Shown here: positions 1 through 40,846 of the stretch, in pieces
How the letters are laid out: every line of letters starts with the position of its first letter
Position numbering within the stretch: position 1 is the stretch's first letter
Source of the DNA: a virus
IMG/VR virus record: IMGVR_UViG_3300035205_000176
Span: 1-40,846 of that record
Reading direction: 5' to 3' (one strand)
DNA: 40,846 bases
The notes under the pieces: generated by a model
The model's input: only the letters and a program-made list of their open reading frames with translations
The model's database searches: none
What the model was told of the DNA's origin: nothing
Made by a program: the position numbers and the translations under genes

Positions 1-248
1 CTTTTGTAACTGAACAATTAGAGAGTGTTGAAGAATGGAAAAATCAAGGAGATGTAACTTTTTATAATCAGGTTAATCCAGATGGTCATTCTGTAGAAAA
101 GGAAACTTGGAGTACAGATAAAGAACAATTAGAAAAACTTGCAAAAGAGGCAACGGATAATTATACTGATTTATTAGAAAAAATTAATTTAGAATTATCA
201 GAATTAGATAATGAAGGAGTAAAAGATGGCAGTAACATCAATAGCTGA
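1..248 (+). CDS. Unknown protein, C-terminal part only
   Basis: The reading frame is open from base 3 to a TGA at 246-248, so the window holds the last 81 codons of a gene that begins upstream. The visible part is acidic and helical, with a stretch rich in Glu, Leu and Lys (EQLEKLAKEATDNYTDLLEK) that could form a coiled coil. Its end overlaps the start of the next gene by 23 bases, as expected for co-translated phage genes. It sits two genes before the large terminase, where T4 has the small terminase gp16, but no gp16 motif is visible in this fragment. I do not recognise the family. Confidence 0.6.
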   Translation, partial: FVTEQLESVEEWKNQGDVTFYNQVNPDGHSVEKETWSTDKEQLEKLAKEATDNYTDLLEKINLELSELDNEGVKDGSNINS

Positions 249-447
249 GTTGAAAACTAAAATACAAACTCTTAGTGGTAATAAGAGGGAAAATTTACGT
301 AATTCAACTTATTTGTCAACAATAGCAACAGAATTACAAACTGAAGTAGTACAGTTGGAAGCGTCAGGAAGTGATGCAGATTTAATTTCTCAAGCTAAAA
401 CATACTTGACTAAAATACAAACACAATATACGAGTTCAATATCATAA
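226..447 (+). CDS. Small unknown protein upstream of the terminase
   Basis: A 73-residue helical protein starting at an ATG preceded by AAGGAG (215-220) inside the end of the upstream gene. Its stop codon is directly followed by the ATG of the large terminase, so the two are translationally coupled. The sequence is polar, with many Thr, Gln, Ser and Leu, and has no cysteine, membrane segment or recognisable motif. It could be a packaging accessory factor or small terminase by position alone. Nothing in the sequence proves this, and T4 gp16 is about twice as long. Confidence 0.7.
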   Translation: MAVTSIAELKTKIQTLSGNKRENLRNSTYLSTIATELQTEVVQLEASGSDADLISQAKTYLTKIQTQYTSSIS

Positions 448-2028
448 ATGAGTAACTCAAAAGACTTAAAAAAGTTAATTAGGTCTGAGTATGTAAAATG
501 TGCTAAAGACCCAGTATACTTTATGAAAAAGTATTGTATGATACAGCATCCAATAAAAGGTAAAATACCATTTCATCTCTGGGACTTTCAAGAAAAGACA
601 TTAAATGATTTTAAAGGTCATAAACTTAATGTAATTCTTAAAGCAAGACAATTGGGTATGTCTACTTTAACGGCAGGATACTCATTGTGGATGATGACAT
701 TTCACGAAGACAAAAATATTCTTGTTATAGCTACAAAACAAGATACAGCTAAAAATCTTGTAACTAAAGTTCGTGTAATGCATGCTAATTTACCAACATG
801 GTTGAAACAAAGCTGTGTGGAAGATAATAAATTGTCATTAAGATATAGAAATGGTTCTCAAGTTAAAGCTGTAGCAAGTTCAGACGAAGCCGGTCGTTCA
901 GAAGCATTATCATTACTTGTTCTTGATGAAGCCGCTTTTATTGATAACATTGATACAATATGGGCAGCGGCATCACAAACATTATCTACAGGTGGTCAAT
1001 GTATTGCATTATCTACACCAAATGGTGTTGGTAATTGGTTTCATAAAACGTGGATAGAAGCGGAAGATGGTTTAAGTGGATGGAACTTTATAAAGTTACA
1101 TTGGACAATACATCCAGAACGAGGTGAGGAATGGAGACAAAAACAAGATACTTTATTAGGGCCTTCATTAGCGGCACAAGAATGTGATTGTAGTTTTATA
1201 ACATCTGGTCAAACAGTAATAGATGGTATGATTATAGAAGAATATAGAGAAACTCAAATTAAAGAACCAATAGAACGTAGAGGATTCGATTCAAATATGT
1301 GGATTTGGGAGTATCCAGATTATTCTAAAGATTATATTGTTAGTGCAGATGTTAGTAGAGGTGATGGTTCTGATTTTTCTGCGTTTCATGTACTTGATAT
1401 TGAACAAATGAAACAAGTTGCCGAATATAGAGGTAAAATTGGAACTAAAGATTTTGGTAATATGTGTGTTAGTGTAGCTACAGAATATAATAAAGCTTTG
1501 TTGATTGTTGAAAATAATAATATTGGTTGGTCTGCTATACAAACTATAATAGATTCAGAATATCCAAATTTATTTTATACATCAAAAGATTTAACATATG
1601 TTGATACGGCTAGACAAATTACAAATAGATATCGAAGTGCTGATAGAAATATGGTGCCTGGATTTAGTATGACACAAAAGACAAGACCACTTGTTATTGC
1701 TAAATTAGATGAATATTTTAGAGAAAAATCGGTTAATATAAGTTCTCAGAGATTAATTGATGAGTTATTTGTATTTATATATAAGAATGGTAAAGCCACA
1801 GCTATGAGTGGTTATAATGATGACCTTGTTATGAGTTTAGCAATTGGTTTATGGGTCAGAGATACTGCATTAAGATTAAGAGCAGAAGGCATAGAATTAA
1901 CAAAACGTTCATTAGATTATTTTCAATCACATCAAGCTATATATGATACAGATGTTGAAAACGAAAATGACTCTTGGAAAATGGATGTTGGTAAAGAAAA
2001 AGAAGATTTAACTTGGTTAATAAAATAA
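448..2028 (+). CDS. gp17: Terminase large subunit (gp17-like packaging ATPase and nuclease)
   Basis: This is the motor that pumps DNA into the prohead through the portal and cuts concatemers. The N-terminal ATPase has a T4-type Walker A (ARQLGMST, residues 66-73), a Walker B with catalytic Glu (VLDEAAF, 158-164) and the coupling motif LSTPNG (188-193). The C-terminal RNase H-like nuclease has the expected acidic residues: Asp301 in SADVSRGDGSDF, Glu355 in IVENNNIG, and Asp458/Asp459 in YNDDLVMSL. At 526 residues it is shorter than T4 gp17 (610). It begins immediately after the stop of the 73-residue gene and is 12 bases before the portal gene, forming a packaging operon. All key residues are present, so it should be functional. 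Confidence 0.96.
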   Translation: MSNSKDLKKLIRSEYVKCAKDPVYFMKKYCMIQHPIKGKIPFHLWDFQEKTLNDFKGHKLNVILKARQLGMSTLTAGYSLWMMTFHEDKNILVIATKQDTAKNLVTKVRVMHANLPTWLKQSCVEDNKLSLRYRNGSQVKAVASSDEAGRSEALSLLVLDEAAFIDNIDTIWAAASQTLSTGGQCIALSTPNGVGNWFHKTWIEAEDGLSGWNFIKLHWTIHPERGEEWRQKQDTLLGPSLAAQECDCSFITSGQTVIDGMIIEEYRETQIKEPIERRGFDSNMWIWEYPDYSKDYIVSADVSRGDGSDFSAFHVLDIEQMKQVAEYRGKIGTKDFGNMCVSVATEYNKALLIVENNNIGWSAIQTIIDSEYPNLFYTSKDLTYVDTARQITNRYRSADRNMVPGFSMTQKTRPLVIAKLDEYFREKSVNISSQRLIDELFVFIYKNGKATAMSGYNDDLVMSLAIGLWVRDTALRLRAEGIELTKRSLDYFQSHQAIYDTDVENENDSWKMDVGKEKEDLTWLIK

Positions 2029-2040
2029 TAAGAGGATAAA

Positions 2041-3873
2041 ATGGCAGATACAAGTTTAAGAAGTAGATTAAAAAGACTATTTTCAACAAATGTGATTGTA
2101 AGGCATGCTGGTGGAAAGACTTTAAAAGTAGCTGACACAAATAGAGTACAAGCTATAAATAAAGATATCACCGATAGATTTACGAAATTATATACAAACA
2201 TGACAAATATAGGGTATGGTACTAAAAATAGTATGTTTCAATCATCGCAACGAATTGGTCTGTTTCAAGATTATGAAACAATGGATGCAGACCCAATAAT
2301 ATCATCAGCTCTTGATATCTATGCAGATGAATCATCAATGCGGTCTGAGTATGGTCAAATATTAGAAATACATTCGGAAGATAATAATATTAATGATATT
2401 TTACAAAATTTATATTATGATATTATTAATATAGAGTTTAATTTATGGCCATGGATTCGTAATATGTGTAAGTATGGTGATTTCTTTTTACAACTTGACA
2501 TTCATGAAAAATATGGAATTACAAATGTAGTACCATTATCTGCATATGATATTACCAGAGTTGAAGGAGAAGATGAAACTAATCCACATTATGTGAAATT
2601 TATTTTGGAAGGTGGACAAAGTTTACATACATATAAAGCTGGTAAAGTTGACAATGAATTTGAAAATTATGAGATAGCACATTTTAGACTTTTATCAGAT
2701 AGTAATCTATTACCATATGGTAAGTCTATGGTTGAAGGTGCTCGTAAGGTTTGGAAACAATTGTCTCTTATGGAAGATGCTATGTTAATTCATAGAATTA
2801 TGAGAGCACCAGAAAAAAGAATTTTTAAGATTGATATTGGTAATATACCACCAAATGAAGTTGATAATTATATGCAACGTATTATTAATAAGATGAAAAA
2901 AGCACCAGTTATAGATAAAGATACAGGCGATTATAATTTAAAATATAATATTCAGAATTTAACTGAAGATTTTTTCTTACCAGTACGTGGTGGAGATAGT
3001 GGAACTGAAATAACTGAAGCTCCTGGATTATCATATGAAACAGTAGATGACATTGATTATTTACGAAACAAATTATTAGCGGCATTAAAGATACCTAAAG
3101 CGTTTCTTGGTTATGAAGAAGAGTTGAATGCAAAAGCAACTTTAGCAGCAGAAGATGTTAGATTTGCTCGTACTATTGAAAGAATTCAAAGAATTGTTGT
3201 TAGTGAGTTAACAAAAATTGGTATTGTTCATTTATATTCACAAGGATATTGTGATGCAGACCTTGTTAATTTTAGTTTACAGTTGACAAATCCATCTATG
3301 ATATATGAACAAGAAAAAATAGAGTTGTGGTCAAGTAAAATTGATTTAGCTGGAACTATGAAAGATAATAAAATATTATCAACGGAATTTGTGTATGATA
3401 AAATTTTTGGATTTTCAGACCAAGAAAAAGCAACTGTAAGACAACAACTTATTGATGACCAAAAACGACAATTTAGATATGAAGCTATTGAACAAGAAGG
3501 TACAGACCCAGCCGCGGAAGGTGGCCCTGGAGAGGATGAGTTTGGTGAAGATGATTTGGAATCGCCAACTGATGATGGTATGTATAGAACTGGAGATGAA
3601 CTTGGACCAGAAGGTGGTTCACCAGAAGGTGGATGGAAAGGTGCAGGCAGACCAAAAAAACCAGCTAAATTTGGTAAGGATGGTTCGGCTAGAGGAAGAG
3701 ACCCACTTGGAGTTGTTGATATGAAAAAAGGTGGTTCGTCATTAGCTTTAGCTCACTTTGAGAGGTTGAAAAAGTCAATGGGAAAGAAAGATTTACAATT
3801 ATTACAAGAAACAAATTCTTTAGAAGAAGAGTATAAACGAGAAGTAAAAGATACTTTAGATAACGATAAATAA
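2041..3873 (+). CDS. gp20: Portal vertex protein (gp20-like)
   Basis: The dodecameric portal through which DNA enters and leaves the head, and on which scaffold and capsid assemble. T4 gp20-type segments are visible: ALDIYADES near residue 90, APEKRIFKIDIGNIPP near 257, FFLPVRGGDSGTEI near 314 and DIDYLRNKLLAALKIP near 338. It is 610 residues against 524 in T4. The extra length is a C-terminal tail (about residue 480 onward) rich in Gly, Pro, Asp and Glu, followed by a basic and then a helical end. The start follows an AGAGGA ribosome site 12 bases after gp17. The tail could face the head interior or serve the scaffold; that is inference. Confidence 0.94.
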   Translation: MADTSLRSRLKRLFSTNVIVRHAGGKTLKVADTNRVQAINKDITDRFTKLYTNMTNIGYGTKNSMFQSSQRIGLFQDYETMDADPIISSALDIYADESSMRSEYGQILEIHSEDNNINDILQNLYYDIINIEFNLWPWIRNMCKYGDFFLQLDIHEKYGITNVVPLSAYDITRVEGEDETNPHYVKFILEGGQSLHTYKAGKVDNEFENYEIAHFRLLSDSNLLPYGKSMVEGARKVWKQLSLMEDAMLIHRIMRAPEKRIFKIDIGNIPPNEVDNYMQRIINKMKKAPVIDKDTGDYNLKYNIQNLTEDFFLPVRGGDSGTEITEAPGLSYETVDDIDYLRNKLLAALKIPKAFLGYEEELNAKATLAAEDVRFARTIERIQRIVVSELTKIGIVHLYSQGYCDADLVNFSLQLTNPSMIYEQEKIELWSSKIDLAGTMKDNKILSTEFVYDKIFGFSDQEKATVRQQLIDDQKRQFRYEAIEQEGTDPAAEGGPGEDEFGEDDLESPTDDGMYRTGDELGPEGGSPEGGWKGAGRPKKPAKFGKDGSARGRDPLGVVDMKKGGSSLALAHFERLKKSMGKKDLQLLQETNSLEEEYKREVKDTLDNDK

Positions 3874-3882
3874 AGTTCTTCT

Positions 3883-3890
3883 ATATTTAT
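3883..3890 (+). promoter_or_regulatory. ATATTTAT promoter-like element upstream of the 3928 gene
   Basis: The octamer ATATTTAT in the portal-3928 gap, 38 bases before the start codon. It is one copy of an element found upstream of most transcription-unit starts in this window; the GATATTTATTATTGAT form is at 15640 and 34134. The promoter role is inferred from position. Confidence 0.5.
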
Positions 3891-3927
3891 AATTGTATCA
3901 TAGTACAAAAATTAATTGGAGTAACAA

Positions 3928-4803
3928 ATGAGTTCACTTATAAAGCATTTAAAAATTAAAAATACTGGAATATTGTTTGAGTTGTTAACAAGACAAGTTA
4001 CAGCTGATATTATGAAAGATGCAAAGAAATCTACGGCTGTCATGTTGATTAAGAAATATTTTAAAGAAAGTACAGAACTTGGTCAAGAATTACAACTTTA
4101 TAATGTGTTAGCACACGAAAAATTTCCACACGAAAATCAAGCCGAAAGGTTAATTGATGCTGTTATTAAAACAAGAACTAAATTATCCAATAAGAAATTA
4201 AAACAAGAAAAATATAATCTTATTAAGGATATAAAAGATAATTATGTTATTAGTGAATTTTTTAGTTCACGTATTCCCAATTATAAACTCTTAGCGTCAG
4301 TATATAAAGTATTTGGATATACTACCGAAGGTCAAAAACATGACCCGACAGATGAAGTTAAAAGTAGATTTGCAATAGTTGAACATATTATTAGAAAAAA
4401 GATAGATAGTAGTATAAAAACAAATAGAATAATTGAAAAATATAAAAAACAAGATAAAGATATGAGATTATTATCTTATAGTATTTTAGTAGACAAGTTT
4501 AATACAAAGTATTCATCTTTAAATGAAGAACAACAAGTTTTACTTAAAAAATATATAGAGAATATTTCAAATACAAATTCTTTAAGAGAATTTATTAATA
4601 ATGAAGTTAAAAGATTAACTAAAACGTTAAAATCAAATTTAAAAGAAGTTGATGACAAAGTTACTACTATAAAATTAAAGGAAGCTACACGATTAACTAA
4701 GAAGATGACAAATCATAAAATTGTTAAGGATAGCGATGTTGTTAATTTAATGAGATATTATGAGTTGGTTAAAGAAGTTAAAAATGTCATTTCAAAAAAT
4801 TAA
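3928..4803 (+). CDS. Unknown helical basic protein after the portal
   Basis: A 291-residue, Lys-rich, mostly helical protein without cysteines or membrane segments. It has a good ribosome site (TTGGAG) and its own promoter-like element. The C-terminal third is strongly charged and could form coiled coils. In T4 the gap between portal and protease holds the small core genes 67 and 68, so a role in prohead core or portal assembly is possible from position only. No gp67 or gp68 motif is visible, and it is far longer than either. The 3' end overlaps the next gene by 20 bases. Confidence 0.8.
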   Translation: MSSLIKHLKIKNTGILFELLTRQVTADIMKDAKKSTAVMLIKKYFKESTELGQELQLYNVLAHEKFPHENQAERLIDAVIKTRTKLSNKKLKQEKYNLIKDIKDNYVISEFFSSRIPNYKLLASVYKVFGYTTEGQKHDPTDEVKSRFAIVEHIIRKKIDSSIKTNRIIEKYKKQDKDMRLLSYSILVDKFNTKYSSLNEEQQVLLKKYIENISNTNSLREFINNEVKRLTKTLKSNLKEVDDKVTTIKLKEATRLTKKMTNHKIVKDSDVVNLMRYYELVKEVKNVISKN

Positions 4804-5026
4804 AGTTAAACAACTTAAAGAGTTGTTAAGACAAATAATAATTGATGTAATAAATGAAGCATCAGTTACTGGTAATATAGATGGGGGTGAAGGCCCCCCA
4901 AAAACACCATATTGGGTGAGTCAAAAGAAAAAGAAGAAAAAGTCTGGATATGGTGGTGGTCATAAGAAACCAACAGTTTTAGGATATATGTTGGCTATTG
5001 ACCCAGAACTAAGAAAAGTTAATTGA
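4784..5026 (+). CDS. Small basic protein with capsid-targeting-like leader
   Basis: From the ATG at 4784 this is an 80-residue protein; an in-frame ATG at 4760 would add eight residues. I prefer 4784 because it puts the leader helix at the N-terminus, as in its neighbours. Residues 6-25 (IKVKQLKELLRQIIIDVINE) form an amphipathic helix ending in I-N-E before Ala26, which fits the T4 gp21 cleavage rule. Cleavage would leave about 55 residues with a Lys6 run and a GYGGGHKK segment, plausibly binding packaged DNA. The gene overlaps its upstream neighbour. Function is inferred; confidence that it is coding is good. Confidence 0.7.
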   Translation: MSFQKIKVKQLKELLRQIIIDVINEASVTGNIDGGEGPPKTPYWVSQKKKKKKSGYGGGHKKPTVLGYMLAIDPELRKVN

Positions 5027-5039
5027 TTTTTGTGATACA

Positions 5040-5240
5040 ATGGCTACGTCTTGGAAAAAAGATGGCCTACACTTTTTACATAGATTACGTAGTTTATCTA
5101 ATTTAAAAAGTAGATGGGTTCTTGAAAATACTAAAGTTAGTGGTGAAGAGCCAAGTAAAGTTGAAACTTTACAATTTATTGATAAATGGATTAAAATACT
5201 GGACGATATGAGAACAGAAATTTTAAAAAGTAGGAGTTAA
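5040..5240 (+). CDS. Small unknown protein
   Basis: A 66-residue basic, helical protein between two head-cassette genes, 13 bases after the previous stop and 3 bases before the next start. Its end overlaps the ribosome site (AGGAG, 5232-5236) of the downstream gene. It has no cysteine, membrane segment or protease site of the I/L-x-E type near the N-terminus. Start context is weak, with no clear Shine-Dalgarno site, so translation may depend on the upstream gene. I do not recognise it. Confidence 0.6.
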   Translation: MATSWKKDGLHFLHRLRSLSNLKSRWVLENTKVSGEEPSKVETLQFIDKWIKILDDMRTEILKSRS

Positions 5241-5243
5241 TAG

Positions 5244-6101
5244 GTGAAACGATTTAAAATAAAAGAAATACATTCTTGGTTAAATCAACTACCAGAAAAT
5301 AAATGGAGAAAAATTTATAAGGTAGATGCTAAAAGAGTAGCTTATTTTGTAAATCATGGTAGTAATGCAACATTACCTGTTACTTTGAGTAGAAAATTTG
5401 GAGATACTTCTTTTCTTAGAGAATTACAATTAGCTAAAAATTTTGTTTTACATAAAATTGATGAGAAAAGAAAATTGGAAGGAAAAAGTAATAACCCTAT
5501 AACTGAAGATGTAGAAATGCATACCATTTCTGGAAATAAAAGGTTTATGACTAAAACGGCACTTCCAATATTAAAGAAACATGGTATTAAAAATGTTAAA
5601 GTAAATGATGTGGCTGGAGATTTTTTAGAAATAAGATTTTTAGTAGATATTAATAAACTTAAAGTTATTGATAAAGAATTAACACGAAAGAATAGAACAG
5701 CGTATGGTGGTATTGTTGAAACATTTAATAAAAAACTTTTAAAAGTAATATATGAAGAAATAATAAAACTTGATAGAAGAGGTATATTAAAAGAAAAATT
5801 ATCTCAAGAAAGTAGAGAATTGCGTCTTTTTATTGATAATGATGCAAGACTTTATAAATCAAGATATATTCCAATACTTAAAAATTTGAGTAAGTTTAAG
5901 AAAAAGGGTAAATATAATTCTAAATTAGCTATAAAAGCTTTTATGTATTTAATTGATGATGGAGCTAAAGTATATGCTAAAGATTATGCCGACGGAGACG
6001 CAAGTATATTTTCAAAAAAGGATAGATTACAATTAGCTAAAGATTATGCTGAAGAATTTGAATCACAATATAATAATCAAGAATTTGATTTTATGAAGTA
6101 A
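5244..6101 (+). CDS. Unknown protein in head-assembly cassette (GTG start)
   Basis: A 285-residue Lys-rich protein read from GTG, chosen because AGGAG lies seven bases upstream and no ATG occurs early in the frame. It has mixed helix and strand, and no membrane segment. A possible prohead-protease site, P-I-T-E before Asp, lies near residue 88 and would separate an N-terminal region from a more structured C-terminal part. It sits directly before the gp21 gene, whose ribosome site overlaps its stop. Position suggests a head-assembly or packaged protein; the sequence itself gives no recognised function. Confidence 0.75.
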   Translation: MKRFKIKEIHSWLNQLPENKWRKIYKVDAKRVAYFVNHGSNATLPVTLSRKFGDTSFLRELQLAKNFVLHKIDEKRKLEGKSNNPITEDVEMHTISGNKRFMTKTALPILKKHGIKNVKVNDVAGDFLEIRFLVDINKLKVIDKELTRKNRTAYGGIVETFNKKLLKVIYEEIIKLDRRGILKEKLSQESRELRLFIDNDARLYKSRYIPILKNLSKFKKKGKYNSKLAIKAFMYLIDDGAKVYAKDYADGDASIFSKKDRLQLAKDYAEEFESQYNNQEFDFMK

Positions 6102-6113
6102 GGAGTTAAAAAG

Positions 6114-6734
6114 ATGTCAAAATCACTTTTAATAGATATTTTACCTTTCGAGGTAACATCTCGCCAAATAAACGAATCTATATCAGATAATAATGGTAGA
6201 TTAGTAGTTAGTGGTGTGTTGCAACGAGCTAATTCTAAAAATCAAAATGGTCGTATTTATCCAAAAGAAGTTTTAATACGAGAAGCTAAAAAATATAGTA
6301 AAGAATTTATTAAACAACGTAGAGCACTTGGTGAATTAGACCATCCAGAGTCTTCGGTTGTTAATTTAAGAAATACATCACATAATGTTAAAGATATGTG
6401 GTGGGAAGGTGATAATTTACTTGGAAAAGTAGAAGTATTATCAACACCAACAGGTAATATTTTAAAAGAGTTATTTAAATCTGGTATAAAACTTGGTATT
6501 TCTTCACGTGGGCTTGGTTCTGTTGAATCAGCAAAAGATGATGATACACAAGAAGTACAAAAAGATTTTGAATTGATTGCATTTGACTTTGTTTCTAATC
6601 CATCTACACATGGAGCATTTATGCATCCAATGAATGAAGGTGTTGATAAAGAAAATACACGTAATGATGGAACTACTTGTGATAAATGGTGTAGAACCGA
6701 AGCAATAATTTCAGATATATTAACTGGAATATAG
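6114..6734 (+). CDS. gp21: Prohead core protease (gp21-like, assemblin fold)
   Basis: This serine protease trims scaffold, capsid and internal proteins during head maturation. It matches T4 gp21 at the key blocks: NGRIYPKEVL (45-54), ALGELDHP (71-78, predicted catalytic His77), MWWEGDNLLGKVEV (95-108) and ISSRGLGS (129-136, predicted catalytic Ser130 or Ser131). Length is 206 residues, close to T4 (212). A self-processing site is likely at Q-I-N-E before Ser near residue 21, and another at M-N-E before Gly near residue 175. AGGAG lies eight bases upstream of the ATG. The C-terminus has a Cys189/Cys193 pair of unknown role. It sits among its predicted substrates. Confidence 0.94.
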   Translation: MSKSLLIDILPFEVTSRQINESISDNNGRLVVSGVLQRANSKNQNGRIYPKEVLIREAKKYSKEFIKQRRALGELDHPESSVVNLRNTSHNVKDMWWEGDNLLGKVEVLSTPTGNILKELFKSGIKLGISSRGLGSVESAKDDDTQEVQKDFELIAFDFVSNPSTHGAFMHPMNEGVDKENTRNDGTTCDKWCRTEAIISDILTGI

Positions 6735-6735
6735 T

Positions 6736-7344
6736 ATGAATCACTCTATGTGGAAAAAGTGGAGAAAGTTTAGACTTGAAGCTTTAAACGAAGGTGATAA
6801 AGACCCAACACTTGAAGGTGTAATAGCTGGTATGACTGGTGCAGCAATGAATCTGATTCCTACTCTTACTAATATGACAAAATATATTGATTTCATTATG
6901 AAACCAAATGACCCTAAAAAAAGTCCAGAAGAAAATGATTTAAATAAATTAACTGTTCGTAATGCACTTGAAGATTTAGATGAAAATGCTAAATTGTTAA
7001 TAAAAAATTATAAATTCATAACGAAATATATTAAAGATGAATATGGATTTACTATGCACGCCAATGATGATAGTGATGAAGACAAAAAAAAAGATGAAGA
7101 TTTAACAGAAGCTGGACAATGGGTTATAAGAATTAAAAAGGGTAAAAGAGTAAAAAAATTAGAATGTCCACCAGGATTTAAAGTAGATAGTGGCGGAAAA
7201 CGTTGTAGAAAACAGACTGCTAAAGATATAAAAACTGGAAAAAAGGCCGCTAGAAAACGAATGAAAAAAATGAGGTCTAAAATGGGTAAGATTCAGAAGA
7301 AAAGAGCCAAATCTTTGAAAAAAAGAGCGAGTATGAATATTTAA
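6736..7344 (+). CDS. Predicted internal head protein with very basic C-terminus
   Basis: A 202-residue protein that appears designed for proteolytic processing. The N-terminal leader is basic and aromatic and ends in A-L-N-E19 before Gly. A second site, D-L-T-E125 before Ala, follows an acidic Asp/Lys stretch. If both are cut, the last 77 residues are released: a short ordered part with Cys144 and Cys157 (KLECPPGF and KRCRKQ) and a tail dominated by Lys and Arg. Such a peptide would bind packaged DNA. It begins 1 base after gp21 and belongs to the same operon. The packaging role is inferred from the sites and context. Confidence 0.75.
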   Translation: MNHSMWKKWRKFRLEALNEGDKDPTLEGVIAGMTGAAMNLIPTLTNMTKYIDFIMKPNDPKKSPEENDLNKLTVRNALEDLDENAKLLIKNYKFITKYIKDEYGFTMHANDDSDEDKKKDEDLTEAGQWVIRIKKGKRVKKLECPPGFKVDSGGKRCRKQTAKDIKTGKKAARKRMKKMRSKMGKIQKKRAKSLKKRASMNI

Positions 7345-7345
7345 T

Positions 7346-7519
7346 ATGAAAGATTTTATAAAAATTGAAAAACAGACTATTAAAAACATTGATAAAGGTA
7401 TTGGTGATACAATTTCTCGTGCTATAAAAACTATATCTCGCGGAACTATTAAAGAATGTAATGGATGTATTAAAAGAAAAGAAACTTTAAATAAAATTCT
7501 TCCTTATAATAGAGATTAG
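7346..7519 (+). CDS. Small CxxC protein
   Basis: A 57-residue protein starting 1 base after the previous stop. The N-terminal half is a basic amphipathic helix. The C-terminal half carries ECNGCIKRKETLNKILPYNR, a Cys-x-x-Cys pair followed by a basic Leu-Asn-x-x-x-Pro block. Similar short endings, where a CxxC pair is followed by R/K-x-x-x-LN and a final Pro, occur in many small phage proteins of unknown function. Two cysteines alone could pair in a dimer to hold a metal ion; that is a guess. No prohead-protease site is obvious. Confidence 0.65.
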   Translation: MKDFIKIEKQTIKNIDKGIGDTISRAIKTISRGTIKECNGCIKRKETLNKILPYNRD

Positions 7520-7521
7520 TT

Positions 7522-7857
7522 GTGATTAAGTTAAAAGATATAGTGGAAGAATCTGTAAACGAAGATTTCTGGGCTACACCAGCCCCATATAGCTCACAAG
7601 AAGCAAAATTACATTTAGATATGGATATTAAAAAAATGTCCAAACATTTAGGTAAAGCGTCACAACAAGTCATTAAAATAATGATGAATGGTGTAAAAGG
7701 TAATAGATATGATGCTTTAGATATACAACGAGGACTTCAACACGGGCCAGCAACAAGAACACATCATGGTGAGGCGGAGTTTATACAAATGCTGTGGAGA
7801 AAAGTTAGAGATGGTTTTCGTAGATATTCGCCAGATAGAAAATTGAAAAGAAAATGA
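7522..7857 (+). CDS. Predicted packaged protein with targeting-like leader (GTG start)
   Basis: A 111-residue protein from GTG, two bases after the previous stop. Residues 1-14 (MIKLKDIVEESVNE) form the same kind of short amphipathic leader as in neighbouring genes, ending in V-N-E before Asp15. The remainder is basic and helical, ending in RRYSPDRKLKRK. The stop overlaps the next ATG in ATGA, a classic coupling arrangement. The N-terminal leader is the reason for accepting this start. The VxE form departs slightly from the T4 I/L-x-E rule, so the cleavage prediction is weaker here. Confidence 0.65.
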   Translation: MIKLKDIVEESVNEDFWATPAPYSSQEAKLHLDMDIKKMSKHLGKASQQVIKIMMNGVKGNRYDALDIQRGLQHGPATRTHHGEAEFIQMLWRKVRDGFRRYSPDRKLKRK

Positions 7858-8651
7858 TTAAAAAGGTTGGAAGTAAATGGGTAGTGTATTCCAAAGATGG
7901 TAGTAAGAAACTTGGTACACATGATACAAAGGAAAAAGCGTTGAAACAATTAGCAGCTATAGAAATTTCTAAACATATACGTTCAGAACTTAAAAAAATG
8001 GTAAAAGAAGTGTTAACTGAAGCTGAAACTTCGGCTATTGGTGGTTATGATTTTGGAAGAACTATGGGTGATTCCGCAAATATACATATGACTACTGGTT
8101 ATCCAAGAGCGTATACTGTTATTGGTAGAGCATTTTATAATAGAGATGATGGTGGTGGTCATTCTTATAAATCATTATATACGGTTTTACTTAATAATAG
8201 AACTGATGAAGTAGTTATTAATGCATTAAATTTAGGTACGGGTGATTCAGCTACAGCGTTTAGAAGTAGTTTAGACGCGTTTGGAACGGATTCAAGGTTT
8301 CCAAGTGATGTGAGAAATATTGTTTATGAGTTTTTAGGTATACCTGACCCATTACTTACATCACCACGAAGATATGATGAAGCGTGGGGAAGAAGTTCTA
8401 CCAGTTGGTTTGGGGGAGGCGGTGGCCCATCTAAACCGATGGATAAAAATATGCCAAATAAATTTTTAATTAATATACCAACATTAAAAGATGCTAAAAA
8501 AATGTTAAAACAATTGAAAGTAAGATGGAAGACTGCGGTAGATGATTTGACTAAGCCTGGTATATGGTATTTTAGAAATAGAAAAGGTGATACTGTTGGT
8601 GGATGGAAAGAAACTCAAAAAACACTTTACTACGAGCGGAAACTTTTTTAA
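7854..8651 (+). CDS. Predicted packaged protein with N-terminal KWVVYSKDG module
   Basis: A 265-residue protein in two parts. Residues 1-40 form a compact module (KWVVYSKDGSKKLGTHDTKE then KALKQLAAIEISKH) of a kind that recurs at the ends of various phage proteins; its role is unknown to me. Residues 41-56 (HIRSELKKMVKEVLTE) are a targeting-type helix ending in L-T-E56 before Ala, a good gp21 site. The downstream part (57-265) is a globular Gly-rich domain with WFGGGGGPSKP in the middle. Cleavage would separate the module plus helix from the cargo. The gene overlaps its predecessor by four bases. Confidence 0.75.
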   Translation: MIKKVGSKWVVYSKDGSKKLGTHDTKEKALKQLAAIEISKHIRSELKKMVKEVLTEAETSAIGGYDFGRTMGDSANIHMTTGYPRAYTVIGRAFYNRDDGGGHSYKSLYTVLLNNRTDEVVINALNLGTGDSATAFRSSLDAFGTDSRFPSDVRNIVYEFLGIPDPLLTSPRRYDEAWGRSSTSWFGGGGGPSKPMDKNMPNKFLINIPTLKDAKKMLKQLKVRWKTAVDDLTKPGIWYFRNRKGDTVGGWKETQKTLYYERKLF

Positions 8652-8659
8652 AGTTTATG

Positions 8660-8667
8660 ATATTTAT
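8660..8667 (+). promoter_or_regulatory. ATATTTAT promoter-like element before the 8673 reading frame
   Basis: GATATTTATATATAA in the 21-base gap after the 8651 stop. It lies only five bases before the ATG at 8673, too close for a normal leader, which bears on where that gene truly starts. Confidence 0.45.
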
Positions 8668-8672
8668 ATATA

Positions 8673-10082
8673 ATGAATAGTGTTTCAAAAAAGAAATGGA
8701 AATCTTTAGTTGCAATAGCCAAAACAGCTGGTGAATTTTCTGGTAAAACTGGTGATTCATATGATGGAAGAGGATATTTTCCAAATAAAAATATGAGTAC
8801 TGCAGTTAAAAATTCTATGGTTGGAAGTGCTAAAATGCAAGGTAAAGCGTTAGTACCGAAAATGGAAAGTCAATATGATGATGAAGGTGTATGGAACAAA
8901 GGAACACGATATTATGATGTTCCTAAAAATATGATTAAACATAAACTTGATGATAAAGTAAAAAAGACTGGTAAAAGAAATTTTATAAATACTGAAAATA
9001 AAATGAAGTATATATTTGGGGAAAGTAAAATGAAAAAATCGGAATTTAATAATTTAGTAAGAAGTATAATTTCCGAAGTAATAGATGTACTTGAAGGTAA
9101 AGGTGCTGGACAGCAACAACAACAACAGCAAGGTGGGGGAGCATCTTCTCCTACACAAAGGGTATCTAAAGGCGGTTTCACATTAAAAGATTTTTCTGCA
9201 GTACTTGGTGGTGTAGGTGGTAGACAAATATTTCAGGGTGAACCAACATCACGAGCAAAAAGTCATTTTCCCATAGAAAAAGACGCAGAAGTGGCTTTAG
9301 CAAAAAGAGGTGAGATACGGTCATTTAAATTAAGTTTATTTAATTTAGGTAAAGGAAAATCAATAGATGCATGGAGAACAATGGTACTTCTTGGTGACAC
9401 AGACCCAATGGAAAAAGGAAAGTATCAAAGAACAGGCCCCGGTGGTGAAACGTCTGGTTATAAAACAAAGAGTACTACTTCTGATATAGATAGTTTAGCT
9501 AGTATACGAAATACAGATGATGCATTTCGTAAAACTGGTGGTGGTGCAAAACGTGGTGGAAGAGAATCATTTAAAGTGAGTGCTAAATATATTAGTTCAA
9601 AAACAGATTCTATAAAAATGTATAACGATGTAATTGACAATGAAATAGTTAAATTAAGAGAGTTACAACAAGATGCCGATGCCGGTGATAAAAATTATGT
9701 TGCACTTGAAAACTTAATAGAAGATTTAGGTTTGAAACAAGATGAATATTCATTAAAATGGGATTACGCTGTAGCTGCATATTCCAATAACACCGCTACA
9801 ATGGCAACTGTTAGAAGTAATATAGAAGCAAAAAGAGACGTTATATTAAAAAGAGCTAGAGAAGTTGGTGGTGGTAAAGAAGGTGGTGGTAAAGAAGGTG
9901 GTGGTAAAGAAGGTGGTAATTACCCAACGTGGGAAGAACGAGGGCAATATTCTTTTGGTGATATAGTTACTGGTAGGTCTGGTAGGGTTTTTAAAGCAAC
10001 GAATTTCGATGGAAAACAAGATGAACGAGGACTTGGGGATTTAGACCCAGAAACAAATCATCCAATGTGGGTAGCACAATAA
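8673..10082 (+). CDS. Predicted packaged protein, KGGFTLxDFS family copy 1, with CBM5/12-like end
   Basis: Open from ATG 8673 (469 residues), but residue 120 is a second Met at 9030 with GGGGA seven bases upstream. From there the protein starts like its two downstream paralogues, with leader MKKSEFNNLVRSIISEVIDV and a likely cut at L-E141 before Gly. It is followed by a Gln7 run and the shared KGGFTLKDFSAVLGG block. The middle is helical (NYVALENLIEDLGLKQDEY). A GGGKE triplicated linker leads to a C-terminal module with Trp, Tyr, GD-x-V and final P-M-W spacing like carbohydrate-binding CBM5/12 domains. The first 119 residues are Lys-rich and look coding, so either start is possible. Confidence 0.75.
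   Translation: MNSVSKKKWKSLVAIAKTAGEFSGKTGDSYDGRGYFPNKNMSTAVKNSMVGSAKMQGKALVPKMESQYDDEGVWNKGTRYYDVPKNMIKHKLDDKVKKTGKRNFINTENKMKYIFGESKMKKSEFNNLVRSIISEVIDVLEGKGAGQQQQQQQGGGASSPTQRVSKGGFTLKDFSAVLGGVGGRQIFQGEPTSRAKSHFPIEKDAEVALAKRGEIRSFKLSLFNLGKGKSIDAWRTMVLLGDTDPMEKGKYQRTGPGGETSGYKTKSTTSDIDSLASIRNTDDAFRKTGGGAKRGGRESFKVSAKYISSKTDSIKMYNDVIDNEIVKLRELQQDADAGDKNYVALENLIEDLGLKQDEYSLKWDYAVAAYSNNTATMATVRSNIEAKRDVILKRAREVGGGKEGGGKEGGGKEGGNYPTWEERGQYSFGDIVTGRSGRVFKATNFDGKQDERGLGDLDPETNHPMWVAQ
9018..9022 (+). promoter_or_regulatory. Possible ribosome site for an internal start at 9030
   Basis: GGGGA seven bases before the ATG at 9030. This Met is where homology to the two downstream paralogues begins. The 8673 start has no Shine-Dalgarno site. 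A perfect T4-type late core, TATAAATACT, lies at 8984-8993. Confidence 0.4.
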
Positions 10083-10107
10083 TAAATTAAGTTAAGTGAG
10101 GATAATC

Positions 10108-11094
10108 ATGGAAAAATCAAAATTTAAAAAATTAATACAAGGTATGGTATTTGAAATGTTAGAAGGTAAGGGAACAGCTCCTGGTTCAACTACAGGTGCC
10201 ACTCTGCGTGGTGCACCTGGTACTGTTTCTAAAGGTGGATTTACATTACAAGACTTTAGTAAAGTACTTGGTGGTGTAGGTGGTAGTAGGACAAGGGGAA
10301 AAGATGCTGGTGGAAAAGGTTCACGAGGTAATGTTCGTGCATCGAAATGGTCTTTATTTAAAGGTGGTCGAAATATAGACAAATGGAGACTTGCTGTACT
10401 TCAAGGTGGTTCAGGAGTTGGTAAAACACATAAAACATCTGCTAAGAATGTGACTCCACAACACGCGTATATGCAAACTAAATCAAAATCAAAGGATGTA
10501 TCTACTAACATAAGTTCTTTAGCGGCTATACGTAAAACAGATGATGTCTTTATTAGGAAAACAGGTGGTCGTAAAATACAAGTAGCAAGTTCTCGGATGA
10601 AAGTTAGTGCGGCATATATTAATCAAAAATCTGCGGCTATTACTGCTTATGAAAATATGATTTCGTCACAAAAAGAATCAATAGAGAAACAAATTGACGA
10701 TATGGTGAACGGTGGTGGTTCTGGTACTATTGAACACATGGCTTTACACGAATTGTTGCTTGATATGGCAATTAGGTTACAAGAATACGAGGTGAAATGG
10801 GAATATGCGACTGCGGCTTATAGTGGTAATACATCGGCTATGGAAGCGGCTCGAAGAAGTCTTGAAAATTTGAAAGATGAAAGATTGTCAAGGTCAAAGC
10901 AAGTAGGTTCAGGACATTATAGTGGAAAACCATCAGTAAGCCCTTGGCAAGAAAAAGGAAATTATAAATTTGGTGACAAAGTAACAGGTAAAAGTGGTAG
11001 AACATTTTTAGCTATCGGTGGAAAGTGGGGTGAAGCATCATTAGGTAAGACTGACCCAGAAAATGACCATCCAATGTGGCAACCGCAGAAATAA
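10108..11094 (+). CDS. Predicted packaged protein, KGGFTLxDFS family copy 2, with CBM5/12-like end
   Basis: A 328-residue paralogue of the neighbouring genes. I use the ATG at 10108 (GAGGA six bases upstream) rather than an in-frame GTG at 10096, since it gives the leader MEKSKFKKLIQGMVFEMLE at the N-terminus, followed by Gly, the predicted protease site. Then come a Gly/Thr-rich linker, KGGFTLQDFSKVLGGVGG near residue 40, a helical middle with QEYEVKWEYATAAYSGN and a C-terminal module (SPWQEKGNYKFGDKVTGKSG, then DHPMW) like that of copy 1. The module resembles CBM5/12. The shared parts show duplication and divergence in place. Confidence 0.8.
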   Translation: MEKSKFKKLIQGMVFEMLEGKGTAPGSTTGATLRGAPGTVSKGGFTLQDFSKVLGGVGGSRTRGKDAGGKGSRGNVRASKWSLFKGGRNIDKWRLAVLQGGSGVGKTHKTSAKNVTPQHAYMQTKSKSKDVSTNISSLAAIRKTDDVFIRKTGGRKIQVASSRMKVSAAYINQKSAAITAYENMISSQKESIEKQIDDMVNGGGSGTIEHMALHELLLDMAIRLQEYEVKWEYATAAYSGNTSAMEAARRSLENLKDERLSRSKQVGSGHYSGKPSVSPWQEKGNYKFGDKVTGKSGRTFLAIGGKWGEASLGKTDPENDHPMWQPQK

Positions 11095-11096
11095 TT

Positions 11097-11810
11097 ATGA
11101 AAAAATCACAAATTAGACAATTAGTTAGAGAAACCATTATGGATATGTTTGAAGCAGAGATATCCAAGGGTGGGTTTACATTACAAGACTTTAGTAAAGT
11201 ACATGGTGGTGAAGCTGGTGGAAGAAAACAAGATAAAGGTTTATTTGACCTACAGAAAAAAGTAGAATTTGGTGTTAAAGGAGCTGATATAGATGCTTGG
11301 AGACATAAAGCTCTATTAAGTGGTGATAAAGAAAAATTACCATCTGCAAAATATCAAAGAGATGTTTCTAAAGTAAAAAGTGTTAGTGCTAAAATAGATA
11401 GTTTAGCGGCTATAAGAGCACAAGATGAACCTTCAAGAAGAGAAACTGGTGGAAGAGCAAAACCATCTACCAAAGTTAGTGCTAAGTATGTAGGTACAAA
11501 AGATGACTCTATTAAACAATATAATCAAATGATGGATGAAGAAATAGCTAAATTGAAGGGAATACAAGAAAAAACTCAAGAGGGAGATGTTAATTTTGTA
11601 GCACTTGGAAATTTGATAGAAGATTTGGAGTTAAGAAAACAAGAATATGCATTAAGATGGGATTTTGTAACGGCGGCGTATAGTGAAAATGCCGCGGCTA
11701 TGGATAATACTCGTGAATCTATTAAAACTGTAAGAAGTCAACTTATGTCAAGACAAAAAGCAGTTGGTAAAGAACCAGAAAAAAATGGTAAAAATGGTGG
11801 TAAAAAATAA
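11097..11810 (+). CDS. Predicted packaged protein, KGGFTLxDFS family copy 3, lacking the CBM-like end
   Basis: A 237-residue protein from the ATG at 11097, two bases after the previous stop; an in-frame GTG at 11076 would overlap and is less likely. The leader MKKSQIRQLVRETIMDMFE is followed by Ala, matching the family, and is almost directly joined to KGGFTLQDFSKVHGG without the long linker of copies 1 and 2. The helical core (KVSAKYVGTKDDSIKQYNQM and NFVALGNLIEDLELRKQEY) is shared. The protein ends in a Lys/Gly tail where the others have a CBM5/12-like module. It is either the ancestral short form or one that lost the module. Confidence 0.8.
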   Translation: MKKSQIRQLVRETIMDMFEAEISKGGFTLQDFSKVHGGEAGGRKQDKGLFDLQKKVEFGVKGADIDAWRHKALLSGDKEKLPSAKYQRDVSKVKSVSAKIDSLAAIRAQDEPSRRETGGRAKPSTKVSAKYVGTKDDSIKQYNQMMDEEIAKLKGIQEKTQEGDVNFVALGNLIEDLELRKQEYALRWDFVTAAYSENAAAMDNTRESIKTVRSQLMSRQKAVGKEPEKNGKNGGKK

Positions 11811-11827
11811 CACTTTAACGGGATGAT

Positions 11828-12499
11828 ATGATGAAAAAGAAAAGTAAATTAAACGAATTTTTTATTGCAGGTGGTGTTGTTAGTCGAAGACCATTCGATA
11901 ACCGAATAGATACACCAGTTAGAGGTTCGGGTATAAAATTATCATCCTTAGTAAAGGAAGGAAATCCAGAATCTTGGGATGAATCTGAAACAACTATGAA
12001 TGTTCAAAGATTTCTTGAAGATGTTAAGAATTATGCACAAATTGGTAATAATATTTATAGAGAAACCAATCTTAAAGAAATAGCTGTTAAAATTTCTGAA
12101 ATTGTTGAGTCTGCAAAGATTCATACTATGAATGAGACGGATGATTGGTTTGATAGAGTATCTGTAAAAAGAAATATGAAGGAATTAGGTTCTCTTGCTA
12201 GTGGGTTTGTTAAAGCTGCTAAAGAATCTAATTTGATGCAACGAAGAATGGAAACTTTATATGAAGATATGGGTAATATATTAAGTAGATATTATGAAAT
12301 AGAAGAAGTTTCTTCCATTACTGAAGCTGAAAAGGTAGATAATTTAGATAAACCAGAGTCTGGTGGTAAAGAAGAATATCAGAAATTTTTCAAATCAGCT
12401 TTAAAGAAATTTGGTGTTGATTCGCCAGATGACCTTGACGAAGAAGAGAAAAAAGAATTTTTTAATTGGGTAGATAAAAATTGGGCAAACAAGAAGTAA
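11828..12499 (+). CDS. Predicted head-core or packaged protein with two protease-type sites
   Basis: A 223-residue protein with an early KLSSLVKE site before Gly near residue 45 and a stronger one, S-S-I-T-E before Ala, near residue 165. The middle is helical. The last 45 residues form a small module (YQKFFKSALKKFGV, then EEEKKEFFNWVDKNW) of a type seen at the ends of other T4-like phage proteins. If the second site is cut, this module is released as an independent mini-domain. Two ATGs (11828 and 11831) are adjacent; a GGGA site lies just upstream. It ends 23 bases before the bS21 gene. Confidence 0.75.
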   Translation: MMKKKSKLNEFFIAGGVVSRRPFDNRIDTPVRGSGIKLSSLVKEGNPESWDESETTMNVQRFLEDVKNYAQIGNNIYRETNLKEIAVKISEIVESAKIHTMNETDDWFDRVSVKRNMKELGSLASGFVKAAKESNLMQRRMETLYEDMGNILSRYYEIEEVSSITEAEKVDNLDKPESGGKEEYQKFFKSALKKFGVDSPDDLDEEEKKEFFNWVDKNWANKK

Positions 12500-12522
12500 T
12501 AATTTAATTTAAAGGTTATAAT

Positions 12523-12738
12523 ATGATAAAAGTGGTTGTAAGAGATAATAAAATAGAATTAGCATTAAAACAATTTAAAAGAAAAGTAAAAGATTCTGGT
12601 TTATTACTTGAATTAAGAGAACGAGAGTTTTATAAAAAACCATCAGATATTAAACGAGTAAAAAAATCAAAAGCAAAATTAAGAATTAAGTACGATAAGT
12701 TACGTAGACAACGTGAAAAAATGCTTCGAGGCTTTTGA
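12523..12738 (+). CDS. rpsU: Ribosomal protein bS21 homologue
   Basis: A complete 71-residue bS21, the small-subunit protein near the 16S 3' end that takes part in initiation on mRNA. The family signature is clear: [19 protein letters not shown], then [17 protein letters not shown], then a Lys/Arg-rich C-terminal helix. Length equals the bacterial protein (about 70). bS21 genes are known in some aquatic and large phages, and this one is inside the late head cassette, just before the scaffold/capsid leader. Start ATG has an AAAGG site. It could replace host bS21 on 30S subunits and bias translation to phage mRNA; that role is inferred, not shown here. Confidence 0.93.
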
Positions 12739-12758
12739 ACGTTTTGGTATATTAGCTT

Positions 12759-12766
12759 ATATTTAT
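12759..12766 (+). promoter_or_regulatory. ATATTTAT promoter-like element for scaffold-capsid unit
   Basis: ATATTTAT between bS21 and the scaffold gene, 116 bases before the scaffold ATG. If it is a promoter, the transcript leader would contain the two hairpins at 12779-12854. Confidence 0.5.
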
Positions 12767-12778
12767 TTAAAAACCAAA

Positions 12779-12815
12779 TACACCATTTACCAATCGGTAA
12801 ATCCTATATGGTGTA
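12779..12815 (+). promoter_or_regulatory. Nested hairpin in the scaffold-capsid leader
   Basis: TACACCAT pairs with ATGGTGTA (8 bp outer stem). Inside it, ATTTACC and GGTAAAT form a 7-bp stem around AATC; the two stems share two bases, so they partly compete. No T-tract follows, so it is not a standard terminator. A leader control element is possible. Confidence 0.55.
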
Positions 12816-12834
12816 CCTAAGATAGTTCACATAT

Positions 12835-12854
12835 TATTGTTCCAAATAACAATA
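12835..12854 (+). promoter_or_regulatory. Second leader hairpin before the scaffold
   Basis: TATTGTT and AACAATA form a 7-bp AT-rich stem around CCAAAT, 28 bases before the scaffold ATG and 16 bases before its ribosome site (GGAG, 12871). It is weaker than the upstream hairpin. Confidence 0.4.
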
Positions 12855-12882
12855 TTAATCCTAATTTAATGGAGATAAAATT

Positions 12883-13941
12883 ATGGACGACCTTTTGAAA
12901 GACGCAATAGCAGACGCAAAAGCAGTTCGTGAAACAGCATTGGAAAATGCTAAAGTAGCTTTACAAGAAGCTTTCACTCCGAGATTAAATCAAATGCTTT
13001 CTCAAAAGATTCAAAGTGAAGTTGATGACGACATTTATGAAGAAGACGAGGAAGAAGCCGAAGAAGAAGAGGCCGATGAAGAAGAGGCCGAAGAAGTAGC
13101 TGATGATGAAGCTGAAATGGATGCTGAAGAAGCAGACGAAGAAGCTGAAGAAGAAGCTCCTGAAGAGGAAGAAGCCGCTGAAGAAGAACCCGCTGAAGAA
13201 GAGGGTGAAGAAGAAGCTGGCGAAGAAGAAGCAGAAGAAGAGGAAGAAGACGACCTTGACCTTGAAGCAGTTCTGAGAGAATTAGAATCAGAATTGAATG
13301 AAGAGGATGACGAGGAAGGTGACGATTATCCTGTAGCGGATGAAGAAGAACCCGCTGATTTGGGTGAACCACCTGTCGAACTTTCCCCTGAAGATGCAGT
13401 TCTTATGCCAGAACCTTCAGACGAAGAAGGCGAACTTGATTTAGACGCTCCTATGCCAGATGAATATGGCGAGGAAGACGAAGAAGTCGAAGAGGAAATT
13501 GACCTTGAAGAAGTACTTAAAGCTCTACAAGAAGAAGATGAAGAAGATGAAGAAGAAGAAGTTGATGAAATTACTAATCTGAAATCTGAACTTGGAGAAC
13601 ATCGCGAAGTGGTTAAGTACCTGCGGTCTAAATTAAATGAGGTCAATCTACTTAATGCTAAACTCTTGTTTACAAATAAGTTGTTCAGGAATCATTCTAT
13701 GACTAATGAACAGAAAATTAAAGTCATTGAGCAGTTTGACAGAGCTAAGAGTCTACGTGAGGTAAAACTTGTCTTTTCGACAATTGCCGAATCGTTTGGT
13801 TCTAAAGCTAAAAGTGTTAATGAAAGTAAAAAAGGTTCAGCTTCAAAAACTGTTGCTTCAACCAAACCCAAATCAAAGGCTGTTATAGCCGAGGGTTCTG
13901 AATTGAAGACACGTTTTCAGAAGTTGGCTAAGATACTTTAA
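12883..13941 (+). CDS. gp22: Prohead core scaffold protein (gp22-like)
   Basis: A 352-residue scaffold that organises capsid assembly on the portal and is degraded by gp21. The N-terminus (1-48) is an Ala/Lys amphipathic helix. Residues about 49-225 are almost entirely Glu, Asp and Ala. The C-terminal part is helical, with VKYLRSKLNEVNLLNAKLL and LVFSTIAESFGSK, followed by a Ser/Lys linker with V-I-A-E before Gly, a gp21-type site, and a short basic helix. T4 gp22 is 269 residues; the acidic run makes this one longer. It has GGAG upstream and lies 30 bases before the capsid gene. Identity rests on composition, the C-terminal pattern and position. Confidence 0.85.
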   Translation: MDDLLKDAIADAKAVRETALENAKVALQEAFTPRLNQMLSQKIQSEVDDDIYEEDEEEAEEEEADEEEAEEVADDEAEMDAEEADEEAEEEAPEEEEAAEEEPAEEEGEEEAGEEEAEEEEEDDLDLEAVLRELESELNEEDDEEGDDYPVADEEEPADLGEPPVELSPEDAVLMPEPSDEEGELDLDAPMPDEYGEEDEEVEEEIDLEEVLKALQEEDEEDEEEEVDEITNLKSELGEHREVVKYLRSKLNEVNLLNAKLLFTNKLFRNHSMTNEQKIKVIEQFDRAKSLREVKLVFSTIAESFGSKAKSVNESKKGSASKTVASTKPKSKAVIAEGSELKTRFQKLAKIL

Positions 13942-13971
13942 AATTGAAACCGTTTAACTTGGAGATTAAAA

Positions 13972-15579
13972 ATGTCAAAAAGTAATCTAAAGTCTATTGA
14001 AGGCTTAATGGATAAATATAATCCATATAAAGAACGGCTAGATGAAACTCGTAAGTTGGTAGACAAGTGGGAGCCCACTGGTTTACTCGAAGGTATTGGT
14101 GAAGAATCTAAAGTATTTGGAATGGCATGCTTATTGGAAAATCAAGCTCGTCAATTAATTGATGAGTCTTCCAAGACAAGTACCCAATCTAACTCGGAAG
14201 AGTGGAGTGGTGTTGCACTTCCTTTGGTACGTAGGATTTTTGGTGAATTGGCTGCACAAGATTTTGTATCTGTTCAACCTATGAACTTACCTTCAGGACT
14301 TATTTTTTACCTTGACTTCAAATATGGGTCAGCTCAAGCTGGTCACACTCAGAATTCAGACATACATGGTATGACTTCTGGTTCTGGTGACGCTTCTGGT
14401 GGTCTTTATGGAGCAGGTAAATTCGGATACTCAATTAACGATTCCGTCGCATCTGTAGCATCTGGAAATTATTCTTCCAGTTCAGTTGTTTGGGGTGACG
14501 TTGATTTTGAACCCGACCTGAGTTCTTCTTTAGACAATCTAAGAAAAATTACTATCGCTCTCGCAGACGATGGTATGACAAATCCTGATTTCGATGGCGT
14601 AAGAGCTTTCGAAATTTCAGGTTCTGATACAGCGGCTATCGCAACTCATTACCCAGCTTATGCTAACTGGGATGGTTCGAACTGGAACTTTATTGTAAAG
14701 ACTTCTGGTGCGTACGAAGTTGATGGCTCTGTACACGTGAAGTATCACAAAGCACCTACGGATGTTACTCGTGGTGACTTTGAAGATTCACCTACAGAAC
14801 CTGCAACGGATGCTGGAATTCCTGAAATTGATATTCAGATGAAATCTATTCCGATTGTAGCAAAAACTCGTAAATTGAAAGCTGTTTGGACTCCTGAGCT
14901 TGCTCAAGACCTTAACGCTTATCATTCTGTTGACGCAGAAGCTGAGTTGACTGCTATGTTATCAGAATACATCTCAATGGAAATTGATTTGGAAATTCTT
15001 GATATGTTGATGGCTAACGCCTCTGCAAAAACTGAACGTTGGTCAGCAAGAGTAGGATATGAGTATAACTCATCTACAGCTCTTTTCGCTGCCACATCTG
15101 ATAACGCTTCCGCGTACGTAAAAGGAACTTGGTTCCAGACTCTTGGTAACAAGATACAGTCTGTTTCCAATGCAATCCATCAGAAAACTCTACGTGGTGG
15201 AGCAAACTTTATGGTCGTAAGTCCTGAAGTTGCTACTATCATCGAGTCTATTCCTGGATATGCTGCTGATACGTCTGGTGACGCGACACAAGGTTCATTT
15301 GCAATGGGTGTACAAAAAGTTGGTTTATTGAACAACCGTTTTACGGTCTACAAGAATCCATACATGCAAGAGAACGTAATACTTTGTGGTTTTAGGGGAA
15401 GTAATTTCCTTGAAACTGGTGCTGTATACGCTCCGTATGTACCACTCATCATGACTCCGTTGGTCTATGACCCAACAAACTTTACGCCTCGTAAGGGTGT
15501 GATGACAAGATACGCGAAGAAAATCGTGCGTCCTGAATTCTATGGTAAAGTTGTTGTTGCTGATGTTAACTACGTTTAA
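13972..15579 (+). CDS. gp23: Major capsid protein (gp23-like, HK97 fold)
   Basis: The main shell protein, 535 residues (T4: 521). The N-terminal delta region contains KWEPTGLLEG and FGMACLLENQARQLIDE. Q-L-I-D-E65 before Ser is a consensus gp21 site at the same residue number as the T4 cut (Glu65). The conserved core starts with FVSVQPMNLPSGLIFYLDF near residue 97, and the C-terminus has VPLIMTPLVYDPTNFTPR and TRYAKKIVRPEFYGKV. TTGGAG lies upstream and a strong terminator follows. Codons are more C-ending than in flanking genes, consistent with very high expression. No gp24-like vertex paralogue is in the window. Confidence 0.96.
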   Translation: MSKSNLKSIEGLMDKYNPYKERLDETRKLVDKWEPTGLLEGIGEESKVFGMACLLENQARQLIDESSKTSTQSNSEEWSGVALPLVRRIFGELAAQDFVSVQPMNLPSGLIFYLDFKYGSAQAGHTQNSDIHGMTSGSGDASGGLYGAGKFGYSINDSVASVASGNYSSSSVVWGDVDFEPDLSSSLDNLRKITIALADDGMTNPDFDGVRAFEISGSDTAAIATHYPAYANWDGSNWNFIVKTSGAYEVDGSVHVKYHKAPTDVTRGDFEDSPTEPATDAGIPEIDIQMKSIPIVAKTRKLKAVWTPELAQDLNAYHSVDAEAELTAMLSEYISMEIDLEILDMLMANASAKTERWSARVGYEYNSSTALFAATSDNASAYVKGTWFQTLGNKIQSVSNAIHQKTLRGGANFMVVSPEVATIIESIPGYAADTSGDATQGSFAMGVQKVGLLNNRFTVYKNPYMQENVILCGFRGSNFLETGAVYAPYVPLIMTPLVYDPTNFTPRKGVMTRYAKKIVRPEFYGKVVVADVNYV

Positions 15580-15604
15580 CATTTAGAACGCGATAGATAA
15601 AATT

Positions 15605-15631
15605 GGGGAGTCATTTGACTCCCCTTTTTTT
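15605..15631 (+). terminator. Intrinsic terminator after the major capsid gene
   Basis: GGGGAGTC, loop ATTT, GACTCCCC (8-bp perfect stem) followed by seven T. It ends the scaffold-capsid unit 26 bases after the gp23 stop. Confidence 0.95.
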
Positions 15632-15640
15632 ATAGCAAAG

Positions 15641-15648
15641 ATATTTAT
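15641..15648 (+). promoter_or_regulatory. ATATTTAT promoter-like element for the neck genes
   Basis: Fullest form of the element, GATATTTATTATTGATAAA at 15640-15658, ten bases after the capsid terminator and 42 bases before the next ATG. The 19-base string recurs exactly at 34134. Confidence 0.65.
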
Positions 15649-15689
15649 TATTGATAAAATGTACAGTTTATTAATAGTTGGAGAATAAT

Positions 15690-16859
15690 ATGGCAACTCA
15701 ACCAATATGGCCAGGAAGTGGTTCTTATACAGACGCTACAGATACGCCATTTAGTTTTTATACAAGTGACGTTACATATGTAACACATTCGGTACAAACA
15801 GCCGAGTGGGTTGCTAAAAGACTTGGATATCCTATAATGGATGTTGAGTTACAAGGTGTACAGATGTATGCTTGTTTTGAAGAAGCAGTTACTGAGTATT
15901 CATCTATTGTAAATCAATATAACATAAAAGAAAATATGTTAAAAGTACAAGGAGCACCAACATCTTCTAATTTTACACACACTGTTGTTACGGATTTAGG
16001 TAGAGCAATAACTATATCTGAAGCATATGGTGCTGAAGTTGGGGTTGGTGGTAGTGTTGATTGGAAAACTGGTTATGTAGTAACTTCAGGTAGTCAACAA
16101 GTATATGATTTGGATGAATGGGCAATTGTTTCTGAGAGTAGTTCTCCAATAGAGATTAAAAGGGTATTTCACGAAGCTCCACCAGCAGTAACAAGGTATT
16201 TTGACCCATATGCAGGAACAGGTGCTGGTACTGATAATGTAATTGATTCTTTTGGGTGGGGTAACTATTCCCCTGGTGTTCAATTTACTATGATGCCTAT
16301 CTACGCTGATATTTTAAAAGTTCAAGCAATAGAATTTAATGACCAAATACGAAAATCTGCATATACATTTGAGTTGATAAATAATAAATTAAGAGTTTTT
16401 CCAATTCCAACAGCAGAATTTAAATTATTTTTTCAATATATTAGAAAAGATGATAGATGGAAGACTTTAACAAATGAAGTTACCGATACATATGAATCTG
16501 GTGGTCAAACAGCGGTACAATCAGACTTTTCTAACATTAGATATGATAATATGGTATATTCCTATATAAATCATCCAGGCCAACAATGGATTAGGAAATA
16601 TACTTTAGCTCTTTGTAAAGAATTGTTGGGTATTATAAGAAGTAAATATGGTAGTATACCAATACCAGGTGCAGAAACTACTATGGATGGAGAAACATTA
16701 CGTTCAGAAGCTACAGATGAAAAAACTACACTTGTAGAACAATTGAGAGAGATGCTAGATGTTTCAACTGGTGATGAGTTGATGCAAGAAGAAGCGGCTG
16801 AAGCAGAAGCGACACAAGAGATTTTGAAAAAAGTGCCTTTGTCAATTTATATAGGATAA
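15690..16859 (+). CDS. gp13: Neck / head-completion protein (gp13-like)
   Basis: A 389-residue protein from ATG 15690; TTGGAG (15678-15683) fits as its ribosome site, so the upstream in-frame TTG is not used. The core has VQFTMMPIYADILKVQAIEF, an FELINNKLRVFPIPT segment and KLFFQYIRKDDRW, a pattern I associate with T4-type neck proteins that plug the filled head. It is longer than T4 gp13 (309). The first gene of a new transcription unit, it is followed four bases later by the gp14-like gene and then gp15, the T4 order 13-14-15. Family assignment is by this order and weak recall of the pattern. Confidence 0.65.
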   Translation: MATQPIWPGSGSYTDATDTPFSFYTSDVTYVTHSVQTAEWVAKRLGYPIMDVELQGVQMYACFEEAVTEYSSIVNQYNIKENMLKVQGAPTSSNFTHTVVTDLGRAITISEAYGAEVGVGGSVDWKTGYVVTSGSQQVYDLDEWAIVSESSSPIEIKRVFHEAPPAVTRYFDPYAGTGAGTDNVIDSFGWGNYSPGVQFTMMPIYADILKVQAIEFNDQIRKSAYTFELINNKLRVFPIPTAEFKLFFQYIRKDDRWKTLTNEVTDTYESGGQTAVQSDFSNIRYDNMVYSYINHPGQQWIRKYTLALCKELLGIIRSKYGSIPIPGAETTMDGETLRSEATDEKTTLVEQLREMLDVSTGDELMQEEAAEAEATQEILKKVPLSIYIG

Positions 16860-16863
16860 TATT

Positions 16864-17349
16864 ATGGCCGGAAGATTTAATTCTGCAAATGATTTAAGAA
16901 CATTTGAAACTTTTAATAAAGAGTTAATAGGTGATTTACGTCTAAGTAAAGATGGTATAATAAATCAACAAATAACTATATTTAAAGTTTCTGTGATGGA
17001 TACGAGTACTAATTTATATGGTGAGTCTACTGGTGGTAAAGTTTATAAACCAGGTGTTAAATTAGCTTGTATGATTGAGTCTGGTGATATAGATTTTAAT
17101 ATGGATGAATTTGGAGCAGATAGTTTACAAGATGCTACATTTTTTATGTTAAGAGAATCTTTGACAGATTTAGATTTCGTTCCAGAGTTGGGAGATATAG
17201 TAGAATGGAATTATGCACATTTTGAAATTAATGGTATAAATGAAAATCAATTGGTTGGCGGTATGTATGACCAAAATTGGTCTGTTAATTGTACTGCACA
17301 TTTAATTAGGTCTGTCAATTTACAAATTGAAAGAGTGAGAAAAGTATAA
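16864..17349 (+). CDS. gp14: Neck / head-closure protein (gp14-like)
   Basis: A 161-residue beta-rich protein between the gp13-like and gp15 genes. The segment FVPELGDIVEWNYAHFEING resembles head-closure proteins, in which P-E-x-G-D begins a strand that leads to a hydrophobic pair (as in T4 gp14: R-P-E-E-G-D). T4 gp14 is longer (256). Its stop overlaps the next ATG by one base (TAATG), indicating coupled translation. It would form the collar ring where the tail docks. Placement is strong; direct sequence evidence is modest. Confidence 0.6.
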   Translation: MAGRFNSANDLRTFETFNKELIGDLRLSKDGIINQQITIFKVSVMDTSTNLYGESTGGKVYKPGVKLACMIESGDIDFNMDEFGADSLQDATFFMLRESLTDLDFVPELGDIVEWNYAHFEINGINENQLVGGMYDQNWSVNCTAHLIRSVNLQIERVRKV

Positions 17350-18137
17350 TGGCTACAAGATATAGACCAATACCAGAAGTACAAAAAACTGAAAGAAGCC
17401 CTGGTGTTAACGCTAATAGAGGAAAACAATTATCAAGAAAAAAAGATAATGTTAAAGATTATAGCATTGGTTTAATGGATGTAGATGGTGCAATTATGTA
17501 TTATTTTAATGAGGTAATAAAACCAACTATTGAAGATAATGGTGAAGTTGCTAAAGTTCCTGTTCTTTATTCTAATGCAGAAAGATGGAAGACTGCTCAA
17601 GTTGATGGAGTGATACGAGATAATAGAAAACAAGTTATTTTACCAGTAATAACTTTTAAAAGAACAAGTATTGCTAAAGATGAAAGTATTCCAGTAGATA
17701 AATTAGGTGATAGAGACCCACAATTATTTTATCACTTTGAAAGATTATATAATTCTGAAAATAGGTATGATAAGTATAGTGTACAACAAGGTCTTACACC
17801 AGCAAGACAATATCATTCAATAGCGATGCCGGATTATATGACTATGACTTATGATGCTATTATTTGGACGAGTTATACTGAACATATGAATGAGATAATA
17901 GAAAAAATTAATTTTTCTGAAGGTTCTTATTGGGGAGAACCTGGTAAGTTTAAATTTAGAGTAGCTATAGATTCGTTTGATGATGCTACGGAGTTGGCTG
18001 ATAGAGAAAGAATTGTAAGAAGTTCGTTTTCTTTTAGTTGTAGAGGATATTTGATGCCAGATAGTATTAATAAAGCAATAAGTACAAGAAAATATTTTAC
18101 ACCAAAAGCAATTACTGTAACAGAAGTTGTTGAGTAG
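17349..18137 (+). CDS. gp15: Tail terminator / sheath stabiliser (gp15-like)
   Basis: A 262-residue protein matching T4 gp15 (272 residues) in layout: VAKVPVLYSNAERWKTAQ near residue 67 (T4 has V-P-I-T-Y-A-S), a VILPVITF strand, a short MPDYMTMTYDAIIWTSYTEH block, then EIIEKINF, FKFRVAIDSFDDATELADRE and FSFSCRGYLMP. gp15 caps the end of the tail tube and sheath and joins the tail to the neck. The N-terminal 30 residues are basic and disordered. It overlaps the previous stop by one base and is followed after nine bases by fibre-type genes. Confidence 0.8.
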   Translation: MATRYRPIPEVQKTERSPGVNANRGKQLSRKKDNVKDYSIGLMDVDGAIMYYFNEVIKPTIEDNGEVAKVPVLYSNAERWKTAQVDGVIRDNRKQVILPVITFKRTSIAKDESIPVDKLGDRDPQLFYHFERLYNSENRYDKYSVQQGLTPARQYHSIAMPDYMTMTYDAIIWTSYTEHMNEIIEKINFSEGSYWGEPGKFKFRVAIDSFDDATELADRERIVRSSFSFSCRGYLMPDSINKAISTRKYFTPKAITVTEVVE

Positions 18138-18146
18138 GAGAATATA

Positions 18147-18644
18147 ATGGGAGTTAATAATCAATTAGGCGGAGTAACAGATTTTATTAGATTAGCAGAA
18201 ACGCAAACAGGAAATCAAGCTACAGATATAGAGTTTACTAATACTTTTGGTGGTGAGACGATATTTATAATGAGAGGAGATGGTACTGCGGTATCTGGTA
18301 GCGATACTGTTAATTTGGATTATATTGGTAGTCGGTATTATAGAAAAATTTATAATTTTGCTGGAAATGAATCGTCATCAATAGGTCAAAATAATTCACA
18401 AGTTTTTGAATTTTCATCATCTCTTGATAGTGGGTATCGTATAAAAAATGGTACGGTAGATGTAAATGTTAATGGAACAATAATGGTATCTAATACAGAC
18501 CAATTGGGGCCAAGTACAGTAGATTTTTATCTAAGTAGTTCTTATGAACAAGTTAATGTAAGAAAATTATATACTGGTGGATTGGGTTTAACACTTGAAC
18601 CAAGTGATATAGTTAATATATCGTTTCAACAGGAGAAGATTTAA
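18147..18644 (+). CDS. Beta-rich structural protein, tandem copy 1
   Basis: A 165-residue protein rich in Ser, Thr, Asn and Gly. Its C-terminal half shows a beta-domain pattern shared with the next two genes: IKNGTVDVNVNGTIM, TVDFYLSSSYEQVNVRKLY, then LEPSDIVNISFQQE. Such domains occur in phage fibres and decorations. GGAG lies upstream of the ATG. The final codons (CAACAGGAGAAGATTTAA) form the ribosome site of the next gene, whose ATG directly follows the stop. It lies between the gp15 and giant fibre genes, so a role in a tail-attached appendage is likely. Confidence 0.7.
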   Translation: MGVNNQLGGVTDFIRLAETQTGNQATDIEFTNTFGGETIFIMRGDGTAVSGSDTVNLDYIGSRYYRKIYNFAGNESSSIGQNNSQVFEFSSSLDSGYRIKNGTVDVNVNGTIMVSNTDQLGPSTVDFYLSSSYEQVNVRKLYTGGLGLTLEPSDIVNISFQQEKI

Positions 18645-19223
18645 ATGGGAATTAACTGGATACCAGGTCAGTTAGGTATTAAACAAGTAGAAGGGTATAG
18701 GGGCGTTACAAGAGATTTTGTAACACCAATTTCTGAGTCTGCTTTTGGTGGAGATGTTTTAAAATTTCATGATAGTACAACCAGTTCAATAGAAAATGGA
18801 TTTACTATGAATTTAGTAAAAGGTAGTCCTTACTATTCAACTGATATTGTAAATAGAGATTTTAGTGACTCGGCTATGTATTATATACGAGAGAATTTTG
18901 TATTCAATGAGATGACGGCGTCTACTTCGGAATACCAAGAATTTCATCCAAGATTATTGGGTGATAAAAGGAAAGTTAAAAATGGAACTCTCCAAATTAG
19001 TGTTAATGGTTGGCCAATGAGGTCAATATCTGGTTCAACAATAGACCAAACTATTAGTACTAATGGTGTAGAATTTTATTTAGATTCTACACAAAAAAAA
19101 GTACGTATTAAAAAATTATATGTTGAAGATGAAAATAAAGTCGCAGGTGAAAGAGTTTTATTAGGAATAGATTTAAATAGTGACGATATAGTTTCATTTA
19201 AATATCAACAGGAGACAAGTTAG
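18645..19223 (+). CDS. Beta-rich structural protein, tandem copy 2
   Basis: A 192-residue paralogue of the preceding protein in its C-terminal half: VKNGTLQISVNGWPM, GVEFYLDSTQKKVRIKKLYV, then LNSDDIVSFKYQQE. The N-terminal half is unrelated or strongly diverged and begins MGINWIPGQLGI. It starts right after the upstream stop and itself ends in CAACAGGAGACAAGTTAG, which supplies the ribosome site for the following gene. Identical end design in both genes points to tandem duplication. Probably a fibre or baseplate-attached component; the exact role is not visible. Confidence 0.7.
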   Translation: MGINWIPGQLGIKQVEGYRGVTRDFVTPISESAFGGDVLKFHDSTTSSIENGFTMNLVKGSPYYSTDIVNRDFSDSAMYYIRENFVFNEMTASTSEYQEFHPRLLGDKRKVKNGTLQISVNGWPMRSISGSTIDQTISTNGVEFYLDSTQKKVRIKKLYVEDENKVAGERVLLGIDLNSDDIVSFKYQQETS

Positions 19224-20183
19224 ATGCCACTTATAGACCCGATACGACAATTAAAACCAGCTCCATCATCGAGTAGAGTTTTACAATCTTCTGTACTTAC
19301 AAGTTCGGATACTGGACTACCTACATTACAATGGGGTCAAGTTAGTCTTGAAGTACTTGGAACTGGTAGTTTAGATATGGGTTCAGGTAATACCCTATCT
19401 GTTGGTTATATTGATAGCTATAACAATATAATAAGAAATTCATTAAGTGATACTTCTATTCAATTACTTGTAGATGGGTATGCGTCTGGTAGTGTTAAAG
19501 TATGGGGAGATTTGGTTGTAGAAGGAAGTCAATCTATACAAAATACTGTTACTTTTGCTGTAGAAGATTCTATTCTTGATTTAAATTTTAGTGGGTCTAC
19601 CGCATTAGCGGCACAAGATAGTGGTTTAAATGTTGGTCGTAATGGTTTAAATAATGCAAGATTACTATGGGATGAATCAGAAACAAGTTGGATGGTAGAT
19701 AAAGGAACTGGTACTTTACAGACAATAGGTGGTGCTACAGGTTCAGGTTTTCTTGGTTCTACTAATACTAATATGTCTTCTTCTACTATGTTAGAAGGTG
19801 CTAATTTAACTTTTGAAGGTGGTGGTGAAGTACAAGGGTTACCAGGTACACCATCAACTGGAAGTGCGGCTGTATCATATACATTTGTATCTGAATCTTT
19901 ATTTAGTTATGCTAGAAATACTACATCAAAGAAAGCTGATACAGTTACTGCACCATCAACAGCTTCTTTTAATAGTGTTTATACGGCGTCAGCACCAGAT
20001 GGATTTAGTTCAACTAATAAAGATGATTTTTTATTCTTTATCAATGGACAATATATGGAACACGAAGCTGTTACAATTAGACAAGAAGATTCAAATTTAA
20101 AATTGTATATTGATAGTGCAAGTTTAGGAATGGAATTTGATGCAGATGATGAAATAGTTGGATGGGGTAAGTTTACTATATAA
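19224..20183 (+). CDS. Fibre-type structural protein, tandem copy 3
   Basis: A 319-residue protein whose middle holds VKVWGDLVVEGSQSIQNTVT followed by FAVEDSILDLNF. This V-x-G-D-L-x-V-x-G plus E-D-x-I-L-D-L-N pattern is typical of phage tail-fibre shafts. The C-terminal segment (DDFLFFINGQYM, then LYIDSASLGMEFDADDEIVG) is a divergent form of the domain in the two preceding genes. It begins directly after the upstream stop. Next comes the collagen-like fibre, after a gap that contains a promoter-like element. It may be a short fibre or a connector for the giant fibre. Confidence 0.75.
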   Translation: MPLIDPIRQLKPAPSSSRVLQSSVLTSSDTGLPTLQWGQVSLEVLGTGSLDMGSGNTLSVGYIDSYNNIIRNSLSDTSIQLLVDGYASGSVKVWGDLVVEGSQSIQNTVTFAVEDSILDLNFSGSTALAAQDSGLNVGRNGLNNARLLWDESETSWMVDKGTGTLQTIGGATGSGFLGSTNTNMSSSTMLEGANLTFEGGGEVQGLPGTPSTGSAAVSYTFVSESLFSYARNTTSKKADTVTAPSTASFNSVYTASAPDGFSSTNKDDFLFFINGQYMEHEAVTIRQEDSNLKLYIDSASLGMEFDADDEIVGWGKFTI

Positions 20184-20187
20184 TATG

Positions 20188-20195
20188 ATATTTAT
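20188..20195 (+). promoter_or_regulatory. ATATTTAT promoter-like element for the giant fibre gene
   Basis: GATATTTATGTATGA four bases after the upstream stop and 35 bases before the ATG at 20223. Confidence 0.5.
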
Positions 20196-20222
20196 GTATG
20201 AGAGAAATAATTGGAATAAATA

Positions 20223-23200
20223 ATGGCCAAAATTGAAGAAAAACAATTAGATGACGTTCTTATAGCGGGATTAAGTGGAACAAGTGGTTCTTCTGGTTCT
20301 TCTGGTTCCAGTGGTTCAAGTGGAACGAGTGGAACAAGTGGAACAAGTGGAAGTTCTGGTTCAAGTGGAAGTAGTGGTTCGTCTGGAACAAGTGGAACAA
20401 GTGGTTCGTCTGGTTCCAGTGGAAGCAGTGGTTCGTCTGGCACCGATGGAACTTCGGGTACTGATGGAACTTCGGGTACTGATGGAACAAGTGGAAGTTC
20501 TGGTTCAAGTGGAAGTAGCGGAACAAGTGGAAGTTCTGGAACAAGTGGTTCGTCTGGTTCAAGTGGAAGTTCGGGTTCAAGTGGAACAAGTGGTTCAAGT
20601 GGTACAGACGGAACAAGTGGTTCGTCTGGTTCCAGTGGAAGTTCGGGTTCCAGTGGCTCAAGTGGAACTGATGGAACAAGTGGTTCTTCAGGTTCCAGTG
20701 GCTCAAGTGGAACTGATGGAACAAGTGGTTCTTCAGGTTCCAGTGGCTCAAGTGGTTCGTCTGGAACAAGTGGAACAAGTGGTTCGTCAGGTTCCAGTGG
20801 TTCAAGTGGAACTGATGGTACAAGTGGAACTGATGGAACGTCTGGTACAGACGGAACGAGTGGTTCAAGTGGTTCAAGTGGTTCCAGTGGTTCAAGTGGA
20901 AGTTCTGGAACTGATGGAACAAGTGGTTCATCTGGTTCAAGTGGAAGTTCTGGAACTGATGGAACAAGTGGTGTATCCGATACCTATGTTACAACATCTT
21001 CTACAAGTGTAGCTATACCAACATCACACCCAACCACAGTAACAATTACTGTTGGTACTGGACTTGGATGGAGTACAGGTCAAAAATCTCTTGTAGCTAA
21101 AACAGGTGACGCGTCAAAAAGATTTTTAATGGAAGTAACCAGTTATAATACTGGTACAGGAGTTTTAATAGGTGACTCGGAATCAAATAATGGTACTGGT
21201 ACTATTGATACATGGTCTGTAAATTTAGAAGGTGTTGCAGGAGACGATGGAACATCTGGTTCTTCAGGTTCAAGTGGAACTGATGGTACAAGTGGAACTG
21301 ATGGTACATCTGGTACAGATGGTACGAGTGGTTCGTCAGGTTCAAGTGGTTCAAGTGGTTCAAGTGGGTCTTCAGGAACTGATGGTACAAGTGGTTCCAG
21401 TGGAAGTTCAGGTTCAAGTGGTTCCAGTGGTTCGAGTGGTACAGACGGAACAAGTGGAAGTAGTGGTTCTTCAGGTTCTTCAGGTTCAAGTGGAACTGAT
21501 GGTACATCTGGTACAGATGGAACAAGTGGTTCAAGTGGTTCAAGTGGAACGAGTGGTTCAAGTGGTTCGAGTGGCTCAAGTGGAAGTTCAGGTTCAAGTG
21601 GTACAGACGGAACAAGTGGAACTGATGGAACAAGTGGAACTGATGGAACAAGTGGAAGTAGTGGTTCGTCAGGTTCAAGTGGGTCTTCAGGAACTGATGG
21701 TACATCAGGTTCAAGTGGTAGTTCTGGTTCCAGTGGTTCAAGTGGTACTGATGGAACTTCTGGTTCAAGTGGGTCTTCTGGTTCAAGTGGTTCAAGTGGT
21801 TTAGACGGAAACTTTGGTGGAGCTTCATTTGAATATGATTTTGAAGCAACATTTACTTCAGATTCAGACCCAGGCACTGGGATGTTACGATTAAGTAGTG
21901 CTACACAAAATACTGCTACTGAAATTTATATAGATGATACTGATGTAAATTCTACTGATATACAAAGTTATATGCGTACCATTGACGATAGTACATCAAC
22001 TTTAAAAGGTCATGTAAAGATTTCAAAAAAATTCTCTACTGGTGAATTTTTATTATTTACTATAACAGATTTAACAGAAAATTCTGGTTATTTTACTATA
22101 GCCGTTACTAATGTAGATTATTCAACGGCATCACCATTTGGTGATAATGATGATATAATAGCTACCTTTGCTAGAACTGGTGATAAAGGTGATACAGGCG
22201 AGGCAGGAACAAGTGGAACTGATGGAACGTCAGGTTCAAGTGGTTCATCTGGTTCAAGTGGTTCAAGTGGAACTGATGGAACAAGTGGTTCGAGTGGTTC
22301 GAGTGGTTCAAGTGGTTCAAGTGGAACTGATGGTACATCTGGTACAGATGGAACAAGTGGTTCGAGTGGTTCAAGTGGAACAAGTGGAACAAGTGGTTCG
22401 TCTGGAACAAGTGGTTCTTCTGGTTCTTCTGGTTCTTCAGGTTCCAGTGGTTCAAGTGGAACTGATGGTACATCTGGTACAGATGGTACAAGTGGAACTG
22501 ATGGAACTTCAGGTACAGATGGAACAAGTGGTTCAAGTGGAAGTTCGGGTTCAAGTGGGTCAAGTGGAACAAGTGGCTCGAGCGGTTCAAGTGGGAGCTC
22601 AGGTTCCAGTGGTTCAAGTGGAACTGATGGAACAAGTGGTTCGTCAGGTTCATCTGGCTCGAGTGGTTCAAGTGGTTCAAGTGGATTAACTGGTGATGCA
22701 TATGAAACTACATCTTCTACAAGTGTAGCAATACCAACATCACATCCAACTACTGTTACAATAACAATTGGAACTGGTTTACAATGGACAATTGGTCAGA
22801 CTGCTCTTGTAGCGTATACAAATTTAAAGAAATTTCAAGGTTCAGTAAGTGCATATAATGGTGTAACGGGAGTTGTAGAATTAGCTTCTACATCAAATAC
22901 TGGTACGGGTACTTATGATGATTGGGAAGTAAATCTTGGTGGTGTTGAAGGGCCAGCAGGAACAAGTGGTTCTTCAGGTTCAAGTGGTTCAAGTGGAACT
23001 GATGGAACTTCGGGTACAGACGGAACAAGTGGTTCGTCAGGTTCAAGTGGAAGTTCGGGTTCAAGTGGAAGTTCGGGTTCAAGTGGAACAAGTGGTTCAA
23101 GTGGTACAGACGGAACAAGTGGGTCTTCAGGTTCAAGTGGAACGAGTGGAACTGATGGAACAAGTGGTTCAAGTGGAAGTAGTGGTTCTTCAGGTACAAG

Positions 23201-26200
23201 TGGAACGAGTGGAACAAGTGGTTCCAGTGGTTCAAGTGGAAGTTCTGGAACTGATGGAACAAGTGGTTCGTCAGGCTCAAGTGGCTCAAGTGGTTCAAGT
23301 GGTACAGACGGAACAAGTGGTTCTTCTGGTTCAAGTGGTTCAAGTGGAAGTAGTGGAACAAGTGGAAGTAGTGGTTCGTCAGGTTCATCTGGCTCAAGTG
23401 GAAGTTCTGGAACCGATGGAACAAGTGGTTCTTCAGGTTCAAGTGGAACAAGTGGAAGTTCTGGAACCGATGGAACAAGTGGTTCTTCAGGTTCAAGTGG
23501 AACTGATGGAACTGATGGAACTTCAGGTACTGATGGAACAAGTGGGTCTTCTGGTTCAAGTGGTTCAAGTGGAAGTTCTGGAACAAGTGGTTCAAGTGGC
23601 TCGTCAGGTTCTTCAGGTTCAAGTGGAACTGATGGAACTTCGGGTACAGATGGAACAAGTGGTTCAAGTGGTTCAAGTGGTACAGATGGAACAAGTGGGT
23701 CTTCAGGGTCAAGTGGTTCATCTGGGTCAAGTGGGTCAAGTGGTTCATCTGGGTCAAGTGGGTCAAGTGGTGTAGATGGAAACTTTGGTGGTGTAACATT
23801 TGCATATACTTTTGAGACAAATACTACAAACGCAAACCCAGGTTCTGGTGATATAAGATTAGATAATGCTACACAAAATGCTGCAACAGGTATTTATATC
23901 TGTGATACTGATGAAGATGGTACAGATATATCATCTTATTTACAAACTATTGATGATTCTACGAGTGCTATTAAAGGTCATGTAAAGATTTCAAATAAAT
24001 TAGATTCAAGTCAATTTATATTATTTACAATTGCAAGTTTAACAGATAATGTTGGATATTTTGATGTAACTGTAAGTCCAGTAGATTCATCTGGTGCTAC
24101 ACCTTTTGAAGCTAGTGAAGATATAATTGTAACCTTTGCTAGAACTGGTGATGCAGGAACAAGTGGTTCTTCAGGTTCAAGTGGGTCAAGTGGTTCAAGT
24201 GGAACTGATGGAACAAGTGGAAGTAGTGGTTCCAGTGGTACGTCTGGTTCAAGTGGAACTGATGGAACAAGTGGAAGTAGTGGTTCTTCAGGTTCAAGTG
24301 GGTCAAGTGGTACAGATGGTACATCTGGAACTGATGGAACAAGTGGTTCCAGTGGCTCAAGTGGTTCAAGTGGCTCAAGTGGAAGTAGTGGAACTGATGG
24401 AACAAGTGGAAGTAGTGGTTCAAGTGGAAGTAGTGGTTCTTCTGGTTCAAGTGGAACTGATGGAACGAGTGGAAGTAGTGGTTCTTCGGGAACTGATGGA
24501 ACATCTGGTTCTTCAGGTTCAAGTGGAACTGATGGAACGAGTGGAAGTAGTGGTTCTTCAGGTTCGAGTGGAAGTTCTGGTTCAAGTGGTTCAAGTGGCA
24601 CGTCAGGTTCTTCAGGTACAGATGGAACAAGTGGTTCAAGTGGAAGTAGTGGTTCTTCAGGTTCGAGTGGTAGTGCTGGTACAAGTGGTGTGTCTGATAA
24701 ATATGCTTCAACATCTTCTACTTCTAAGGCAATACCAACATCACATCCAACTGCAGTAACAATTACAATAGGTACTGGATTATCGTGGTCTGTTGGTCAA
24801 TCAGCACTTGTTGCGTCTGATAATGATAATAAATTTGTAGGTGAGGTAACTTCTTATACGACTGGTACTGGTGTACTTGTATTAGATTCTACATCAAATA
24901 CTGGTACAGGTACATATGATGATTGGGAAGTTAATTTAGAAGGTGCTCCAGGCCCCGCTGGTACAAGTGGTAGTTCTGGTTCATCTGGTTCTTCAGGTTC
25001 AAGTGGAACGGATGGTACAAGTGGAAGTTCGGGTTCAAGTGGAACAAGTGGAAGTTCTGGAACAAGTGGAAGTTCTGGAACAAGTGGTTCAAGTGGTTCC
25101 AGTGGTTCAAGTGGAACTGATGGAACTTCAGGTACAGATGGAACAAGTGGTTCAAGTGGTTCCAGTGGCTCAAGTGGGTCAAGTGGAAGTTCAGGTTCCA
25201 GTGGAACGGATGGAACAAGTGGAACAAGTGGTTCGTCTGGTTCAAGTGGAAGTAGTGGTTCTTCAGGTTCAAGTGGAACAAGTGGAAGTAGTGGAACAAG
25301 TGGTTCAAGTGGAACTGATGGAACAAGTGGAAGTAGTGGTTCTTCAGGTTCCAGTGGCTCGTCAGGTTCAAGTGGCACAAGTGGTACAGATGGAACGTCA
25401 GGTTCAAGTGGAAGTAGTGGTTCTTCAGGTTCAAGTGGAACATCTGGCACAAGTGGTTCGAGTGGTTCTTCAGGTTCAAGTGGTTCAAGTGGAACGGATG
25501 GTACAAGTGGAACTGATGGCACAAGTGGTTCGTCAGGTTCATCTGGAACAAGTGGTTCAAGTGGAAGTTCAGGTTCCAGTGGTTCAAGTGGAACAAGTGG
25601 TTCAAGTGGAACGGATGGTACAAGTGGAAGTTCTGGTTCAAGTGGTACAAGTGGAAGCTCAGGCACGAGTGGGTCAAGTGGAACTGATGGAACGTCAGGT
25701 TCAAGTGGTTCATCTGGTTCAAGTGGTTCAAGTGGAACGAGTGGTTCAAGTGGTTCAAGTGGAAGTAGTGGTTCTTCAGGTTCAAGTGGAACAAGTGGTT
25801 CAAGTGGAACAAGTGGTTCATCTGGGTCAAGTGGTTCCAGTGGTTCATCTGGGTCAAGTGGCTCAAGTGGTTCAAGTGGTGTAGATGGTAATTTTGGTGG
25901 AGCTTCATTTGAGTATGATTTTGCTACAGCTACTTCAATGGTTGACCCAGGAAGTGGTGCTCTAAGACTTAATGCGGCAGACCAAAATACAGCTACTAAC
26001 ATAGCTATTGATGAATTAGATGTTAATGGTACAGATATTTCAAGTTATCTTGTTACCATAGATGATTCCACATCTACTATTAAAGGACACGTAAAGATTT
26101 CAAATAAAACTGATAGTAGTCAGTTTATATTAGCAACAATCTCAAGTCAAACTGATAATACAGGATGGCACACAATTGTTATATCTGTAGTTGATTCATC

Positions 26201-29200
26201 AGCTACATCACCATTCAGTAATGCAGAAGATATTATAGTTACATTCGCTAGAACTGGTGATAAAGGTGACGCTGGAACGTCAGGTACTGATGGAACAAGT
26301 GGAAGTAGTGGAAGTAGTGGAAGTTCTGGTTCTTCAGGTTCAAGTGGTTCCAGTGGTTCAAGTGGAACTGATGGAACAGATGGAACAAGTGGTTCAAGTG
26401 GAACTTCTGGTTCTTCAGGTTCCAGTGGTTCGTCAGGTTCAAGTGGTTCAAGTGGAAGTTCTGGAACAAGTGGTTCAAGCGGAACAAGTGGTTCAAGTGG
26501 TTCAAGTGGAAGCTCAGGTTCCAGTGGCTCAAGTGGAACAAGTGGTTCAAGTGGTTCAAGTGGAAGTTCGGGTTCAAGTGGTTCAAGTGGAACTGATGGA
26601 ACAAGTGGAAGTTCGGGTTCAAGTGGAACTGATGGAACAAGTGGTTCTTCAGGTTCCAGTGGTTCAAGTGGTTCAAGTGGTTCAAGTGGAACTTCTGGTT
26701 CTTCAGGTTCCAGTGGTTCGTCAGGTTCAAGTGGTTCAAGTGGAACTGATGGTACAAGTGGTTCTTCAGGTTCCAGTGGTTCTTCAGGTTCAAGTGGTTC
26801 AAGTGGAACTGATGGAACAAGTGGTTCGTCAGGTTCAAGTGGTTCAAGTGGTTCGAGCGGAACTGATGGAACGTCAGGTTCAAGTGGAACTGATGGAACA
26901 AGTGGTTCAAGCGGAACTGATGGAACAAGTGGTTCAAGCGGAACTGATGGAACAAGCGGTTCAAGCGGAACTGATGGAACAAGTGGCTCAAGTGGTTCAA
27001 GTGGTTCAAGTGGTTCGTCAGGTTCAAGTGGTTCAAGTGGTGTAACCGTAAGTGGAACAAGTGGTTCTTCAGGTTCAAGTGGTTCAAGTGGTTCTTCAGG
27101 TTCAAGTGGTGTAACCGTAAGTGGAACAAGTGGTTCTTCAGGTTCAAGTGGTTCAAGTGGTTCGTCTGGTTCAAGTGGTGTAACCGTAAGTGGAACAAGT
27201 GGTTCTTCAGGTTCAAGTGGTTCGTCTGGTTCAAGTGGTGTAACCGTATCTGGAACAAGTGGTTCAAGTGGAACTGATGGAACAAGCGGGTCAAGTGGTT
27301 CAAGTGGAACTGATGGAACTGATGGTGCACCTGGTGGAACAGTAGATAGGTGTCATTTAAAGAAAAGTTCAGCAACTGAAGACATTAACGTTGTTCAGGC
27401 CAGTGCTGTAGCGATTGATTTTGATGCTGAAGAATATAAATCAGCAATATATACTCATTCTACGGTAACCAATCCTGAACGAGTTACGGTTACTGCAGAT
27501 GGCCTATACTACGTATTCGCTAATGTAACTTCTAAAAATACAGGCAACTCCAGGGTAAGTACAGTAGCCAGTATTTACAAAAACGGCACCGAAATCACTC
27601 AAACGCGAGTGTATAGTTATAGCCGTGGTGCATCCTATGGTGACGACAAATCCAAAACTATTATAACTACTCTCAGTTTAGTGGACACAGATTACATAGA
27701 AGTAAGAGCCTATGCTGATGACTATGAACAAGCAGATTCTATTGATACAATAGTTGCAGAATGTGAATTTATAATAACCAGAATATCTACTGCGGCAGGT
27801 GTGGGAGGTTCTTCAGGTACAGATGGAACAGATGGAACAAGTGGTTCAAGTGGAAGTAGTGGTTCAAGTGGTACAGATGGTACATCTGGAACTGATGGAA
27901 CATCTGGAACTGATGGTACATCTGGTACAGATGGTACAAGTGGAACTGATGGAACTTCAGGTACAGATGGAACATCTGGAACTGATGGTACATCTGGTAC
28001 AGATGGTACAAGTGGAACTGATGGAACTTCAGGTACAGATGGAACAAGTGGTTCTTCAGGTTCAAGTGGTGTAACCGTAAGTGGAACAAGTGGTTCTTCA
28101 GGTTCAAGTGGTTCAAGTGGTTCAAGTGGTTCGTCTGGTTCAAGTGGTGTAACCGTATCTGGAACAAGTGGTTCGTCTGGTTCAAGTGGTGTAACCGTAT
28201 CTGGAACAAGTGGTTCAAGTGGTTCAAGTGGTTCAAGTGGTGTAACCGTATCTGGAACAAGTGGTTCGTCTGGTTCAAGTGGTGTAACCGTATCTGGAAC
28301 AAGTGGTTCTTCAGGTTCAAGTGGTGTAACCGTATCTGGAACAAGTGGTTCGTCTGGTTCAAGTGGAAGTTCTGGTTCCAGTGGCTCAAGTGGCTCAAGT
28401 GGAAGTTCTGGTTCAAGTGGCTCAAGTGGAAGTTCTGGTTCAAGTGGTTCAAGTGGTGTAACCGTAAGTGGAACAAGTGGTTCAAGTGGTTCAAGTGGTG
28501 TAACCGTAAGTGGAACAAGTGGTTCAAGTGGTTCAAGTGGTGTAACCGTATCTGGAACAAGTGGTTCGTCTGGTTCAAGTGGTGTAACCGTAAGTGGAAC
28601 AAGTGGTTCAAGTGGTTCAAGTGGTGTAACCGTAAGTGGAACAAGTGGTTCAAGTGGTTCAAGTGGTGTAACCGTAAGCGGAACAAGTGGTTCGTCAGGT
28701 TCGTCAGGTTCGTCAGGTTCGTCAGGTTCATCTGGCTCAAGTGGCTCAAGTGGTTCAAGTGGCTCAAGTGGTACTTTAAGTTTAAGTGGAGCGTCAAATA
28801 CAAGAGTTATAACATCCGATGGTGGTTCAAATGCAACTGCTGAAGCGAATATGACATTTGATGGTAGTAATAAAATATTTAAAGTAGGTGACCATACAAC
28901 AGCCGGTAATAACACATACATGAGTTTATCAGATGCTGGTGGTGGTATAGAATTATCTACAGTTGGTGTAGGTTCACTCGGTGATATGAGAGGTTACTCA
29001 CTTGGTACGTATCTATCTATTGATGATGTTAACGAAGTAACAAGATTACAATCTGAAGGTAATATATTCCTTGGTGATGATGACTGGGTTGGATATGGTA
29101 ATGGTACACATATACAAATTGATGATGATGCTCAACAAATTAGTATGAGTGCTGGTAATGGAGTTATTGTAAGTACATTATCTACTGGTGGTTCTATTGA

Positions 29201-29558
29201 TGTAGGAGCGTCTGGAACTGGTCATTTACAAGTTGGTGTTTCTGATGTAAGATTAAAGAAAGAAATTAATACTATATCACAATCACTTGACACAATTAAA
29301 GAATTACGTGGTGTAACTTATAAATGGAAGACCGAAGAAGAAGGTAATACAAGGAATGCAGATAATGCTAATGATAGAACAGAATATGGATTTATTGCAC
29401 AAGAAATTACAGGTTCACAAGCACATAAAGTAAGTTTTGAAGACCAAGAAGGTTTCTATGGTGTTAATAAGACTCATATAATTCCAATATTGGTAGAGGC
29501 TATTAAGGAATTAGAAGCTAGAGTAGTAGGTTTAGAAGAAGAGTTAAAAAATAAATAA
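20223..29558 (+). CDS. Giant collagen-like tail fibre with C1q-like domain and S74 chaperone
   Basis: A 3111-residue fibre made mostly of Gly-x-y triplets (GSS, GTS, GTD) with almost no Pro. Globular inserts alternate: type A at about 251-337, 822-910 and 1490-1580 (TSHPTTVTITVGTGL type); type B at about 527-655, 1184-1312 and 1887-2018 (DGNFGGASFEYDF, then GHVKISNK). A C1q/TNF-like jelly-roll lies at about 2369-2529 (VTVTADGLYYVFANVTSKN, IYKNGTEI). After residue 2851 comes a beta-rich tip, then an S74 intramolecular chaperone: SDVRLKKEI with Ser3007 and Lys3012 spaced as in the catalytic dyad, GFIAQEI, and a final coiled coil. Self-cleavage before Ser3007 is predicted. It probably trimerises and contacts the host surface. 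Confidence 0.92.
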   Translation: MAKIEEKQLDDVLIAGLSGTSGSSGSSGSSGSSGTSGTSGTSGSSGSSGSSGSSGTSGTSGSSGSSGSSGSSGTDGTSGTDGTSGTDGTSGSSGSSGSSGTSGSSGTSGSSGSSGSSGSSGTSGSSGTDGTSGSSGSSGSSGSSGSSGTDGTSGSSGSSGSSGTDGTSGSSGSSGSSGSSGTSGTSGSSGSSGSSGTDGTSGTDGTSGTDGTSGSSGSSGSSGSSGSSGTDGTSGSSGSSGSSGTDGTSGVSDTYVTTSSTSVAIPTSHPTTVTITVGTGLGWSTGQKSLVAKTGDASKRFLMEVTSYNTGTGVLIGDSESNNGTGTIDTWSVNLEGVAGDDGTSGSSGSSGTDGTSGTDGTSGTDGTSGSSGSSGSSGSSGSSGTDGTSGSSGSSGSSGSSGSSGTDGTSGSSGSSGSSGSSGTDGTSGTDGTSGSSGSSGTSGSSGSSGSSGSSGSSGTDGTSGTDGTSGTDGTSGSSGSSGSSGSSGTDGTSGSSGSSGSSGSSGTDGTSGSSGSSGSSGSSGLDGNFGGASFEYDFEATFTSDSDPGTGMLRLSSATQNTATEIYIDDTDVNSTDIQSYMRTIDDSTSTLKGHVKISKKFSTGEFLLFTITDLTENSGYFTIAVTNVDYSTASPFGDNDDIIATFARTGDKGDTGEAGTSGTDGTSGSSGSSGSSGSSGTDGTSGSSGSSGSSGSSGTDGTSGTDGTSGSSGSSGTSGTSGSSGTSGSSGSSGSSGSSGSSGTDGTSGTDGTSGTDGTSGTDGTSGSSGSSGSSGSSGTSGSSGSSGSSGSSGSSGTDGTSGSSGSSGSSGSSGSSGLTGDAYETTSSTSVAIPTSHPTTVTITIGTGLQWTIGQTALVAYTNLKKFQGSVSAYNGVTGVVELASTSNTGTGTYDDWEVNLGGVEGPAGTSGSSGSSGSSGTDGTSGTDGTSGSSGSSGSSGSSGSSGSSGTSGSSGTDGTSGSSGSSGTSGTDGTSGSSGSSGSSGTSGTSGTSGSSGSSGSSGTDGTSGSSGSSGSSGSSGTDGTSGSSGSSGSSGSSGTSGSSGSSGSSGSSGSSGTDGTSGSSGSSGTSGSSGTDGTSGSSGSSGTDGTDGTSGTDGTSGSSGSSGSSGSSGTSGSSGSSGSSGSSGTDGTSGTDGTSGSSGSSGTDGTSGSSGSSGSSGSSGSSGSSGSSGSSGVDGNFGGVTFAYTFETNTTNANPGSGDIRLDNATQNAATGIYICDTDEDGTDISSYLQTIDDSTSAIKGHVKISNKLDSSQFILFTIASLTDNVGYFDVTVSPVDSSGATPFEASEDIIVTFARTGDAGTSGSSGSSGSSGSSGTDGTSGSSGSSGTSGSSGTDGTSGSSGSSGSSGSSGTDGTSGTDGTSGSSGSSGSSGSSGSSGTDGTSGSSGSSGSSGSSGSSGTDGTSGSSGSSGTDGTSGSSGSSGTDGTSGSSGSSGSSGSSGSSGSSGTSGSSGTDGTSGSSGSSGSSGSSGSAGTSGVSDKYASTSSTSKAIPTSHPTAVTITIGTGLSWSVGQSALVASDNDNKFVGEVTSYTTGTGVLVLDSTSNTGTGTYDDWEVNLEGAPGPAGTSGSSGSSGSSGSSGTDGTSGSSGSSGTSGSSGTSGSSGTSGSSGSSGSSGTDGTSGTDGTSGSSGSSGSSGSSGSSGSSGTDGTSGTSGSSGSSGSSGSSGSSGTSGSSGTSGSSGTDGTSGSSGSSGSSGSSGSSGTSGTDGTSGSSGSSGSSGSSGTSGTSGSSGSSGSSGSSGTDGTSGTDGTSGSSGSSGTSGSSGSSGSSGSSGTSGSSGTDGTSGSSGSSGTSGSSGTSGSSGTDGTSGSSGSSGSSGSSGTSGSSGSSGSSGSSGSSGTSGSSGTSGSSGSSGSSGSSGSSGSSGSSGVDGNFGGASFEYDFATATSMVDPGSGALRLNAADQNTATNIAIDELDVNGTDISSYLVTIDDSTSTIKGHVKISNKTDSSQFILATISSQTDNTGWHTIVISVVDSSATSPFSNAEDIIVTFARTGDKGDAGTSGTDGTSGSSGSSGSSGSSGSSGSSGSSGTDGTDGTSGSSGTSGSSGSSGSSGSSGSSGSSGTSGSSGTSGSSGSSGSSGSSGSSGTSGSSGSSGSSGSSGSSGTDGTSGSSGSSGTDGTSGSSGSSGSSGSSGSSGTSGSSGSSGSSGSSGSSGTDGTSGSSGSSGSSGSSGSSGTDGTSGSSGSSGSSGSSGTDGTSGSSGTDGTSGSSGTDGTSGSSGTDGTSGSSGTDGTSGSSGSSGSSGSSGSSGSSGVTVSGTSGSSGSSGSSGSSGSSGVTVSGTSGSSGSSGSSGSSGSSGVTVSGTSGSSGSSGSSGSSGVTVSGTSGSSGTDGTSGSSGSSGTDGTDGAPGGTVDRCHLKKSSATEDINVVQASAVAIDFDAEEYKSAIYTHSTVTNPERVTVTADGLYYVFANVTSKNTGNSRVSTVASIYKNGTEITQTRVYSYSRGASYGDDKSKTIITTLSLVDTDYIEVRAYADDYEQADSIDTIVAECEFIITRISTAAGVGGSSGTDGTDGTSGSSGSSGSSGTDGTSGTDGTSGTDGTSGTDGTSGTDGTSGTDGTSGTDGTSGTDGTSGTDGTSGTDGTSGSSGSSGVTVSGTSGSSGSSGSSGSSGSSGSSGVTVSGTSGSSGSSGVTVSGTSGSSGSSGSSGVTVSGTSGSSGSSGVTVSGTSGSSGSSGVTVSGTSGSSGSSGSSGSSGSSGSSGSSGSSGSSGSSGSSGSSGVTVSGTSGSSGSSGVTVSGTSGSSGSSGVTVSGTSGSSGSSGVTVSGTSGSSGSSGVTVSGTSGSSGSSGVTVSGTSGSSGSSGSSGSSGSSGSSGSSGSSGSSGTLSLSGASNTRVITSDGGSNATAEANMTFDGSNKIFKVGDHTTAGNNTYMSLSDAGGGIELSTVGVGSLGDMRGYSLGTYLSIDDVNEVTRLQSEGNIFLGDDDWVGYGNGTHIQIDDDAQQISMSAGNGVIVSTLSTGGSIDVGASGTGHLQVGVSDVRLKKEINTISQSLDTIKELRGVTYKWKTEEEGNTRNADNANDRTEYGFIAQEITGSQAHKVSFEDQEGFYGVNKTHIIPILVEAIKELEARVVGLEEELKNK
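27040..27252 (+). repeat. GVTVSGTSG subrepeat, 4 copies before the C1q-like domain
   Basis: GGTGTAACCGTA(AGT or TCT)GGAACAAGT occurs four times, beginning near 27040, 27107, 27176 and 27237. Each adds V-T-V-S between glycines and so breaks the Gly-x-y register. Confidence 0.85.
27327..27808 (+). other. C1q/TNF-like domain segment with distinct codon use
   Basis: This part of the giant fibre gene encodes a jelly-roll-like domain (IDFDAEEYKSAIYTHS, VTVTADGLYYVFANV, SIYKNGTEITQTRVY, LSLVDTDYIEVRAYADD, CEFIITRIS). It uses GCC, GGC, ACC, TAC and TCC codons far more than the rest of the gene, which suggests separate acquisition. Confidence 0.65.
27906..28046 (+). repeat. 72-base near-exact tandem duplication in the fibre gene
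   Basis: The 72-base unit starting GGAACTGATGGTACATCTGG at 27906 repeats from 27978 with identity for nearly its whole length. Identity at synonymous positions suggests recent duplication. Confidence 0.75.
28068..28690 (+). repeat. GVTVSGTSG subrepeat, 12 copies after the C1q-like domain
   Basis: Twelve GTAACCGTA-containing copies, mostly 42 bases apart (GVTVSGTSGSSGSS periodicity), from about 28068 to 28690. Spacing between the sixth and seventh copies is longer because of a run of GSS triplets. Confidence 0.85.
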
Positions 29559-29578
29559 TACTTTTAGTGTTAAAATTA

Positions 29579-29587
29579 GATACTTAT
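29579..29587 (+). promoter_or_regulatory. Degenerate promoter-like element (GATACTTAT)
   Basis: GATACTTATTGTT differs by one base from the GATATTTATTATT element and lies 34 bases before the start at 29621. Confidence 0.3.
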
Positions 29588-29620
29588 TGTTAGTTATATA
29601 ACTGTTATAAGGAGAATAAA

Positions 29621-29917
29621 ATGGCAGATACTATTAAATTTTCTGAAGATGAAATGAAAAAGTTACAAGAACTTCAAACTTCATATCAGAGTAAAACTAT
29701 TGAATTTGGACAATTACGTGTTCAGAGTATATTGTTGAAGCAACAATTAGATGCATTAGAACAACAAGAAGCACAAATGGAAGTTGATTATGCTAATATA
29801 CAAAAGAATGAACGTGATTTAGTTGACGAATTAAATAAAAAATATGGGCCTGGTTCATTAGACCCAACTACTGGTACTTTTACACCAATAGAACAACCAC
29901 CACAAACCGAAAAATAA
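29621..29917 (+). CDS. Small coiled-coil protein between fibre and sheath
   Basis: A 98-residue protein. Residues 8-74 have a heptad pattern over a long helix (LKQQLDALEQQEAQMEVDY) with a prefoldin-like size, followed by KKYGPGSLDPTTGTFTP, a short Gly/Pro turn segment I recall at the end of similar small proteins in marine T4-like phages. It has AAGGAG upstream. Adjacent to the fibre gene, it might act as a fibre-assembly chaperone, but this is only positional. No enzymatic motif, cysteine or membrane segment. Confidence 0.75.
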   Translation: MADTIKFSEDEMKKLQELQTSYQSKTIEFGQLRVQSILLKQQLDALEQQEAQMEVDYANIQKNERDLVDELNKKYGPGSLDPTTGTFTPIEQPPQTEK

Positions 29918-29954
29918 TAAAATCTTACATATAATCGTTTCAAGTTTTTGTTGA

Positions 29955-29962
29955 CTATTTAT
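29955..29962 (+). promoter_or_regulatory. CTATTTAT promoter-like element for the tail sheath gene
   Basis: GACTATTTATATCTAAGA, one base from the ATATTTAT form, 62 bases before the sheath ATG. A TTGACT (29951-29956) followed after 17 bases by TGTTAT also gives a partial sigma70-type fit here. Confidence 0.4.
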
Positions 29963-30024
29963 ATCTAAGAATATGTTATATATTCGCATGCGTAAATTAA
30001 AACTAATTAATTAGGAGAAATATA

Positions 30025-32406
30025 ATGGCCGAAAGAATCGTAAGTCCTGGTGTATTTACTCGTGAGAAAGACCTTTCATTTTTACCACAAGCTATTGGGG
30101 AAATTGGAGCGGCAATAATTGGGCCTACCGTTAAAGGGCCTGCTTTTGTTCCTACAGTTGTTCGCAATTTTAATGAATTTGTGGATATATTTGGGGATGT
30201 CACGAAGAATTATTATACACCTTATACCGTAGAACAATATCTACGGAGTGCTGGTACGGTTACTATCGTCAGAGTTCTCGGAGAAGATGGGTATTCAAAT
30301 GATATTATTAAACTATATGCTATATCTGGAGCAGATGCGGCAACTGGTGTTACACACTCGTTAGCGTATCTCGCACCGTCACAAGGTGATTTTAGTGGAG
30401 CAGGAGATTTATCAACATCAACTATTACTGGTGGTGATGTTACTTCAACTGATTCAACATTGACTGTGAATGGTACAGATACAGTTTCATATAGTGTAAC
30501 TTTATCATTTGATACAGGAAGTGCTAATTACATTGAAAATGTATTTAGTACTGATGCTCAAACTCAAACGGGAGCTGGCGGGATAACTGTTCCAGCTTAC
30601 TTATATGCTAATTTTAAAAACGCACAATCAACAACTACATGGGCAGGAACAGAAGCAATTTCCGCTTCTATAGCTACTATAGATTTTGCCAGTATTGATT
30701 ACTCAAATGCTAGTTCACCAACCGTACAATCACAGATGATTAATAATGCACGTTTTAATCTATTTAAGGTTAATACTCGTTCACATGGTTCAAATGTAAA
30801 CGATGATGTGTTTGTGGTTGTTTCTAATGTGAAAGCGGCTGGTAGTATTGCTGGTTCAGACTATGGTTCATTTAGTATTGGAGTACATAATGTTGATGAT
30901 GGAGCGTTAATTGAATCTTGGCATAATTTAAATTTTGATGCATCAAGTACTAACTATTTACCAAGAGTTATTGGTGATAGATATGTTACTATAGACTCAG
31001 ATGGAAAACTAACATATAATGGAGATTGGCCAAATATGTCTAATCACGTTTATATTAGTGATTATTCTGCTCTTGAGTTCGCACCAAAAACTGTAGTACC
31101 AATGGGTCACTCAGCAATATCAAATACTGTTCCAGGTACAACTGGAGTTGATGCTGCTAGATTAGTGACTTCACAAACTAATGAAACATTAGAGTTTGAC
31201 GCAACAGTTCCTTATGGATTTGACTTTAATTATTGGTATACATACAATGATAATACAAAAGCCTATGATAATGTTGCTTACTTAGCACCAGTACCAACAA
31301 GTGCTGGAACTGGTAATAATGCTACAATGTCATTAGAAAATATGTATGGACATCCATCTGCATCGTCTACAAATGGATATGCTACTGGCTCAGACCAATT
31401 AACATTGTCTAATTCACATATTAGTCAACGTAAGTTCGCTTTACCACTACAAGGTGGTTTTGATGGAATGAATCCCGCAACACCAAAGAATACTGGTGCT
31501 AACATACTAAATACAAATGTAATGGGATTTGATTGTTCATCTGCTACAACTATGGGAACTACTGTTTACAAGAAAGCTATTAATGCTGTAAGTAATCCTG
31601 ATGAGTTCGATATCAATTTGTTAGTAACACCTGGTATCGTACATGGTCTACATAGTAAAGTTAGTGCTAGAGCTATGAATATGTGTGAAGAACGTGGTGA
31701 TGCATTTTATGTTATGGATGCTTCTATACATGGTGAAAGTATCTCTACTATAACAAGTCGTGTATCTACATTAGATACTAATTACGCGGCTGTTTATTAC
31801 CCTTGGGTAAAAATAGTAGATTCTGGTACATCATTACCTGTATGGGTGCCGCCTTCAGTAGTGTTACCTGGTGTTATTGCATACACAGACCAAGTAGCTC
31901 ATGAATGGTTCGCTCCAGCTGGATTGAATCGTGGTGGTTTAACAACCGTACTTGAAGCTCAGACGAGATTAACTCATGCAGAACGTGATGACCTTTATGA
32001 AGATAGGGTTAACCCAATTGCTTCATTCCCAGGTCAAGGTGTTTGTGTTTGGGGTCAGAAGACCTTACAAGCTAAACCATCTGCGTTGGATAGAGTAAAT
32101 GTACGTAGATTACTAATTAGATTAAAGAAGTTTATTGCTTCTTCTTCAAGATACCTTGTGTTCGAACAGAATACTGCTGGAACACGTAATCGTTTCTTGA
32201 ATATTGTTAATCCTTTCTTGGATTCAGTACAAGCTAATAGTGGATTGAGTGCGTTTAGAGTTGTCATGGATGAATCTAACAACACACCAGATGTTGTTGA
32301 TAGAAATCGTCTTGTTGGACAAATCTATATTCAACCTACGAGAACTGCAGAGTTTATTGTTCTTGATTTTGTTGTACTTCCTACGGGAGCTACATTTCCA
32401 GAATAG
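30025..32406 (+). CDS. gp18: Tail sheath protein (gp18-like)
   Basis: The contractile sheath subunit, 793 residues (T4: 659). The N-terminus has the usual PGVFTREKDLSF and an IGPTVKGPAFVPTVV strand with EFVDIFGD. The C-terminal core carries the family's best conserved part: RVNVRRLLIRLKKFIASSSR, FEQNTAGTRNRFLNIVNPFL, then RNRLVGQIYIQPTRTAEFIV. Extra length lies in the middle, which in sheaths faces outward. TTAGGAG precedes the ATG, and a strong terminator follows the stop. Codon choice is closer to the capsid gene than to neighbours, fitting high expression. Two Met-rich or odd segments are not evident. Confidence 0.96.
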   Translation: MAERIVSPGVFTREKDLSFLPQAIGEIGAAIIGPTVKGPAFVPTVVRNFNEFVDIFGDVTKNYYTPYTVEQYLRSAGTVTIVRVLGEDGYSNDIIKLYAISGADAATGVTHSLAYLAPSQGDFSGAGDLSTSTITGGDVTSTDSTLTVNGTDTVSYSVTLSFDTGSANYIENVFSTDAQTQTGAGGITVPAYLYANFKNAQSTTTWAGTEAISASIATIDFASIDYSNASSPTVQSQMINNARFNLFKVNTRSHGSNVNDDVFVVVSNVKAAGSIAGSDYGSFSIGVHNVDDGALIESWHNLNFDASSTNYLPRVIGDRYVTIDSDGKLTYNGDWPNMSNHVYISDYSALEFAPKTVVPMGHSAISNTVPGTTGVDAARLVTSQTNETLEFDATVPYGFDFNYWYTYNDNTKAYDNVAYLAPVPTSAGTGNNATMSLENMYGHPSASSTNGYATGSDQLTLSNSHISQRKFALPLQGGFDGMNPATPKNTGANILNTNVMGFDCSSATTMGTTVYKKAINAVSNPDEFDINLLVTPGIVHGLHSKVSARAMNMCEERGDAFYVMDASIHGESISTITSRVSTLDTNYAAVYYPWVKIVDSGTSLPVWVPPSVVLPGVIAYTDQVAHEWFAPAGLNRGGLTTVLEAQTRLTHAERDDLYEDRVNPIASFPGQGVCVWGQKTLQAKPSALDRVNVRRLLIRLKKFIASSSRYLVFEQNTAGTRNRFLNIVNPFLDSVQANSGLSAFRVVMDESNNTPDVVDRNRLVGQIYIQPTRTAEFIVLDFVVLPTGATFPE

Positions 32407-32427
32407 TAACTAAGTTGAAACTTAAAG

Positions 32428-32451
32428 CCCCTCATTTTTGAGGGGTTTTTT
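32428..32451 (+). terminator. Intrinsic terminator after the sheath gene
   Basis: CCCCTCA, loop TTTT, TGAGGGG (7-bp perfect stem) then six T, 21 bases after the gp18 stop. Confidence 0.93.
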
Positions 32452-32460
32452 GTTTATATG

Positions 32461-32468
32461 ATATTTAT
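32461..32468 (+). promoter_or_regulatory. ATATTTAT promoter-like element, distal copy before the tube gene
   Basis: GATATTTATTATTGATGTT at 32460, nine bases after the sheath terminator T-tract and 88 bases before the tube ATG. Confidence 0.5.
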
Positions 32469-32506
32469 TATTGATGTTAGATGAAATACATTTTTAGAAG
32501 TAGATG

Positions 32507-32514
32507 ATATTTAT
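32507..32514 (+). promoter_or_regulatory. ATATTTAT promoter-like element, proximal copy before the tube gene
   Basis: GATATTTATATATAAGAA at 32506, 42 bases before the tube ATG. Two tandem copies upstream of this gene may raise its expression. Confidence 0.55.
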
Positions 32515-32548
32515 ATATAAGAAATTTAATTAATTTGGAGATAATAAA

Positions 32549-33037
32549 ATGGCTGAATTACTCGACCCTTCAGAAATAATGTTCACTCCGTTTGAACCAA
32601 AAACGAAGAATCGTTATATCCTTTATGTTGAAGGTATTCCCGCGTATTTAATTAAGACTGCCAATAGACCGAGTATTACGTTTGAGGAAGTTGAACTAAA
32701 TCATATTAATGTTAAAAGATTTGTAAAAGGTAAAGGTTCGTGGGAGCCAATTGAAATTACTTTATATGACCCAGTTGTTCCAAGTGGTGCACAAGCAGTT
32801 ATGGAATGGGTACGTTTACATAAAGAATCTGTAACTGGACGTGATGGTTATTCTGATTTTTACAAAAAAGATATTACAATTAATATGTTAGGTCCTGTTG
32901 GAGATAAAATAGAAGAATGGACTTTAAAGGGTGCATTTATTGTATCAGCCACATTTAATGATTTGGATTGGGCTGCTAGTGACCCAGCTGAGATTACATT
33001 AAGTCTCCGTTACGATTACGCAATATTACAGTTTTAA
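32549..33037 (+). CDS. gp19: Tail tube protein (gp19-like)
   Basis: The inner tube subunit through which DNA passes, 162 residues, almost equal to T4 gp19 (163). Family features are visible: NRYILYVEGIPAYLIKTANR, the LNHINVKRFVKGKGSWEPIE segment, ITLYDPVVPSGAQAVMEWVR, and the final LSLRYDYAIL. GGAG is upstream. The gene forms a single-gene unit between two promoter-like copies and its own terminator, an arrangement that allows the high copy number the tube needs. No anomalies seen. Confidence 0.95.
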   Translation: MAELLDPSEIMFTPFEPKTKNRYILYVEGIPAYLIKTANRPSITFEEVELNHINVKRFVKGKGSWEPIEITLYDPVVPSGAQAVMEWVRLHKESVTGRDGYSDFYKKDITINMLGPVGDKIEEWTLKGAFIVSATFNDLDWAASDPAEITLSLRYDYAILQF

Positions 33038-33058
33038 TTATTTTATTGGTGGAAGAGA

Positions 33059-33087
33059 GGGAAGTTTGTGGTGGACTTCCCTTTTTT
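33059..33087 (+). terminator. Intrinsic terminator after the tail tube gene
   Basis: GGGAAGT and ACTTCCC form a 7-bp stem with a nine-base loop, followed by six T, 21 bases after the gp19 stop. Confidence 0.9.
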
Positions 33088-33112
33088 ATTGAAGGTTTTT
33101 AGTATTACATAG

Positions 33113-33120
33113 ATATTTAT
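33113..33120 (+). promoter_or_regulatory. ATATTTAT promoter-like element for the baseplate-tail unit
   Basis: GATATTTATTAAAAAG at 33112, 25 bases after the tube terminator and 46 bases before the gp26-like ATG. Confidence 0.55.
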
Positions 33121-33165
33121 TAAAAAGAAGTTTTATTAATTAGTTTTATTAAACAAGGAGAAATC

Positions 33166-33927
33166 ATGGCGAAACAAGAAAAGCCTAAATTTCCAACTGA
33201 AGTTGTAACTTTACCATCTAAAGGTAACTTCTATCCAGAAGAACATCCTTTATCAAGTGGAGAAGTTGAAGTCAAATATATGACTGCTAAAGAAGAGGAC
33301 ATATTAACGTCACAAAACCTTATTAAACAAGGTAAAGTGATTGATGTATTGTTAGAATCTTTGGTAGTTGGTGATTTTGACATGGACGATATGTTCATCG
33401 GTGATAAGAATGCCGTTATGATAGCTTCTCGTGTTCTTGGATATGGTAAAGAATACACTTTTGAGTTGGATGACCCAGTAACTGGAGAAAAAGAATCGCA
33501 TACGTTAGATTTGACTACTCTTGACCATAAAGAAGTAGATTTCGACAAAGCTACGTTTGAATTTAAATTACCTTATTCTAAAAGAGTGTTAGGATATAAG
33601 TTTTTAACACAAGGTGATGAAAAAGAAATAGCGGCCGAACTCAAAGCTTTACGTAAGGTAACTAAGAAAACGGGTATTGAATCCGAAGTAACTACACGAC
33701 TAAAAAAAGTTATTACATCCGTAGATGGTGATAAGACCATTGGAACGATTAATAACTTTGTCAATAATGAATTTTTGTCTCGTGATTCAAGAGAATTTAG
33801 AGACCATCTTATGTCTATAACACCCGATGTAGATTTGGATATCATTATTGATTTTTCTTCAGGTGAGGAGGTAGAAATTACCGTCCCTATGACGGTAGAG
33901 TTTTTTTGGCCTAAAGCCGGAAAATAA
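33166..33927 (+). CDS. gp26: Baseplate hub assembly protein (gp26-like, PF12322 type)
   Basis: A 253-residue protein with the T4 baseplate family signature: TLPSKGNFYP near residue 16, VEVKYMTAKEEDILTSQNLI, a VIDVLLESLVV block and IASRVLGYGKEYTF. The C-terminus has VTVPMTVEFFWP-type wording (VEITVPMTVEFFWP), typical of the family's end. It probably chaperones tape-measure and hub assembly, comparable to lambda gpG. The stop at 33925 lies just after a T7 run (33901-33907) where the reading frame can shift into the gp51-like ORF. AAGGAG precedes the ATG. Confidence 0.88.
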   Translation: MAKQEKPKFPTEVVTLPSKGNFYPEEHPLSSGEVEVKYMTAKEEDILTSQNLIKQGKVIDVLLESLVVGDFDMDDMFIGDKNAVMIASRVLGYGKEYTFELDDPVTGEKESHTLDLTTLDHKEVDFDKATFEFKLPYSKRVLGYKFLTQGDEKEIAAELKALRKVTKKTGIESEVTTRLKKVITSVDGDKTIGTINNFVNNEFLSRDSREFRDHLMSITPDVDLDIIIDFSSGEEVEITVPMTVEFFWPKAGK

Positions 33928-34126
33928 GCCTCAAATACACGAACAAATATTCCAAATAGTATTTCATGGTAAAGGTGGATTTACCTATGATTCAGTCTAT
34001 TCTATGCCTACTTGGCTTCGTAAATTCTATTTCTTAAAAATGCAAGAGTTTTATAAGAAAGAAAAAGCTGAATACGATAAAGCTAATAAAAAGAGTACAG
34101 CTCGTCCACCATCATATAAAAAATAA
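33899..34126 (+). CDS. gp51: gp51-like extension, reached by probable frameshift from gp26
   Basis: This frame, +1 relative to gp26, is open from just after a TAG (33896-33898) to a TAA at 34124-34126: 75 codons. It has no start codon before an ATG at 34004, yet reads as a coherent protein: HEQIFQIVFHGKGGFTYDSV, then MPTWLRKFYFLKMQEFYKKE, then a Lys-rich tail. The P-T/S-W-x-R-x-F-Y helix is what I expect of a small tail chaperone following gp26. Expression most likely needs a +1 or -2 shift at the T7 run 33901-33907, giving a fusion like lambda gpGT. A sequencing indel in T7 is the main alternative. Confidence 0.75.
   Translation, partial: SFFGLKPENKPQIHEQIFQIVFHGKGGFTYDSVYSMPTWLRKFYFLKMQEFYKKEKAEYDKANKKSTARPPSYKK
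33901..33907 (+). promoter_or_regulatory. T7 slippery run at the gp26 to gp51 frame junction
   Basis: GAG-TTT-TTT-TGG in the gp26 frame. A +1 or -2 slip of the Phe tRNA on T7 leads into the open frame TTT-GGC-CTA-AAG-CCG. A -1 slip would hit TAA at 33912-33914, so -1 is excluded as a productive shift. Confidence 0.6.
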
Positions 34127-34134
34127 GTTTTCTG

Positions 34135-34142
34135 ATATTTAT
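34135..34142 (+). promoter_or_regulatory. ATATTTAT promoter-like element for the tape-measure unit
   Basis: GATATTTATTATTGATAAAT at 34134-34153, identical over 19 bases to the copy at 15640, and 49 bases before the ATG at 34191. Confidence 0.65.
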
Positions 34143-34190
34143 TATTGATAAATTCCCATAACAAACCGTTTTAATCAGGAGTTAAATATA

Positions 34191-34670
34191 ATGGAAAATA
34201 TTAATGATGTTAAGAAAATAGCACGAAAATTTCTTAAAAAACCAAAAGTTTTTCAAATGAGAGATACCATACAAGTTATTACAACAAGTGGTGCATATAT
34301 GAATTTGAAGCATACTAAACGTGGTAAAGAATACGAAATAACAGACCCAAATGAAAATCTTATAGGTGGTGGTGATTACGACTCAGTATTAGAACCATTC
34401 GCCGAATTCAAAGACCTACTCCGTTCCCTTAAATTAGAAAGTATAAAACCAGTGGTTGAAAGAAACCAACGAGTATTCTATGAAGGTATTATTGATATGT
34501 TATTTCAGAGAGTAGCCGCTGGTGCTAAACCAAAGGCCGTAGTTAAACAAGCTACAAAGAATCATCCAGAGTTAAGTAAACTGGAAAAAGAAATTGAAAA
34601 AGATTTGGAACAATTAAGAAAAGATTCAGCCGAATTAGATAAAAAGTGGAAAAAAATTGCATTATTTTAA
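34191..34670 (+). CDS. Unknown tail protein upstream of the tape measure
   Basis: A 159-residue basic protein. Residues 1-75 look like a small mixed fold (DTIQVITTSGAYMNLKHTKR), and the C-terminal third is a charged coiled coil (SKLEKEIEKDLEQLRKDSAE). It has AGGAG upstream, sits between the frameshift chaperones and the tape measure, and is read from its own promoter-like element. By position it may help tape-measure or tail assembly. I recognise no family and see no cysteine or membrane segment. Confidence 0.8.
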   Translation: MENINDVKKIARKFLKKPKVFQMRDTIQVITTSGAYMNLKHTKRGKEYEITDPNENLIGGGDYDSVLEPFAEFKDLLRSLKLESIKPVVERNQRVFYEGIIDMLFQRVAAGAKPKAVVKQATKNHPELSKLEKEIEKDLEQLRKDSAELDKKWKKIALF

Positions 34671-34686
34671 TTAATAGGAAGTATTA

Positions 34687-37251
34687 ATGGCCAAAACACC
34701 AGCCCAGTTCACAAAAGAAGATAATAAAGCTTTAACAGAGAAACTTAATTTAAGAAAGGCTCTTAATAAAGAAGAGAATCGAGGGCTCTATACTGCCAAG
34801 GACAGGGAAAAATTAGAAAAAGATATAGGTAAACTTTACAAAAAAAGAAATGAATTTGAAGTTCGTCTAAACGAGATTAAAGAAGAATTTACTAAGAAAA
34901 TGAAAGAGTCTGGTAAGTTATCTAAAGAGGGTCTTAAATTAAATAAAGAAATAGAAAAAGCAGGTAAAAAAATAGTTGTTGGAGCTCAAGACTATTCAGG
35001 TATACTGAAATCACAAGCTAACATACATAAAACTGAAGTAGGTATACAAACAGACCTTGGAACTATTTTAGATGGACAATTAACGAATTATAATGAAATA
35101 AATGGGGCTCAATTAGCTATTGGTACAAATAGTTTTAAAGCCGTAGATTTCACTGGACAAGAAGAAGCTATCCAAGAAGAAAGACTTAAAATAATGTCTG
35201 GTCAATATGATTTGTCGGATGATGCAAAACAATTAGCTCTTGAAGAACTTGATATTGCCGACCAAAGATTAGACGTACAGAAAAAAATAGCTAAATCACA
35301 AGAACTACAACATAATGCTACAGTTGAACTTGGTAAAGGTATGGAAGATATAAAAGACCAAGCCATGGCATTCGGAGCTCAATTAAAAGCTATAGCTATG
35401 AATCCAGTTATGGCTATTGGTGCTGGTTTATTATTAGCTGGTAAGTATCTATATGATATGTTTAAAGGAGCAATGGAACTTAAAGCCGAATTAGGTATTA
35501 GTGATGAAGCGGCCGCAGGTTTACAGATGCAAATATCGGAAACTGCCGCGGCATTTAAAATGGCAGGAGTTGAAGCTGGTGATGTAAAGGATGCGGCTAT
35601 TGGATTGATGGATAACTTTGGTGGAGTTAATGCAGTAACACCAGAATTGTTAACTGGTATGGCTCAAATGAAAGCCGATTTGGGTGTTAGTGGAACTAAT
35701 GCGGCTAACTTAATGGTAGCGATGAAAGCTACTGGTGCCGCGTCAGAAGAAGCGGCATTCCAAATGGCAAAATCTGTTGGTAGTTTAGCTCAAGCCGAGG
35801 GTGTAGCACCAGGTCAAGTTATGCAGGATTTAGCTCAAAATACTGAAGCGTTTGCTTCATTCGCTAAGGATGGTGGTATGAATGTCGCTAAAGCGGCTAT
35901 ACAAGCAAAGAAACTTGGTATTAACTTTGATACATCGGTTAAGATAGCAGATAACTTATTAAATTTTGAATCGAGTATTCAACAACAAATGGAAGCTGAA
36001 ATTCTACTTGGTAAACAATTGAATCTTGATAAAGCTCGTCAAATGGCACTTTCTGGTGATATGGTTGGGTTACAAAAAGAAATATTAAGAAATGTAGGTT
36101 CTGAAGCAGAATTTAACCAAATGAATGTTCTTCAAAGACGGGCGTTAGCACAGTCCATTGGTGTTAGTGTTACTGAATTATCTAAGATGGTAGCAAACCA
36201 ATCTAATCTTAATAAACAAACAAAAGCTCAAAAAGAATCCGCCGCGTTTATGGCACATATTATGAAAGCAATACGTGGATTGAGTGAAGATTTAATTAAA
36301 GTTTGGATGGTATTGAAACCAATATTTATGGTAGCTTTAGCTCCAATTGGAATAGCCGTATTTCTTCTTATTAAGATGGTAGCTTTAATAGCGTCTGGTA
36401 TATCCGCTCTGAATGAGTTTGGTAATGCTGGAACAATTATATTGGGAATTGTAATGGCAATATTAACGGCTCAAAAATTACAAGCTCTGTGGACTGGTGT
36501 TGTAACTACCGCACAATGGGCATTGAATGCCGCTATGACTGCAAATCCTGTTGGTGCTATTGTAATGGGAGTTATATTGTTGGTAGCTCTTGTTGTTGGA
36601 TTAGCTAAAAAGTTTGGTGTATTAAAATATATAATTGGAGCAATTGGAGTAGCTATGGCTATAGCGTTTTGGCCAATAACATTAGCTATAGGAGCCGTAT
36701 GGTTGTTATATAAAGGATTTATGTGGGTAGCAGATGCAGTAGGTGGAATAGGAAATTTGATGATGGGCATTGGTGCGGCTCTTTTAGTTGCAATGGGTCC
36801 AGTTGGATGGTTAATTGGAGCTGGAATATTGATTTGGAAAAACTTTGATAAAATTTGGGAGACTATTAAAGGAATTGGTAAAGCTATAATAGATTTTGTA
36901 ATGTCACCAATAAGAAAATTAAAAGCTTTTATGGCTGGTTTGTTACCAGGATGGGCACTAAAATTATTAGGAATGGGTGGAGGAACTACTCCTGAAGTGG
37001 CTAAATCTGGTACAGTAGCTCAAGATTTCATTTCAAGACCTGGTAGTGGTATGGAAAAATTTGATGAGGGTGATACTATAGTTGGAGTACAAAATGAATC
37101 TACTTTAGCTGGTGGTACTTCTTCAGTAGATATAGTACCAATAACTGATGGATTGAGAGGTGTTATAGATTCGATTAACGCTTTAGAAGCTTCCAATAAA
37201 GCATTAACGAATTCGTTAATTGGTAAAGTTAAAACTTTGAGTGAGCAATAA
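34687..37251 (+). CDS. Tape measure protein
   Basis: A large (854-residue) helical protein that sets tail length and probably passes into the host envelope during injection. Residues 1-230 are charged coiled coil. A hydrophobic segment lies at about 238-259 (MNPVMAIGAGLLLAGKYLYD). Residues 260-530 are Ala/Met-rich helices with repeated AGVEAGDV-like turns, and at about 539-717 there are several membrane-type segments (IFMVALAPIGIAVFLLIKMV, AIVMGVILLVALVVGLAKKF and others). T4 gp29 is 590 residues. Following the tail chaperones fits the usual order. The C-terminus is polar. Identity rests on composition, size and position. Confidence 0.85.
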   Translation: MAKTPAQFTKEDNKALTEKLNLRKALNKEENRGLYTAKDREKLEKDIGKLYKKRNEFEVRLNEIKEEFTKKMKESGKLSKEGLKLNKEIEKAGKKIVVGAQDYSGILKSQANIHKTEVGIQTDLGTILDGQLTNYNEINGAQLAIGTNSFKAVDFTGQEEAIQEERLKIMSGQYDLSDDAKQLALEELDIADQRLDVQKKIAKSQELQHNATVELGKGMEDIKDQAMAFGAQLKAIAMNPVMAIGAGLLLAGKYLYDMFKGAMELKAELGISDEAAAGLQMQISETAAAFKMAGVEAGDVKDAAIGLMDNFGGVNAVTPELLTGMAQMKADLGVSGTNAANLMVAMKATGAASEEAAFQMAKSVGSLAQAEGVAPGQVMQDLAQNTEAFASFAKDGGMNVAKAAIQAKKLGINFDTSVKIADNLLNFESSIQQQMEAEILLGKQLNLDKARQMALSGDMVGLQKEILRNVGSEAEFNQMNVLQRRALAQSIGVSVTELSKMVANQSNLNKQTKAQKESAAFMAHIMKAIRGLSEDLIKVWMVLKPIFMVALAPIGIAVFLLIKMVALIASGISALNEFGNAGTIILGIVMAILTAQKLQALWTGVVTTAQWALNAAMTANPVGAIVMGVILLVALVVGLAKKFGVLKYIIGAIGVAMAIAFWPITLAIGAVWLLYKGFMWVADAVGGIGNLMMGIGAALLVAMGPVGWLIGAGILIWKNFDKIWETIKGIGKAIIDFVMSPIRKLKAFMAGLLPGWALKLLGMGGGTTPEVAKSGTVAQDFISRPGSGMEKFDEGDTIVGVQNESTLAGGTSSVDIVPITDGLRGVIDSINALEASNKALTNSLIGKVKTLSEQ

Positions 37252-37252
37252 T

Positions 37253-40105
37253 ATGGGATTAGTTGATTTAACAAGTGACTTAGCCATTGGAGCTGGAAAT
37301 CCATTAGGTTCTCCTACTGGTAATAATTTAGGTCAACCAACATCGTTGGGTGGATATTCACATCCTGGACCAGTAAATTATTTCCCAAATCTTAACGCAA
37401 CAGGATTTACTCTTAACTTTAGTGGGCCACCAACATTATTTACTATGAATGGTGTTCCAGAAGTGGTTAATACAAATCCAATAGGTAGACACACGGCAGG
37501 TATAGAACCTATACTTTTTATTAATAGTGACGCTTCATTATTTAATTCGGAATTAGATAATTTAAATCCATTTAATTTATCAGATATATTATCAATTACA
37601 AGACCAGATAATAATCCATTTAATTTATCAGATATAACTTCACTTGAAAGACCAGAAATGGTTGAGTGGTTTAATGTTACAACAGATAATAGTCCAAATA
37701 TGAGTAGAAGTCCACGACAACCATTTAATTTTCCAAGTTTAGAAACTCCAGAAGCATTTAATTCGTATAATAGTAGTGGAACAATAAATACAGAATTATC
37801 TACTAAAGGACAATATGATAAATTACCTTATAGAGATAATAATGTTATAGGATTTGACCAACCATTTATTATAAAAGAAATTGGTAATAAAGCAGGACTT
37901 GATGCTGTTAGTGGTGTACCAGGACTTGGTATGGTAAGTACAATGATTGGTAGAACAGTTGATGATGTTAAAAGAATAGGAAAATTTATACTTACACCAC
38001 AAGGTCTTACTTTTGGTGTTAAACAATTTTTATTTTATAAGTTAAATCCATTTGAACATACACGACAATGGAATCCACTTGGATTAGTATCTATTGTACC
38101 AATGGTACATGCAGAAAGTCATGGTTCGATGAGTAATTCATTAACTGCGGCATTAGAACCTATAGGGCCATTAATAGATAAATTAAAGGGTGTTGCTGGT
38201 AAAGCTGGAGAAGCTGGTGCATCAGCCGCAGGGGCCGCGTTAGAGTTCTTAGGAGGAGCCGCTAAGAGTACTATTAATTTTACAGGTGATGCTGTTAATT
38301 TCGGTAAAGAGACGTTTTCCGCTGGGTCGAAAACAATTGCACCAATACTTGAAAGATTTCGTACATACTTTCCACATCACGAACAACGAGCTAAACTTGA
38401 AGTACCAACAGATATCTTACAAACTGAATCCGATGGATTTAAAATTGATTGGACTAAGATTAAAACTTCTACTAAGAATATATGGAGTAAAGGTAAGAAT
38501 ATAACTTCTACAGTTGGTAAAGGAGCATTGAGTGTTGGTAAATCAGTTTACGCCGGAGTTGGATGGGTAGGTGGTCATTTAAATGAGATGGATTGGGCTA
38601 GAGATTTACATAGTGGGCCATATACAAGATATCAAGATTCATTAGCGTTGGTTATGAGTGGTAAAGCTCAAGGGCCAGGTCTTATATGGAAAAATGCAGA
38701 CGATGAGGATTTAAAGAGTGGTGCAATTGGTAATGATGATACACAATTATTATTTTGGAGTAATTTGTGGGGAACTGATATAGAGACAGATGATTGGGGG
38801 GAAGAAAGTTCTACTGGTACAAATATTGGTAAGTATCATCCTATGTCTAAGTGGCCTGATAATAGAGAAGATAGTAATGGTATGTCAGTATTAATTGCTC
38901 GTGGTATGATGTGGAGACACCATCCAAGTAGTGATACTGGTAAAGCTAATCCAGTTGAGAGGTGGCCAGCTCTATTAGTAAATCAAGCTAGATATTTTAG
39001 TATAACAGATTCAAAAATGAACGCTGTACCAGAATGGTCACGACCAAGTGATGTTATAAAACCAATAGTTGATGAGGGTGACGTACAAAGACTTTTAATA
39101 CCACAACCACCAAGTGTTATAACTGATAAAGACCCTATTAGAAATTATGCTATGTCAGCGTATGGTGATTTACCAGGTGAAACTAATGCAAGAGATGATG
39201 TTATATATGAGAAAACTTTAAAAACTCCTGCAGAATCAAAGGTTTTTAAAACTGAGAATTTAGATAGTGATGAAAAGAATAGAGAACTTAGAAATCGTGG
39301 TAAAGAGATAATGTATTCGGTTGGTCAACCTGGTACACCAGGTATTTTACCAGTTTGGGATGATAAAATAAAAGGTTTAATAAAAAAAGGTCATACTGGA
39401 AAATACGCAAATGAATTGACAGATAAAGTTAATATGACACCATATGGTACAAATTCTGATTTAGATTTTATACCATTTAAATTTAAAGATTTAGTTAATG
39501 AGAAATATATAGTATTTAGAGCAACATTGGAAGGTATTAGTGATACTATATCACCAAGTTGGAATGAATCACAATATATAGGTAGACCAGACAAAGTTTA
39601 TACATATGGTGGAGCTGATAGAGCTATAGGATTTTCTTTTAAGGTATTTCCTAATACAAAACAAGAAATGATTCCGTTGTGGGATAAAGTTAATTATCTT
39701 ATGGGTCTTGGATATCCAACTTGGAAAGCAGGTGGTAAAACTGGTGGTCGTTTAATGACACCACCATTTGTTGAATTAACTATTGGTAATTTATATAAAG
39801 ATACACCAGGTTTAATAGATAATATTGGTGTAACTGTAGAAGATAGTGGTGGTTGGGATATAGATGTACCATTACAATTACCTAAATTTTTAACAATACA
39901 AATAGGGTTTAAATTTATTGGAAATTATGCGTTATCAATGACAGGTAAACACTTTAGTTTACCTTGGATGGATGGTACTAAACCATATGAAAACTTTTTA
40001 ACAGACCCATCTAATAATGAAAATAACCCACCTGTTGATGCATCAGGAATAGATATAATGGATATACTGGCTCTACCAGAGGCTTCATCTGGAGGAACAG
40101 CTTAA
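37253..40105 (+). CDS. Large baseplate-region structural protein
   Basis: A 950-residue protein from ATG 37253, two bases after the tape-measure stop (a GTG at 37241 would overlap). The N-terminal 170 residues are Pro, Asn and Ser-rich with a repeated NPFNLSDI block. Next is FDQPFIIKEIGNKAG and RTVDDVKRIGKFILTPQGL, a pattern I associate with large phage structural proteins of unknown role. The last 200 residues look globular: YIGRPDKVYTYGGADRAIGF, then PLWDKVNYLMGLGYPTWKAG and PPFVELTIGNLYKDTPG. It is probably at the tube-baseplate junction, given gp53 next to it. The exact T4 counterpart is not clear. Confidence 0.7.
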   Translation: MGLVDLTSDLAIGAGNPLGSPTGNNLGQPTSLGGYSHPGPVNYFPNLNATGFTLNFSGPPTLFTMNGVPEVVNTNPIGRHTAGIEPILFINSDASLFNSELDNLNPFNLSDILSITRPDNNPFNLSDITSLERPEMVEWFNVTTDNSPNMSRSPRQPFNFPSLETPEAFNSYNSSGTINTELSTKGQYDKLPYRDNNVIGFDQPFIIKEIGNKAGLDAVSGVPGLGMVSTMIGRTVDDVKRIGKFILTPQGLTFGVKQFLFYKLNPFEHTRQWNPLGLVSIVPMVHAESHGSMSNSLTAALEPIGPLIDKLKGVAGKAGEAGASAAGAALEFLGGAAKSTINFTGDAVNFGKETFSAGSKTIAPILERFRTYFPHHEQRAKLEVPTDILQTESDGFKIDWTKIKTSTKNIWSKGKNITSTVGKGALSVGKSVYAGVGWVGGHLNEMDWARDLHSGPYTRYQDSLALVMSGKAQGPGLIWKNADDEDLKSGAIGNDDTQLLFWSNLWGTDIETDDWGEESSTGTNIGKYHPMSKWPDNREDSNGMSVLIARGMMWRHHPSSDTGKANPVERWPALLVNQARYFSITDSKMNAVPEWSRPSDVIKPIVDEGDVQRLLIPQPPSVITDKDPIRNYAMSAYGDLPGETNARDDVIYEKTLKTPAESKVFKTENLDSDEKNRELRNRGKEIMYSVGQPGTPGILPVWDDKIKGLIKKGHTGKYANELTDKVNMTPYGTNSDLDFIPFKFKDLVNEKYIVFRATLEGISDTISPSWNESQYIGRPDKVYTYGGADRAIGFSFKVFPNTKQEMIPLWDKVNYLMGLGYPTWKAGGKTGGRLMTPPFVELTIGNLYKDTPGLIDNIGVTVEDSGGWDIDVPLQLPKFLTIQIGFKFIGNYALSMTGKHFSLPWMDGTKPYENFLTDPSNNENNPPVDASGIDIMDILALPEASSGGTA
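37565..37636 (+). repeat. 24-base direct repeat in the 37253 gene
   Basis: AATCCATTTAATTTATCAGA followed by TATA occurs at 37565-37588 and 37613-37636, encoding two NPFNLSDI blocks 16 residues apart. Confidence 0.8.
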
Positions 40106-40399
40106 ATGAATAGATACTCATATACTAAAGTAAAAAAAGATAAGAATGGAGTTCGTTGTCTTAAAATAACGAGATACCCAGAAATATTAGTTAGGGATAC
40201 TGATACATTTCATTTTGCTCGAGATTTTGAAAGATTTGATTGGTTAGCAAACAAATATTATAATGACTCAACACTTTGGTGGATTCTTGCAAAAGCTAAT
40301 GGTTATTCACATGAATCAAGACCAAAGGTCGGTGATAAAATTCGTATACCGAGAGATATAAATTCTATATTACAAGAATTTCACAGATTAAACAAATAG
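40106..40399 (+). CDS. gp53: Baseplate wedge protein (gp53-like, LysM-type fold)
   Basis: A 97-residue protein matching the gp53 family core: FDWLANKYYNDSTLWWILAK, then ANGYSHESRPKVGDKIRIPR. The L-A-x-x-Y-Y-x-D-x-x-x-W-W-I-L pattern with V-G-D-x-I-R-I-P resembles a LysM-like unit found in small wedge components of contractile systems. It would close the baseplate wedge. It is shorter than T4 gp53 (196 residues), like many distant homologues. The start follows the upstream stop directly, so it is translationally coupled. Confidence 0.88.
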   Translation: MNRYSYTKVKKDKNGVRCLKITRYPEILVRDTDTFHFARDFERFDWLANKYYNDSTLWWILAKANGYSHESRPKVGDKIRIPRDINSILQEFHRLNK

Positions 40400-40409
40400 G
40401 ACTTAGGTT

Positions 40410-40846
40410 ATGTTAAACCTTTCTGAGATACATCCAGACGTTAGGAGAACATTACATGAAATGGAGAATGCTCTTGCGAGAGACGTTTCACCTAATACTG
40501 GGCAAGCTGATGTTGGTAAAGCAATAAAAGATACTTATGCTAAATCATCATGGGTTAGAATGTTTTCACCAATAGATTCTACTTTGGAATATGTTTATTA
40601 TACTGAAGAAAACCCGCCTCCAGCCGGTAGTGTTAAAAATATTGGTGATATTAAAGTTGATATAAAATTGGATGATGATGGTAAAATAATTTCACAACAG
40701 GCAGTAACACAAAATAATCCACGAGGTGGTATGGATACTGTTTGTATAATGGGTGGTGAATTAATGAAGGAAGGTGAAGGAGCAGATACAACATTTAAAC
40801 ATCTAAGTGGTTTTAGAGAAATGTATGATAGAAGTTTATTTGATAA
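40410..40846 (+). CDS. Probable baseplate protein, N-terminal part only
   Basis: A gene starting at ATG 40410 (TTAGG upstream) and open to the window end, giving 145 residues. The beginning is helical (HPDVRRTLHEMENALARDVS); after residue 60 a beta-rich part follows (GSVKNIGDIKVDIKLDDDGK, then MDTVCIMGGELMKEG). In T4 the gene after 53 is gene 5, but I see no gp5 OB-fold wording at the N-terminus. A baseplate role is likely from position; function is not identified. Confidence 0.75.
   Translation, partial: MLNLSEIHPDVRRTLHEMENALARDVSPNTGQADVGKAIKDTYAKSSWVRMFSPIDSTLEYVYYTEENPPPAGSVKNIGDIKVDIKLDDDGKIISQQAVTQNNPRGGMDTVCIMGGELMKEGEGADTTFKHLSGFREMYDRSLFD

Follow-up and report, generated by a model that had tools for sequence, protein, structure and literature searches.

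Phage-injected proteins meet the first host defences, and the great diversity of their sequences makes them difficult to recognise. The head operon of a T4-like myovirus, a marine virus that infects bacteria, raises the question of what a set of similar N-terminal leaders on otherwise different proteins is for. In the window (the whole stretch of 40,846 nucleotides analysed here, a 40.8-kb virus record), the genes follow a T4-like order of large terminase, T4 portal, S77 protease, gp22-like scaffold, gp23, and tail genes. Eight ORFs between the portal and the scaffold, around the S77 protease gene, encode amphipathic leaders that end in a hydrophobic-x-Glu site (Table 1). A proline-free stretch ending in hydrophobic-x-E, counted in the first 45 aa (62 for the ORF at 7854), occurs in most ORFs of this cassette versus 4 of the 19 other ORFs of the window. 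Such leaders direct packaging and processing in T4 (PMC9026906, PMC3012670, PMC12373910). In T-even phages the leader served to find injected proteins, and the three T4 examples found in this way all inhibit type IV restriction enzymes (PMC12373910). The region gave no match among GenBank phages by megablast. By gp21, the nearest named phages are Microcystis phage Mel-JY01, at 61%, and Flavobacterium phage immuto, at 49%; both are rich in such leaders, and the immuto protein at 24977-25402 would begin with SVFPFHED after cleavage. The comparison set consisted of an almost identical contig (L002) plus 79 other gp21 loci.

Judging from conservation and from the analogy with T4, it is likely that the cassette encodes precursors of the prohead core, which would dock by their leaders and be cut by the S77 protease, the mature proteins being left with the DNA. 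A sequence-only reading had described the locus in much the same terms and was largely right, on the principle and on most of the sites. The ORFs and starts that it listed (4784, 6736, 7522 with GTG, 7854, 9030, 10108, 11097, and 11828) are all present, and so, as letters, are the sites that it claimed (INE25↓A, LNE19↓G, LTE125↓A, VNE14↓D, LTE56↓A, VLE22↓G, MLE19↓G, MFE19↓A, and ITE166↓A; arrows mark predicted cleavage).

Table 1 Features of the head operon, with candidate leaders and predicted cleavage sites (window coordinates).
Feature	Coordinates	Strand	Leader, site or basis of assignment
Portal	2041-3873		5' border of the cassette
Small protein between gp20 and gp21	4784..5026	+	Leader residues 1-25 (4784-4858), end INE25↓A
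ORF 5244	5244..6101	+	Candidate site LKE184↓K; C-terminal domain aa 181-285
gp21-type S77 prohead protease	6114..6734	+	PF03420 1.5e-31, phrog_207 4e-56
gp68-like core protein	6736..7344	+	Leader WKKWRKFRLEALNE19↓G (6736-6792); second site LTE125↓A (to 7110)
ORF 7522	7522..7857	+	GTG start; T4-geometry leader VIKLKDIVEE10↓S (7522-7551); alternative VNE14↓D (to 7563)
ORF 7854	7854..8651	+	Site LTE56↓A (to 8021) after an N-terminal 40-aa domain and a helix; cargo follows
Paralogue 1	8673..10082	+	In-frame ATG 9030; leader MKKSEFNNLVRSIISEVIDVLE22↓G, site end 9095
Paralogue 2	10108..11094	+	Leader MEKSKFKKLIQGMVFEMLE19↓G (10108-10164)
Paralogue 3	11097..11810	+	Leader MKKSQIRQLVRETIMDMFE19↓A (11097-11153); alternative VRE12↓T
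Conserved head-operon protein	11828..12499	+	LVKE44↓G (to 11959) preferred over the unconserved ITE166↓A (to 12325)
gp22-like acidic scaffold	12883..13941	+	Position before gp23, acidic composition; homologues
Major capsid protein gp23	13972..15579	+	phrog_138 1.1e-72

The gene at 6114 encodes a true S77/gp21 protease inside the cassette, as had been claimed, and its product, which may cut itself at INE21↓S and MNE175↓G, is presumed to be the processing enzyme of the cassette. We calibrated the preference of this protease on gp23's own site, LIDE65↓S, which is conserved in relatives as I/V-x-E followed by S, A, or T, and whose residue number equals that of T4 LTE65↓A (T4 numbering counted by hand). 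With the S77 protease encoded in the same genome, this site is consistent with the published gp21 cleavage motif, L/I-X-E (PMC9026906). The gp22-like scaffold, the presumed docking partner of the leaders, contains the sites LQE29↓A and IAE337↓G.

When the leaders were aligned across relatives, the Glu was invariant wherever the families could be aligned (4784, 7854, and the three paralogues). In the 4784 family, which has matches in 73 loci, all 42 distinct leaders have Glu at P1, with L, I, or M at P3, the surrounding leader being variable. E56 of the 7854 family is invariant in six aligned sequences, with A or S as the next residue. The products of 9030, 10108, and 11097 are paralogues (40–48% identity to 11097), so the cargoes are not all mutually diverse as had been stated; their Glu is invariant in all six aligned sequences, and P3 in the window is V in one and M in two, the Met counting against the preferred reading. 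A longer ORF beginning at 8673 contains the 9030 start in frame, and the same fusion is found in another locus (L007). At 7522, the claimed VNE14↓D exists, but VEE10↓S fits better because a relative with 65% identity (L235) reads MIKLKDLLGE↓S. The claimed ITE166↓A of 11828 is rejected as a cleavage site, being unconserved and situated in a linker absent from most relatives; LVKE44↓G, or the N-terminal KIKLKDLLxE seen in relatives, is the likelier candidate. The ORF at 5244-6101 had been missed by the sequence-only reading. Its C-terminal domain is the whole cargo of a protein in another locus (L192), where it directly follows a MIKLKDLLVE leader (58% identity).

Sequence searches with the window cargoes in Pfam, PHROGs, and PDB gave nothing informative besides the gp68-type tail of 6736. 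Weak matches to unnamed PHROGs were obtained for 7854 and 11828, and the best PDB match, to a SusD-family protein (E 0.0059), was judged to be due to chance. AlphaFold models were poor, with mean pLDDT of 50 for 7854 and 51 for the 11097 paralogue.

Relatives display the leader principle better than the window itself. Between their gp20 and gp22, rows of small ORFs start with MIKLKKILSE↓AYVW, MIKLKDLLSE↓QSVE, MIKLKNILTE↓KKEL, and the like, following the pattern MIKLKxx[LI][LI]xE on unrelated cargoes. In the portal–capsid interval of gp21 relatives, the leader was found on 39% of 260 distinct N-termini. Shuffled sequences gave 3.1% (at most 6.2%), 153 ORFs from outside the interval 5.9%, and residues 40–70 gave 4%. 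The strict form occurred on 24% versus 0.2%, and on none of the 153 outside ORFs. Eleven cargo clusters of this interval carried the leader in at least half of their members, in a coarse clustering that merged many families into one large group. The loose motif was too noisy genome-wide, cyanophage S-SM1 and phage HTVC008M being near background (HTVC008M has S77, and such leaders are not enriched there); therefore, the anchored T4 geometry and a test of residue 10 were used.

For the latter, a DNA pattern fixing only residues 1–8 (MIKLKDLL) was run against IMG/VR contigs and GTDB genomes, and distinct viral ORFs of at least 50 aa were counted, both sets being samples of the matches listed. Among the matches listed, Glu occupied residue 10 in 63 of 72 viral ORFs, residues 9 and 11–16 were Glu in only 3 to 12, and none of the 72 had Asp at residue 10. 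In T4, Asp at position 10 of the leader permits targeting and blocks processing (PMC9026906); thus, the consistent choice of Glu over Asp there suggests a protease site. Against the preferred reading, the MIKLK set shows no restriction at P1', unlike the E↓A or E↓S of the T4 leaders examined. Among the cellular matches listed, E10 was present in 4 of 35 ORFs (viral versus cellular, Fisher 1e-14), a control weaker than its size suggests because many of these matches are not true gene starts (short open run upstream in only 12 of 35).

Similar N-termini might also reflect a translation-initiation preference for A-rich early codons or recent gene duplication; the early leader codons are A-rich, and three members in the window are paralogues. 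We find this explanation hardly credible, since E10 lies outside any initiation signal and the cellular genomes with the same start show no E10 excess. Furthermore, the 63 E10 genes among the matches listed have 41 different DNA encodings and fall into 38 cargo clusters (homologous cargoes being not fully independent), and at least 105 proteins matching the E10 pattern were grouped into 73 cargo clusters (BLASTP or phmmer, E 0.01). These encodings and the 73 clusters rule out simple duplication.

The three window paralogues belong to another leader class, MKKSELKxxIKEEIxxxLxE, which was sampled by the same kind of scan and comprises at least 78 ORFs. Among the matches listed, residues 10, 14, and mostly 18 are hydrophobic, and Glu is preferred over Asp at 12 (54:2) and at 20 (45:4). 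A full-text literature search of open-licence papers for MIKLK returned nothing relevant.

We compared leader contigs of at least 16 kb, taken from the matches listed, with control contigs picked by a codon-reversed pattern. S77 was present in 18 of 46 leader contigs versus 7 of 46 controls (p 0.018), so the link between leader and S77 is only statistical, not strict. A relaxed pattern, MIKL....[hydrophobic][hydrophobic].E, had at least one match in each of 35 leader contigs (mean about 2.6) and none in any of the 46 controls, the seven S77-bearing ones included; read backward, it had no match in the 35 leader contigs. The T4 portal was found in three further leader contigs, two at or near the contig end. 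In a 207-kb contig with three leaders (G096), no S77, S78, or T4 portal was found, suggesting either another head protease there or a wider leader role. Contigs of this kind, together with leader cargoes resembling cytoplasmic metabolic enzymes (5'-nucleotidase and DnaQ-type exonuclease), would suit a docking or localisation peptide directed to a phage compartment, a membrane, or a partner protein and unconnected to head proteolysis. Such a role seems quite improbable in view of the exclusive choice of Glu over Asp at residue 10, the clustering of leader genes beside gp21 in relatives, the enrichment of S77 in leader contigs, and the same leader geometry in T4 IPII, IPIII, and gp24.

Across the set, the leader is common to non-homologous cargoes; within the window this is so only in part, three members being paralogues. 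Pfam domains among the 105 leader proteins listed included zeta toxin and AAA_33 (six each) and RNase_T (two), besides single matches to Mom, NUDIX, ADP-ribosyltransferase exoenzyme, HD, 5'-nucleotidase, cell-wall hydrolase, and MPTase-PolyVal. L002 encodes zeta/AAA_33-like and CTP_transf_like proteins with leader-like N-terminal helices, immediately upstream of the part that it has in common with the window. The 7522 cargo is conserved among relatives while its leaders vary, being MIKLKDLLGE, YKRLMEINE-type, or long N-terminal extensions ending in INE↓A. To judge from these sequences, leaders are swapped between homologous cargoes.

In the T4 genome, the anchored T4-geometry motif selected four genes, namely IPII, IPIII, gp24, and gp61.1; gp24 is annotated as cleaved by gp21, and gp61.1 is uncharacterised. 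In S-SM1 it selected gp5 and the T4-GC190 cytidylyltransferase, MKKFSAFLNE↓A (p 0.056, alone not significant), whose mature form would begin with AERSFAAK. Residues 4, 7, 8, 10, and 11 of GC190 are invariant in 80 relatives, and P2 varies. S-SM1 T4-GC190 was detected among purified-virion proteins (PMC3037559). The other cyanophage-core protein newly detected in virions, T4-GC15, carries a tail-protein annotation in S-SM1 and was uninformative on leaders. The earlier idea of one targeting helix for many cargoes with a gp21-type site is supported, well outside the window too, by E10 without D10, by leader swapping, and by this virion cytidylyltransferase.

By analogy with T4, the amphipathic N-terminal helix would dock the precursor onto the scaffold core during head assembly. 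The S77 protease of the cassette would cut after hydrophobic-x-Glu, as the conservation supports, and release the mature protein from the core. The cut leader peptides may then exit the head and the mature protein remain with the DNA, which GC190 supports, and the cargo proteins would go into the host with the DNA and act early there. For the window proteins themselves, we infer packaging and cleavage from the comparisons above, and injection with the DNA by analogy with T4 (PMC12373910).

Alternatively, all members could be core or scaffold proteins of the gp67/gp68 type, which would shape the head, be degraded by gp21, and mostly exit, leaving no payload. T4 has its gp67 and gp68 genes between gp20 and gp21, and the C-terminal part of 6736 matches phrog_3503/33445, the families that T4 gp68 matches weakly (6736 and T4 gp68 had no direct BLASTP match). 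In addition, most or many gp21 loci contain members of the 4784 and 11828 families, and the 11097 paralogue model is all helix, though at low confidence. For the cassette as a whole we judge this unlikely, since the leaders elsewhere sit on enzymes (Nudix, exonuclease, ADP-ribosyltransferase, Mom, and zeta-like kinases), the gene content between gp21 and gp22 changes rapidly from one relative to another, and GC190 stays in virions (PMC3037559). Under the preferred reading of leader-docked, protease-cut precursors, 6736, 4784, and 11828 are probably structural prohead-core proteins, not injected payload. The three paralogues, the products of 7522 and 7854, the C-terminal domain of 5244, and the kinase-like and cytidylyltransferase-like proteins of L002 probably serve as cargo and exit the head together with the DNA. 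The earlier notion of an internal payload cassette is supported for the leader principle but probably does not apply to 6736, which is gp68-like, 4784, and 11828.

The system appears to be a variant of T4 capsid targeting, apparently wider, with other leader classes and more cargoes than the open-licence literature describes. It resembles T4 IPI–III and Alt in the ten-residue leader with hydrophobic residues at 4, 7, and 8 and Glu at 10 (exact in 7522 and the MIKLK class, the remaining window leaders being longer variants), in the L/I-X-E cut site of an S77 protease, and in the use of one leader type on unrelated cargoes; as with Alt, an ADP-ribosyltransferase-like cargo occurs among the wider relatives. 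Unlike those of T4, which lie in separate loci, the window genes are inside the head operon around gp21, have more members, three of them paralogues, and carry leaders of other sequences and lengths (MIKLK, MKKSELK, and WRDWRL types); the window cargo showed no homology to IPI–III by the searches run. With T4 gp67/gp68 the cassette has in common its position between gp20 and gp22 beside gp21, and the 6736 C-terminus matches PHROG families that gp68 matches weakly. In contrast, most of the members searched have no gp67/gp68 match, and the interval holds about ten genes in the window versus two plus gp21 in T4.

We are inclined to think that MIKLKxxLxE and MKKSELKxxIKEEIxxxLxE represent an undescribed, widespread head-loading tag of T4-like and possibly other tailed phages, by which dozens of enzymes and inhibitors unrelated to one another would be loaded into the head and delivered with the genome. 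If this is true, the tag alone would identify injected early-infection proteins from sequence. If the leaders do the same job as in T4, a ten-residue motif would nominate injected proteins across much of uncultured phage diversity, the predicted cleavage sites would be testable, and new head-loading tags would become available for protein delivery by phage particles.

Ejection proteins of the giant phage SPN3US are cut by the gp245 prohead protease after A-X-E (PMC10052503), which is likewise cleavage after a short x-x-E motif. Injected polyvalent proteins contain domains such as ART, zeta kinase, Nudix, and MPTase (PMC5512222), and the Pfam repertoire of the leader cargoes overlaps theirs. 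These systems use long propeptides or giant multidomain proteins, unlike the short leaders on many small cargoes described here. The enzymes and inhibitors proposed to carry the tags are ADP-ribosyltransferase-like, zeta-kinase-like, Nudix, nuclease, Mom, and metallopeptidase proteins.

The N-terminus of gp61.1 in phage T4 exactly matches the geometry of the T4 capsid-targeting sequence (10 residues, hydrophobic at 4, 7, and 8, and Glu at 10), and this uncharacterised protein is, judged from its sequence, a candidate internal protein. The adjoining gene, 61.2, has been described as encoding the DarT inhibitor AdfA (PMC9391042).

Microcystis phage Mel-JY01, the nearest named phage by gp21, carries two neighbouring genes for proteins with leaders beginning MIKL. 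Both proteins contain a VWHLT/VWHVT motif that, by eye, resembles ADP-ribosyltransferases; neither matched Pfam. Three MIKL-type leaders were also present in G096, the 207-kb IMG/VR contig behind locus L253, in which no S77 (gp21-type) protease, S78, or T4-type portal was found. Either a different head protease uses the same tag in G096, or the tag has a broader role.

In the window, a phage bS21 gene lies within the head operon; Mel-JY01 and most relatives whose sequence spans the region before the scaffold also have it. The short ORF between 6736 and 7522 showed no leader and has a homologue in locus L012 at 4556. The GSSG/GTDG-repeat protein is probably a fibre, and the repeats leave long ORFs open in other frames.

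Coordinates of the features (slash, predicted cut)
Feature	Source	Position	Description
gp61.1	T4 NC_000866 (L586)	18966-19130	54 aa; MKTFKEFIKE/DMVAGD...
MIKL-leader protein	Mel-JY01	60276-60926	L091 276-926
MIKL-leader protein	Mel-JY01	62056-62718	L091 2056-2718
bS21 ribosomal protein	window	12523-12738	directly before scaffold
Short ORF	window	7346-7521	~57 aa; contains cysteine
Repeat protein	window	20223-29558	3111 aa; mostly repeats, interrupted by short globular segments
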